Source of the DNA: Steromphala cineraria
Lineage: Eukaryota; Mollusca; Gastropoda; Trochida; Trochidae
Length of the DNA: 64,000 bases
Assembly: GCA_916613615.1 (NCBI GenBank)
Contig: OU744726.1
Span: 62,760,987-62,824,986, forward strand
Direction: 5' to 3'
In this document: piece by piece, positions 1 to 64,000 of the stretch
Layout of the letters: each line of letters opens with the position of its first letter
Numbering within the stretch: position 1 is the first letter of the stretch
Program-made: the position numbers and the translations under genes
The notes under the pieces: model-generated
Databases searched by the model: none
Told to the model about the DNA's origin: nothing
The model's input: only the letters and a program-made list of their open reading frames with translations

Positions 1-1435
1 ATATACATATCACACTTGAAGAATCTTAACATTCAGACACGTTTCATATAAACAGAACCCTTGGGCTCTTAAAAGCTGCATCTTTGTCGAATTTTTGAAT
101 ATTTTGTACGCCTTGCAGTCATAAAGTTTGATTTTATGTTATTGTTACAAATTGCTCTCCTTTTGTAGAAAATAACAAAGTTTTCTTTATGAATATCATG
201 TTTATTTATTTTCTGAATGTAGTCTTTGTTACGTCAATCTCACTATAAACTTGACAGGGTTGTTCATGCTATATATTTCATCTATTACATGTACATGTTT
301 AACTTGAATTAAGATTTCATGCTAAGGCAATTTGTTGTAATTGCATGGCATACAAAAAATTTCTTTTATCAATTATGTTTTTTATATATTATTTTAATTA
401 AATTATGGCAACATCTACTGATCCAAAAACAGGGATTATCTCCCTAAGGTTTTGTTTTCCTTAGACCTGACACAGCTAATAACTTGATGTACAGATTTGT
501 TAGGGTGAAATTTATAAAAAATATGGGTAAGGATATCAAAATTTCTCTTTTAGATTTGGGGTAAAATTTGGCACCATTGTTTTATTCAGGAGAATTTCAT
601 AGTTTCATTTTGTCAAACTTGTTCCAAACCATCCCCCTCAAATGTTATCAACTAATAAATTGTTTATATTGTATATATTTTGTCTTGTCCTTTTAATTAT
701 GTTTTTCTAAATGTTGTTTTCTTGCAGCTGTTATATACTTAAAATATTTTGTTTTCTCCAAATATGATAATTATTCTAGGAAAGTTCAAAGAAGTCTTCT
801 CAACAGTTCTGAGGATTCCTTAATTAATTGTGTGACTTTCTAATTTGAACTTGTCTTTCATGTCAATCCCTTGAGGACTTGTTTGTTTCAGATAAATATG
901 TTTCCCCTCTAAATACTCATATTTCTTATTAAGAAAGAATGTTTTAAGGAGTTTGTTTTTCTTTGTGAGAGTCGTCATTTCTTTATATTTCTTCACCTAA
1001 ATTTCTGAAAGTGTTTCAGTGGTAAGATAGTTATTCGCTTCTGTATAAAACTTGAATGTAGAACTGGTTAACTAAACCTTTTTGAATTGAAAGGATGGTG
1101 ATAATGTCTGGAATGAAGTCATTTTGATCTTTATATAGGATGAGAATTACTAGAAACAAATTATTCTCAATAATTATCCCCAAGCTGAAGTTTACATATA
1201 GGGGCTCAACCCCTGAATGAAGTACATAAAGGCTGTTACTTTTTTTACTCTTTTTCTTTGTTTTCTTTACAAAAAACTGGTCTTAATTATCATACTTTTA
1301 TCTGCATTGAAATGGTGAGAGAATATATGAACACAGTTAGTAACTCAACTTTCATGGTTTTTGTTCCTTTCAACCTTTACAGTACTAACTACTTACACCC
1401 GTCCCTATATAATATCATTAAATTTATGTGTGTAT
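1..1435. other. AT-rich non-coding interval
   Basis: I see no gene, RNA or structured repeat here. The sequence is AT-rich with frequent stops in all frames and no splice-bounded open stretch. Confidence 0.6.
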
Positions 1436-1503
1436 AGCGAACACCGGATATAGCGAACTAAATTCTTTGGTCCCTTGGAGTTCGGTATATCCGAGTTCTA
1501 CTG
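1436..1503 (-). mobile_element. Pogo/Tigger-like MITE fragment
   Basis: The stretch reads tatagcgaacaccgg, then a second gatatagcgaac motif, and ends gagttctactg followed by TA. The end is the reverse of a CAGTAGAAC... terminus, which is typical of pogo/Tigger-type Tc1-mariner MITEs that duplicate TA. A related, more complete copy lies at 62192-62346. The other terminus is missing or decayed here, so this is called a fragment. Confidence 0.55.
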
Positions 1504-1864
1504 TATATGTTTGTAACTTGAGTACACAGTCTGATTATAAATTATACAAGAGTTTATGCAATGTTGAACACCTTTGTTAATTCATAGCGTTTAGATTGAT
1601 GCACTTAAAAGAAGCTCTTAGACCTGTTGAATAATGAAATACTCCTTTGTTCTTTATGTAAAACTGTGACACGTAGGATTCAGAAAATAAGGTATCATTA
1701 TCTTGTTTGATGAGGAAGAATTAACTATCTTGGGACTCTTGTATTATTTATTATCAACCTGTGAAAGTGGCATAAAAGGAGTGAAATGCTTATATTTGTG
1801 TCATTGTATATATATAGTTCACCAAATGAAAAGTGATATTTCAAATAACATTGACTGGCTTTCC

Positions 1865-2150
1865 ACGTGTACGTATTCATGGATAAAACATGTTGCGTGC
1901 TGCGTAATGTGTGGCGCATAATGTCCGATTCCATGTGTCCGTAATAGTGTGGCGTTATCCAATTTGGCATTCAATGCGTAACGAGTATTTAACACTTTGC
2001 ACAGAAGTTGTTTCCATGTATGCGTGGTTCGTTATGCGTAAAGTGATGTCTTCGTAAGTGCGTATTGCGCATTCAGACAATCTTGTGAGCTTTCAGGCGA
2101 ACACACACTACGTGTTTTGCACTGCGCAAAACCTTCTACGCGTACATCGA
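1865..2150. other. CpG-enriched tract with repeated GCGTA/GCGCAT words
   Basis: In a strongly AT-rich, CpG-poor neighbourhood this segment has many CpGs, mostly in short words such as tgcgtaa, gcgcat and gtgcgta, on both strands. No long ORF with coding character is present. It could be an unmethylated regulatory island or the remnant of a repeat. No gene start can be tied to it. Confidence 0.4.
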
Positions 2151-3806
2151 ATTAACTTCTACTATTTTAGTGTAAATTAAGTGTTGATTACACATTATTC
2201 AGTTGGTTTTCAGGTTTCTTATATGTCAAAAGTTAGGACGCAAAAGAAAAAGAAAATAGATTTGAATTTTACTGAAATTCTTTCTTATATTAAAAATCGC
2301 TAACTTACTGCCAACCATAAAATGAAAACCATAATTCTGACTTGCATAAAATATCTTAAAGTGTTTTATATAAACAACACAATAACACAGAACCATTTAC
2401 ATCTTTTATTATCTCATCAACGTTGTTAACAAACTATATGTAAAGCCTCTGTTTGACCATCAACTTATGGTAACAATATTGACACAGTATACATATGTAC
2501 AGCAGGGCTAGGTATATATCTACAAATATATATATAGCAGTCTAGCTCCTGATATCAACACTTGATAACGGTATGTACACGTCTCAAAACAATTGCCATT
2601 TCAAAAATAATATTTTCATGAATATGTACAACAAAACCAACAATGAGACAATTTCCTCAAACATATAAACAGAACCTTTAAAATGAAAACTGGAATTAAA
2701 TATATTTTTAAAATTAGCTCTCTTTTTCATGATACCTATATATACATTTGATGAAGTTAGTAATTGGAAAAGAAATTATAATCTTCTTGAATATCAGATT
2801 AAATATGAATAATGACTATATACTATAATTCTTAACAAATAATCCTCTTTAAGCTCTAATGAAGCTTTTGAGTGAAACTTTATGCAACTCCTTTCACCAC
2901 TTTTAACTGAAGTTCAGCAACATTGGTCCTGGTCCATAATTGGATGGGTAACTCATTTCCCGAAGAGTTGTGAGATTTCAGGTGTGACATTGTAGAGAAA
3001 CGTTCCCAATTTCAAGCAGCAGTATAATTGGGTACCCGGTTAAGGTTAGAGGATTGATTGCCAGGTACCTTGATTGACAGTTGCTTAGGTTTGAGTAGAA
3101 TTTACTAAAGTCTTTTAAACATCAGAGAATCTTACGTCAAATTATCATACACAAATTTTTCTAGAAATTAAACAGTTATTTAATGACACTATCAAAGGTT
3201 CACAAATATTCTGTAACACTTTAAATGTTACTGTTTCACGTTCTTTTAATAGTAATTGAAAATACAAACATCAAGATGAAATGAAATTGTAAATGAATAT
3301 CCATGCAAACTAAATGTGTATCAATAGTATTGTTTTAGATGGAATTGTTAATGAATCTTCATGATAGACTGAGTGTTTCTCCAAAGCATTGTTTTAGATT
3401 CGGATCCATATATATAAGCGTTACCATGGAAATGTAGCTGTCTACTCTTTGATCTGTATATGTTGTTAATCCAACCCATTTATTATTCATCCACAATCAG
3501 TGCTCTGTACTTGTCTGCATTCTATTTACTTTTTTCCATATAATTGGAATAGATATTTTGATTTCCAATGCACTATGCCTCAAATTCTTTAACCTTCAAA
3601 AATGGTTTTTGTCACAGGACATTCTGTTCTTGTCAATCAATCTGAAAACAATCGTCATTTGGTTATGGTTTATATATCATAACTCTAGTCTTTTGTTATG
3701 CTTGATTAGTTATATCAATTTGAGTGGCTTACAGGAATAACAATGAGATTATATTAGTTAACGATCCACTCTCGTATTTCTTTGTTAATTTTGTGAATTC
3801 AAATGT
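2151..3806. other. Non-coding interval
   Basis: No gene is recognised. The segment around 2905-2975 (aagttcagcaacattgg and following) resembles 24410-24480, which suggests an old dispersed repeat of unknown class. Confidence 0.5.
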
Positions 3807-3928
3807 GTTGAGTTGAATAAATCACTGAGAAATAAATATCTTAAATATCTTAATTCAAATTTGACCAGTTGAGTTGAATAAATCACTGAGAAATAAATAT
3901 CTTAAATATCTTAATTCAAATTTGACAA
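3807..3928. repeat. Two-copy tandem duplication, 61-bp unit
   Basis: The motif gttgagttgaataaatcac begins at 3807 and again at 3868, and the sequence between is near-identical to what follows. This gives two head-to-tail copies of about 61 bp. The near identity suggests a recent slippage or unequal-exchange event in non-coding DNA. Confidence 0.9.
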
Positions 3929-6599
3929 ATTTGAACAGAATTTGCAATTTATTCCATTAAAAATTTACATATGCCTTTATTACTTTGATTTTGAATATAA
4001 ATGTAGTATAAAAGAACATTGATTGAAATTTTCTGTTGTCCTTATTATTACTTTTTGTATTTCAATATTAAAATTACGTATCATTTTGAATTTAAAAAAT
4101 ATGTTTTCCCACGTAGATCTTTATCCAGTTTATTCAAATTAGGAGAATTTTCTTATGTTTTATCTTAATATATCCCTTTAATTCACATCCATTATCAACT
4201 AGAATTTATTTAGGTTAATCCAAAACTATTTTATTTTTTACACTGTTTATTAAAACCAGAATACCATTTCTTCTGAAAGTCGTTTGTACGGAAACACATT
4301 ATATTTGATTTATTACGATAATCACAAAATAATTTGCAATTTTTTAGCCGAATTATAGTTCAGTAGTACATTGACAAGAAACACCAGCATCAATTTCAAC
4401 ATCTTCCATCAGATCGATGGCGGGGAGTCAATGACAGATTGGCAAACTCTCGAACACTTTGACGGATAAAATTGATATTGACAAGTAGTGTCAATTTCTG
4501 TTCTGTGATTGCATGTTTTTATGCATTTAGCCAAGGTAGAAATCTACAATCCTCCGAAAAATATAAGCTGATCACTCTATCTGAAACAGTAATTGCTTGA
4601 AGGCAAGAGTTTCTCGGACTTAATGGTTTGCTTAATTTGAAAGTGGCAACGTTGCCTGGTTAATGTTACGTTTATTTGGTCTCTGTCACAGCAGGAGATG
4701 CTGTTATTGATATTAATGAGAAATATTTCCTCTTTAGGATTATATTGTTATTTGAGAGTAAATATGAAATTGATCACAATATTTTTTCTGAACTGAAGAT
4801 TTATGAATTAATTGCGTATTTAACACATTTGATTCAATATTTGGAAAAAAAGGTTTTCAGGTTATTTCATAACGGGAATTAATTCTTTATATTAAAATTT
4901 AAAATTGGCAAGATTCTGTTTTCTATTTAGAATGGAGAAAAATTATGTTTTGATATTGATAATGATTTTTTCATTTTAAAAGTTATTGTGCATTCTAGCA
5001 TTAATGCTAACAAAAACAGATCTCAAATCATGTTTCAAGTTTCATGTTTCAGCCATTGATTTAGATCTTGGTACTTTTGTCCTTTCCAATCCTTTTATGA
5101 AATCAAAGAACTTATGGCACACTGCATGGTTATTAGAACAACAGTTGAACCACAACTTTGCTGTTGAGCACATTTATTCCTGTGATTTAATTAAATGAAA
5201 AAAAACCATGCTGAACTCACAATTATAAGGATGTCTTTTTACATTGACTAATATCAATCATACTTTGAAAAAGCTAAGTGCTGATAAATCATAATGTGAA
5301 ATGAAATATTGAAATGAAAGAATGTTTCATTCAAATTGAGATGAAATGTTAGTTTCAATGGCAATAGGCTCTTCATAATGAATGTGCACACAATTTATTT
5401 TTGAAAAGACTGGGGTCAATTTTGATACAAATTTTATTAAGCATCAATGCAACTTACATTGTCAAGAGCCCTGCCAAATACCTTCATTTCAGTTTACACT
5501 CAAACTAAGAAATAAGAAAATAATACTCTTAAAATTAATGATTTTTGATAAGATGAATAATGAACTTTAGTAAATATTCTCCTCCTAAAACTTATCAACA
5601 TATAGCTTTATAACTTGTAAATTCTTCATGTTTTTACAAATAATCATGTCTATTGAATTTAGAGAAGCATACATATTCTTTATATATATTGCTTCAGAAT
5701 CATTGTATGAGACAGATGTGATTCAAAGGTATTTGCTGTGATATATTCAGAGTATGTCATATTTGACAAGAATCATGATAAATATCAGTGGATGAAGATA
5801 GTCATGTCAGACATGATATGTTTCCGAACTTCAAAACATCCAACTATGAAGAATAATTGTCATTGGTGAAAAGATCTTGAAATAACAACAAAGCACTCGT
5901 TTCAATTCTGCGACAGGGAGAGACAGATATGCCATGTGATCCTCTGTTATGAAGCTTTTAAGCCGTTATCAAACAACACGGAACACTTTGATCTGCTAAT
6001 ACATGCATTTGCTCTGATCTGGGTAGTTTTAAGTCACATTTCATACTGTGATTGTGTCACAATTATCAAATGGAATCCACATTGCATGTGGTTGTCGGCA
6101 GTCAGCTGTTACAGCTTTCTATCTGGCGACAACAATTGGATATATCCATTCTACTTAGTCTCACCAATTCAATAAATTGGACAAATTTGTAGGAATCAAA
6201 AACACTTTTAGCTTTTATGTTTCAGAAGTGAATGAAAATGCTTTTGAATGAAAAAATAGGCAATTACTGCTGCCATATATCCATTTTACAAATAAAATAT
6301 TCATATTTGTGTTGATGAAGTTAGAAGTTTGTGTTTCCTAAACTACCAGAAAGTTTTATCAAGTTAAAGTTTACACATGCTCTTTGAGTCAATAATGTCT
6401 AAACAAAGAATGTTGAACAATGATGCTATCTTTAAAACTGATCATTATGTAATCAACGATGTCTTCAAAACCTTTTTGAAAAGTTAATCATGAATCCTCT
6501 TCAAATATCAAGTGATACCTCTATGAAATCAGCACTGGAGACACAAGCATATATTCAAACCTGAAACAGTCACCTGCCCTATTTATATTACTTGTCCAA
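3929..6599. other. Non-coding interval downstream of the GPCR
   Basis: No gene is seen. ORFs of 60-80 codons occur, but they lack coding character and splice context. The part nearest 6600 is presumably the 3' UTR of the minus-strand receptor gene. I found no clear AATAAA on the minus strand in the first few hundred bases. Confidence 0.5.
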
Positions 6600-7619
6600 C
6601 TAACGCTGAGCGTAGGATGTTTCCTGGTTTATGGTAGCACTGTTGTCGTTCCTGCACACGAGACAGCACAAGAGGTGCCTGTAGGCGTTCTGGAAGTTCC
6701 TATCCATCACCGTGTATATCACAGGGTTCAAACAGTACAGAAGCCACGCCATAAACGGGGCCCATATGTGAGGCAGAGGAATCTTAAAGTTCGGATCCAC
6801 GATATTCACACCAAAATATGGCGTGGTCCCAATGAGGAATCCACAGAAAATACACAGCATCATCCCCGTCAGACGCAGAGAATCCTTCTGGGTTTTCTGT
6901 CTACGGTACTGACTCTGCGAACGCGTGACACGTTTTCGGGACGTATATGCTAAACATCCGATTCTAGCATAACAAAACACAATGAAAATACAAGGGATCA
7001 CAAATCCGAGAGTAATTGTCGTAATCTTGTGCGACTTCCGTGCTGAATGTGTGAAGGTACACTGAAGAACTTTCTCTTCAAAGGAAAACGACCCCCAAAC
7101 TTCAAATACCGGAGTTATGCAGAAGAATATGGAGAAGGCCCAGCAGATTATTACAACTGCATAGAACGGGAGGCGTGTTGTGAACTTAGGGTATATCTGT
7201 GGGTGGCAGATATGGAGGTAACGGTAAAATGCAATAGCACTCAACAACATCATATTCACTCCGATCAACCAGAAGCGTATTGCGGCATGAAGGACACAGA
7301 ACTGTATGGGGAGGACCCAGTCATGGTTGTGGAATATCATGGCTTGTAGGGGGAGGATCAACAAGCAGTAGATCACCTGGGCAAAGCTGAGGTTGCCGAT
7401 TAGAATACTGTTGATGTTCGCCTTGAGGTTCGATGTGACGATCGCAAACACAGTGAGCAGGTTTCCTGTGAATCCGAAGAAGGCGAACAAGATGGTGACG
7501 ATCTCGGCTGCAAGGTAGACTGCATCGGGTAGGTCTGGGATCTCACTGCTAGAGGAACAGTTGGAGCAGTTCTTGTCCTCCAGCGAGTACGGGGAGTGGT
7601 TGTTGGTCGGAACTTCCAT
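6600..7619 (-). CDS. Class A GPCR, Tre1/moody/GPR84-like orphan receptor
   Basis: A complete seven-transmembrane receptor of 339 residues in one exon. The ATG at 7619 is the first after an in-frame TGA and ends the plausible start choices; the stop is TAG at 6602-6600. Landmarks: N-glycosylation sites N17 and N20, TM1 GNLL (N53), TM2 NLSFAQ, C108 paired with C187 in the second extracellular loop, YRY at 132-134, W160, P209, TM7 NPVIY at 298-302, then helix 8 and a cysteine cluster (CCLVC) that could be palmitoylated. The WGSFSFEEK and FCYARIG segments resemble Drosophila Tre1/moody, which act in cell migration and barrier formation. Three canonical residues differ: D2.50 is Gln81, the DRY Asp is Tyr, and W6.48 is Thr265. 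Ligand unknown. It acts in the plasma membrane, presumably through G proteins. Confidence 0.93.
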   Translation of the reverse strand: MEVPTNNHSPYSLEDKNCSNCSSSSEIPDLPDAVYLAAEIVTILFAFFGFTGNLLTVFAIVTSNLKANINSILIGNLSFAQVIYCLLILPLQAMIFHNHDWVLPIQFCVLHAAIRFWLIGVNMMLLSAIAFYRYLHICHPQIYPKFTTRLPFYAVVIICWAFSIFFCITPVFEVWGSFSFEEKVLQCTFTHSARKSHKITTITLGFVIPCIFIVFCYARIGCLAYTSRKRVTRSQSQYRRQKTQKDSLRLTGMMLCIFCGFLIGTTPYFGVNIVDPNFKIPLPHIWAPFMAWLLYCLNPVIYTVMDRNFQNAYRHLLCCLVCRNDNSATINQETSYAQR

Positions 7620-7985
7620 CTTCACTTGTCAAACCTTCAAATCTAGTTCTCAGGGAAAGTGTTTCCAATCGGTTTATGATATGTTTGAGGTTGAGGACAT
7701 TTTGAACAGCTCCTTGCTGATGTTTATGAATGCCTCGATAAGGTTTTGCCCCCTTTGAATTAGTTCATGTGTATAGTGGATATCATACTTTTCCTTCACC
7801 AAAAAAAGAATAGTTATGAACTTCACATCATTGCAGCAGGAGAAGCACTGCTCTGTCTCTGGTTTCGTTCCTTGTCAGATGTCATCGTGCTCAGCACAGC
7901 AGGAGGCCTGGAGAGAGCTCAAGAAGATGCAGTTCAAAGTCTTATAGGCTTGGAGAGGGCAGACTTCAGGCATCAGTCATAGGAT
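7620..7985 (-). other. 5' UTR part of the GPCR exon, with 3' splice acceptor
   Basis: Reading leftward on the minus strand, the pyrimidine-rich tract ttctgttctcttccttccag ends at 7986. It is followed by about 366 bases without a long ORF in the receptor frame, then by the receptor ATG. This indicates a spliced transcript whose first, non-coding exon lies upstream at a higher coordinate. A tiny upstream ORF (ATG ACT GAT GCC TGA) starts near 7980 and could dampen translation. The matching donor is not proven; the strong donor at 31737 is a candidate. Confidence 0.6.
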
Positions 7986-8603
7986 CTGGAAGGAAGAGAA
8001 CAGAATATAAGGTTATGGGTTTAGAAAGAACAATTTTGTAAGCAGTGTTGTTCCTGTGTTGAATTTGTGAAAATTTCCCATCTTTTTGGCTAGGTGTCTA
8101 TCTAACTATTAGGATAGGATGCCTTTATCATAGTTTCATATATTATATCCAAAATGACCCAAACCCCTACATTGAGCACTTAATAACAACACTGTTTTCG
8201 GTATATGAAAAGTGAACCTCATAGTTAGAATAAATGCGAATAAACTTATCGATGACCTCCTCTTTGAAAAAAAGCTTAGCCCCAAACATATTCCAAATTC
8301 AAGCAAAAGAATATACATATTATTGTCTATCAACTAAGAAATAACAATAAATCATCAAGCATTTTCACTATGAGTTCTGAAAGATTTGACAACATGTTTG
8401 TAAACATTAGACCTGTACTTTGATAGTTGAGCATAACACCAACATTTGATCTTGAATGAAAGACTAAATGGATGAAATATTCATAATTCCTAAATTAAAT
8501 TATTTTATGTCATAAATTCACAGACTAGATTGAAGAACAAAAAAGTTAATTTTGATATTTATAAAGGTTGAGTGGTAAGGAAGTTCAATTAAAAAAGGGT
8601 CCT
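7986..8603. other. Probable intron of the GPCR transcription unit
   Basis: No coding sequence is visible. The interval follows the acceptor at 7986 and has intron-like AT-rich composition. Confidence 0.4.
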
Positions 8604-8607
8604 TTAA

Positions 8608-8954
8608 AGGGGCAGTATCACGTTTTTTGGTAATTTTATATTTCAAAATTTTCACTGATAATTGTAAGTTAATGCTAAATGTATTATATTGACAGTGTCA
8701 AAATTCTTATTACACAAGCCAATCATCCATAGTCAGAGGACAAAGTATGAAGAAATCCATTGGCGTCCATTTGATGTGAACACCTTTAATTCATTTTGTG
8801 TAAGAAAAAGGAATCGCATGGCTAAACTTTACGTTATATATTTGAATTATTACTGCTCCATTTAGTTTAAATACATTGTTTTTCAATTGGAACCATTAGT
8901 TTTCGTTTTCTTGACATCACCTTATATTTCCCCTAAAAACGTGCCACTGCCCCT
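8608..8954 (-). mobile_element. TTAA MITE, full copy
   Basis: A full-length copy flanked by TTAA at 8604-8607 and 8955-8958. The ends are aggggcagtatcacg and cgtgccactgcccct, an inverted repeat of about 22 bp. It is in the reverse orientation relative to the family consensus (orientation plus begins AGGGGCAGTAGCACG then TAGGGGGAATAT). There is no coding capacity. TTAA targets with A/G-rich ends suggest mobilisation by a Kolobok or piggyBac-type transposase; that assignment is inference. Confidence 0.9.
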
Positions 8955-8958
8955 TTAA

Positions 8959-11566
8959 ACTATCAACAAATATCATCATTTTCAAATGTTAAGTTCAGTT
9001 GGTAAGTTACTTAACATTTCATAAAAATATTTTTGGCAAACCATTTTTTTTATTTTTGTCACTGTTTTTTTCTATATATTCAATTTGGCCCAATTGTTTT
9101 CGAGCAGAATTCTTTCAATTTGATTCCATTTTTGCAATTTTAATTTTTTCAAATAAACTTCAATGAATAAGATGCAAAATGTAATTCTTCAGAGTGTAAA
9201 ATGTCATTTATGACCTGATTACATCCATAAATGAATTCAGTGTGATAATTCAAGCAGAAACTGCATGGCACCATTTAAGTGAATATAATAATAGTGTTAT
9301 TTGTTACAAGTTAAGCTTTACCTATCGTAAATATTTTATGGGGAATGTTAAAAAGGATTATCTTGCAATAGGTTAAATGTATTTTTTCAATTTTCACAAA
9401 ATCTTTTTACATCCCTAAAAAATACTAGAGTGCCTTTGATTTCTATGATTTAAAATAACAGGTTCTCTGCACATTAGAACCTCTGCTAAATTGGTAGACC
9501 TTTGCAGCAATTTCATCCCCGTCTGTAATAGAAATCCACTTTATTTCGACAGGTCGTCTGTTTTTGTCCATTTTTTTCAGCTCGTGATTGATTGGCAAGA
9601 CTTTGACTAACTGAATGCTTAAATCTTTCAAAATACAAAAAAAAACATCAGAACATTGATTTTCTGATCAATAGGATGAAAGAAAATGTGATTTTAGTTT
9701 CTGTAATTCTATGTTGTCAGTTCAGATTTAAAAAAAAATAATTCTTCTCTCTTATTGGTTGGCTTGGGTTACCTTTTGGTAACGTCTGATTTCGATTTTA
9801 GTCCCAACTTGATTTGTACAAATATTTTCCTGCCAAGATTGCTCAATAAATCAAGCTGATATCTGAATCTGTCTGAGAGTCGTTTGTTTGTTAAGCTATT
9901 TTCAATGTTTTCTGGTGTGTTGACAATGTAGTTAAGATATTTTCAAATCTAATATTCCTTTCCAAAACAAAAATTCTTTCATTTGGCAAGGGTTTTCATA
10001 ATATTCTTTGAATCGATTTTGACTTAAATTTGGCTTGTTGTTGCTATTTATTTTGTATACAGAACAAATACTAATATTAGTTTGCAATTTTATCTATTTG
10101 TTATTTTAAATTTTATTCCTCGTTAAAATGAATTACCATGAAAAAATTGATTTAATTTAGGAATTGATCGCAAATGTGATGAACTCATTTGGACAATTGT
10201 TAGCTCGATCATTAAAAGGTTCTTTCATGTCCCGGGGATATCTTTTTATTCAGGTTGATGATATTTTACTTTAGTTTCTATTTTATCTGCAGTTTTATTA
10301 GAAACATGAATATACACATTCTATATTAATAAAAAATAATATTGTTAAAATGAAAATGTCTCGTAAACATCCTCATCTAAAATACTCCTATATTTTAATA
10401 TTTTTTCTTTAAATATAAATCTTGTTTATATGTAAAGATATAACTGTCAATTAGAAATTTGATCACAAACAACATCACAGCAACTTCTCTCAAAACATGT
10501 TTTATGGTAACCAAACAGCCTGTGTTTTTTATTTTCTTTATCTCAGATAGGGGTTAATTTCAAAACTTGTATATATTCAGTCATGGAATGATACCGGAGA
10601 TGTAATAAGAGAGTTGTTTTGGTTTATGCCTATTGTTTTATTTCAGAGGTTAAGAAATCCAACTGTCAAATCAATAAAGAATTAGTTTATCACGTATTTG
10701 TTCTAATTTCTCAGGACAATAAGATGGTTGTTGTGAAAATGTTTAATCAAGTTATTTACAAAGTTTATTGACTTGAGACATGAGTTAGAGACATGGTGAA
10801 TAATCGTTTTACCGGCCGGCCTGGCCTGCTAAAATTCTGATTATGGTTCTGAGCAATTTAACAATTGGATCAAACCATTTATTACGACAACTATAGTCAT
10901 TCTTAGGAACCAAAACTCATTTACTGTGAAAGTGTTATTCAAGTCGAATGATTTTTTGTTGTTGACCAACAACATCATCAAGGTAAAGATCCTTGGACCG
11001 TTTCAAGCAAAACCATACTGCAGATAGTCTGATAAAGTCATATGCTAGTGATTGGGATGCATGTATAGCAGCTTTGGTTTTAATTCTTTTTATTCACATT
11101 AAATGAAATGGATCAGGAACAAGTTCTCCAACATAGGATAACCTCTCCAGATTATAGCTTAGCTGGTATTGTTATTGTAAATTGAGCTTAGCTTCACCTG
11201 ATAGAAAATCTCATTTTTTATTATATAATACATACATTCAATAGATTAGAAATTTAAACTTGTCTTTAAAAACATATAACTCTGCGGTCTTCACAGTATG
11301 TTTTTACTAACAAAATATCCAATTTCATTAACTATCAACCAAGACTGCAGAGTGGACAGATACAGAGATTCCACTTTCAGAAAACAAAATCATGGCAGAG
11401 ACCTTCTAGCTTGGCAAATGATACCGTGTCATGATTTAGATCTGAATGAGTTTTTTGTGAAGATATGAGGTGCACAAATAGGCTGGTCTGTCATAGCTGA
11501 TGTAATGTGCATGGCTACAAGATAGTAGGTAAAGATAATGAAATCAAGAACCATTCAACTTGAGGT
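8959..11566. other. Non-coding interval
   Basis: No gene, RNA or organised repeat is recognised. Composition is AT-rich throughout; the isolated ggccggcctggcc near 10813 is a short GC-rich palindrome-like spot without context. Confidence 0.5.
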
Positions 11567-11570
11567 TTAA

Positions 11571-11926
11571 AGGGGCAGTAGCACGTTTTTATGGGGAATA
11601 TAAGGTGATGTCAGGAAAATGAAAATTAATGGTTCCGATTGAATGAAAATGTATTTAAACTACATGAAGCAGCACTGATTTAAATATATAACGTAAAGTT
11701 TAGCCATGCGATTCCTTTTTCTTACACAAAATGAATTAAAGGTGTTCACACAAAAATGGCCGCCAATGGATTTCATGTGAATCTCCATACTTTGTCCTCT
11801 GACTATGGATGATTGGCTTGTGTAATGTGATTTTTGACACTGTCAAATTAATACATTTAGCATTACCTTACAATTATCAGTTAATATTTAAAATACAAAA
11901 TTATCCAAAAACGTGCTACTGCCCCT
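11571..11926 (+). mobile_element. TTAA MITE, full copy
   Basis: Flanked by TTAA at 11567-11570 and 11927-11930. It has the family ends, the ggtgttcacac segment and the aatggccgcc segment in the middle. Closely matches the copies at 27120, 40887, 42414 and 60759. Confidence 0.92.
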
Positions 11927-11937
11927 TTAAGAACACA

Positions 11938-12367
11938 AGTTGATAAAAGTAACAAATATCCGAGGCTTGCCGAGGATATTTTACTTTTATCAACGAGTAT
12001 TGATATATTTGATGTCAGAAGATACGAGGGTGAGATTCTATTTATCATCCAAAATCATTTTTTATCACATTTGCATGAAAAATATACATCTTTGAACATT
12101 GCATAGCCCTAAAACTCCTAAACCAGTGATGTCATAGCATTGTGACATCATGGTGTTTATGAAGTCATAGCATTATGACGCCATTGTGTTTATGACATCA
12201 TAGCATTGTGACGTCATGACTGATGATGTAAAACATTTGTGATGGCATGTATTTTCTGATTACAGGGCATTGTTCAAAATCTACTGTCAAAGCGATATCT
12301 CCTAGGAGATATCGCTTCATCTTCCACAAGCGATATCTCCTGTGGAACCCAGTTTTGGATGATAAAT
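11938..12367. repeat. Dispersed repeat with nested inverted repeats, CRE-like array and perfect palindrome
   Basis: The left part has inverted arms gttgataaaagtaa and ttacttttatcaac around nearly matching atatccgag/gaggatat. A second pair of arms (atttatcatccaaaa at 12040-12054, its inverse at 12353-12367) encloses three 33-bp units with tcatagcatt at 12132, 12165 and 12198, rich in TGACATCA/TGACGTCA words. A perfect 26-bp palindrome lies at 12291-12316 (half-site AGCGATATCTCCT), and a further half copy at 12329-12346. I could not find a target duplication, so its class is unknown. Confidence 0.6.
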
Positions 12368-12501
12368 GCACTGACTCTATTTAAGATGCCAAACTTCTGA
12401 AAGCTTTGAAGATTCTTCATTTAAACTTGTTAGATTAAAAGAATTAATGGACAAAATAAACCTTTTTAGGAATTTAGAAAAATGTTGAAATAGATAGGTT
12501 C

Positions 12502-14075
12502 TAGTGGTGGGACGATTCATCGATACGCATCGATGCATCGATGTATGGGCCGCCGATACAGTGAATCGATACAAACTTCTGTTCAGAAATATATCCCGAT
12601 ACGATACTTTAATTCATTCGCAATACATCGATGTTTACCTTTGAAAATCGGCTAATCGCGATGTCACATGAAAATCACTGAAACAAGTTTCATTACATCG
12701 CTCTCGGCAAATCATAACAAACGACAGTCAGAAACCTTTGTTGCAGAAAGTGTTTACTGGAAATGAGGTATTCGTTACAAGCCTTTTCATTGGCTGAATT
12801 ATTTAGGTTAACCAATCACAAGTCGCTTTAAAAACGATGTACGAAACATAAAACGTGGTCGTAATAATTTCATGACAACATATTGTCGATACAATATCAA
12901 ATGCGTACATATACCAGAATTTCTTAAACGTTGTCTTATATTTTACTTTTTCAAAATTATCATACAGTTAATTGAAATATTTATGTATATAAAACTCGAT
13001 GAATAATAGTCAGAAATATAACCATGATCACAACACTTTATGAATAATGTTATTTGTCGTCTCGAAATTACGATTAAGATTCAAGGTAATGTAAAACATC
13101 GTTCTTCCACGAGTGTACGTATCTTTGACAAAGATTTTATTGAATTTCGAAAAGAAATATGATAAATAAGATCGAAGATATGTCCTATTAAACCATTACA
13201 TCGAACAACAAGCCTTCCGAAGTGATAATTCTTGATAATATTTGGAAACTCAGGTTTCAATTTCCGATCGTGGATGCGAGTGAAGGCACATCAATCTGCC
13301 GAAATCTAACAGTACGTTAAGGTTACTTGAATCCTTATGTTATTATATCAATATATATTTTTACACTTCTCTTTGTAAATTTTCATGAAAAACAACAACA
13401 ATACAAAAGTTTTTATTTTATTTTACAAATTAGATACAGACATGACCTCGATGATTGTGCATAATGTGTAAACCTGTAAACATCGACTCGCTATCTCGCT
13501 AGGTTGACAGAAAGTCGTGCTTGGTCTCTTGATTTGTTCATCTGCATCATATTCATATATCCCAGGTATAGGCCGACCCCCCTCTTTTTCCCCCTAATTT
13601 CTAATATCCTATATCCTAAGTTTGGGATATATTAATATTTTAATTAATTAGGATTTAACATTTTGTTCACTGATCTCCTGATAAGATAAGATATACATCA
13701 TTTAAATTTCAAATATAAATTGAATTATTTTGTCCAGTATTCTATACTTATACAGTACTATGTTTTATTCATTTTTACATCATATTATATCAAAACGTTC
13801 CAAGCGTGACAAAGAAAGTTTGTTCAAACCATACACTGATATTGTTGTATTTGTTGTATGAGCATATCAACTTCAAGTACTGTTGTTTATTTCCTAATAC
13901 TGGTATTACAATCAAAGATGTAGGTATCGTGATACGTATCGTATCGCCACCCAAAAATCGGGATACGTATCGTATTGCAGCATGGATGTGCGATACTTTG
14001 GCAATATATCGTCGTGACTCAAATTTTAGTATCGGGATGTATCGTTTTGCAAACTATATGCCAATACCAGCACTA
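12502..14075. mobile_element. Non-autonomous hAT-type transposon
   Basis: A 1,574-bp element bounded by an exact 8-bp direct duplication, ATAGGTTC, at 12494-12501 and 14076-14083. The ends are TAGTGGTGGGA on the left and, inverted, TAGTGCTGGTA on the right. An 8-bp target duplication and TAGNGNTGG-like ends are the hallmark of hAT elements. Both subterminal zones (12515-12620 and 13920-14060) are packed with ATCGATAC/GATACGTATCG words, as expected for transposase binding sites. The interior is AT-rich with no transposase, so it would depend on an enzyme made elsewhere. Confidence 0.85.
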
Positions 14076-14083
14076 ATAGGTTC

Positions 14084-16142
14084 AGCTAGACACTTGTGCA
14101 AGAAATCAATGCATTCTGAAGTTAGGGCCCTTCTTTCTTCTAATGGTACCGTTTCCCATATTTCAGAAGACTTCAAGAGTTCTTAGGACTTGTTTTTGTC
14201 AATGTAATTTCCCCTTCTTTGCAGGATTCACAAGACTTAAAGATGACTCAAAGATTACTCTCAATTTCTTCAATTCATTAGAATCAAACACTCTAAGACT
14301 TCACTTTTCTTTACTTCACTCACCAGTAATTGATAGGCATATTTAAAGGGAAACATTATGCTTTGAACTTTACACTTAATCACAAGGCACTATAGAAAAT
14401 TAACAGGGGACTGCCAATTTGGTTGTATTGGGAGAGTCATCAAAGGGAGACAATCCTCTCATTCCCAACATGCAATCAGAGCTCTCCACAAGAGAAGGTA
14501 ACTTTCACTTCGTCCTCAGAGAATTGCATGAAATAGATTAAATGTTAATATCATAAGAGTGAAAATTAACAAAAACAAGTAATCAAGTGCAGTAATTTCA
14601 TTATCTGGTTTGAAATTACATGTGTTTTAAGATTTTGCAGGTTACACAATACAAATTTGCAATATTTTGAAACTGTTTTCTGAAGAATTCATTTCAATTC
14701 CAAATTTCAGCAGATTAAGCCCATTTATAATTAAGTTATAATTAAGAAGTAATGTTAAAAAAGAAAAGGAAATAACTTTTTGAAATATTTACTCAAAGAA
14801 AACTAATTAATATAGTTTCACTATTTAATTTTGAGCAATACAATTCATGCAAATCTTATTACAAGTATATCTCATTTCTTCGGCAAATTATGTAAATTCA
14901 CAAATGTTTTAAAGTCCTGTACATCAAAAAAGAGGACTCAATTTTAGACATCAACTTTTCTTGCTGTCAAGTGGTGAAAAATGTCAAAATTTCAAAAAAA
15001 TTCAAACTTAAAGTCATTAAAATTGAACTTCATAGTTGAAATTACAACCATATATTTCTATGTGTTGGATACAAACATAAACATATGCAAACAATGAATT
15101 TAGATCCAGTGAAAGGAAATGTACTCAGGTAGAAAGAACATTTTTATCTCATGACCTCTCACGAAAAAATCACAAGATTGAAGATATGATATATATAAGG
15201 TCATAAATCTCATTTCTACCTAGACCACCCAAATCCTGTTATCTTTATACAGGTAATAGTAAAAATATGTACTTTATTTCCTATAAACAACATTCTGTCT
15301 GTCTCTGGCAAGCAATAGGTTAAACTCAATGATTGACCTACAAAAGAATATTTTGATTGTTTGACATAACAAGTAAGGTAGTGACCAACATGAAGACAAT
15401 GACAGTACATGTCGATATATTTTCCACAACACTAGAGCTACTGTACATATGTTTAACCTAGTTTGACATTTTCCTTCAAACTATTTAAGATTGTTGACTT
15501 ATCCACAAGAATGACATTATATTGTCAATATTACTGAGGGCAATTCTAAATTGCCTGTTTATAAATGTTAAACCGTGGTTAAGAATGATATCATATTATC
15601 ATCCATATATTTAAGGATAGACCAAGCTATTATAAATATCCTCTGCATTCATGTCAAACCTTGTTTAACAGTTTTTACCAAATAACAAAAAAAATCAATT
15701 ATTTACAAGAATGACAACATATTATCAAGATTATGAAGAGCTATATCTACCATAAATAATAAATTACCTCTGCCTAGAAACCATTGCCTATACAAGGCTC
15801 CAATTTGCAAAACTGTTTTACTTTACAATTTTTGGCCAGATTCTGTGTGACATAATATATTTTCATTGAGCAGACGTCAATCAATCATGATCAATCAGCC
15901 ATCAGTGAGCAGTCCCCTCAGATTACTGTGCTCCATGGTCTCCCAATTAATCACAGATATGACATAATTCTCTCACTCAACAGTTTGAAACAGCCCTGAC
16001 AAGTAGCAAATCTAAAAGTGGAAAAAAAGTAGATGTCGGTGGTAAAAATGAGAAAACTCCAACTGCAAGGTAGTTCTGGAGCCAAGGTCAGACCATTAGT
16101 CACAGACCTGATATCATACTCTTGCTCAAAACTATGAAACAC
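14084..16142. other. Non-coding interval
   Basis: No supported gene. The short ORFs here have no homology I recognise and no consistent splice context. Confidence 0.5.
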
Positions 16143-16151
16143 CCTGAAAAG

Positions 16152-16733
16152 CATTCTCTCCCCACAGAGGCAGCTCAGTCATACCCGAGTTAGCCTCTGT
16201 TCTATTACGGCTAATACATGGGATGGAAAGGTAAAAATCTGATTGGAGGCAATCAGAGTTAGTTGTGCAATCAGCAACACCGTTTCAAAAGTGATCATTC
16301 GAAAAAGCTCAGCCATTTCTGTGTGGTTCGACAAAGTTATTGTTGAAATTTAACATCAAGGGGAGATAACTCTTCCTTTTACAAAACATCGCTTTTTCCA
16401 TTCTCATAAGTTGTTATTTGGTTAATTAGTAAAATCCAATCTATCATTAAACAAATAATAATTTACACAATAATAAAACAGTTTCAATCTAATAAAAAAC
16501 TCTATCCATATCTGATTTTCAAATATTTTCCCTCTCACACTCCATGTCACTATGCGACCGTTAAGAATTTCCCATGTCATGGATACCCAAAAGGTGTTTT
16601 CATTGGCTGCAAACAAGGGAAATATCTTAAGTTATAACTTTTTGCCGCTAGGGCAATCTGCCGGTACCCCAGGATCTTGGCGTAATAGAACAGAGGCTTG
16701 CTCGCATTGAGCTGCGTCTGTGGGGAGAGAATG
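16152..16733. mobile_element. Fold-back DNA transposon with 9-bp target duplication, Mutator-like
   Basis: A 582-bp element flanked by an exact 9-bp duplication, CCTGAAAAG, at 16143-16151 and 16734-16742. The terminal inverted repeats are about 55 bp, starting CATTCTCTCCCCACAGA and continuing through a shared CCTCTGTTCTATTACG. A 9-bp duplication with long TIRs is characteristic of Mutator/MULE elements. No ORF is present, so the element is non-autonomous. Confidence 0.85.
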
Positions 16734-17179
16734 CCTGAAAAGTAGCCAGCCTAAAAGTGGTATTCTGTCAGTTTCAATAGTAGAAGAAAGAAAAACCTCA
16801 AAAAGTATCCAGGTACTTGGCTGATGGGAAAGGCCCTATTTGACCAACCCCAATCAATGACCTATTTGGCAATTCCAGCATGAATTTTAGATCAGAGTAA
16901 CCACATGCAATCAAAGTGTTCTCATAATAAATAATAGCTCTCAACCACAACTGTTTTGCTTTTGAATGTAGTCAACTTCCTTTGAGAATATTATACAATT
17001 ATAGACTGGTGATGAGGTCAATACCTGTTTTAATAGACCCGAGGAAAAACAATATTGACAGAGGACAATAAGGATGACTTTAGAACCGTTTTTTTAAAAT
17101 AAATGGTGAAATATTTTTTTTGTTTTTATTCAAAAGTCTAATGTTTGATTTTTTAAAGAGATTTATTAATAAAACTTTT

Positions 17180-17422
17180 ATTTCCGTGTTTGAGTGGTAG
17201 TCTTGTTAACTGCTGTCAGTTCAGTAGCAACAGTTGTGTCCCGGAGAGGTGAGAAGCTTGGAGACCGTGTGTTCCCTGTCGGAATCTGATCAACTAATGG
17301 ATCCTGCATTATGAGACTTGTACTCACTTAGTAATCAATGGCACAAAAATGCTCATGTTAGCCCATTTAAGGATGTGTTGTAAAAGCTTTCAATGAAATA
17401 AGGTTTTATTGATTGATTGATG
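17180..17422 (+). repeat. Possible SINE/LINE remnant with (TTGA)n tail
   Basis: A block of more mixed composition (ggagaggtgagaagcttgg near 17240) ends in tattgattgattgatg. The gagaagcttg word recurs, inverted, near 25260 next to another tcaatcaatcaa tail. Short tetranucleotide tails are typical of retroposon 3' ends. No clear A or B box was found. Confidence 0.35.
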
Positions 17423-19003
17423 TTTTAATCACAGATAAATGGTTCTGGGACATATTTGGTCCATATTGGATCCATATTGAATCCACAAGATTATCAAAAT
17501 CTGTTATGGAATATTAAAATGTAATAGAAATTTGAATTTTTTTTTTTGGAATTAACTTATTCTGCTTTTTTGAAATCTTAATCTTTACTTGTTCTAAATA
17601 TCTCATGATAGGTTCAGATATTTTTTCAACCTCAAGTTAATTTCATTTGTTTTTAAAAAGAAAGACTTCAATGAAATTTTTTCAAGCAGAACAAATTAAT
17701 AATTATCAATGACACTATTGATATGATTTTTTTTCTTCTGAAAAATCACAAAACCAACCAAGAAATGGCAATGGCCTGAAAAACTGTGTCTGACATTATA
17801 GCGTCCCAGTCCCAGGCTAAAGGTGTTAGGATAATCACAAGCTAGACAATGAATAGTAAAAAAACCTCCAGACTCATTAGAAGACCTCCACCTAACGTTG
17901 GTAAAGATGCTTTAGGGACTCTCTAACTGTGAAGAGGAAGAAGTACTTTCCTGTCTCTAACCACAGAAGAGTTCCGACTCAGAAGAACTTTGATCTTCTA
18001 TCTACTTCTTTAACCAACTAGACTGCTTCTATATTTGGTTTGATGTTTTTCTACAGGGTATGAAAGACATGAAGCTATGTTCCAAGTGTAGAATAGTTTA
18101 CCTTAAATTTGGTAAAGTGATTTTAAAATATACAAAGTGTTAAGCGCTTTCTTGGTTTTGATTTTGGAGATATAAGATGTAAAATCATCCAGGATTATCA
18201 ATACCACTTTTGATTTGGATTAGACATAAAAGACATCAAATGTGTAGAACAAACTTCATTGCTGTAATTTTTATATTTAAGAAATACATAATTTCAAAAA
18301 TTATTTCTAAAAATATTTGAAGAGAAGCACTTATCCATTTATCTAATGTCTCCTATATATCAATTGCAGAAACTTTAATGTGCATTTTTGTCTTTCTAAA
18401 GTTGGCTTTGACACTTTATGAGAATAATATAAGAATAAGAATAATACAATCTTTCAGCTTACAAAGCTTCACAAACTTATCTGTTAAAATGTTTTTGAAT
18501 ACAATGAAAAATAAAAGGAATCAAAAGATTTCTATGAGTTTATCAGATTTATTATTTAGATTCATATTACAAGAAGTAAGCATGCACTTTAAAACTGAAA
18601 ACTTCTTTCAAAAGTTCATTTTAATCCTGCTTTTTCTCTTGAAAACTTGTTCTTTTGAAAAGTTTCATTACAATTCTCCTAATTCCCCTGTTCAGTCAAG
18701 AAGAATATTTTAAGTTACACTGCCCTAGCTATGTAATGGATACTCCTCCATCAAACATATGTTACTGAAAATGTCTTTTTGCCTTGTTCAATGTCTTGAC
18801 AATTAAATGCAAAGTGTTCCAACTAATCCTTTCTTGGTTCCAAAAGGAAAGCTCAAAAGACATGAAATCTTGATGTATTTCAGTTTATCAATCAATGTCA
18901 TGCAAGCACCTGCTTCCCCTAGACCCCAGTTTGACAGGTATCAACCTAGCATCAGAACTTAAATCCTTGTTTGTTTGAGGACAGGATCAATGAATGTTCA
19001 AAG
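17423..19003. other. Non-coding interval
   Basis: Nothing recognisable. A 111-codon ORF at 18378-18713 is low-complexity and AT-driven and is not called. Confidence 0.5.
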
Positions 19004-19350
19004 TTGAATTAACCCTTCAACTGTGCAATATATCTATAGAATTATGAGGGGAATTGAACCTACAAAACCGGCTTCTGGAACCACAACTGGTGAAGGTTTA
19101 ACAGCCTTAACACGTCTAAGCATCTTCTTAGAAGTTATTGTTATAACTTGAAAGAGGAAACTCTTGTAATTTTTGAAGTGGAATTAACCCTTCAACTGTG
19201 CAATATATTTATAGAATTATAAGGGGAATTGAACCTACAAAACCTGCTGCTGGAACCACTACTGGTGAAGGTTTAACAGCCTTAACACGTCTAAGCATCT
19301 TCTTAGAAGTTATTGGTATAACTTGAAAGAGGAAACTCTTGTTATATTTG
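19004..19350 (-). repeat. Tandem pair of tRNA-like (Ser/Leu type) repeats, 175-bp unit
   Basis: The word aacccttcaactgtgc occurs at 19011 and 19186, giving two copies of about 175 bp. On the minus strand each copy reads tgcttagacgtgttaaggc, resembling an A box with the GGTTAAGGC of Ser/Leu tRNAs, and then gtaggttcaattcc, a good B box. The T-arm does not pair well, so this is not a functional tRNA. It is more likely a tRNA-derived SINE or tRNA pseudogene that was duplicated. Confidence 0.55.
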
Positions 19351-21290
19351 CCATTCAGCTAACTGCCTTTTCAGGACAGCTTTGGTAACTGTTAAAATGT
19401 CAGTAGTCTTGACAATTTATCATATCTATGCTTACAATGCAAAATTATGGCTAAATGAGTGTATGATTCAGCTTATTCCAAATTATCCAGAAGAATTTAG
19501 TAAGACAGGATGATATCGATAGAGTTGAGTCAGAAAACCCAGAGTCATTCTTGAAAGCTATGTCTACTCTCAAGTGATCAGGGACTCGATGAATTGTGGA
19601 CAAATTCACGAAGTATGGTCCTTATTCCTAATTGGTTTAGATGGTTCTGTCCAAGGAGGGATCAAGTTGATCCGCCATCATCAAAACTGACGTCTTCCAT
19701 ATTCTAACAATGACTCCCTCAAGAAAGGGATTTCTACATCAAAACTGTGCCTCCAAGCAAAGTTTTAACAACTTCCAAACAATAATGGGTCTGTGATTTC
19801 TTTGTCGCAGACGCCAATTATGGAAGGAACAGTTCTGTCAGAAACGTGATTCTTCTGAATTCATAACGGAAACAGCTCCTTGAGTGATGTAAGCCATGAC
19901 TTTGTATGAAGATACCCATAGCTTTGTCTACTCAGAGTTTTATATTCTGGAATTGGTCGAGATGAGTGATACGGGCACATATTTAGACTGTTATGGAGGT
20001 AAATTGCAACAATCTGGTGTACATTAGCGCTACTCAACGTGACGAGCATAGGCTGACCGAGTGATTGAGAGGACTGGTCAAGGAGGGTCATGTCGGCTCA
20101 ACCGGACCGATCAATAGAAGGAAGAGACGGAGCTGGATAGATACAGGTGCTTGTTGTGATAGAGCTGCTGCTCATTCTGTAGAGATATCAGTATTTTATT
20201 GGGGATTATGGACGGTAATTGAGATATTTAGTAGGGATGAGCTGTAATGGTTATCTTATTCCGTATTTGATCTTGTCATGTTTTTCATTTGATAATTTAC
20301 AGAGCTCATTATCTGCTTATGCTCTTTATCTCTCACTGCTTGCTGCACTTATGGGACACTTCATCCCTGATGTTTTTTGTGGAATGAAATTCATCTCTCG
20401 TGTAAGCATTTATGCTATTACTGCCAATCATTATGACATCCAAAGCATATTTTTCAAAATAAATGCCAACTCAAATAATTTGCGACATTGTCCCTTCAGG
20501 TTAATTTTCCTTTAATATGATATCATTCCTGATAAAACTCTTTTTGAGTTAAAAAACAAATGATCATATTTTTCTATTTTGAAGAAGATAATTTTATGTC
20601 AGGATAGTAAATTGTTCAAACTTTCATTTTGATAATTTGTTCTGAGCTCTTGCCTTATCTTATCATCTGTCATTACGACATAATCCCCCTCTTGTGTGTC
20701 TTTGTGTTGCCATGGAGATCACATTTAATTGTCACATGGATGATACCCATATGATAAATTAATCTTAATCTTGTTTTTGATACTGAATTTGATCTTTTCC
20801 AGTCATTATGGGAGTTTAATGAAATGTTGAATATGAATTGATATAAAAAGGAAAATGGTGTAGGAAAATAAGGATAAAAAGAACTTTAAGACAAGTTTAT
20901 AATTTTCAAAAAGGAGATTTTCTATATGTTATCAATTAAGGTTGAATAGAAATAGTTATTAAGGAAAAGTTCATAGTTGATTATGATATTTTTCTTGCTC
21001 TGGTCATGATGCCCATTGTTAAAACTCTTAAAAACAATATTCTCAAGGTCACAAAAATACCTCTGCATAAAGCTATTGGAAACTTTGTGAAAGAATTCAG
21101 TTCCAATATTACAAAATAAAAGCTTTATTTATAGGCATAAAAGTATTGTGAAGGTTGAAGCATTTAGACCAACGCTAGAGAGATGACAAGAACAGTAAAG
21201 TTATAATCACATCATTCAGAACAGGACTGGAAACTACTGGGTCAAACGTGAATACGGATGTACATGCATGCAGTGCACATGCAGGCTCAA
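19351..21290. other. Non-coding interval
   Basis: No supported gene. The part at 19500-20260 is less AT-rich than its surroundings and has overlapping 60-98 codon ORFs on both strands, but I recognise no domain and cannot define exon borders. Confidence 0.4.
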
Positions 21291-21647
21291 AGGGGCAGTA
21301 CATTTTTCGGGGGAATATAATTAGGGTGATGTCAGGAAAATGAAAATTATTGGTTCCAATTGAAAGACTATATGTATTTAAACTAAATGAAGCTGAAAAA
21401 TAATATATAAAATAAAGTTCAGCCATGCGATTCCTTTTTCTTACACAAAATGAATTAAAGGTGTTCACACAAAAATGGCCGCAAATTGGACTTTATGTGA
21501 ATCTTTATAATTTGTTTTCTGACTATGGATGATTGGTTTGTGTAATGAGATTTGTGACACTGTCAAAACAATTCATTTAGCATTAACTTACAATTGTCAG
21601 TGAAAAATGTAAAATATAAACTTATAAAAAAACGTGCTACTGCCCCT
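21291..21647 (+). mobile_element. TTAA MITE, near full copy with decayed left flank
   Basis: The right flank is TTAA at 21648-21651; the left flank is TCAA, one change from TTAA. Part of the left TIR (cagtagcacg) is reduced to cagtac. It is followed at once by a short second fragment of the same 3' end (acttacaattatcgactgtccctttaa, to about 21676), so two insertions or a local duplication occurred. Confidence 0.85.
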
Positions 21648-21676
21648 TTAACTTACAATTATCGACTGTCCCTTTA

Positions 21677-22720
21677 ATTAAGGCATTGTGTTATTCTGTT
21701 GTGTTCGGGATAACCAACATCAAGACGCGAACATACATAGGTCAACAAAGTTAGCTTAATTGATATTGCATTTAACAAGAAAACTGGCTGTGCATTGTGA
21801 AGAGAATATTAATTAATCAAATCAATTCATCTTGAGATATTGTGCTGATTATGGTAGAATGTCAAGGTCGCCTTGTAACCTTGAAATGGTCACAGTCAAG
21901 CAAGCTATTGGTGAAAGAAGCTAACTAATATCCTTACAATGCTTTGTAGATTTCCATGGGACATTCTTTTTATGAACATTGATATCTGTAAATTAATCAA
22001 CAAAAATCAAACAGCCACAAAGGATTTATGGATACTTCCCCTTTTAATTTCGATGTGGGTTTTCAAATTGGTTGACCTTCATAAAAATTTCAGTTCCCTT
22101 TTAAGGACGCGTTTAACAAAGCAATCACTTTAATTATTCATTACACAAGGCCATTATCCCAGCTTCATTAATCTTGTCTTAACTAAAACACATTTACCTG
22201 ACTATTGTCACATCCATTATACTCTTTTAATGTGCCCATTAGCATCCTTTCACTTTCACAGGGAATTAGGCCATATTAGATTTTTTTTCTTAGGTTTCAT
22301 TTAACCGTAAAAATACAGTTTCTTTCAAGAAATTAGCATCCTTACTTTTTTGGACACATTCATTTATATACATAAAACAATATGCTAAGGGTCACCTGGA
22401 TTTTTCAGATCATTTTACTTTTTGATTATATATTCTAAATTTTTGGTTGAGTATTTGCATCAGCCTTATTCAAAATATGCTAAATGTCTGCTCCCATTTG
22501 AAAAAGCAAAGATGCAAATTTTATTTTTCTATTGAGGACCATTTTGTATCATACTTTTGCAAAAGCTATTGCATCCATGGTCACATGACTTGAAATAGTT
22601 TTGAAGATACATGGTCAAAAGGCAAAGTTCTAAAATCATTTCTGATATAACATCCAAAGTTCTTCTTAAGAAGGAAACCTCTATTACCTACTTTCTACCT
22701 TGGCTTTCTCTAATTATGTC
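21677..22720. other. Non-coding interval
   Basis: No gene or organised repeat recognised. Confidence 0.5.
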
Positions 22721-23140
22721 TGCCCCCGAAGGGTCGGGAGACATATCTGTTTTAGCTGAGTTCCCGTCGGCGTTGGTGTCGGCATTCCCATTTCGTTTCC
22801 GGAGCATATCTCTAAAACTATGTGACCGATCATCACCAAACTTGGTATGCTGTCTCTCCATATCATGTAGATGTGCCTTTTGGTTATAGATTTCTTTAAA
22901 AAAAAAAAAAAAAAATTTCCATGGCAACAATTTGGACTTAGTCTTTTTCAAGGGTTTCAGCATCAAATCATTTAGAATTTTGAATATTTTGTTTGCTACA
23001 ATTGTGGAGTTGATAGGATATTTATTCAAGTTGAATTATACAGAGAACATTAATGGTGCTTTATGATAGTATTGTTTTGGGGTTTGGAGCATTTGAGGAA
23101 GGGGGAGACATCTGTTTTGACGGTTAAAAACACTTTCTAG
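22720..23140 (+). repeat. Dispersed repeat bounded by GGGAGACAT words
   Basis: Begins tctgcccccgaagggtcggg then agacatatctg, and near its end repeats gaagggggagacatctg. It includes a tract resembling cggagcatatctctaaaact, a poly-A of about 18 at 22899, and ccatggcaac. I associate this GC-richer style with a common, long-lived dispersed repeat of marine invertebrate genomes, from memory only. Class is unknown and no target duplication was defined. Confidence 0.4.
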
Positions 23141-24480
23141 TTGGTATTTGCTCTCGTACTTTGTTCAGATGGTGGACAGTTCTCTGCAAAACTTATTCAT
23201 TATGCAAGAAGGAAATAAAGGAATTCACTTGAGAGTTATCTCCCTGTTTAAAATCCTCCTGTAGGAAAATGTCTGATGTTTTTGGCCAATTCTTTGTTTT
23301 TAAAACAAGGAATTGCAAAAGATGTAATAGAAATATATCAATAACATTGCTTTTGCATGAAAATACATAGATTCATTTGCAATTATTTACCTTTTATTTG
23401 CCATGGTTTTCCAAATATTTGTATTGTTAGTGTCAGATATCTAGAAAACACAATTCAGCACCATGTTTATTAGCAACAGGTTAGTTAATGAATTGAGATT
23501 AGGACATTTACATAACAATGAAGTAACTTTCATTTTAAAGAAAACTTTAGCAATAACCAGTATGATTGTTTCTACTAAATACACAACCAAATTGGAAAAT
23601 TCCAATTGGGCGAATCATTAGCCGGCCCTTCGTCAACAACAGCAATACTCTTGCTAATAAAGAAGGACCACACCATATCATAAAAGACCTTGCAATTTTA
23701 TCTTTCTGTCGTTGTGAAATTGCCTGAAATTAGGTGAAGTCATTTCTTTAGAATTTTATGTCAGAGGTATTTCCTTGGTGAGTATCATTGTTTCTTCTCA
23801 ATTGCTGAAAAAGCATGAAGAAATTTCCAAAATGTCAGTTCGACTTTTTCTATTGCAGAAGTAATTATAATCTTGTAAGACAATTCCTGGTTAATAAACA
23901 CTGTGTGGGTGAGGGAGAAACACAAGACAAAACCATCATTATTTTCAACAAAATAGTCTAATTTGTTTGGATAAATTCAACAAATAATTCACAAACTTTA
24001 ATTTCAAATTGATTGAATTCTGCTGTTTGAGAGACCTTTATAGCAAATTTAAACAGGAGCTGCCATTATAAATTTATTAAATTTGTAAATGTTTCTTTGC
24101 AAATTTTCATATGTGAAAGAAAATCTTTCTACAACAATATTACAAGAATCCAATTTTACCCCATAAACCATGAGGAAAATTTAAGAGAAACTACCGTAAA
24201 ATGTAAAATGTGAAAAATGTTGATATCAACAGTTAAGAAGGGATTAAGCACACTTGGTTAATTCTTATTTGATAAGGAAAAGATAGAATTTACATAAGGA
24301 AATTATGTTTTGTATCTGAAAATAATATGTTTGAGGAAAATCAACAATACCATGAGAAAACTTAACCATTAACAAGAAGGACTTCCTCAATCAATCCACA
24401 ACTTTTTATGAAGTTCAGCAACATTGGGCACATTATGCCATTGAATGGGTGATCCTAAATTTGACAAATCTGTGATTGCA
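23141..24480. other. Non-coding interval
   Basis: No gene recognised. The segment at 24410-24480 shares aagttcagcaacattgg and neighbours with 2905-2975. Confidence 0.5.
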
Positions 24481-24499
24481 TGTTTATTTCCTTGCTTCA

Positions 24500-25215
24500 C
24501 GCAATAAATAATATCATTTTAAACATGTCCCCCCTCATTTCCAACCAAACATTATGTATACAACAAACTTCAAGTTTGTCTTGTTTACAAGGGTGGTCAT
24601 TCAAAAGCCTTTCAGTGCCTTTTTATTCTATCACTCCACAATTTACAATGTCCAACCGTATATCTGACAACAAGTCATTTGTCTTTGTGTATGAGGAAGG
24701 TCAATCAAATGCCTTTTGATATTTTCATTCCCCCATAATGAAGGAGGTTCATTGACAATCTCCAACAAGTTTTAAGCTTTTGTTCTTTGTAATAGGATGC
24801 TAGTTCATTCCCTCTACCTCGAAGGAATTCATTTGCAATGTCTACCCATATATAAGTCAAAAGATTCAAGTTTGACTTCTGTGTATTAGGGGCAAAACAA
24901 AATTTATTTCAATGCTCATTCCCTCAATCATGAAGAAAGTTCATTTAGAATGTCCACCAATACGTAAGTCAAGCAAAAACCTTTCAATGCTCATTCCCTC
25001 AATCATGGAAGTTCATTTAGAATGTCCACCTATACATAAGTCAACAAGTTCAAGTCTACTGTGTAAGGGGCGGTCAAGCAAAAACCTTTCAATGCTCATT
25101 CCCTCAATCAAGGAAGTTCATTTAGAATGTCCACCTATACATAAGTCAACAACTTCTAGTCTACTGAGTAAGGGGTGGTCAAGCAAAAACCTTTCAATGC
25201 TCATTTTGTCAATCA
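24500..25215 (+). repeat. Decaying tandem array, about 105-bp unit
   Basis: The phrase caatgctcattccctcaatca recurs at 24910, 24985, 25090 and 25195, with spacings of 75, 105 and 105. The intervening gttcatttagaatgtccacc and agtcaacaa are also repeated. Older, more diverged units can be followed back to about 24500. The open frame at 24912-25223 is a by-product of the repeat. Confidence 0.85.
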
Positions 25216-25224
25216 AACTCTAAG

Positions 25225-25350
25225 TGGTCAGTGAAATGTGTCTTCACTCAGTAACCACAAGCTTCTCACGACCTTTGTGCCTGGAGGGCTGCAAGGATAT
25301 GTTCTAACATCCTAGTTGTTGTCGACCCGTGATCGGCCGCTATCAATCAA
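25225..25350 (+). repeat. Probable retroposon 3' end with (ATCA)n tail
   Basis: A GC-richer block (gtcgacccgtgatcggccgc) ends in tatcaatcaatcaaa. This resembles the 3' end of a non-LTR element or SINE with a tetranucleotide tail. No ORF remains. Confidence 0.4.
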
Positions 25351-25656
25351 TCAAAGTACAAGTATCCTTAATCAGCGAGTCCCTACAGGCTGAATAAACC
25401 AGGCCTGGAGCTGTAACTAGCAGAGTTCACACGTGGGATATTGATATACATGATGATCAGAGCAAAATATCTACAAATTAACATTTTTTATCTCGTTATG
25501 AAAATATTTCAGTTAAATTTGCCTCTGGTTAGGCAACAATAAAAGCGAAAGCATCTGATAATGAAATGAGATATTTACATTACTTTTTTTTTCAAGGTTT
25601 CGCTGGATTATTTCAACTATGCATAATTGATTTCAACCTTTTTGTTTAGTTTTTAA

Positions 25657-26011
25657 GGGGCAGTAGCACGTTTTTTCATAATTTTATATTTAAAATTTTT
25701 AACTGATAATTGTATGTTATTGCTAAATATATTATGTTGATAGTGTTAAAAATCTCATTACACAAGCCAATCAGTCATAGTCAGAGGACAAAGTATAAAG
25801 ATTCACATAAAATCCATTGGCGGCCAATTTTTTTGAACACCTTTAATTCAATTTGTGTAAGAAAAAGGAATCACATGGCTAAACTTTACATTATATATTT
25901 GAATTATTACTGCTCCATTTAGTTTAAATACATTGCCTTTCAATTAGAACCAATAATTTTCATATTCCTGACATCACCTTTTATTCCCTCTAAAAACGTG
26001 CTACTGCCCCT
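25657..26011 (-). mobile_element. TTAA MITE, full copy
   Basis: TTAA at 25653-25656 and 26012-26015; reverse orientation; ends ggggcagtagcacg and cgtgctactgcccct. Confidence 0.9.
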
Positions 26012-26015
26012 TTAA

Positions 26016-26735
26016 ATCAAAAGGAATCATCATAACAAATACCTTAAAATGATTGAATAAAACTACTGTGTCTTGAACACAAAGGCTGAAATGAACAAAA
26101 TAAATAATTTGGACATTATTTCAGGAAATAATATAAAGATGAACAAGGCGCGCAGTTATCTAAGAGTTATATGTCTTTTCCTTCTCTAGTGTGGTCATTA
26201 TTAATTTTTTAAGAAATTGAGAAAAGGGTTTGCATAATTTTCAAGCAGTTCACATTCCTAACAATTCAAACATTTCAAATATGGGCCAAAAGTTCATTGC
26301 TGTTCCGATAATTTTACCATGGTTTTGAACCAAATGATTGTCGGTTTATTCTGTTTTCTTACAAATTCAGTTACTTTATGTTGCCTGTTTACAAGGAGTG
26401 ACACATTTACAATATTAACTACTGTTTTTTCATGAATCATTCATATCGCGCTGCTTTATCATTATCATTCTTGTCACTCATGTCTTGGGATATTTCATTA
26501 TTAATGATCTATTGATATAATTATCTTGACCAAATATGAATATAGAAAAAAATTACAAATAAACATATCTTGTTTATTTTCCTTTTTTTTCTCATTCAAT
26601 CATCTGAGAAAATAACATGATCAATATTTCATTTGTTGATAGTATTTAAAATTTTACTGTGTAATAAATATTTTCAATTTGATTTGAATATATTGACTAT
26701 GTATGATCTATACCATTGTTTAAATATAGCTGGCT
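26016..26735. other. Non-coding interval
   Basis: Nothing recognised beyond AT-rich sequence. Confidence 0.5.
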
Positions 26736-26739
26736 ACCG

Positions 26740-26917
26740 TGAACACTGTTAGTTCATTTTGTGTAAGAAAAATGAATCGCATGGCTAAATTTTATGTTAT
26801 ATTTTTGAATTATTACTGCTCAATTTAGTTTAAATACATTGTCTTTCAATTGGAAACATTTATTTTCATTTTCCTGACATCACCTTATGTTCCCCCTAAA
26901 AACGTGCTACTGTCCCT
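26740..26917 (-). mobile_element. TTAA MITE, half copy
   Basis: Only the half from the gtgtaagaaaaatgaatcgc segment to the terminus cgtgctactgtccct is present, followed by TTAA at 26918-26921. The other half is missing, so the copy was truncated after insertion. Confidence 0.85.
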
Positions 26918-27119
26918 TTAAGGATAATCAGGTGTCACTAAGTTGTACTCCTTTGGATATAACATATACTACACTTCAAACAACATCATATCTATGCTTT
27001 CATAACAATGATCTCATATATTTAAATAGATTGCATGTTTTGTAGCATGAGGTATACTTTTTGATCTAAACAAATGTGGCATATAACGACTATAATATAG
27101 TATCTATGAAACCCTTTAA

Positions 27120-27475
27120 AGGGGCAGTAGCACGTTTTTAGGGGGAATATAAGGTGATGTCAGCAAAATGAAAATTAATGTTTCCAATTGAAAGACAATA
27201 TATTTAAACTAAACGGAGCAGTAATAATTCAAATATATAATGTAATGTTTAGCAATGTGATTCTCTTTTCTTACACAAAATGAATTAAAGGTGTTCACAT
27301 AAAATGGCCGCCCATTGATTTTAGGTGAATCTTCATAGTTTGTCCTCCGACTATGGATAAATGGTTTGTGTTAAGATATTTTTGACTCTATTAAAATAAT
27401 ACATTAAGCAATAGAGTACAATTATCAGTGAAAAAATTGAAATATAAAATTATGAAAATATGTGCTACTGCCCCT
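27120..27475 (+). mobile_element. TTAA MITE, full copy
   Basis: TTAA at 27116-27119 and 27476-27479, with full family ends and internal segments. It lies only about 200 bp from the half copy at 26740-26917. Confidence 0.92.
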
Positions 27476-27954
27476 TTAATGAAACTGGATGTATAATGAT
27501 AAATATTTCCAATTTCACTGATTTTATCAATTTGTGTAAAATGATTGAAATAAATTCTGTTCAAGACTCTTTAAAAAGTCTGTTAGATCGAGAAAGACCG
27601 ACTAGAAATTGTAACATAACCTTCAAGATGTTTCCCCAGTACAGACATAACATGAAGTTTGAATCTCATAATTGATATAGAATTTCCATATAAGGTTTTA
27701 ATGGGAATTGGATATTTTTCTTATTTCAGTTGTATACATATATAGTCATTTGGCATGTAATAAGTGAAATAAGATAATACAACATTGTGGTACTTGAAAT
27801 ATGGTTTCAGTAGATCTTAGTCTGCAAGAAAGTTCACTTATTTGAGAAATAAAGAAAATTTGACACCTTGTGACTGGATAAGGATATTGACAATGCCTTA
27901 GCTGTTACAAGACTTTTAACAGGAAAATGATGTTTGAGTGTAGTGACAGCATGA

Positions 27955-28790
27955 AATGAAATATCTATCGAACCTTTACATAAGACTTGTTATGTGTTAA
28001 AGATAAACTTAAATAGTAAAATGTGAATTTGATTCTTCAAGATAATTAGCCAATTAGAGAGATTATATAAATGTGACATGTAACGACTGACAAAAAATAT
28101 GTACAGAACCTTTACATAAGACTCGTTGTGTAAGAAAGATAAAACTTAAAATAGTAAATGTGAATTTGATTCTTCAAGATAATTAGCCAATTAGAGAAAT
28201 TATATAAATTTGACATGTAACGACTGACAAAAAATATCTACAGAACCTTTACATAAGATTCTTTATGTGAGAAAGATAACACTTGATATTGTAAATGTTA
28301 ATTAAAAGTCTTCAAATAATTAGCCAATTAGAGAAATTATATAAATTTGACATGAAATGACTGACCTGAAATATCAACAGAACCTTTACATAAGACTTGT
28401 TATGTGAGAAAGATAAGACTTAAAATAGTAAATGTAAATTTGAGTCTTCAAATAATTAGCCAATTTGAGAAATTATATAAATTTGACATGTAACGACTGA
28501 CAAAAAAAATGTACAGAAACTTTACATAAGATTCTTTATGTGAGAAAAATTGGACTTAAAATAGTAAATGTAAATTTGAGTCTCCTTAGGTAATAAGCCA
28601 ATTAAAAAATTATTTAAATTTGACAGGTAACGACTGACAAAAAAAATGTACAGAACCTTTACATAAGATTCGTTATGTGAGAAAGATTAGACTGAAATAG
28701 TAAATGGAAATTTGATTCTTCAAGATAATTAGCAAATTTGAGAAATAATATAAATTTGAAAGCTAAAGACTGACGCAAGTTATCTATAGG
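27955..28790. repeat. Tandem array, 137-bp unit, six copies
   Basis: The phrase aacctttacataaga (or a one-base variant) starts at 27971, 28107, 28244, 28381, 28517 and 28654, i.e. every 136-137 bp. Each is followed by taattagccaatt and cgactgac motifs. A seventh partial unit starts near 28790. The array is non-coding and AT-rich. Confidence 0.93.
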
Positions 28791-29590
28791 GCCCTTTAAC
28801 AAGACGCAGTTATAAGAAAGTACAGAGTTCTTAAAGTCGTCGTTGTGTTGGATCAATATGATTTGCACTGTGCGTCATTGGAACGTCTATTGGAACAGAA
28901 TACTGAAGCTTGGATCACTGTAGCGTGATGCTTCGTTACAATTACTCACTATCGCTGTTTGCCAATAAAGTAAATGATGAAGTATGTGTGTCATGGTCAT
29001 GCTTGATGACATTTTGCTCATGTCAAGGAAATTAAATGTTTGTCAGTCCTGAGCTTGAGAAAACACAAATATTGTGACATTTTCTCTTGCAAAATCTGGA
29101 AATATTTTTTCTTATCATCAAATTTTTTGTTGGTGACATTTCCGTTTGAATTGATGACATTGCTCAAGTGCAGGAAATTAAATACAAAACAACAAAGTAT
29201 GTGAGTGCACAAATGTTCCATATTTTATTATCATGAGGATCCTTGATGATCCATGGATTATCTCAATGTTGAAAATAGAGCTGCATGGTCATTATTATTT
29301 TAGATATGTTTGTCTATCTTATCTTAACATAATGACTCAATTTGGTGAGATTTTCCTGGTATTTGTTAACTGAAGTGTTTGACCTAATCATAACATTTAT
29401 GCCATTCGATTTGTTATCAAAAAGGTTATGGATAATTGGAGATTACACTGATATGAAATCAATACATTTTGTGTTTTTATATTTTGTACGAACCATTAAT
29501 TGCTGATTGTTAACCTCAACATATGTCAATTTGTATGTATATATACTTAACAAGATAAATTCAGGGCGTTTTAAGGATCATCTCTTAATT
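28791..29590. other. Non-coding interval
   Basis: No gene recognised. Confidence 0.45.
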
Positions 29591-29610
29591 ATGAATATAT
29601 ATTATAGAAA

Positions 29611-29883
29611 TATATATGGATGACAACTTCTTTGTTCATTGTATGCGACATTTCGACACAGATTCTTGTGTTGTTCTCAAGCAGAGGAAGAGTAATGAAG
29701 TTGGGACATATATATAAGTAAACAGTACAATACACAGTAACAACAACTTAATGATGAGAGTTAATGTAATTAAACAGAGATAAGTGGTAGGAAACCAGTA
29801 ATGTACAATGCAGTGTGTTTACATTTAAATGATAGAGGCCAGTGATGTACATGAATGATTACAAAGAAGTTGTCATCCATATA
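29611..29883. repeat. Inverted repeat related to a GAAGTTGTCATCC dispersed family
   Basis: Arms tatggatgacaacttctttg (within 29611-29634) and its complement (29862-29883) face each other across about 225 bp. The left arm continues, on the minus strand, into a gtcgaaatgtcgcatacaatg motif. Related sequence occurs at 30400-30480 (taccgaaacgtcgc, then aaagaagttgttcatcc) and inside the large transposon at 47535-47610. The aacgtcgc...aaagaag arrangement recalls ends of Penelope-like or other retroelements; class is uncertain. Confidence 0.5.
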
Positions 29884-30389
29884 TTCCTCAGCATTATTGT
29901 CAATCCAACTTCTAAAATGCCCCTCAAAGAAGTTATCTCTTATGAATATCTCAATATTGAAAATCATTCATTTCGTTGAGTATGTTCTTTTATTTCTTAT
30001 ACAAATTACAAGCAAATGTTTTCTGTTACAACAAAATATGGTAATTAGAACAATCTGGTTTAACTAAGTTTACATCTATGATTATGAATCAAGCATTTAA
30101 TTTACATCATCAGAGCCACAACAGGTTGGTTTTCATTCATTATTCTTGTATTTCAAATTATCGTTTCACATTTAGTTAAATTAAGTTAGCTTTGGTTATT
30201 ACATGAATCTGAATTTAATGCTTTTATTGCTAAAATTTAAATCTAATTACATTTAAAAGGACTTCAATTATAGTAATCAGCATATATATCTCATTAATCA
30301 TATTTATTGTAGCATTTAATTAAAATTGAAGTGGAGAACAAAGACATAATTTTTAACTTTCCTGAAAACAAGTATGTTATCTTTTAAAT

Positions 30390-30490
30390 CATCCTGACCG
30401 ATATGCTTGAAAACGGTATAAGGATCTATACCGAAACGTCGCTAATGTGAAATAAAGAAGTTGTTCATCCATAGAATAACCCTTGTTGTC
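30390..30490 (+). repeat. Retroelement-like end fragment (CGAAACGTCGC motif)
   Basis: Contains gcttgaaaacggtataagg, then taccgaaacgtcgc and aataaagaagttgttcatcc. It is related to 29611-29883. Such gaaacgtc...aataaag endings are common in invertebrate retroelements; the assignment is inference. Confidence 0.35.
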
Positions 30491-30960
30491 TTCCTTATAC
30501 CATCAACTTCTAGCCTGATATAAGGAAGCTTTCATTAAGAACTTATCAAGCTTGTTGCCTTTATTTAAACCTTACTCATTCCTTATCTTGAAAAATTAAG
30601 GCTTATACTTTCTTACCTCTGCCTTGCTTCTTTTTAAGAAAAGAGTAGCCCAAACCATCATGTGTTTTACAATAAAGTATACTTCTGCCCTGGACTATTA
30701 TACAGTAAAACATTTTTAAAGCATGATACCGAAGGCACCATCTGATCTTTATTGAGCAATACTGAAATGATAACTATATTTATCATTTATCTACGCTGAT
30801 CTCAAATTGATGTATTCATGAATCAGAAAATGTTTTTCTTTGGAAATATGGAATCATTGTAGTGAGTCAAGTCTTTTCAAGGGCAATTAGACGTGGTTCA
30901 CACGAAAACAGCAAGCTAAAAGTTTTAAAAGTGAAAATTGAATTGAAAATGCTAGATAAA

Positions 30961-31021
30961 TGTACAATTACAAGTGAAAATCTTAAAATATAAAATTATC
31001 AAAAAACATGCTTGTGCCCCT
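30961..31021 (+). mobile_element. TTAA MITE, terminal fragment
   Basis: Only the last roughly 60 bp of the family remain (gtacaattac to catgcttgtgcccct), followed by TTAA at 31022-31025. Confidence 0.65.
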
Positions 31022-31059
31022 TTAAAGCATGTCATCTCAGTTGTAATCCAAAGTGACGG

Positions 31060-31150
31060 TCCAGGATAGTGTACTGCTGGCCATTATGAGTACACTATCC
31101 TAACTTGAGTACACTATCCTGACTGCAGTACACTATCCTGACTGCAGTGT
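31060..31150. repeat. Short tandem repeat, about 19-20 bp unit, with one inverted copy
   Basis: agtacactatcct occurs three times in direct order (from 31089, about 31108 and 31128), and its complement aggatagtgtact lies just before at 31063-31075. Confidence 0.85.
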
Positions 31151-31737
31151 TATGGTGCATGGAGTATCACTGACAGTGTCAACTGATTCTGAGTGCTCAA
31201 ACTACAGGTATTACTTTTCACCTACAGCTCACAGAGGTCTTGCCTATTAAATTTATTTAAATCTCTGAAAAATTAAGGATTTAAATAGGTAGGATAAAAA
31301 CTTGTGCCACCTTTTGTAGATAAATCTATTATTTAATTCAATTAAGTTCAGTGGTATTATATAATAAGTTTGATAACTTCAATTCAGGTGCTTTGTATAG
31401 TGTTCTCAATAAATGCCCATATTCATAAAGTAAAATATGCATAAGTAGTATCTAAAACTTAAGGAGATAGTGATTTGCTATATTTTTAAGTATTTTAAAA
31501 CTACTTTAGCTTAATGAACTAAATTACTGATATAAAAAATTATTGTCATATCACTTCAAATAACTTCAAATTGATATCAATTGTCATTTGATAAACAAGT
31601 TCGAAAATAAAATTTTACTTAATTTAAGATTAAGTCCAACTTCACAGGTATTGAAGAAGAACAAGTTCTTATGTCCACAGGTATATATATAAGTAAGTAT
31701 ATTACTATCAGAACATTGAGTATATCAAGCAACTCAC

Positions 31738-31810
31738 CGAGTCTGTGAGTGTGTCACCTCCGTCACCTAGCTGCCAGTACACTCCCTAATGCACGGATAA
31801 TTACAAGACA
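31738..31810 (-). other. Candidate non-coding first exon with strong splice donor
   Basis: On the minus strand, cagactcg is followed at 31737 by gtgagttg, a near-ideal 5' splice site. Upstream (higher coordinates) there is an ATATAAG box at about 31831-31837, then CCAAT boxes in both orientations at 31891-31895 and 31926-31930. The exon would be 5' UTR. A minus-strand acceptor waiting for a donor exists at 7986 in front of the GPCR, so this may be its first exon across a roughly 24-kb intron. That link is inference. Confidence 0.4.
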
Positions 31811-31830
31811 CTGCCGCCAGTCTTTACAAA

Positions 31831-31930
31831 CTTATATCGACATCCCGCTCTGGATCAATAGACATGCTTTCTCAGCTGATCTGCTCTCTGATTGGTCAGC
31901 CTGTCACCCTGATCACTATCACTGACCAAT
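31831..31930 (-). promoter_or_regulatory. Candidate promoter with TATA-like and paired CCAAT boxes
   Basis: ATATAAG on the minus strand at about 31831-31837. ATTGG at 31891 and CCAAT at 31926 sit in an inverted arrangement (ctgattggtcag / ctgaccaatgag). The order and spacing suit a minus-strand promoter feeding the donor at 31737. Confidence 0.35.
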
Positions 31931-31954
31931 GAGAATTGAGTATCGGGAGGACAG

Positions 31955-32820
31955 GTGAATCAGAGAGGTAGGGCCTCTTACATCATCACAGGAAGAAATT
32001 ATAAGAGGAGAATCTGTCGGAGAAAATCAGTCACAGATCTTGAGGAGATAGTGAGCCATGTCTTCTATTGAATGGTGTGTTATTGTGTTGTTTGTTTTAT
32101 AGGGAAGTTGTTGAATTGATAAGCTGTTTGAAGAATTTGAGTTATTGTAAATATTGTATAACCTTCCTTTTAAATATTTGTTTGTATAGGTGAGTTACAT
32201 CATCACAGGAAGAAGAGAATCCGTCAGAAAATCAATCATAGATCTTGAGGAGATAGTGAGCGATGTCTTCTATTGAATCGTGTGTTATTGTGTTGTTTGT
32301 TTTATAGGGAAGTTGTTGAGTTTCAGGATAGGTATGAAGTATTTTGGTTATGATCATTATAGTATAACTTTTTTTGGAAATTGAACAATGCTTTCTATTG
32401 AATGATGTTTAATTGTGTTGTTTGTTGTAAAGGGAAGTTGATAGGCTTGTTTGTAGTATTGATGGTTAAAATCAATATGGTATCACATTTCTTGGAAATA
32501 TTTCTCTGTATAGGTGAGTTATATGTCATCAGAAAAAAAATTAAATCCTTAAAAGAGAAACTGTCGGAAAATCAATCACAGATCTCAAGAGATACTGAAA
32601 AATGTCTTCTATTGAATATGTTATTTGCTTTATAGGGAAGTTGTAGAGTTGATAAGCTTCTTTGATGAATTTGGGTTATTGATAATATTATTGTATAAAC
32701 CTTCCTTTGAAATATTTGTTTGTATTGTTGAGTTACATCATCAGAAGAAAAAATCATAGAAGGTAAACTTTCAGAGATTTCAATCACAGATCACATGAGG
32801 TACTGAGCGATGGGTGTTGT
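31955..32820. repeat. Degenerate tandem array, four units of about 200-320 bp
   Basis: The run gttacatcatcacaggaaga, agatcttgaggagatagtga, atgtcttctattgaat and ttgtgttgtttgttttatag recurs from about 31979, 32195, 32518 and 32730. The first two units are the most alike. No continuous ORF crosses the units. Confidence 0.8.
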
Positions 32821-35125
32821 TTGTTGAAAAGGGAGGAGAATAAGATGCATTTTTTTACAAGTCCCAGAATGTTTGATAGCCTGATTCTTGACAATTCCAA
32901 AAATTGCATCTCATGCAGCTAACAAACGGTAAATGTTCCTTAACATTAGCCAATAAGAATGGCATTTAGTGAATAGTGTGAAACAATGCTGACTGAACGT
33001 TATATTCAGTCACAATTGAATTAAAAAATACAGTAAAATATATACCAGTATTAAACATGTGATGCTGTTACATAAAGAAAAACATTCCCCAAAAAGTGAA
33101 AAATTTGCAGTTTAAGTATTATATAAGTAATATTCCCATAATCAATAGCACACCTTGACATTCTGTTACATCCCAATGTGTGGGTCTATCCTTCAGCTGA
33201 GTCTTATAAAGCCCTATTGTAACAGCCAGCTGTCTCATCAGTAAGAAAAACTGTATGATTTAGTCATAATTCTCCGTAATGAATATCATCCTGGTATGAT
33301 CTGGGTCTGTGAGTCAAGCATTACATCCAGGATTCTCTCGTTTGTAGAAATCAGAAGCGCATGGTGTATTTGACTGATACCATAGTCTGCTCCTGTGATT
33401 TATCACAGAACTCGGAAGTTAGAGAAAATGAAATGTAAAAGGACCATGTGTCAGTAATTGCCTAATAATGCAGTGTTTTTCAAAGGGAAAGTGCTCTAGG
33501 TTCAGTTAATGGTATAAATGTTTTGTTAATTAACCATATGTTTGTTTGTTTTCATTAGAATTTATGATATACAGTTTTTATCTGTTCATGTTGATATTTC
33601 AATTCAAAAAGAAGTCTGATTTTTATTAATTTGATTTTGTAATTTATCACACTGAAATATTAAGATGTTTACCTAGTGGTCTCCCTAATTAACTTCAATA
33701 AATTGGATTTCTAGTTCTATTCATAACTGAAGACATTAACAATATTAGCACATTTACAAAAGAAATATAGAGTATAAAGGCAATTTTATTTCATCAGTGT
33801 TAATGACATATTGCATATGCTATTAAGAATATGAACCATTTGCTCTCATAGATGGTAATGATTTAAAGTCCCTGTTTAAATTTTACCATACTTCTCGCAA
33901 ATGTGTATTTTGACAATGTAATTATATTCTGAATATATCCACCACAATGTGAGTGTATCATTATTCGATACATAGCAGTATATGACATCCAGATGGGTGA
34001 GCAGGTGTTTGTTAAGGTAAATACTCGTTAGCAGAAGCTATCCAATGTGTGGTAGACCTTCCAGCTATTCACTCCAGGGTTCAGCCTCTCACCTGTGCCA
34101 GACACTGCTATCAGACAGTTGGCCTGTTACAGTTAATGCAACATGTTGCCTGTGTGTCTTATCCTAAATACCTCTATTATCCCAAGGCCAGCAATTAAGT
34201 CAAACATTTCTCATCTACACCAGAAACAGGGAACCTTTGTCTAAGGAAGGGAGCTTGGAATAGGAGGAGCTTTGGCCTATCACATTTTGTCAAGGAGAAA
34301 TTTTTCAATGTCCAAAATTGGTAAACCCGACCATCTTGAGGAAAGATTGATTTAAGTTTCCAAGATTAGGCATGTTTCAGTAACATCATATCTGCATATT
34401 GTCTTGTATGGATAATTTTAATCTCCCAACTTATGACATCAGAGCAGACGTCAGGGCAACATACAAGACAAGACTGTTCCAATGACAGTGAACATGTAGC
34501 CTTCTTTATCTCGAACACTCTATTCTACCCTACAGAGGCAGCAATGCAATCAAACATTAGGGAATCATTTCGCGGATAACTTCCTGGGTTGATGGCGATT
34601 CTATCCTCCTTTTAAAACAGGTATGGTGAAGGATCGAATACTATATCAAACGTCAGAGAAACATACTTGACATATCTAAAACAAGTATGATGCACATGTT
34701 GTCCATCTTGTTTTGAATACTTTTATATACAAGCTGCAGGCTTTTCACGAAACTCGAACACCAGAAATTGATGTTACTGTTGCCGATATTGTCTTGAAGA
34801 CAACTATAGCTCTACCCAACAAACAACAAACGTACCCACCCCAAGCGAGATACACAGAACATATACTGGACAGGACGTTTACAAGTAGAGCTCATGTTGC
34901 TTGTCTTGTTATGGGTATTTCAAGGCTGTTCACAGATCTGGCTTAGTTTCTACTCTGTATCAAGATGAATGTTTTGGGAAACTTATTTATTAGAAATCTG
35001 ATGGTGATGGGAAACTAATTCACAAAATATCTGATGGTGATGTGAAACTTGCCCAATATAGAAATATTTTGAAACCTAATGGTGAAGGGAAACTTTCCAC
35101 AAAAAGCATTTGGTTTTTATACTTG
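32821..35125. other. Non-coding interval
   Basis: No supported gene. The 77-codon ORF at 34713-34946 has no recognised domain. Confidence 0.45.
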
Positions 35126-35129
35126 TTAA

Positions 35130-35325
35130 AGGGGCAGTAGCACGTTTTTGATAATTTTATATCTTAAATTTTTCAATGATAATTGTAAGTTAATACTAAA
35201 TGTATTATTTTGACAGTGTCAAAAATCTCATTGCACAAGCCAATTTTACCATCCATAGTCAGATGACAAAGTATGAAGATCCACATAAAATCCATTGCGG
35301 CCATTTTGTGTGAACACCTTTTATT
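35130..35325 (-). mobile_element. TTAA MITE, truncated copy
   Basis: TTAA at 35126-35129 precedes a reverse-orientation terminus. Similarity ends after the ggccattttgtgtgaacacc segment; the other half is missing. A stray gaaggggcagta at 35416-35428 may be part of a further broken copy. Confidence 0.8.
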
Positions 35326-35518
35326 TATTTAATGGATAAGCTGTTGGAATATTATGTTCTGGCAAAAGGTAATGTTTGCGAGGTTCTGGGTTCAAAGTCA
35401 ATCTTCAATAAGGATTGAAGGGGCAGTATTTTTGGTTAATGAACAAATCTTGCAACAATTAATAATGTTATCAATTGCAAGACAGTGTTCTAAACAAAGA
35501 ATGAAGTTCTAAAAAATG

Positions 35519-37061
35519 CATACATGGCATCTTACCCGATTTCGGCGGGTTTACCCGATTTCAGGTGGCTTCACCCGCGTCCCCGATCGGGTATTGAAAA
35601 ACCCCGATTTTCAGAAAACTACCATAAATACCCGTTCGAGAAAGTTTGTTACCCATTATAATTGTTAAATGTTACAAATTTCTTAAATACTTCTTTGGAT
35701 TTTATCAAAGTTTTAACACATGGTCGTCAAAGATACAATCTCGAAAGCATGTTATTTTTCCCAAACCGGTGTTTCAGAAATTAGTTACGGCTTCATTTTC
35801 ACTCCACTTAAGTAGGTAAATCTTGATAAAATAAATTTACATACATAAGGAAATACAAATATTCAAACAAGGTAGACTCAAATAGAACCAAAACTGGCTA
35901 CCATAATTCAAAATACTCAATAATATCGCAATAGATCGAAGAATATGCGATATATTTGGCAACTTTATCTGACAGCAATTATGAAAAGGAAACACCGTTT
36001 GAAATTACAATCGTATTTTCTTGACGACATATAGAAATTATAAATATTATTTCGAGCTGAGTATAACAATTATGTGTGTTTCTCTTCAAGTAATATGTAA
36101 ATAAGTTAATGAATTCATGGCATGTTTGTTATCAAATAAAATATAAAAAACATTCAACCAAAAACTTGTTTTATTCAGACATTCAATATTTTATCTGTAA
36201 TATGTTGTCATGAAAATGTTACGACCGCATGTTATGTTGAACATTGCCATTTGACTTCGGCAGTTCGTGGTCCTTGTTTTCATGCATCCTTTTGAAAAAC
36301 GATTTAAACTTACGCTTTTGGGGAGCAAGTTGAGAAACTACAGATACATTATGTGATTATATTATCCAGTTTTGATAAAATTATTTACAAATTCGTCAAA
36401 ATTTAAGTGCGTGAAACTCGCTAGCCATGTCGATAAACCGCAAGTCGTCAACAGACTAGTTATTTTTCAAGTGGTATAAGGTAAATATTTTTATCTCACT
36501 GTTGCGGAAATAGTTACAAACAAGGATTTATTTATAGAATTAGAAATGAGTCTATCTTGAGATTGACTAATAAAAACGATCTTTATTTATTTATTTCATT
36601 GTTGATTTTTTTTGTAAGTGGGTCTTCTTCATGAATTTTATCAGAATACTTGTTACATTTTCAATCAAATTTTATTATGCTATCAGAATGAAACACTCAA
36701 GTAATATTTAGATCAGCTTTATTATTTCAGATGATAGACTTACAACATTACAAGATATCTTAAAAAATATTTAAATTTTTAATGTCACATTGTGAAGTTT
36801 CTTTGGACAAAATATATCCATTGATAAAAAAACCCCTTTAAAACAACTAGTACTTAATAGTAATAAAACATTTTAATATATATATAATTAATTGAGCACT
36901 TCTTAAATTTATTTTTTAGATTAATATGTAAAAAACAGGTTCATTTTTTATATGATTTTGTTATGAAAACTACGAGCGCTAAAAACCCCCTTTGGGAGGG
37001 AAAAACCCCCATTTGAGACCCCAAAAACCCCCATGGGCATTTTGGAAAGATGCCATGTATG
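35519..37061. mobile_element. Non-autonomous TIR transposon, class uncertain
   Basis: Perfect 15-bp inverted ends, CATACATGGCATCTT, at 35519-35533 and 37047-37061, bound 1,543 bp. The adjoining bases suggest a 6-bp duplication, aaaatg, at 35513-35518 and 37062-37067. The left subterminal zone repeats acccgattt three times. The right zone has three aaaaaccccc runs. There is no transposase ORF. The 6-bp duplication would fit IS3EU or Dada-type elements, but this is weak. An aatggccgcc fragment recalling the TTAA MITE core lies just outside at 37118-37160. Confidence 0.7.
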
Positions 37062-38875
37062 AAAATGCATGTAGTTCGGTTAAGCTTCACAAATACATTT
37101 CCCTATTGCAAATGATAAAATGGTGTTTACACAAAAATGGCCGCCAGCATCATACTTCGTTGTTTCTCCTTTGGCCCAATTTATACAAATTAATTATAAT
37201 ATGCTGTTAATGTCCTTTTCCTGATTCTCTGCTCTTCCGTAATACATGTACATTGTCGTTGGAAATATATCATTTGGTTTCATTTAATGTTCTAAACACT
37301 AGATATTTAATTTATTTTTTATCACTTGAATAATCATATTAAATAATTAAAGTCCATAAAATATGATATATGTTAAAGATCATAATTGATATTCTTAAGA
37401 GAGAAACTTTTTGATAAGAATTTTCTCAATTTTATATTTGAGTAACAGTATATTTCAAATGATTTTACCTGGATCTGTATTTGTTTGAATTTTATCTCGA
37501 TGTCATGACAGATATAAATTTAATCTTCTTTGTAAGTCATAAATGAGTTGGGTAAAAAAAAAATGTTGCTTCATAAAGTATGCATTTATTAGGTTAACAG
37601 TGAAACTTAACTCTTTTTTGCGTTTTCAATAAATTTATATATATCCTTGTGTAATGGGTTTTCAGTCAGATAAGGAATAAAGACCTGTATTTGAAAAATT
37701 ACCACAGGTATTGATGAGAAATTACTCTTAATCATTCATTGCCATGTTATCTAATAGAAAATTTATGAAAACCAATTGTATTTAACATTTGTACAAAATA
37801 GAATGCTTTTAACATAACTTTGAAAAAATCTTGACTTTGGAAGTAGTGTCATGTGTTTTCAGTCACTTTTTTGAACCACTGTTATTTAGAATATGCTGGA
37901 CAGTTTTTAAAAGTTTATGTTTTATAATGACACAGAAAGTTGACAAAAGTCTGACTAAAAATATTTAATTGATATTTTTTAAGTAAATATTATTCTAAAT
38001 AAAAAAAACTTTGATTCATCATATTTCATACTGAAAAATCGAAAAACATGAAACACTGGGTTTAGAGGGTGACCTAACTATTTCACTGACAGGAATAACA
38101 GTTTTGATAGTCTCAGGTGCTTTGATAAAAGCTTCTCTTGGAGTATGTCCATATTTTTTTTAAATGTATTGTGCACTATTGAAAAATCATTCAAAACAAC
38201 TGAGATAACATTTAAAGTTTTGAAAATAAATTTGAGAAGAAAAAACACTGAAAACGATGAATATATTTTTTCTTAAAATGGCAAGTGACAATAAATATTA
38301 TCACATCAAGACATCTCATTATGTAAAGAATTACAAGGAAATTAGGTGGAGAGTTATTAGAGCAAGGTTTGAAAATAAAAAGACTTTCTTTCCCATATAA
38401 AATTGGTATTAGAAAATTTGCTTTAAAATATGATGTTTTTTATGTTTTGGCCATACATTTTTTTCTTAAGCAAATTATATTTTAAATGACTATTCCTAGA
38501 TGCGCCTATGAACCCTCTGCTGCAAATAATCCACAAGATACTTTAATATCCCTTTGGATATGTTCACAAAAGGGAGTCAAAATGACTGACCGAAAACACA
38601 TGATGACTGAAAACAGATGACTTGACGATATCTCTCTGAGTTTCATATTATTTTGTTTAATAAGAATTTGTTTTTACCCTGAAAATAATGATTAAAATTT
38701 TTGAAATTATGAATTTACAGTCTTAACTAGTACATACATAATGAAGTGATATTGAAAACTTTTCTCTTTCTGTTTTGAGTTTTTAGCACCATTGAAAGCT
38801 AGGGCAGAAGCTTTTTTGTTTTAGGCAAAGAAAGGGATTTCACAAAACAAACTAACTGTTCCTTATTGCAGGTCA
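37062..38875. other. Non-coding interval
   Basis: No gene seen. The only structure is the small MITE-like core fragment near 37118-37160. Confidence 0.5.
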
Positions 38876-38879
38876 ATGA

Positions 38880-39184
38880 ATTCAAATTAAAAATTACAGT
38901 TCTCACACAAAATATATTTGTAGGTTAAGCTAGGTGGATCGAGCCATCCCTATCTCAAATGATTTAGAGGTGTTCACTCTAAAATGGCTGCCTGCAGTTT
39001 TTGGTTGTTATTGGTTATTATTTTTTCTATGCTACATATACACGTTTAATAAGGAGATGTTAGACTCTCTGAAGTTGATTCATTTGGCATAACAAATATT
39101 TAATTAAATTTAATTGATTTATTTAATTGTTATGGAATTTTTTTATATATTAGATTAAGTTCAAAAATATGTGGCTGCCCCTTT
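38880..39184 (+). mobile_element. Old, diverged relative of the TTAA MITE
   Basis: Keeps the order of family landmarks: a degraded cacacaaaat, gaggtgttcac, aaaatggctgcc, and a gtggctgcccctttat end. It is far more diverged than the other copies, so it may be an older subfamily. Confidence 0.5.
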
Positions 39185-39478
39185 ATTTATTAACATGAAA
39201 TCCTATATGTAGCAGCCATGCTTAGGTTGCTCTCTGGTGAAATTATTCAAATATTGATTCAGAAATTTTCATAAAACAAATTAAAACTAACAACAAATTT
39301 CATTGGATTTATTGAAACCTATTTATTTCCAATGAGATCAGAAAATTGGCTCCAAACATGCAATAATTGTATCAAATTTAATGATAATAACCAATCATGT
39401 TTGCGTGCTTCTTTAATCAAAGGAGATTCATATTTCACTAACAGTTTATGACAATGAATTTTGAAGTGCAATGTTTAA

Positions 39479-39811
39479 AGGGGCAGTAGACTGTTTTTGA
39501 TAATTTTATGTTTCAAATATTTCACTGATAATTTAAAGTTAATGCTAAATGTATTATTTTGACAGTGTCAAAAATCTGATTACACAAGCCAATAATCCAT
39601 AGTCCGAGGACAAAGTATGAAGATTCACTTAAAATCCGAACACCTTTAATTCTTTTTGTGTAAGAAAAAGGAATCGCATGGCTTAACTTTACGTTATATA
39701 TTTGAATTATAACTGCTTCATTTGGTTTAAATATATTGTCTTTCAATTCGAACCATTAGTTTCATTTTCCTGACATCACCTTATCCCCCCTAAAAACGTG
39801 CTATTGCCCCT
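39479..39811 (-). mobile_element. TTAA MITE, copy with internal deletion
   Basis: TTAA at 39475-39478 and 39812-39815; reverse orientation. The ggccgcc core is deleted (aaaatccgaacacc), making it about 20 bp shorter than other copies. Confidence 0.9.
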
Positions 39812-39815
39812 TTAA

Positions 39816-40882
39816 AATCTCAGGGTAACAACATTTCAAGATTAGTACAGCTCTTTACATTCCAAATTTTGGTAGAAGTGGGACAGAAGAGAAGTTTTCA
39901 AAGACAACTTTTTAAATTGAAAATAATTATGAAAGTCTATGACAAATTTTCCTCTTAAAGCTTAAATCCTTACTATAAAATTTTCCATATAAATTGTGAA
40001 AAAATAACATAAAATAGACAACTTAGGTTGTTAAGACCAGTTGTCAGAAGAAATTGGGCATGTGTCACTAACCCTTGCGGCACCTGGCATTTTTTCTACA
40101 TTTTGTGTAAACATAGTTTTACTTACTTGTGAAAAGGTCAGATTTTGTTCAGTATTTAGTCTGGAAAGACCTATTGCTCTGGTAAACTGGGTATTTTTCC
40201 TTGCCCGTGGCATACTGACTCATTCAAGAGGAAGAAAAAATCATTTATCATTTTCATCAAAATTGATTAAATTTTGTTATGTAAATAGATTTGTGTTCCT
40301 GTTTAAATTTCTTTACAAAGAAAATTTATGAAATTGCTTATTTGCGTGACTCAATCTCTTAAGAAATGATTTTTTTCACATTTATTTTCCAATTATTCAG
40401 TGATCAATTTCAGTGATTTGAAAATATTTTTTGTTGGATTTGATAAAAGGAACTTGATAATTCTAAATAAATGATTTAAATAAGATGGCTTCTCTCTTCT
40501 TGTGCTTTTCATGTAGCTGTTACTTTTGTTACTACTCTTGTATTTCAATTAGTTTTTGCAATGCCAACAATAATTTTCATATTCATATTTACACTTTTCC
40601 ATGGCAAGAAAAACCAATATTTGGACAAATATGTACCTTTTTTTAAGATTGTTCACATTATAAACAACCAGTTGTCCTTAATTATTGTTTTCCAATCCAA
40701 TCTTCTATGTGCTTTCCAATTAGCAATGTAAATGTAACATATCATTGTCTGAGAAATAACTTTCTTGTTGAAAGAACAGAAATCAAAAATTGATTATTAG
40801 TTATACCAAGATCCATTCCAAGGACAGCTAGTCAGAAAATATCTTGATAAGAGAGTTTGCATAAGACATGTTGTCCCTCATA
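39816..40882. other. Non-coding interval
   Basis: No supported gene. Overlapping ORFs at 40031-40331 lie on opposite strands and show no domain. Confidence 0.45.
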
Positions 40883-40886
40883 TTAA

Positions 40887-41256
40887 AGGGGCATGCAGTA
40901 GCATGTTTTTAGGGGGAATATATATAGGTGATGTCAAGAAAATGAAAATTAATGGTTCCAATCGAAAAACAATGTATTTAAACTGAATGAAGCATTAATA
41001 ATTCAAATATATATATATAAGATTAAAAATTAGCCATACGATTCCTTTTTCTTACACAAAATGAATTAAAGGTGTTCACACAAAATGGCCGCCAATGGAT
41101 TTTGTGTTGATCTTCATACTTTGTCCTCTGAATATGGGTGATTGGTTTGTGTAATGAGATTTTTGACACTGTGAAATAATACATATATCATTCACTTACA
41201 ATTATAAGTGAAAAATTTGAAATATGAAATTATAAAAAAAACGTGCTACTGCCCCT
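40887..41256 (+). mobile_element. TTAA MITE, full copy
   Basis: TTAA at 40883-40886 and 41257-41260. It has small insertions (aggggcatgcagtagcatg at the left end) but complete internal segments. Confidence 0.92.
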
Positions 41257-41260
41257 TTAA

Positions 41261-42409
41261 GAAGTACCAAATTAATTATTATCCAGCAATTCCAGCATTT
41301 AGATGTAATCAATGTCCTTCTTAAATGCCCTTCGAAACAAATTTAACTTGTTAATGCAGAAGAAGCAAATATTTGATAAATGCTCATTTCGAGAGAAGCA
41401 TTAAAACATAAATGTTCAAAGATGAAAACAAAATCATGTTAATTTACAAATATTTTATCCCTTGTCCCTTTCAGCTAAAACATATTTTGTACATGTTCCT
41501 ATTAAACCAATAAAGGCTATCATTTGATACTGCCTAAGAAATAGATTTTTCATCCAGACACGATGTAGGTGATATCGGCAGTGACACAGGGAATATATTG
41601 AGTTATCACAGATCTGGGTGTATAATATGACCAGCCTGTATACTAATGTGATATGTAGAGCGCCTACGCTTCATCTGTATTAGTCATTTGGTCTCTGAAG
41701 ACTGCTAAAACCAGTTATATAAACTTTTATAGGTTATATTAGATATACATGGTTTTTGTCAAGGAAAACAGGTATTCCTTTTCAAATATCATTATTTGAT
41801 GTATATATCATGCCCATAATTGCACTCTTATTCTCATTTTGTCTTAGGTTAGTTACATGCAATAGTAAAATCAGTTATAGGATGACTACGAGTTAAGAAT
41901 TCGAAATTGATTTGAGGCATTTGTTAAAGAAATATATGTTTTTTATATATTTTGTCACCCACCAAGGCTCAATAATTCACATAAAATTATGAATTTTCAA
42001 ATTGGTTTAAAAAGTTAGAAATTCAATTTATAACTTGATAAATTTTTAATCCTGAATATGTTACAAAATATATTTATCAAAATTCAGAATGCACTTTATA
42101 CCAGAATTATGATATTATATGACTTTTAGTAACAAATATGATTGACGTCTTTAACACATAAAGGTTTTTAAAATATTTTCAACGATTATCAGGAAAATGC
42201 TGACAATAAACACTTTCAAGACTTTGTTCAAGAAAGAGAGTTTAGGCTATCTGTTGGAAATGTAAGGAATGAATAATTTATTTAGTAAGTGCATTTAGCT
42301 TGAAGTCACTTTCAGAAGAAAATGAAGCAATGTTGTTCACAGCAAGACAACATTTCAACTGATAAGTTTTATTCAGCTAGTTAATTTCACATCATTTTGT
42401 GTAACTTTG
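41261..42409. other. Non-coding interval
   Basis: Nothing recognised. Confidence 0.5.
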
Positions 42410-42413
42410 TTAA

Positions 42414-42771
42414 AGGGGCAGTAGCACGTTTTTAGGGGGAATATATCAGGTGATGTCAGGAAAATGAAAATTAATGGTTCCAATTGAAAGACAATGTATT
42501 TAGACTAAATTGAGCAGTAATAATCTAAATATATAATGTAAAGTTTAGCCATACGATTCCTTTTTCTTACACAAAATGAATTATATAGGTGTTCACACAA
42601 AATGGCCGCCAATGGATTTTATGTGAATCTTCATACTTTATCCTCTGACTATGTATGATTGGCTTGTGTAATTAGATTTATGACACTATCCAAATAATGC
42701 ATTTAGCACTAATGAACAATTATCAGTGAAAATTTAAAATCAAAATTATAAAAAAACGTGCTACTGCCCCT
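42414..42771 (+). mobile_element. TTAA MITE, full copy
   Basis: TTAA at 42410-42413 and 42772-42775; full ends and internal segments, close to consensus. Confidence 0.92.
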
Positions 42772-43114
42772 TTAAACATGATACTTGGGGAGCAGTTTCT
42801 AACAGTACATTCAATTCAATAAGAAAGTTAAGGATATTTTTATTTATTATTTATGGTTATATATTAAAAGAGTTATGTGGGCTGCATTGTTTTGACATCA
42901 ATACAATTCATTGGATAGTACAATCAAGAAGGGAGATAACACCACCTTATCTTTGAAATGATGTCCCGGTATATAGCGGGTAACATATTGCATCTGATAT
43001 CTCCAGTAACAGTCCATGGTTTCACAGTCAAACACTAAAACTGAACTTTTTTTACTACTGTACTATACTTATAAGTGTAAAACAACTTTATGTTTCCTTT
43101 TGACTCATAATGTA

Positions 43115-43330
43115 CAGCTTGCTTTTCATGCTAACGGCCCGGGGTTCAAAACTTGGGGAAGGCACCAAACATTTATTACTTGTGATTTTCACTATGTTGG
43201 TAAGACTCTTCATCCACATTACACTCAGTCCACCCAGCTGCATGAGTACCTGAACAACAGAATGTATGGACCCATACTGTCATATGCAAGCGCTTAATAG
43301 CGGCATCGAATTATTATTCCTTCAGGGTAA
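43115..43330 (+). mobile_element. tRNA-derived SINE
   Basis: The head reads gcttgcttttcatgctaacg, then gcccggggttcaaaacttgg, which contains a B-box-like GGTTCAAAACT. The body has the cagtccacccagctgcatga and gtacctg core. The tail has aagcgcttaatagcggcatc followed by attattatt. This order of head, core and (ATT)n tail is typical of molluscan SINEs. A member with the same core and tail lies inverted at 59325-59690. Confidence 0.75.
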
Positions 43331-43511
43331 TGTTAGAATCTGTGCACCTAGCATGGAAATACCTTATTACCCCTTACAAAAAAAACTCTAATTAGCAATA
43401 ATGTTGCAGCATTGTTTTCGCTCGACCGTGCCGCAACGTAGCGGCTGAAATTACGAATTTACCATGCAAATTAGCGATCAACAGCGTTGCAGCTAGCTCA
43501 TTTGCATACAT

Positions 43512-43840
43512 GACGACAAGCGTTGCACTCTTATGAGCGACAAGCGTTGCACTCTTATGAGCGACAAGCGTTGCACTCTTATGAGCGACAAGCGTTGCAC
43601 TCTTATGAGCGACAAGCGTTGCACTCTTATGAGCGGCATGCGTTGCACTCTTATGAGCGGCATGCGTTGCACTCTTATGAGCGGCATGCGTTGCACTCTT
43701 ATGAGCGGCAAGCGTTGCACTCCTATTAGCGGCAAGCGTTGCACTCTTATAAGCGGCATGCGTTGCACTCTTATAAGCGGCATGCGTTGCACTCTTATTA
43801 GCGGCATGCGTTGCACTCTTATTAGCGGCAACCGTTCCAT
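43512..43840. repeat. 24-bp subterminal minisatellite, about 13.7 copies
   Basis: The unit is gcgacaagcg followed by ttgcactcttatga. The first five units carry gcgacaag, later ones gcggcatg, and the last carry ttattagcggca. Because the period is a multiple of three, several frames on both strands stay open and give spurious octapeptide-repeat ORFs. The array lies about 140 bp inside the left transposon end. CACTA elements use arrays of short subterminal motifs as transposase-family binding sites, so that role is plausible here. Confidence 0.9.
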
Positions 43841-44149
43841 TTGTTTTACTTCTAAAAGCGACAGTTTTTTTACTCATGGGTGGGTTAGAGCCAATATATA
43901 TTTATTCAGTGTAATGTATCAAAAGAAGCTCACAGTTTCTCTCATGACTACACTGAATACACAAACTTGAACAAAAGTTCAACATGGCTAGTCAGTATAA
44001 GAAATACAAAAACATTGCAAACTTTTTATTTTTTTATTTTGACGACACATGATTAATAACAATAACAATAAAATGTGTGACAGTTGTACATGCAGAAATA
44101 TGCGTGTAAAATGAGCTTTTATACAACATCAGGCATCCTAGCACTAACA

Positions 44150-44395
44150 TGATTGAGGTGGTTTTAACACCACTTTCAGTATTTCACTTATGTCGGTGCT
44201 GCTAGTATAATTGTAGGTGTAGTGGTTTTGCGTCGCAGTGAAATCTACAGGCATCGGCTGGAACTATTGGGGGTAGAATACTGAAATTCAGTGTAGCATT
44301 TCACACAGTTCTCTAATGCAGAAAAATTCCAAGACTCATGGCAGGATTTGAACCACGGACTAGTAACATGGACCATTAACAGGTTTGAGAGATGT
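44150..44395 (-). mobile_element. tRNA-derived SINE, minus strand
   Basis: On the minus strand the B box ggttcaaatcc lies near the head (44333-44358, within tagtccgtggttcaaatcc). The 3' part reads ccgacataagtgaaatactg, then gaaagtggtgttaaaaccac, a tail common in molluscan SINEs. It sits between the subterminal array and the BEN gene's last exon, apparently inserted into the larger element. Confidence 0.65.
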
Positions 44396-44977
44396 GCTGA
44401 ATTATTCCTCATTAATCATCATCTACATGTTATTTTATAAAATAAAATAAATATGACCCACATCTTGAAATATTTTCATGAAAACAGACATCCTAATACA
44501 CATATTTGAGATGATTATGCTTAATTATTTTGTACAATCTTCTTTTACCTAATGTGTAATAATCAAATTTTATATCTCATTTACATTTTAAATAACAATC
44601 AAAATAAATGTGACAGTTTCGAACTCATTTTGAAATACACTCATCAACTCAGACATCTGGTGAGTTACCGTTGAACAAACATCTAAGAACATAATTCATC
44701 ACAAAAAAATAAAAATGACAATTTCAAAATTAATTCACATTTTCAGACATTAGCACTGACAGGTTTGTGAAAAACCAATTTCCTACTTCATGAATAAAAA
44801 TTTTGAAAATAAATGTAGCCAGTGTCACACATGGCAAGAGAATTGAAAATACTTTAAACAGTATATAGCACTAAGAGATTACTAACTAACATGTCCAACA
44901 ATTTAAAATTGTTTGATTATTTAAGCATCAGGATAACTAGCTAAGAAGGAAACTGCAAAATTTCCTATGGGACTCCT
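44396..44977. other. 3' flank of the BEN gene
   Basis: No coding sequence. This is presumably 3' UTR of the minus-strand gene. No minus-strand AATAAA was found in it; the nearest TTTATT on plus is at about 44025. Confidence 0.4.
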
Positions 44978-47900
44978 CTAGATACTGGGGTCTTGAGCGG
45001 CTCCTGAAAAGAGAACATATTAATTAGTTTCAATGAAAAAAGACAATTAATATTAATGTTCTTTTTTAACCTAGAAAAATGTTATCAGTACTTAAATTTT
45101 CAAATGCATGTCCTGAGGACAATAAATTATTATTATTACTATTCACAAAAGTTGCATTTTGGAAAATGCTCTAGCAGAAAAGTCACTTACTCTTCAATAT
45201 CCTGGCCCTAAGGCCTCTTCTCATTGTTGAGAGTTTCTGATTGGATGCCTCATTGAAGGCCTTTGGCGTCATCCTTAGTTCACGTACAGCAAACACTGAG
45301 AACAAAAAATAGTATGATTTCATATTATTTGTATTTAATCATTACTAATTAATTATAATATATATTAATTATTATTATATATTATTTATATATAATAAAT
45401 TATATTTTTTTACAAAAACAATTCCATACACTGGTTTATTATGGAATTTACAAATTCACCTAAGATTTTAACCGAGATAGTAATTCTTTCAAAACAAGGA
45501 AACTCACCTCTTACAGCTTCAATGACAATCTTCTGCCATCCATGGAATGTGCAGATTCCGCCGACATCCCCGACATCTGTGGGCTGGAACATGCCAGAAA
45601 TCATGGCCTTAACCAAAAATCCACCATCTTTTTTGTTGGTTTTTGCCCGGACTGTCGTAAACCAGGCAGTTGGTACAACCAAAGGATGCCCTTCCGCTAA
45701 AGTGATGTACCCAGGGGGACAGGCCATGTCAGCACTTAGGATTCTCTGTTAAAGAAATGACATAATAAAAATCTTGTTGATATATATGAACACATTTTTG
45801 GGGGATTTGAGAAAATATTCAGTTTCGTTTTGTTTTTGTAAAAAATGATATATTATTGATCAATCATAAGTAATTTATTTACAGTATTTGACGATAACAA
45901 TTTGAATTCACAATAAAAAAAATAACAATTTGATCACACTTACAAATTCACACTTTTCGATCTGCAGGCCTGTGGCCGGTTTGTAGTGGTGAGCTGAAAA
46001 CATAAATCAAACATGAACAATTGCACACATGGACAGATTGAAAAATGACATGTTAGTTCAGTATAGGTTAATATCCTTGTAACTCTCCATTCCTGGAAAA
46101 AAATGGAGCTGAGGCTCATAATATTTTTAGGAATGGATAGTTACAAGGATATTAACTGATTCTCAACCTATTGCCTATATAAACATTTGAAATTTCAAGT
46201 CAAAAACTTGGTGAAAAATAGAACGTACTGAAAATAAAGCATAGAAAAAAATGCTGTCACACGTTTACTTTAATATGTTATAGATTTCAGAGCATGCTAA
46301 CTTTTGTTTTTCTTTTCATTCATTAATATTTTTACATTTACATCACAACTTGATAAGTAGTTTTTCATTAAATATCTTATTATTTCAACATTTACCTATG
46401 GATGGAGGATTCTGGTGATTTTTCAAGCAAGCAAGCTCAGCAGTGAGTTTCTGAACTTCTTGTTCAAGACTAAGGATCCTGAGATCCTTTTCCGAACAAG
46501 CATCGCAATGCGTGAGTAAGTCTGCCGTGAACGAATGGCCAGTGTAGGGTCTTCTCAGGAGAGGGGTGTGTACAAGGGTGGGGCTAGGAGCAGAGGGAGT
46601 AAAGAGAGGGGAAGGGAAGTAGTTAGCTAAGGAGGGAAGTGAGGAAGGCAGGGTTGGGGTGAAAGGGGTGGACGGGGCAGCAGGCTGGAATGGGAAAGGA
46701 GTAGGCAAGCTATTGTTAGTTGAGGCATGCTGGGGAGCAAAGGAATCATGCTGGGTTGGTTGGGATGAGGGATGCTGGGTTAAGGGGGTAAGAACGACAG
46801 AGGGGGGAGGAGGGGTTGGAGAACGGGGAGGAGGAGGGGTGGGAGAACGGGGAGGAGGAGGGGTGGGAGAACGGGGAGGAGGGGTGGGAGAACGGGGAGG
46901 AGGGGTGGGAGAACGGGGAGGAGGAGGGGTGGGAGAACGGGGAGGAGGAGGGGTGGGAGAACGGGGAGGAGGAGGGGTGGGAGAACGGGGAGGAGGGTTA
47001 GAAGAACGAGCAGGAGGGGGGTTAGAAGAACGAGCAGGAGGGGGGTTAGAAGAACGAGCAGGAGGGGGGTTAGAAGAACGAGCAGGAGGGTTAGAAGAAC
47101 GAGCAGGAGGAGGGTTAGAAGAACGAACAGGAGGAGGGTTAGAAGAACGAGCAGGAGGAGGGTTAGAAGAACGAGCAGGAGGGGGGTTAGAAGAACGAGC
47201 AGGAAGTGCAGCATGCACTGTGACGGGAGCCTGAAACAACCTTCTAGCCATGTCCTTAGCAGCCTTAACTCGAGCACTTGCTGCTTCCTTCTGGGCTGCT
47301 TTCAGGTCTGAAAATAAATTATATAACATTTCATAAAATGCATATTTTGTTTCAGGGTTCAAAATAAGCAGTTGCCCAGTAGCCAATGACTAGTGATGAA
47401 AGATGTTGGGCTAGTATAATGCAATGACCTGAAGTGCAAGGACTAGTTAGATTTTAATTAACACTTTTGATTATGTCGATGTACTTTGAGAGACATTTTA
47501 GAAGTTGGAATGGCAAAGATTTGATACAGATTCTCGCATACAATGAAAAAAAGAAGTTGTCAACCATAAATTCCTCTGCATTATAATCAGGAATGCACCA
47601 GTCTGAATAGCTGGTTCAGCAATGGGACTGTTTGTTGATGGGTTAGTCTGTTGGACAGCACATAGTAGTATTGAGGTCTAAAACGTCCATTCACATAACA
47701 CTTGAGAAAAACATAGTAATTTTACCTTTGGACTTCTGCTTTGATGTCTCTTGCAATCCCTCAACAGCTGAAAATAAAAATAAGAAGATAATTCTTGCTC
47801 CCTAATTAATTTTCAATAAAAACAAATAAAGAATAATTTTTGTTTGAAAATTTTTTTTGTATGTATTTCAACTTCATAAATACACCACAATGCACTACAA

Positions 47901-50900
47901 ATATACACTACAAGTTTGTAATTTTCATTTACAAGCCCAAACTTAAGCATTGTCGTGCTAGTTATACCCAAAAGTAATTGCTTTCCAAGTCGTTCAAGTG
48001 ACAACAGCATGTTTTTAATTTAGTAATGTAATGTTTTGTGTAATACATAATGAAGTATATTGATAATTAATGTTAAAAATCTCATTGCACAAAAGAGAAC
48101 AAATCACATGAAGTCTGTTTTGGATGAACACCTTTTATAATTGTTAAGGAAAGTGAATTTCATCAATAAATCCATTACATTATGTATGTATTTGATTTTT
48201 TACTGTATACTTCATTTAGTTTGGATAAAAAATCCTTTGGGCCCATTTATTTTCCTGTCATGTTTTATTCCCCCTGAAAACGTGCTATTGTCCCTTTAAA
48301 ACATTAATTAATGCAACAATTCAATAAAATAGAATTGCCTAGGTTACCAACAAAATAAGGATTGTATGACTAACCATCATTTGTCTTTTGTTTCTTGCTT
48401 GGTCCTCCTGTCTGCTTTCCCTGTGGTTTCTTTCTCTTCTCTGGTTCTAAAATTAGACAGATTAAAAAAATTAAAAACACCTTTCATTTAATAACATTAA
48501 AGAAAGTATATCTTAGTAATTGCATCATCAAATCATGATAATTATTTTAACATTGCTTTAACTACATTTGGCGATTAACATTTCCAGTTACTTAGACGGT
48601 AACACTAATAAATATTGGGTAGTTAAGTTTTCAAGAATGTTAATTATTCCAAACCTGATGTGTTGACTGCAATGACAAGTGCACTGTATCGTCGGTTTGT
48701 GGGGGGCCATAATGCAACGACATCATCACCACCTTGAAGCTCTGAGAAAGATGAGATGCTAGCCCCATCCTCACGATCTAAACCTATCTCAGATAGGTCT
48801 ACAATGCTCCTCTCCTTTCCATCTTCAAACTGGACAATCACATGATCAACTGAAAGGAAATGAAAACAATCATTAGCAAGTTTGTCTGAATAAAGATGAT
48901 AAATGAAAATACTAATATTTCTATTTTTAAACAGACACTTTTATTACTAGGTTGTTTTTTTTAAATGAAAAACTATAAATTGCTTAACATGAAATAAAGA
49001 GACAACAGCTGTGTCACTAGACAGTAAGTTTCTAGACATGTTCTAGTGTTACAAGATATCATTTAAGTTTGTAGCAACGAAGCCACCAACATTTTAATTT
49101 CCAAATGCTTTTCGAAACAATTTCGACAAGGGGACAGTTATCAGTTGTTTTTGTCTATCGATCCTTGCGCAAGAAAACGTCTCAACAGATCGTTCAGGTT
49201 GAAACCCTCGATCATACAATATTGTTTACATCTAACTTGTTTACAAAACTTACGAGTACCGGGGAAAATGGCGATCCTTTAGCATACGGTTAACTACAAC
49301 TTATAATTATTGCAGACGGCACATACGTCAGACATAAAAAAAATTATGTTTATTTAGGAAGGAAACAGTAAAATAATATCACGGCGTTTTCTTACAACTC
49401 TTTGTAATAATAACTATTGGCCATAGTAACGTTATTTTCAAATGATATATTATCAGTTAACAAAAAGAATTATAAGTGGCAATCTACATTTAGGGGAACA
49501 GTATCTATGGCCGGAAGTATGTTAAGTGAACAATCGTAAAGCATGATGGGACGTGTAACAGGCTTAAGTGAACGTTAATTAAATACAAAATACTAAATAA
49601 CCATAAAATATATTAATCTCAACGACTGACAAATGTTATTAAAACACAAACACAGAAACTGTTATTGTTTTAAAGCTAAAAAACATACGGTCAAGTTTCT
49701 TAGTTAGGCGTAATGTAATATCACCCTTTCAACAATCGACAGTAATACGATTTAATAAATCACGATGTAATTCGTAAAAAATATGCATTATCGATTTACT
49801 ACTGCCTAATTGTGCTCGAATTGTTGAGGGTGTCTTTATCAAATTTTCGTTTGTGATATTAAGTTGTTAATGATTAACATTAAATAGTAACTTATTCTTA
49901 ATATCATTATAGTTGTTGGAAAGTAGTTTCCAGCAATATGATCGAAACTTTTACTCTAATCCATGGCGTTAATTATAATTCAGAAATAATACAGAATAAA
50001 TATAAAAAGAATATCTTATATTAAATGATGGATTTTAACACCAGAAAATACTGTTAGTTCTAAAAATGTTTAATTCAAGTATATGAAGCCATGAAGTTCA
50101 AATTACGTCATTCACTGTTCTTTTATCCAAAATGGCTTTGATAGGCCTATACATTCAATAATATGGTTACCGAAGTTAAAGAAACTCTGTTAATTATTTC
50201 ATGGCGATTTGATAAAATTCAAAGTTCAACACGTTATACCATTAGGCCTACTATTCAATAAGCAACGTACGTGTGGTATCAACACTATTCGTTATTTATT
50301 CGTTTGTAATTGACTTCATGCAGTTTTGTAACTATTTTTATGTAGGGCCTACAGGACAGGCATTTATATAAGCATTTGCTTGTTTGACAATCCTTTTCCG
50401 TCGTGTTCATGAAATAAAATATGTTTAAATAAATTATATACTGCTCTGTTCTTTATAGTCATTATGAAAGATTTAATTACAATGGATCTTTGATAAAATT
50501 TAAGTCGTTCACGAAATAAACGGAGAATTAAATAAAATTTGTAGCTTGGGTGATTTCCTACGAACAATTAATAATATGACTATTCTATCGAAGTCATTGA
50601 AATGAATGTACATACCTATAAAAACGTGTCCGTCGGAAGATTTTAAAGGACTCTATTAAACAATTATTGTGTTATATATTTTATTTGACTGAATATCGAG
50701 CTATCCCTAACGTATGACAAGCCTTTTGAAATTAGATTTTTTTTCTTCTATTATTTCAGTTCATTTCACACCAAAGTATCGATTACATCAGAAATAAATT
50801 GTGTGAATAATTCGATGCTTGAACATGACACGTTTTTCTTTCTTCGGTAATTTTCTAATAACATTTACAAGTTTTCAATATTGTATCAAAAATTTATAGT

Positions 50901-51084
50901 GTCAAGCTTGGAAAGAGCATTTTTTCGCGAGTATTATTTATTATTGTAATTCGATCTAACTAGATCTATAAGATATAAATTTGATATTTATTAACTCACC
51001 ATTCTTTCGAAGACATGTGGCTGCTTCCTTGTCGACAACTCCTTGGTTGAACCTGTTTGGCAATCTTGTGACTCTTCTCGGCAT
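44978..51084 (-). CDS. BEND5-like BEN-domain protein, 9 exons
   Basis: Exons (minus): 51084-51000, 48849-48655, 48446-48375, 47767-47726, 47307-46396, 45993-45944, 45745-45508, 45295-45191, 45003-44978. All introns are GT-AG and the phases join into 574 codons; the ATG follows an in-frame TGA. Residues 29-93 form a HVIVQFEDGK...VALWPPTNRRYSALV module like the N-terminus of BEND5. Residues 94-131 are basic and nuclear-signal-like. Residues 165-240 are proline-rich octapeptide repeats. A short coiled coil lies near 410-432. A BEN-like domain spans about 455-570 (ITLAEGHPLVVPTAWF, then MFQPTDVG, then the WQKIVIEAVR helix). BEN domains bind DNA and recruit chromatin factors. It diverges from the transposase gene within the same TIRs, suggesting an accessory or silencing-modulating role; a captured host gene is the alternative. 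Confidence 0.85.
45345..45415. repeat. AT low-complexity tract
   Basis: Consists almost only of tat/att words in the intron between exons 7 and 8 of the BEN gene. Confidence 0.8.
46808..47215 (-). repeat. Two coding 24-bp minisatellites in BEN gene exon 5
   Basis: On the minus strand one array encodes PPPARSSN about nine times (47000-47215), and a second encodes PPPPRSPT about eight times (46808-46995). Some units lack one codon, always keeping frame. Both have a 24-bp period, the same as the subterminal array. The product is a long Pro/Ser/Arg linker between the basic N-terminal part and the BEN domain. Confidence 0.92.
47535..47620 (+). repeat. Retroelement-like fragment in BEN intron 4
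   Basis: tctcgcatacaatgaaaaaa then gaagttgtcaaccataaatt and cctctgcattata match the family at 29611-29883. It is an insertion in an intron. Confidence 0.5.
48003..48295 (-). mobile_element. TTAA MITE, diverged copy in BEN intron 3
   Basis: The right end cgtgctattgtccct is followed by TTAA at 48296-48299, and several internal segments are recognisable. The left terminus has decayed to acagcatgttttt. It shows that the host family jumped into the larger transposon after, or during, its life in this genome. Confidence 0.75.
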
Positions 51085-51165
51085 TGTGTGTTCGGAATTT
51101 CAGACAAATGTAACGTGAATTGAATGATATTCAAGTGTATGAATGATCACCATTTACTAACATTC

Positions 51166-51173
51166 AATATATA
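51166..51173 (-). promoter_or_regulatory. TATA box for the BEN gene
   Basis: On the minus strand ccctatatattgaatg contains TATATATT, 82 bases upstream of the BEN gene ATG at 51084. Spacing suits a short 5' UTR. Confidence 0.55.
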
Positions 51174-51537
51174 GGGGTCATGCAAAAACAATATTGCGTT
51201 AACAAGGTAGAGGAGTAGACCTTTGTGGTCAATGCCGCTAATTACCCATCGTTGATTGTCCTGGACAGCGATTGCTTATAAAAACATATTTGCAATCTGC
51301 TAATGAGGTAGGCCCCTAAATGTTTTGACAGACATTTTTCGCCATGAGTTGAGGCTGTCATATGACACAATAGGAGAGGCATAATCCCCATTAAAGTGAG
51401 ATGTAGATGTCAGTTGATTGGCAACAGCGGGCATGTTATCTTGCATAAACTACGTTGAGTTAGTCAAAACTAATCATTTTCTTTGTTACTCAATTCCAAT
51501 GAAAGAAGACCGCTTCCGTCGCATCATGTAAAAAGCG

Positions 51538-51546
51538 TATATAAAG
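51538..51546 (+). promoter_or_regulatory. TATA box for the transposase gene
   Basis: TATATAAAG lies about 70 bases upstream of the transposase ATG at 51614, leaving about 40 bases of 5' UTR if transcription starts 30 bases downstream. Confidence 0.6.
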
Positions 51547-51613
51547 TTCAGTGAGACGTGTTCAATTGAAATCATTGTTCGATGCCGTTTCCATGGTGTG
51601 AGCGGAAAGCAGC

Positions 51614-54600
51614 ATGGCTGAAGGTTTGTACTCTTTATGAAATTTAATCATGCATTTAGGTTGTTCTCAAATGTATTTCAACCTGCTCATTTCCACAAAT
51701 AATAGTTTTCTGCCTATGACCTTTCGAGATATTTTTAGATTACTTAATTGAAATATGGCTTACATATTTTTACATGTACGCGTGTTCTGATAGTAGCATT
51801 ATAGGCCTATATCGTTGGATGTAACGTACAGTCTGTAGTTTATATACAACCGTGTCGGGTAGATTACGCGGATTGTAAAGATACGCACTTTGACAAAAGT
51901 TAATCTAGTAATTGCACATTAAGTGTTACACTGTATTTTTTCACACGTGGTCTATCTTTTAAATTTAGAAGATAATAAGAGGTTTCAGATTGCTGTAAAA
52001 GAGTATAATGTTGAACAGCAGCACAAAACAGTGACATGTTTGTACAAATTTATCGTCATCAAATGTTTGTTTCTCCCATATCAAATGTCAATGGAAACCA
52101 TCCTACAATCTATTTGTCATTCCTTGAACATCTGAAAACAGTTTTAAAATCTATAAATATTATAGAATTGAAAATATTAGGTGTATTCAGATCCTGCCTG
52201 CGTATCTTTAGGCTACATTTCTGGAACTTCCCGAATAGGGTGTAGTCGTTAGAAAACGGTCGTTCACAAAAGAAATTCCACTTGTCAGTTTAACAATAAA
52301 CTTTCACATGGACATCTATAGGGTTTTCTCATATCTTGTAATTTCCTGACATGACTGATCATTTATCTCTTAGGTGCGTATCTTTACCCGTCAGCACTGT
52401 ATATCCATCTTCATTTACGAATGAGCTTTTTCTTCATAGTATGAAGATATGAAGGCTTATATTTTTGCGTAATTCCTTCGTGTGTACATATATAATAATA
52501 CCATGTTTTGAACTTTCAGAAGCATACAAGATTAATCGTTGCGGAGCTAAAAGACCTCGGGCCTACCAGACACGATCAAAGTCGTATTCCACAAGGTAAA
52601 GAAACTTTTATGGCGAATAGCAGTAGCGTAGGGAATTAATTACGACAGGCTTAGGAGTCGTTGTGCCAAAGATAAATACTTAGATAAATGTCTAATGTTA
52701 AGTTGTATAAATTAATAACTGTTATTCAGATATTGGTTATAAAAGCAGTGGAATGCAAGTTTAGTAAGCCACCAGGACAATTATTTACAGTGTTGGCAGA
52801 AAGAACAATATTTTTATGGGATTATTTTATTAATCTAATTGTTTAATATTGTAAGATTGGATTTAAGAGGATTTATAGAAAGTGGTATTTGGAATGGAAT
52901 TTTCAATTGGTATTTATGTCCGATATCAAAATAAAATAATTAATCAAACAATATCAGTAAGAAACAATGTTCACATGAGATACTTGTTGGTAAATGAATC
53001 ATGACTAAATAATATCATACTGCTTGTATTAATATATTCATGTTATTGGTATATATGACCAATATGTGGGTGAATTTTGTCCTAGGTGAACATGCAGTAT
53101 GTAATATTGGGTACTCAATTATATTTTTTACAGTGGTACAAGTAAAACAGTTAAATTGAAAGTAATTGTGTGGGATCATGATGTATGTATATATATGTAA
53201 ATATTATTTAATTCATTTCAGGTTTCAATCAGAAATCAGGAAGACAGTCGACGCAGTTGGGAGAGTGCGACCAACAAAGTATGCCACAAGATCACATACA
53301 ACACCAAACTTAGTGGAGGACCTGGTTGACAGTGATGTCCAGATTGACAGTGTCCAGATTGACAGTGTCCAGATTGACAGTGTCCAGGTCAACAGTGATG
53401 TCCAGGTCAACAGTGATGTCCAGATTGACAGTGATGACCAGAATGTGCATGGCCATGTAGAAAGGTTTGTACATTCACTAATTTTGTATAACATTGTTAT
53501 TTATTGTTATATTATTATTTGTTATAAGAAGGAATGGGATATTTGTAAACAAGCTAATACCCTGTCGGATACAAATACACCAAAACATGTCATGATGAAT
53601 AATTGAATATATACAATACAATGGTATATATACATGTAAATTGTACACCAATAAAATCAGTATAATTATTAATATAACCATGCATATCTCAAAATGCAGT
53701 ACAAACATTTCCCTTTTTTATTGTATTCATTTAAAGTACTAAAGTCCCCATAATGTATAATACTTGTTTTGTATGTTATGATTTGAAGGTACATGAAAAC
53801 ATTCCCCTGTAAAGAAATACTGTAAATCAGTATAGTGCTTGCTTAATTTTTAAAAACCATTATACTTAGTATATAGTATTTATTATGATTTCAGGAATTC
53901 AGATAGTGCCTCACAAGTTCCTTCACTTGATCCTGACCAAATGTCCAGAGATCAAAAAGGTGATTATTTGATGTAAACTTACATGAATTTAAAGCTTTAT
54001 TTACTTTTTTTGTTAAGTAACTTCATGATAACCTTATCTTACTTACCACAAAGTTAAAGTAACACAGGATTGCATTATGATGTCAGTGATAATGAATTAG
54101 ATATGTGTGTCACAGTCATTAAGAGGTGCAGCTGTAATTCTAAAAACAATTGATACAAAATATCACTGTTGAACATTGCTTATGTTAAACTTCTTTGTTC
54201 AGGTATGAAGCAGAGGATTTCTGAGATACTCAAGGACTTCAGTGGTGAACCTACCAGCATTGAGGATCAGGACGAGTTGGAGGATGATTCTGACACAGAA
54301 CATGAAGAAGAATCCCCTGATGAAGATGATGACGGTCCTATCTATGAAGGCCATTGGATGACAGTGTCTGTGTCAGTGATGATGATCATGCTTTTCAGCA
54401 TGGCACATGGTGTAACTGGAGTTCAGTTAGCTGATTTGCTGACACTTGTAGGACTTCATTGCCTCTCAGTACCAAATGCCTTGAAGAGCATCCATAGACT
54501 GCGGAAACATTTTTCTCAACTTGACTCTCCCCTTAAGAGACATTTTTACTGTTCTTTCTGCCATTTACATGTAAATCAAAATGATGTGCTGTGTCCGAAT

Positions 54601-56556
54601 ACTTTCTGTTCCAAAGATTTAACTTCTGCTAAAGCAAAATCATATTTTCTAACTATACCAATTGTCCATCAACTTCAATCTCTATTTCAAAACACTGACT
54701 TTGTAAAAGGAATTGGCCACAGATTTCGACGACAAAAGAACAACACAATTGATGACATTTATGATGGAAACATCTATCAGAAGTTTGTGCAAGATAGTTT
54801 ATTATCTGAAGACCAACCATACAACTTATCATTTACTGTAAACACGGATGGAATTCCTCTTTTCAAGAGCTCGAAGATGTCCTTGTGGCCAGTTTATCTG
54901 ATGATAAATGAACTACCTCATCACATGAGGAAACAAAAATCCAACATGGTATTCTATGGAATATGGTTTGGGACAAGTAAACCCACATTTCCAACATTTT
55001 GTGCTCCATTACATTCAGCTTTGTCTAAATTAGAAACAGATGGTGTGTCTGTAGAAATTGGTAACAATCATGTCAACATCAAGTGCTTTTTATTGGCGTT
55101 ATCAGCTGACTTGCCGGCAAGAGCTGCAGCCTTAAATATGAATCAATTCAATGGTGCCTATTGCTGTATTAGATGCACCCAAAAAGGAGAGAGTTGGCGA
55201 AGTGAGAAAGGGGGTACTGTTCATATTTTTCCCTTCCAGGCTGATGATCCTTGTGGCCCAGAGAGGCAAAGTGAGGAATCGCTGAGGCATGCATATACAG
55301 CAAGTGAAAGCTGTTCAACTCAGTTTGGCATTAAGGGTCCTTCATTTTTTATGGCTCTCTCAAGTTTTGATTATGTGAGATCTGTATCCTTTGATTACAT
55401 GCATGGTGTGTTATTGGGTGTTACCAAGTTGCTAATGTCCTTGTGGTTTCTTCCTGTCCATTCAAGTTTGTGTTTCTCATTGGTTCCCTTGTTGAGTTGG
55501 GTAGATTCCAATCTGTGTCAGATGAGGCCACCAGGTAATGTCTCAAGACGTCCTCGATCAATTGCTGACCATTTTAAGTTTTGGAAAGCATCTGAATTTA
55601 GGGCCTGGCTCTTCCATTATTCTCTTCCTTTGTTGAGAGGTGTTATGGGCTATACTTATTACTACCACTATGCTTGTTTTGTGGAGGCAATTACTATCTT
55701 ATCTGGAGATAGCATACCAAGGGAAAGTGTTCATCGGGCAGATCATTTGCTTAGGTACTTTGTGTTCATGTTTGCACCTCTTTATGGTGACAGGTATGTT
55801 ACCTTAAATGTACATTCACTGCTTCATTTGAGTCAGGCTGTTGAGGATTTAGGACCGCTCTGGGTTCAGTCATGTTTTGCATTTGAAAGTGTTAATGGCA
55901 GCATTGTTGGCATGTTCCATGGTACACAACATGTGGACTTGCAGATAATGTCTTCTGTCAACATGATGCAACTCATGCCATCAGTTTTGTCAAGGTTATC
56001 GTCCGATTCACCCGCTTTGAGTTTTGTGAATAAATTGTGTAGGCTTTCCAAGTTGACTCAAGTTTCTGTAAAGGAGGGTTTTCGCTTTCTTGGTGCATCT
56101 TACAGTGAGGAACTTGGTATGATTGAGAATAGACTTCTTGTTAAGTATCTTCAGCATCAATGGAGAGCACAGCGGTTTTTTAAACGTTGCTTGGTTAATG
56201 GTGTAGTTTTCCACTCTGCTGATTATGGTAGGGGTCTCACTAAGGATTCCTCTTATGCAAGATACAAAGTCAATGGCACGCTCAGGTTTGGTTGTATCAA
56301 GTGGTTTGTGGAGTGTGATGGTGTGAAAAGTGCGGTTTGTCTGTCTCCATTGGTTGAGGGACAGTCAATGCTGGAGGTGTATGGGCAGCAGGAAGACCTC
56401 ATGACCCTGAAGATCACATCAGTGCTGTGCATGAAGCCAAGCCAACAATTTGACATTGTTGACGTGCACAGTCTGATGGATCTTCTTGTTTTCATGGAGG
56501 TTGATGGTGTTTTTTATGTGTCAAGTCAGCCGAATATGGTTGAGAAGGACTTATAG
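51614..56556 (+). CDS. CACTA/EnSpm-type (tnp2-like) DDE transposase, 5 exons
   Basis: Exons: 51614-51623, 52520-52595, 53222-53464, 53895-53959, 54203-56556. All introns are GT-AG and the phases join into 915 codons; the ATG follows an in-frame TGA. Residues 1-130 are basic, then carry a VQIDS repeat (from exon 3). An acidic stretch covers about 150-176. A CxxC...CxxxxC zinc-ribbon-like pair lies at about 248-267. The core matches tnp2 transposases: NTDGIPLF (D347), ADLPAR (D434) followed by a CCIRC knuckle, FDYMHGVLLG (about 529) and FAFESVNG (E693). These correspond to the plant TDG, NDFPA, D-x-MH and PIERYLG motifs, so the DDE triad is D347, D434, E693. It cuts and pastes the element by binding its ends. 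No frameshift or stop breaks it, so it may be active. Confidence 0.93.
53330..53445 (+). repeat. Coding 15/18-bp repeat in transposase exon 3
   Basis: gacagtgtccagatt and its variants repeat, encoding VQIDS/VQVNSD units. The frame is always kept. The repeat adds an acidic, disordered stretch to the transposase N-terminal region. Confidence 0.88.
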
Positions 56557-57180
56557 TTTTATTGAAAGTTCTGCCATTGTTGACGCGCACAGCCTGGTTT
56601 AGAAAGTCAGTTGATTAGCTGTTGTCTTGATTTTCTGGGGTGAAAATTTTCAACAATTAAGTTGATTACGGTCAAATAACATTTAAAAAAAGAAAGATTT
56701 TAACCTGAATTCTGGTGGATCTACTTGTTTTCCTGGAGGTTGAAGGTGTATTTTATGTCTATTTTAAGTAAACCATGCAAATATGTTTGAGAAGGACTTA
56801 TAGTACGTTTTATTGAAATTTCTGCCATTGTTGACGTGCACAGCCTGGATGAGAAAGTCTGTTGATTAGCTGTTGTCTTGATTTTCTGGGGTGAAAATTT
56901 TTAACAATTAAGTTGATTACGGTCAAATAAAATTTGAAAAGATTTTAACCTGAATTCTGGTGGATCTTCTTGTTTTCATGAAGGTTGATGGTGTTTTTTA
57001 TGTGTCAAGTCAGCCGAATATGTTTGAGAAGGACTTATAGTACGTTTTATTGAAAGTTCTGCCATTGTTGACGTGCACAGTCTGGTTTAGAAAGTCAGTT
57101 GATTAGCTGTTGTCTTGATTTTCTGGGGTGAAAATTTTCAACAATTAAGTTGATTACGGTCAAACCAAGTCTTTTAAAAA
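56473..57180 (+). repeat. Three-copy tandem of transposase 3' end plus 3' UTR, about 240-bp unit
   Basis: The last 84 coding bases (ctgatggatcttcttg to gaaggacttatag) plus roughly 150 bases of 3' UTR (ccattgttgacg, then ggtgaaaattttcaacaatt) are repeated at about 56473, 56711 and 56954. The stop codon of unit 1 is the used one; units 2 and 3 are untranslated copies. Units 1 and 3 are more alike than unit 2. Confidence 0.92.
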
Positions 57181-57245
57181 AGACATTAACCTGAATTCAT
57201 GGAAATCAAAATTGTATAATATTTGAATGAAAAACTTTGTAAACA

Positions 57246-57251
57246 AATAAA
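57246..57251 (+). terminator. Candidate poly(A) signal for the transposase
   Basis: AATAAA lies downstream of the triplicated 3' end. An earlier AATAAA at 56926-56931 falls inside repeat unit 2, and another is at 57567-57572; which is used cannot be told. Confidence 0.45.
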
Positions 57252-57645
57252 AACAGCCATGAAAAAGTAAATCTAAAGGATGAACATATTATAAATGTTA
57301 ATTCTTAGTAAAAGGCTCTCAAGAAAATTTGAACCCCTTATGTTGAACAATACATGGTTGGAGGATGTTATTATGTCTGTATAGGACTGGGATCTGTTAT
57401 GGGACTGTCTGCTTTTTGTCTCAAACACTGATAATTATGGTTGACAAACACTGAAATGTTGAAAATGTACATCAAAAACTCAAAGCACAAACATAGATGA
57501 TTCATTGTTATGTTTGAACAAATACAATTTAAAATGTGAAATGTTGTTACTTGAACTGTTGAAACCAATAAACTGACTCGAACATGCATAAATGACTCAA
57601 TTATGTTCTTATTTCTCTACACAGCATGACTGATCATCCTTGGCA

Positions 57646-57706
57646 CAGTGCGGCAATGTAACCTCTTAATCAGCCATCTAATTAAGAGTAGAAACATTGC
57701 CGCACA
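57646..57706. repeat. Subterminal hairpin at the right transposon end
   Basis: gtgcggcaatgt is matched by acattgccgcac, and ctcttaat by attaagag, around a 10-base loop. Each arm resembles the unit of the left subterminal array (gcggcatgcg...ctcttattag), but here two copies face each other. It lies about 115 bp inside the right end. Confidence 0.8.
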
Positions 57707-57821
57707 CATTTGGTTTAATGAGCAACAACCGTTCCGCTCGTTAGGTAATGTTTTGCTCAGAGAAAAAACACAGCTGCAATGTTGCTAAACCATTGTGGCA
57801 CTGTATAAATTTTTGTAAGGG

Positions 57822-58493
57822 ACTAGTATGTCAGAGATATATTTTCAAATGTGGCTATGGCATATTGAACCTTTGGATTTGCTTTGCATCCAACTATATC
57901 AACGTTCCAATGATGAATTCCTAAATGAAATATACATACACCATCAGTTGATCACGGTTGAATGCATGATTCTAATGGGTTTTGTTGGAATATCAATTAT
58001 TACCAGTACATTAATGTAACCAGCTTTAGTCAATGAGTCAGGTATATGGCCCAGGAGAATCATGTTACAAAAAGCATTTCAGTCTTCTCTGTCATATTAT
58101 CCATCGTTATTACCTACTAGAGTAGTTGTATAGGGGTCACATATTTCACACAATCTCCTAGGGCAAAATATCACTTTCGTTGTGACGTCATGTACTAAAC
58201 AATGCTTTGACATCCCAGATCATCTATGACAATTCATTCTATTGTGAAGACAACAGCTTAAGGTCTATGTTTGGAGGCATATTTTGATTATTTGCTTCTG
58301 TAATTAACAGGCTCAGAACACCCCTTGTTCTGGTACTGAACCCGATCGGGATAAAAAAATCAAAACGATGGAGAAAAGTGTCTCTTTTCACATCAGCTCA
58401 CCATGACAAATGAATCCTCAGGTTAACTAACTTTTCGGCCAGCTATCTGCAAAAAGTGCAATTCAAAACGGTACCACAATTTGGTCGCTGCCT
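57822..58493. other. Non-coding interval
   Basis: Right flank of the large transposon. No gene recognised. Confidence 0.5.
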
Positions 58494-58502
58494 AGTCCAA
58501 AC

Positions 58503-58771
58503 CAGTCTAAGTAAACCTAGCCTCAATATGATCCGTTTACCTCCTATACTGAGTCTACAAAAGCCTAGTAGAGGGTTGCGTCAGCCCACGTATCGAATTG
58601 ACCAATCAGAACTCATCTTACCAAGCCGCAATAGTCGACCTACCTTCGCACGTATAACGTTGGAGGGTCATAGGTTGCAGAAAGGTCAGCTGACGCGACC
58701 GTCTACTAGACCTTTCTAGACTCAGCATAGGAGTGAAACGGATAATATTGAGGCTAGGTTTACTCAGACTG
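58503..58771. mobile_element. Fold-back MITE with 9-bp target duplication, Mutator-like
   Basis: Flanked by an exact 9-bp duplication AGTCCAAAC at 58494-58502 and 58772-58780. The 269-bp element is nearly all inverted repeat: arms of about 90 bp start CAGTCTAAGTAAACCTAGCC on the left and CAGTCTGAGTAAACCTAGCC, inverted, on the right. Overlapping 65-87 codon ORFs on both strands arise from the palindrome. The 9-bp duplication and long TIRs indicate a Mutator-type enzyme. Confidence 0.88.
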
Positions 58772-58780
58772 AGTCCAAAC

Positions 58781-59324
58781 AGATGTCTGCTTTTGCACAT
58801 AATCGTCACCATCATTATTTATCAATGCTATTATATAGGTCTTTTTGAATTTGAATATCATGTATTTTGTTTAATATAGAAAACAATAGAAACCTGCTTT
58901 CCTAGATGCTTTAATTCAAGAAAATTGATTAAACTTGAAATAGTTAATAATGTTAACTGAATGCCATGAAAACTTACTAAATTGTTATCATTGATTCATC
59001 ATCTTGTTAATAATATAGAAGTCAATTTTGAATTTTCTGTTACATTTTGCAAATAAAAGTAGTCGATCCTTATTCGATTATTATTTATGTATCAGTAGTC
59101 GTATCATGCCGTCTATTTCATCATCATTGTTCTGATATGTGAGCCACGCTTAATCATGTGGAAACCTAGTTAACCTATGAATCCAAAAGGCTAATTGATA
59201 TTCCATGGTTTTTGCAATGCATTATGCGAGACTGTGTTGAGTTCAATAACCAACATCTTGTACAAGCAAGATTAGGATGAAAGAAAATCTCAATATACTG
59301 TCAATGAGAAAATTTGGGATAGTA
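58781..59324. other. Non-coding interval
   Basis: Nothing recognised. Confidence 0.5.
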
Positions 59325-59690
59325 AAATAATAATAATAATAGTCCATTTATATAGCGCACATATCCATGCACATTGCATGCTCAAAGCGCTGAGTGACAT
59401 ATTACCCCTGGTCAACGAGTACAGAACACTCCCTAAGGAGAATACAACCGTTCGCCTGTCAGGCGCTCAAGGTTCAAATTCAGACTACCATCGTATCATA
59501 CCAGGTACCCAATTACTGCTGGGTGGACAGAGGCACGCTTCGAACTAAGTCACTTACCCAGGGTGACACCACAAGTTTCTCAACTCATGTCTCAGTATGG
59601 GACAGGGAATCAACCCTTCAAACTCTCAGATTATCCAGCAGAAGTATTCTGATAGCGGTCGACTGAGCATTGCACAGGACCACGTGCCAC
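59325..59690 (-). mobile_element. tRNA-derived SINE, minus strand, with (ATT)n tail
   Basis: On the minus strand the tRNA-like head (gcaatgctcagtcgaccgct, then agggttgattccc as a degenerate B box) is followed by the core ctctgtccacccagcag and ttgggtacctgg. The end has cgctttgagcatgc, then gcgctatataaatggactat and (att)n. It shares the core and tail with the SINE at 43115-43330. Confidence 0.72.
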
Positions 59691-60754
59691 CACAATAAAA
59701 CTCAATTATAAATATAACGTATATCAGCTTATCTTTGTATGATGTAACTCTTGCTGCTAGTGGCTAAAATATTGCCAAAGTGGTGTTATCAATATAAAAT
59801 GAATTTCAAAATCTATTAAATCATTGTCAAAATGGGAAAATAAAAATTTTCAAGCCAATCCATATTTAAAAATAACAGGTTCGGTAAAGCACATTTTTAG
59901 GCTTTGAATCAATTCACTTTTTTTGTATCAAAAGAAAGCAATTGAAATTGATTTTCCCCTAATGATTTGAATTTGACTCTGGGGTTATAAACAAGAAAAC
60001 AATTTATCACATTTGCAGGGATAATTTTGTTATCATTCCAAATGTCAGTTGGCATATTGAGTTACTGGCGGGAATGGTGTACAGCTTACTCTGGAAGTCA
60101 TTGAGGGCAAAAATATTGGAAATAAGAAGTCAATAGCTAGGAAAGAGAATTTGGAAATTACAACAATTTATTGCTGCTTCTGAAATCATGGGATGAATCT
60201 AATAGAAAAGACCATATGTACGGTTAAATGTTTTTCTTTGATTTGATTTAGAGGTTTCCCAAATAGATTTTGCAAAGTTCGCTGAATTTAGCTGATAAGA
60301 TTTAATGAAAAAGTTATATTCATGTGCTTACTTACAAAACTTTAGTCGTTCTTATAATTCTTTTTCAAAACTTTTAATTCAAGTCTGACTTTACTTTGAA
60401 GGAAAATGATGATAGAGAGGGAATTTAAGTGCATGAATTCTAAAAGCTTGGCAACATAATTTCTTTCTAAAGAGTTTTTACAAAATGTATGAATTATTTA
60501 CTGTTGAAGATTTTACTGAATTGTAATTACATGTACCTATGAAAACATTCTCTTTAAATGTAGAAATAAACTCTTTAAGGTGAAATTTGTTATAAGTTTT
60601 TTGTGGGCTTTTTAAACTCAGGAAAGTTCTTGTTTTTCAGTTCTTCAACTTATAAAAAACTACTAAAAGACAAAATTGATGCAAAAAATAAAAGAAAAAC
60701 CCTACCATAGTATTTTTATGGTTTTTGTTGTCAAGTCTTTGTTTGGCCATGTTC
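59691..60754. other. Non-coding interval
   Basis: Nothing recognised. Confidence 0.5.
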
Positions 60755-60758
60755 TTAA

Positions 60759-61115
60759 AGGGGCAGTAGCAAATTTTTTAGAGGGACTATTAGGTGATGT
60801 CATGAAAATAAAAATAAATGGTTCCAATCTAAAGACAATGTATTTAAATTAAATGAAGCAGTAATAAATCAAATATGTAATGTAAGGTTAAGCTATGTGA
60901 TTCCTTTTCTTACACAAAATGAATTAAAGGTGTTCACACAAAAATGGCTGCCAATGGATTTTATGTGAATCCTTAAAATTTGTTCTCTGACTATGGCTGA
61001 TTGGTTTGTGCAATGAGATTTTTGTCACTATCAAAGTAATACATTAAGCATTAACGTACAATTATCAGTGGAAAAATGAAAATATAAAATTGTCAAAAAA
61101 CGTGCTACTGCCCCT
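60759..61115 (+). mobile_element. TTAA MITE, full copy
   Basis: TTAA at 60755-60758 and 61116-61119; full ends and internal segments, with slight decay of the left end (gcagtagcaaatt). Confidence 0.92.
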
Positions 61116-61119
61116 TTAA

Positions 61120-62189
61120 ATGGTCTCTTGTGGATGTTTACACAAATTATTTATGCATGTACATGAAAGATGTTTATGAACGTATATTATCACATCATGT
61201 ATATTGATAAGCTACAATTTTTCAAATAAAGCTTCGACGCTGAAACGAATAACGACTTTACTGTTCCTTCTTGTCAATACGTTAACGTTGTTGTAAATCA
61301 TTCCAAAATGGTGTTCTATTCTAGGACAAATATTGATGTGGGTATACAAATGAAATGTGTCACATAGATAATGTTTAAGATAGACTCATGTGGTTCTCAG
61401 AGAGAGCGTTAGTTGCTGATGAAAAGTGCTCATTTTTTCTTGACTAATAGCAACATAGGAAATTAGTCATGGATTGTAATTTATCAACTAGTGAATGTAT
61501 TGAGATGCTAAAAGAGACATTAGGGGATTTTCATAAGATGTTATTTGAGTTTTATGCATTCTGAAATACCAGATAAGCTGATTTTTTTTTTAAAATCACA
61601 CTTATTATTACCATACTTGATATGTTTCTAAAACTATGAATAATCAGTATCAGAAATGTGGTTCAGTTTTGACAAAATATATTTGGATAAACTGATATTT
61701 ATTGGTAAGAAATAAATGAAAATTGGTATAATGAGGAATTTATTAATTTCAAAAGGTTTATATTTTTAATTCTGAATAGAATGTTCTGACACAGAAGTTT
61801 CACTGAATCTGGCCTTGTCAAGCATCTTTTCCTGAATCTGTTATTACAGAAAGCATAGACTACTGTGATTCGGTTCGGCTCCATGTGCTTCTGTCTCAAT
61901 GCTAATGGGGACATAGATAGGTAATTAATTTAGCATATGTCACGTTGGTTCCACTGATACTAATGTTAAGTGTCATTTAATGCTCTTAACGCTTACCTAA
62001 GTGACAGAGACATACGAGATAGTGGGAAGAGGCTTGTGCTTGTCATGCACACTAATGGGTGCATGTATATACTTTATATACTGAGCTCTGGTTTGGGGGT
62101 CAAAACATGATCGAAATAGTTTATTGACCATTATTTTACCCCAAAATATCTGAAAATTTCAAACTTATAGATGCTTTGATATTTGAAAA
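61120..62189. other. Non-coding interval
   Basis: No gene recognised. The minus-strand ORF at 61699-61914 lacks a usable splice pair. Confidence 0.45.
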
Positions 62190-62191
62190 TA

Positions 62192-62346
62192 CAGTAGAAA
62201 ACGGATATAAAGAATTTAGTTCGATATATCTGGTGTTCGCTACTCACATTTGGCCGCCATGCATAGCATCTTGACGGGACTTAAAAAATGGTTCATTATA
62301 TCCGATTGTTCGCTATATCAGAGTTTGCTATATCTGTGTTCTACTA
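62192..62346. mobile_element. Pogo/Tigger-like MITE
   Basis: A 155-bp element with TA at 62190-62191 and 62347-62348. The left end is CAGTAGAAAACGGATATA; the right, inverted, reads TAGTAGAACACAGATATAGC. Repeated gatatag/gttcgctatat words fill both halves. TA duplication and CAGTAGAAC-type ends suit pogo/Tigger mobilisation. Confidence 0.72.
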
Positions 62347-62348
62347 TA

Positions 62349-63289
62349 TCACATTTAGCATTGCAAATAATGGTCCTTAAAAGGCGCTAGAGTACGTGTT
62401 GTCAAATAATGATCGCACTCGTTTAATCAGCTAGCGTGCATCTACAAATGTGAGGAAAAACTTTAACGCTCCAAATGTTTGTTAAAGTGACAATGACAAA
62501 TAAGAGTCTTAGCAGAAAGACCATACGTTCGTTGTCAACTGATTACTTATTGATGTAGAATCTGTATTATGAATAGTCAATTTTCCTCTAATATATGGAT
62601 TAAACCCTGAAATTTAATATACTTTGATATTTGATTTCTTTTGAAATTATTAACATACTTTCAATTATTCAGAGGGATCGAAAGCAAGCTTATCTAATGA
62701 ATTATGAATTTAACATTTTTACTTCTGGCATCACTTTAAAAAACTTGAAATTACTATAATTTCTGATTTTCTGTCCTTATTGACTATCCCAAAAACTGAA
62801 AAAGTAGCTACCGCTGAGAAGTTGCCTAAAACATGAAAATACTTTAAATAAAATTTCAAATGGTCAAAAATAGTTATGGTTTCGGCCCTCTGGAAGCAAG
62901 CTATTGATGTAATCTTAAATAAAAACTAAGGTTCTGAAGGAAAAAGGTACTAAAATCAGAGTTTATCCAAAATTTTCGTACTCAAGACTAAAGGCAAGTT
63001 TTTTATGTTGATTTCAAATAAGAACTGGTTGCAATAAGTGAGGTAAGATAATTTAGATGATTACTTAGATGATCTCCTATATCCTAGATGTAGAACACCT
63101 ACTCACAAAGTGACAGATACGTTTGCCTCTGGGTGAGTATAGCTCATACTTAACAAACGATAGCCGATGGTATAAGAATAATTCTTTTGAAATCCTGGTT
63201 TAAAGTTGATGGAGAAGCTTGAATTGAGATTAACTTTTGGATTTTTTTTGTCATCAAACTACAAAAAATATTTTAACAACTGAATAATC
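62349..63289. other. Non-coding interval
   Basis: Nothing recognised; presumably intronic or downstream of the exon at 63599 if that gene runs leftward. Confidence 0.4.
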
Positions 63290-63585
63290 AAAATCTTGCC
63301 AAAACAATCTGAAATGAAGGTTTATGTTTGGCTCATTAATTTACAATCTTGCTCTTTCTGTACCACTCTGAATAAGACAAAAATTCTGTAATAAATCATC
63401 ATAGATAAATATACAACTGAACTCAAAATTTTGCCATAACAATCTGAAATGAAGGTTTATATGTTTGGCTCAGTAATTACCAATCGTGCTCTTTCTGTAC
63501 CACTCTGAATAAGAATTTTTTTTTTCAAATCATAACAACGGGACATTATTTTAAATAAATCATCATACATAAATATAGTGAAGTT
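63290..63585. repeat. Two-copy tandem duplication, about 135-bp unit
   Basis: acaatctgaaatgaagg starts at 63304 and 63439. tgctctttctgtaccactct and aaataaatcatcat are repeated in the same order. It lies directly beside the splice donor of the exon at 63599. Confidence 0.9.
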
Positions 63586-63598
63586 AGCAAATACTCAC

Positions 63599-63663
63599 AG
63601 AATAAACAAACAGAGTAAATCCTTTTGAGTCGATCAGGGCCCGGATCTTCCATTATAGCAATC
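63599..63663 (-). CDS. Candidate first coding exon of an unidentified minus-strand gene (partial)
   Basis: On the minus strand tttcaattgcag is followed by 65 bases and then gtgagtatt, so both splice sites are near-consensus. An ATG at 63653 opens a frame reading MEDPGPDRLKRIYSVCLF and leaves phase 1 at the donor. Codon content is unlike the surrounding AT-rich DNA. I do not recognise the protein and found no following exon, so this may be the first coding exon of a gene with long introns, or an internal exon in the same frame. Confidence 0.5.
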
Positions 63664-64000
63664 CTGCAATTGAAAACCATTCATCAGTCTTGTTTTTGCA
63701 TCATAAATTCATGATCATTTTCATCAGATAAAAAGACTCTGATTTCAATGATTTTAGATAACAACAATTATGTATTTAGTGATTGACAGTAACAAATTGA
63801 TAATTAAGGGTTTGTTGTTGGGTATTTAAAGGAAACCATCAAGTCTTCATTTACAATGAGTAAGAGTAAAATGTTTAATATCCAAATAATATGCACATGT
63901 GCAAATATTCAGCAACCTCTTGACTGCTTGAAAATAACTTTTTGAACTAGGGATGATATTTGAGTTTAAGTTCGTAACAGTTTCAAAAACGTAAATGAGA

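Follow-up and report, generated by a model that had tools for sequence, protein, structure and literature searches.

A complete CACTA-class transposon of Steromphala cineraria carries a conserved second gene, a candidate end-binding partner of its transposase

Introduction

When a multi-exon gene lies beside a transposase between the same inverted ends, is it part of the transposon or a passenger, and what might its product do? This question is raised by a locus of the gastropod Steromphala cineraria, within a 64,000-nucleotide stretch of contig OU744726.1 that was analysed as a whole (the window). A preliminary description of this DNA had proposed a CACTA-like transposon in which a BEN-domain gene fills the role of a second, DNA-binding protein. 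Animal CACTA elements are already known. Plant En/Spm encodes two proteins, TNPA and TNPD, one of them of the DDE type, and has repeated subterminal motifs; the element described here is similar in both respects. To our knowledge, TNPA is not a BEN protein. BEN-domain proteins such as NACC1, BANP, BEND3, BEND5 and Insv have their DNA-binding domain at the C terminus, as would the protein considered here. In the 2006 description of the TRC group, the catalytic protein was found and no relative of TNPA, and its authors called for a test of the TNPA-like role of an extra protein (PMC1636069).

Results

Positions 43371–57821 (14,451 bp) constitute a complete autonomous transposon of the CACTA/EnSpm class that has been recently mobile. 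Its 12-bp ends are exact inverted repeats, CCCTTACAAAAA at 43371–43382 (+ strand) and the exact complement at 57810–57821 (− strand), each occurring once in the window, with AC on both outer sides (43369–43370 and 57822–57823), as the preliminary description had stated. Taken alone, such a pair says little even with its 2-bp outer match, because the window holds 1201 inverted 12-bp pairs at 5–20 kb spacing, 170 of them with a 2-bp outer match; many derive from other repeats. This abundance would suit the idea that a transposon merely lies beside a host gene, framed by fortuitous 12-mers. We accept the ends as real because they recur across the genome, which was the decisive test. Searched with both ends and both proteins, as had been suggested, the genome contains recurring copies in which the ends are the same, both genes are present and the flanks are unrelated. 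Three further full-length copies are 99% identical and share both end bases; in all four, both genes are open and splice sites unchanged. Two copies on C37 are 100% identical to each other over 14,262 bp. The presence of the complete unit at four sites with unrelated surroundings rules out chance or artefact, leaving a chance neighbourhood a negligible probability. When the left 1 kb was compared with the genome (40 of 353 candidates scored), 39 of 57 match rows began at query base 1 or 2; the remaining 18 lie farther inside, in the array described below or just behind it, and 13 of these are second pieces of loci already counted. With the right 600 bp, for which 40 of 48 candidates were scored, the match began at base 1 or 2 in 32 of 40 rows.

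Of the 12 copies examined, 11 have a 2-bp target duplication, the copy at C7:30.1 Mb having none; in a set of 10 copies, all 10 duplications measured 2 bp and not 3. Three C44 copies have common flanks and count as one insertion, which leaves a 2-bp duplication at 9 of 10 independent sites. In a sister family (fam2), the duplicated bases are TA. The suggested check for an empty site was borne out in part: when the flanks of a sister copy inside a tandem repeat are rejoined, one TA fits best, if only slightly (scores of 85 for one TA, 83 for none and 75 for two), in a comparison with one repeat unit through the left flank, the right flank giving nothing. The existence of non-autonomous copies suggests that no more than the ends is needed in cis, and does not indicate which protein acts on them.

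Related subterminal motifs at both ends, part of the first account, are indeed present, although only the left end has a strong array. There, a 24-bp unit (ATGAGCGGCAAGCGTTGCACTCTT) is repeated 13.7 times (43510–43836), and a left-end array of period 24 is seen in all 12 copies examined. The related motif GCAAYG occurs three times in the right 200 bp. The last 193 bp (57629–57821) are still common to many non-autonomous relatives (88–89% identity) and include the palindrome arms GTGCGGCAATGT (57648–57659, + strand) and ACATTGCCGCAC (57694–57705, − strand). A 237-bp tandem repeat in three copies (56472–57198, + strand) overlaps the last part of the transposase frame and reaches into the right arm.

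The two genes inside are intact, divergent and multi-exon, as first described, with five and nine exons and GT-AG introns throughout. A 529-bp spacer (51085–51613), presumably a shared promoter, separates their start codons. The transposase gene (915 aa, + strand) has exons at 51614–51623, 52520–52595, 53222–53464, 53895–53959 and 54203–56556, the last containing the catalytic core (D347, D434, C453/C456, H669/H673 and E693). In an alignment of the query with 115 of 120 listed relatives, five having been dropped by length, conservation is 116/116 for D347, C453, C456 and H673, 115/116 for D434 and H669, and 114/115 for E693. Exon 5 matches Pfam Transposase_21 (32.9 bits, cut-off 28.6) and DUF1258 (40.2 bits, cut-off 33.1), placing the tnp2-type domain of the CACTA/EnSpm (CMC) superfamily above the curated cut-off, while the Plavaka model PF18759 scores 13.9 bits, below its cut-off of 26.3. 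Among 120 of 150 matches listed, named homologues are mostly animal tnp2/DUF1258 proteins, the best being an abalone protein. These two domains, and the copies with the same ends, support the earlier assignment to CACTA-type transposases. The 2-bp duplications lie within the superfamily's range of 2–5 bp. Its CA..TG termini are absent, the ends here being CCC..GGG; CA..TG is described for the superfamily 'in most cases', making it usual and not universal (PMC12730594). Terminal repeats with a CCC core and 2-bp duplications are both described for TRC elements (PMC1636069), and by sequence the ends and transposase appear to fit this group of animal CACTA elements.

The second gene (574 aa, − strand) starts at position 51084 in exon 1 (51000–51084). 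Exon 2 (48655–48849) is weakly Tudor-like: the N-terminal part of the protein has a weak match to SGF29_Tudor (E 0.0028 and 0.0016, below cut-off), and the exon-2 model has four strands (pLDDT 54). Basic exon 3 (48375–48446) and exon 4 (47726–47767) lead to exon 5 (46396–47307), a Pro/Ser/Arg-rich linker that differs in length among copies. At its end lies a possible coiled coil, a feature that, like reverse-transcriptase-like frames, was assessed by eye. After exon 6 (45944–45993), exon 7 (45508–45745) encodes the first part of a BEN-like C-terminal domain; modelled alone, it is predicted with low confidence to form two strands and four helices (pLDDT 62). A basic stretch in exon 8 (45191–45295), outside the modelled part, is read as the last helix, and exon 9 (44978–45003) includes the stop codon.

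Is this gene captured host cargo with no part in transposition? DNA transposons do capture genes, and fungal ones, EnSpm included, carry TET/JBP genes (PMC12730594). Cargo would also suit a protein hardly recognisable among public proteins: no homologue was found in 5.8 billion proteins at E ≤ 0.001 (2057 candidates), and a profile search gave one 81-aa match, itself without a Pfam match, among 7136 candidates up to E 10. Viral contig scans showed no relatives, and of two PDB sequence searches one gave a best E of 0.45 and the other nothing up to E 10. However, the gene is intact in 4/4 copies and is retained in the sister family, whose transposase is 77% identical and which keeps both genes with the same nine-exon layout. 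Open 844-aa transposase frames are present at three sister-family loci, each with second-gene exons, and at the one locus that was read all nine exons are unchanged in order and phase. Between families, dN/dS is 0.10 over 780 codons for transposase exon 5 and 0.11 over 314 codons for the second protein without its Pro-rich part, both rough values at near-saturated dS (in the C-terminal part, pS is 0.773 and dS not computable). Against the partial gene at C32:6.72 Mb, the second protein has a dN/dS of 0.23 over 380 codons. These comparisons indicate that both proteins are under purifying selection between families, of similar strength.

The distribution of the gene likewise argues against cargo. 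At E ≤ 1e-8, all 10 loci that match the second protein lie with transposon sequence: nine have a transposase match within 20 kb, and the tenth, C32:6.72 Mb, lacks one, but ∼0.7 kb from it lies a fragment of the transposon's right end (82% identity, bases 35–212). For close relatives, this rules out a host-gene neighbour. At E ≤ 0.1, 9 of 18 loci, C32:6.72 Mb among them, are without a transposase match within 20 kb (56 of 194 candidates scored in the transposase search); the other eight are weaker or fragmentary (E 7e-8 or worse), and the best, C40:50.90 Mb, has 64% identity over 42 aa and neither a transposase nor an end match nearby. A BEN gene also occupies the same relative place in two families with transposases 31–35% identical to this one (see below). 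We consider cargo quite improbable. That the second gene is a conserved component of the element, and not a stray passenger, is the best explanation, and the claim that it belongs to the element holds: it recurs with both ends and the transposase.

The BEN assignment fared less well. The BEN model PF10523 matches neither the window's second protein, searched whole to E 1 and with its C-terminal part to E 10, nor the C-terminal parts of its relatives to E 10. With hhalign, nothing was found against two BEN sets, the alignments being shallow, and a pairwise shuffle test was uninformative, as the BEN–BEN control failed too (Insv–BEND3, z 0.98). With all sequence tests failed or inconclusive, the C-terminal domain might have another DNA-binding fold, the window and BEN-carrying families having recruited different partners. 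Their subterminal motif classes do differ: in the window's array the motif lacks a CATG palindrome except in six units, which contain GCATGC. In contrast, Foldseek ranks the NACC1 BEN domain first of 350,542 PDB chains for the exon-7 model (E 5.2, not significant), although BEN is absent among the VIA-align matches listed. The order predicted for exon 7, followed by the basic stretch of exon 8, is similar to the two strands and five helices described for NACC1 and BANP BEN (PMC11472053), and by eye the succession of possible coiled coil, Pro-Ser linker and C-terminal domain resembles the BEN protein of the C7 element described next. A non-BEN fold seems to us the less probable option.

Two distantly related elements of this genome, at C7:65.54 Mb and C32:1.42 Mb and with the transposases of 31–35% identity, have PF10523-positive partner genes (28.8 and 26.4 bits, cut-off 23.2). 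Their layout is that of the window, with BEN on the left on the − strand and transposase on the right on the + strand, ∼9 kb apart, and CATG-centred palindromes flank both genes (14 and 10 TTCATGAA, or 14 and 9 ACCATGGT). These palindromes match the target core of NACC1, whose BEN domain binds palindromes with core CATG (PMC7764960). For the C7:65.5 Mb element, a search for inverted ends gave no convincing pair. Genome-wide, PF10523 scores above cut-off at six loci, and three of these lie no more than 10 kb from a transposase match (chance ∼1e-8, assuming random placement of loci). At the third of these, C2:24.75 Mb, BEN is on the transposase's strand, amid decayed pieces; the other three (a C43 cluster, C6 and C37) have no transposase match nearby among the 56 of 194 candidates scored, an absence of little weight. 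Because two related elements carry a BEN gene in the same position, the BEN reading of the window's gene, unmatched by PF10523 itself, is plausible.

Discussion

The element is probably an autonomous, recently mobile TRC-group CACTA transposon whose second gene encodes its own accessory end-binding protein, playing the TNPA-like part. The DDE transposase would cut at the CCC ends and insert with a 2-bp stagger. The second protein would bind the subterminal repeats through its BEN-like C terminus, pair the ends, and recruit or regulate the transposase, as TNPA does in plant Spm. From the arrays, the gene pairing and the conservation, we infer that such a role is likely. Alternatively, the protein, Tudor-like and BEN-like, could act mainly on chromatin or against silencing, opening or protecting the element, and have no place in the end-pairing complex. 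The sub-cut-off SGF29_Tudor match favours this, as do the reactivation of the methylated Spm promoter by plant TNPA (PMC1636069) and the chromatin-related functions of most human BEN proteins (PMC11472053). However, in the BEN-carrying relatives the two genes have palindrome arrays to either side, an arrangement that speaks for end binding, and both roles can coexist, as in TNPA. A mainly chromatin-directed function seems unlikely to us.

Like this element, the TRC elements (SmTRC1 and other animal CACTA; DeMarco et al. 2006, PMC1636069) have Transposase_21, a CXXC motif, CCC-starting repeats and 2-bp duplications, and an additional protein proposed to act like TNPA. The extra TRC proteins come from alternative transcripts and, in the authors' searches, resembled neither TNPA nor the proteins of other TRC elements, whereas here a separate, divergent, BEN-like gene is conserved between families. 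Spm encodes both proteins in one alternatively spliced transcription unit (PMC1636069), the present element in two divergent genes. In fungi, the EnSpm, Plavaka and ESTA elements that carry TET/JBP genes also combine a CMC-type transposase with a second, non-transposase gene, but theirs is a dioxygenase and not a BEN-type DNA-binding protein (PMC12730594). The window protein differs from BEN-domain proteins in being transposon-encoded and unrecognised by the BEN model. No report of a BEN partner gene in animal CACTA elements was found among the openly accessible literature matches listed; within that scope, the preliminary description's remark that such a partner was not known to be described agrees with our findings.

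The second gene is a concrete, conserved candidate for the end-binding helper expected of animal CACTA elements, and intact, apparently recent copies with visible candidate binding arrays make the question of end binding directly testable in vitro. This candidate also links BEN proteins, studied as insulators and transcription regulators, to a partner role in transposons and suggests one possible source for them. More speculatively, and on balance doubtfully, a whole animal CACTA lineage may use BEN-domain end-binding partners that co-evolve with their own arrays (ACCATGGT, TTCATGAA or the 24-bp GCGTTGCAC unit), some host BEN transcription and insulator proteins being descended from them.

The element and its two genes

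The CACTA-like element spans 14,451 bp (window 43371–57821), as delimited by its inverted ends and the AC outside them. The terminal inverted repeat, CCCTTACAAAAA, is exact over 12 bp and occurs once in each orientation within the window, and AC adjoins the element on both outer sides. Because the window holds 170 comparable pairs of inverted 12-mers, 5–20 kb apart and also with a 2-bp outer match, it is by itself insufficient proof of the ends; that proof is supplied by copies across the source genome, in which the ends named in the preliminary description recur. Numerous inverted 12-mers with 2-bp outer matches lie at 8600–27500 (e.g. at ∼8.6, 11.6, 21.4, 25.8 and 27.3 kb), which points to another repeat family there, in several orientations.

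A 529-bp spacer separates two divergent spliced genes, with the second gene to its left on the − strand (nine exons, 574 aa) and the transposase gene to its right on the + strand (five exons, 915 aa). All introns of both genes are GT-AG, and both are open in full-length copies, in line with the earlier reading of two intact divergent multi-exon genes. A 237-bp tandem repeat occupies 56472–57198; its first unit takes in the final 85 bases of the transposase frame, and the later units look like decayed copies of the end of that gene.

Copies in the genome and recent movement

We searched the source genome assembly (1.27 Gb; C2, C32 and so on denote its sequences) with each end of the element. 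The left 1 kb gave 57 matches (best 40 of 353 candidates), 39 of which start at base 1 or 2. The remaining 18 fall within the 24-bp array or directly behind it; 13 of them add a second piece to a locus already in the count. For the right 600 bp, 32 of 40 matches (best 40 of 48 candidates) start at base 1 or 2. An extra right end (89%, 97 bp) is found ∼3.2 kb left of the window, at C32:62757660–62757756.

The preliminary description had looked to recurring copies with the same ends, both genes and unrelated flanks, and three further full-length copies of this kind were found, at C2:65.00 Mb (14,407 bp) and at C37:4.31 and 4.42 Mb (14,262 bp each). They are 99% identical to the window element, their flanks are unrelated, and in all three both genes are open with unchanged splice sites. 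The two C37 copies (C37:4314734–4328995 and C37:4419114–4433375) are 100% identical, ∼104 kb apart and in the same orientation, and no similarity was detected between their fetched flanks. Identity of the copies together with dissimilarity of the flanks points to very recent movement, and the pair looks like the product of a local transposition.

The target duplication is 2 bp, not 3, in 10 of 10 copies examined (AC, TA, TA, TA, CA, CA in the three C44 copies, TT and CC). The three C44 copies represent one duplicated site, with CA; as their flanks have sequence in common, the sites look segmentally duplicated. One copy, at C7:30.1 Mb, is without a matching duplication (AA versus TG). The copy of a related sister family at C5:46.77 Mb has a TA duplication and lies inside a tandem repeat, where its flanks plus a single TA resemble the adjacent uninterrupted repeat unit. 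In the empty-site check proposed earlier, the flanks of this sister copy rejoin best with one TA, by a small margin (scores of 85 with one TA, 83 with none and 75 with two, from a single unit and the left flank only). The window element moves or has moved recently, with both genes kept and the left-end array present.

Probable co-inheritance of the two genes

As a query against the source genome, the second protein found 18 loci at E ≤ 0.1. All 10 loci at E ≤ 1e-8 accompany transposon sequence, nine of them with a transposase match within 20 kb. The tenth (C32:6.72 Mb) has no transposase match and carries a piece of the transposon right end (82%, bases 35–212) ∼0.7 kb from the gene. The eight weaker loci showed no transposase match within 20 kb.

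In the sister family, 844-aa transposase frames, 77% identical to that of the window, are open at three loci, and second-protein exons adjoin all three. The copy at C5:46.77 Mb is 13,848 bp long, with ends CCCTTATAAA..TTTGTAAGGG. The nine exons of its second gene follow the order and phases seen in the window, with exon 3 tandemly duplicated and no inner stop; transposase exon 5 of this copy is open. Between this copy and the window element, dN/dS is 0.10 for transposase exon 5 (780 codons, dS 1.5, bootstrap 0.07–0.14) and 0.11 for the second protein minus codons 157–410 (314 codons, dS 2.4, bootstrap 0–0.19). By part, the second protein gives 0.15 for the N-terminal region and 0.29 for the linker; dS has reached saturation in the C-terminal region (pS 0.77, pN 0.20). 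The second gene of the window compared with the partial gene at C32:6.72 Mb gives 0.23 (380 codons). These values indicate purifying selection on both genes, whose divergence is comparable, in keeping with a long co-inheritance.

Sequences shared with non-autonomous relatives

Copies such as those on C42, C44 (three), C3, C36 and at C7:30.1 Mb have in common only the left ∼360–580 bp, which includes the 24-bp array, and the right 98–193 bp. Their interiors are unrelated, and some frames look retrotransposon-like by eye. An array of period 24 is present at the left end in 12 of 12 copies examined, and a right-end palindrome, GTGCGGCAATGT..ACATTGCCGCAC, is partly conserved in relatives. Since these sequences are common to non-autonomous relatives with unrelated interiors, they are candidate cis sequences, and a good guess is that the cis requirement consists of the left array plus a short right end with the palindrome. 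The non-autonomous C44 copies lie at 34.5, 34.8 and 37.9 Mb and contain inner frames that are reverse transcriptase-like by eye. At C3:31128244–31129645, five overlapping matches cover the 24-bp array alone, with no transposon end; here the array seems to have turned into a local satellite.

Assignment of the transposase

Two Pfam models match the transposase above cut-off, DUF1258 (40.2 bits) and Transposase_21 (32.9 bits); the Plavaka model scores below it. The closest relative among 150 database matches is an abalone protein (56% identity). We aligned the query with 115 of 120 listed relatives, five being left out by length, and the CMC residues proved near-invariant: D347 (116/116), D434 (115/116), C453 and C456 (116/116 each), H669 (115/116), H673 (116/116) and E693 (114/115). 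On the strength of these residues, the CCC ends and the 2-bp duplications, the element appears to match TRC, the animal CACTA group of DeMarco et al., whose elements have the same type of ends and duplications (PMC1636069). Three transposases of this group in Frankliniella fusca are annotated as Halomucin, Leucine--tRNA ligase and Baculoviral IAP repeat protein, and are probably misnamed transposons or chimeric gene models.

A BEN-like second protein

The N-terminus of the second protein is weakly Tudor-like (SGF29_Tudor, E 0.0028, below cut-off). A basic stretch and a Pro/Ser/Arg-rich repeat, the length of which differs among copies, follow, and after them a possible coiled coil and a C-terminal domain of ∼105 aa. 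Protein database searches with this query returned no homologue at E ≤ 0.001; a profile search returned a single 81-aa database fragment (7.7e-10). The preliminary description had called the protein a BEN-domain protein. The Pfam BEN model PF10523 matched neither it, nor the C-terminal parts of its relatives, nor the 81-aa fragment, and profile comparison with five, then seven, BEN sequences found nothing. Exon 7 folded alone gives two strands followed by four helices (model pLDDT 62), and the basic stretch of exon 8 would form a fifth. The predicted order resembles that of the BEN domains of NACC1 and BANP, which have two strands and five helices, the fifth of which does recognition (PMC11472053). 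With the exon 7 model, the first two of ten Foldseek matches are the NACC1 BEN domain (E 5.2 and 7.1); this domain was not among the matches reported by a second structure aligner.

What makes the BEN claim plausible is that two related elements carry BEN genes in the same place. A PF10523 search of the source genome yielded 11 matches at six loci, each match exceeding the cut-off. Three of the loci have a transposase match within 10 kb; assuming random placement, the probability of at least three of six falling near 50 transposase loci is ∼1e-8. At C7:65.54 Mb and C32:1.42 Mb, where the transposases are 35% and 31% identical to that of the window over the matched parts, the layout is the window's, with BEN left on the − strand and transposase right on the + strand, ∼9 kb apart. 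Their BEN frames run from a charged stretch (coiled-coil-like by eye) through a linker rich in Ser/Pro to a BEN domain at the C-terminus. At C2:24.75 Mb, decayed pieces are jumbled, with BEN and transposase on the same strand. No transposase match (best 56 of 194 candidates) lies near the C6 and C37 loci or the C43 cluster. The latter has six BEN matches in 16 kb (C43:29086912–29102973), which may represent host BEN genes or else decayed genes of transposons. We regard the C-terminus of the second protein as BEN-like. That the second gene is mere passenger cargo is unlikely, given its conservation and the BEN–transposase pairs in distant families.

Palindrome arrays flank the C7 and C32 pairs. 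The stretches fetched around the C7 pair hold 14 copies of TTCATGAA on one side and 10 on the other. Those around the C32 pair hold 14 and 9 copies of ACCATGGT, among which GGTATACC is interspersed (10 and 6 copies). In 30 Markov shuffles per flank pair, palindromic 8-mers never exceeded two on the poorer side. Both TTCATGAA and ACCATGGT have CATG at the centre, the core that is selected and required in vitro by the BEN protein NACC1 (PMC7764960). The array of the window element is of the 24-bp unit, and none of its palindromic 8-mers is enriched at the left and right ends alike. For the C7 element, the search for inverted ends gave no convincing pair. The C32 element (C32:1415681–1429685) has a terminal repeat directly outside its arrays (15/16 bases, 40 bp alignable). 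Its putative ends begin CATCCTGT and are flanked by a direct repeat of 9 bp, CCCTCACCC, rather than 2 bp; a palindromic insert of ∼180 bp seems to interrupt the left one.

Proposed role of the second protein

Judging from the families concerned, the transposase would perform the chemistry. The BEN-like protein may bind the subterminal repeats, pair the element ends and tether or control the transposase, a role like that of TNPA, the end-binding protein of plant Spm. It possibly has a chromatin-opening role as well, as TNPA itself does (DeMarco et al., PMC1636069). These authors found no relative of plant TNPA in TRC elements and asked for a test of a DNA-binding role for an extra TRC protein (PMC1636069). 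Consistent with the preliminary description, none of the matches listed from 5.39 million open papers describes a CACTA element with a BEN gene. The one listed paper that joins CACTA, BEN domain and transposon concerns lateral transfers in Lepidoptera. Animal CACTA elements were already known; the BEN-like partner gene would be the new part.
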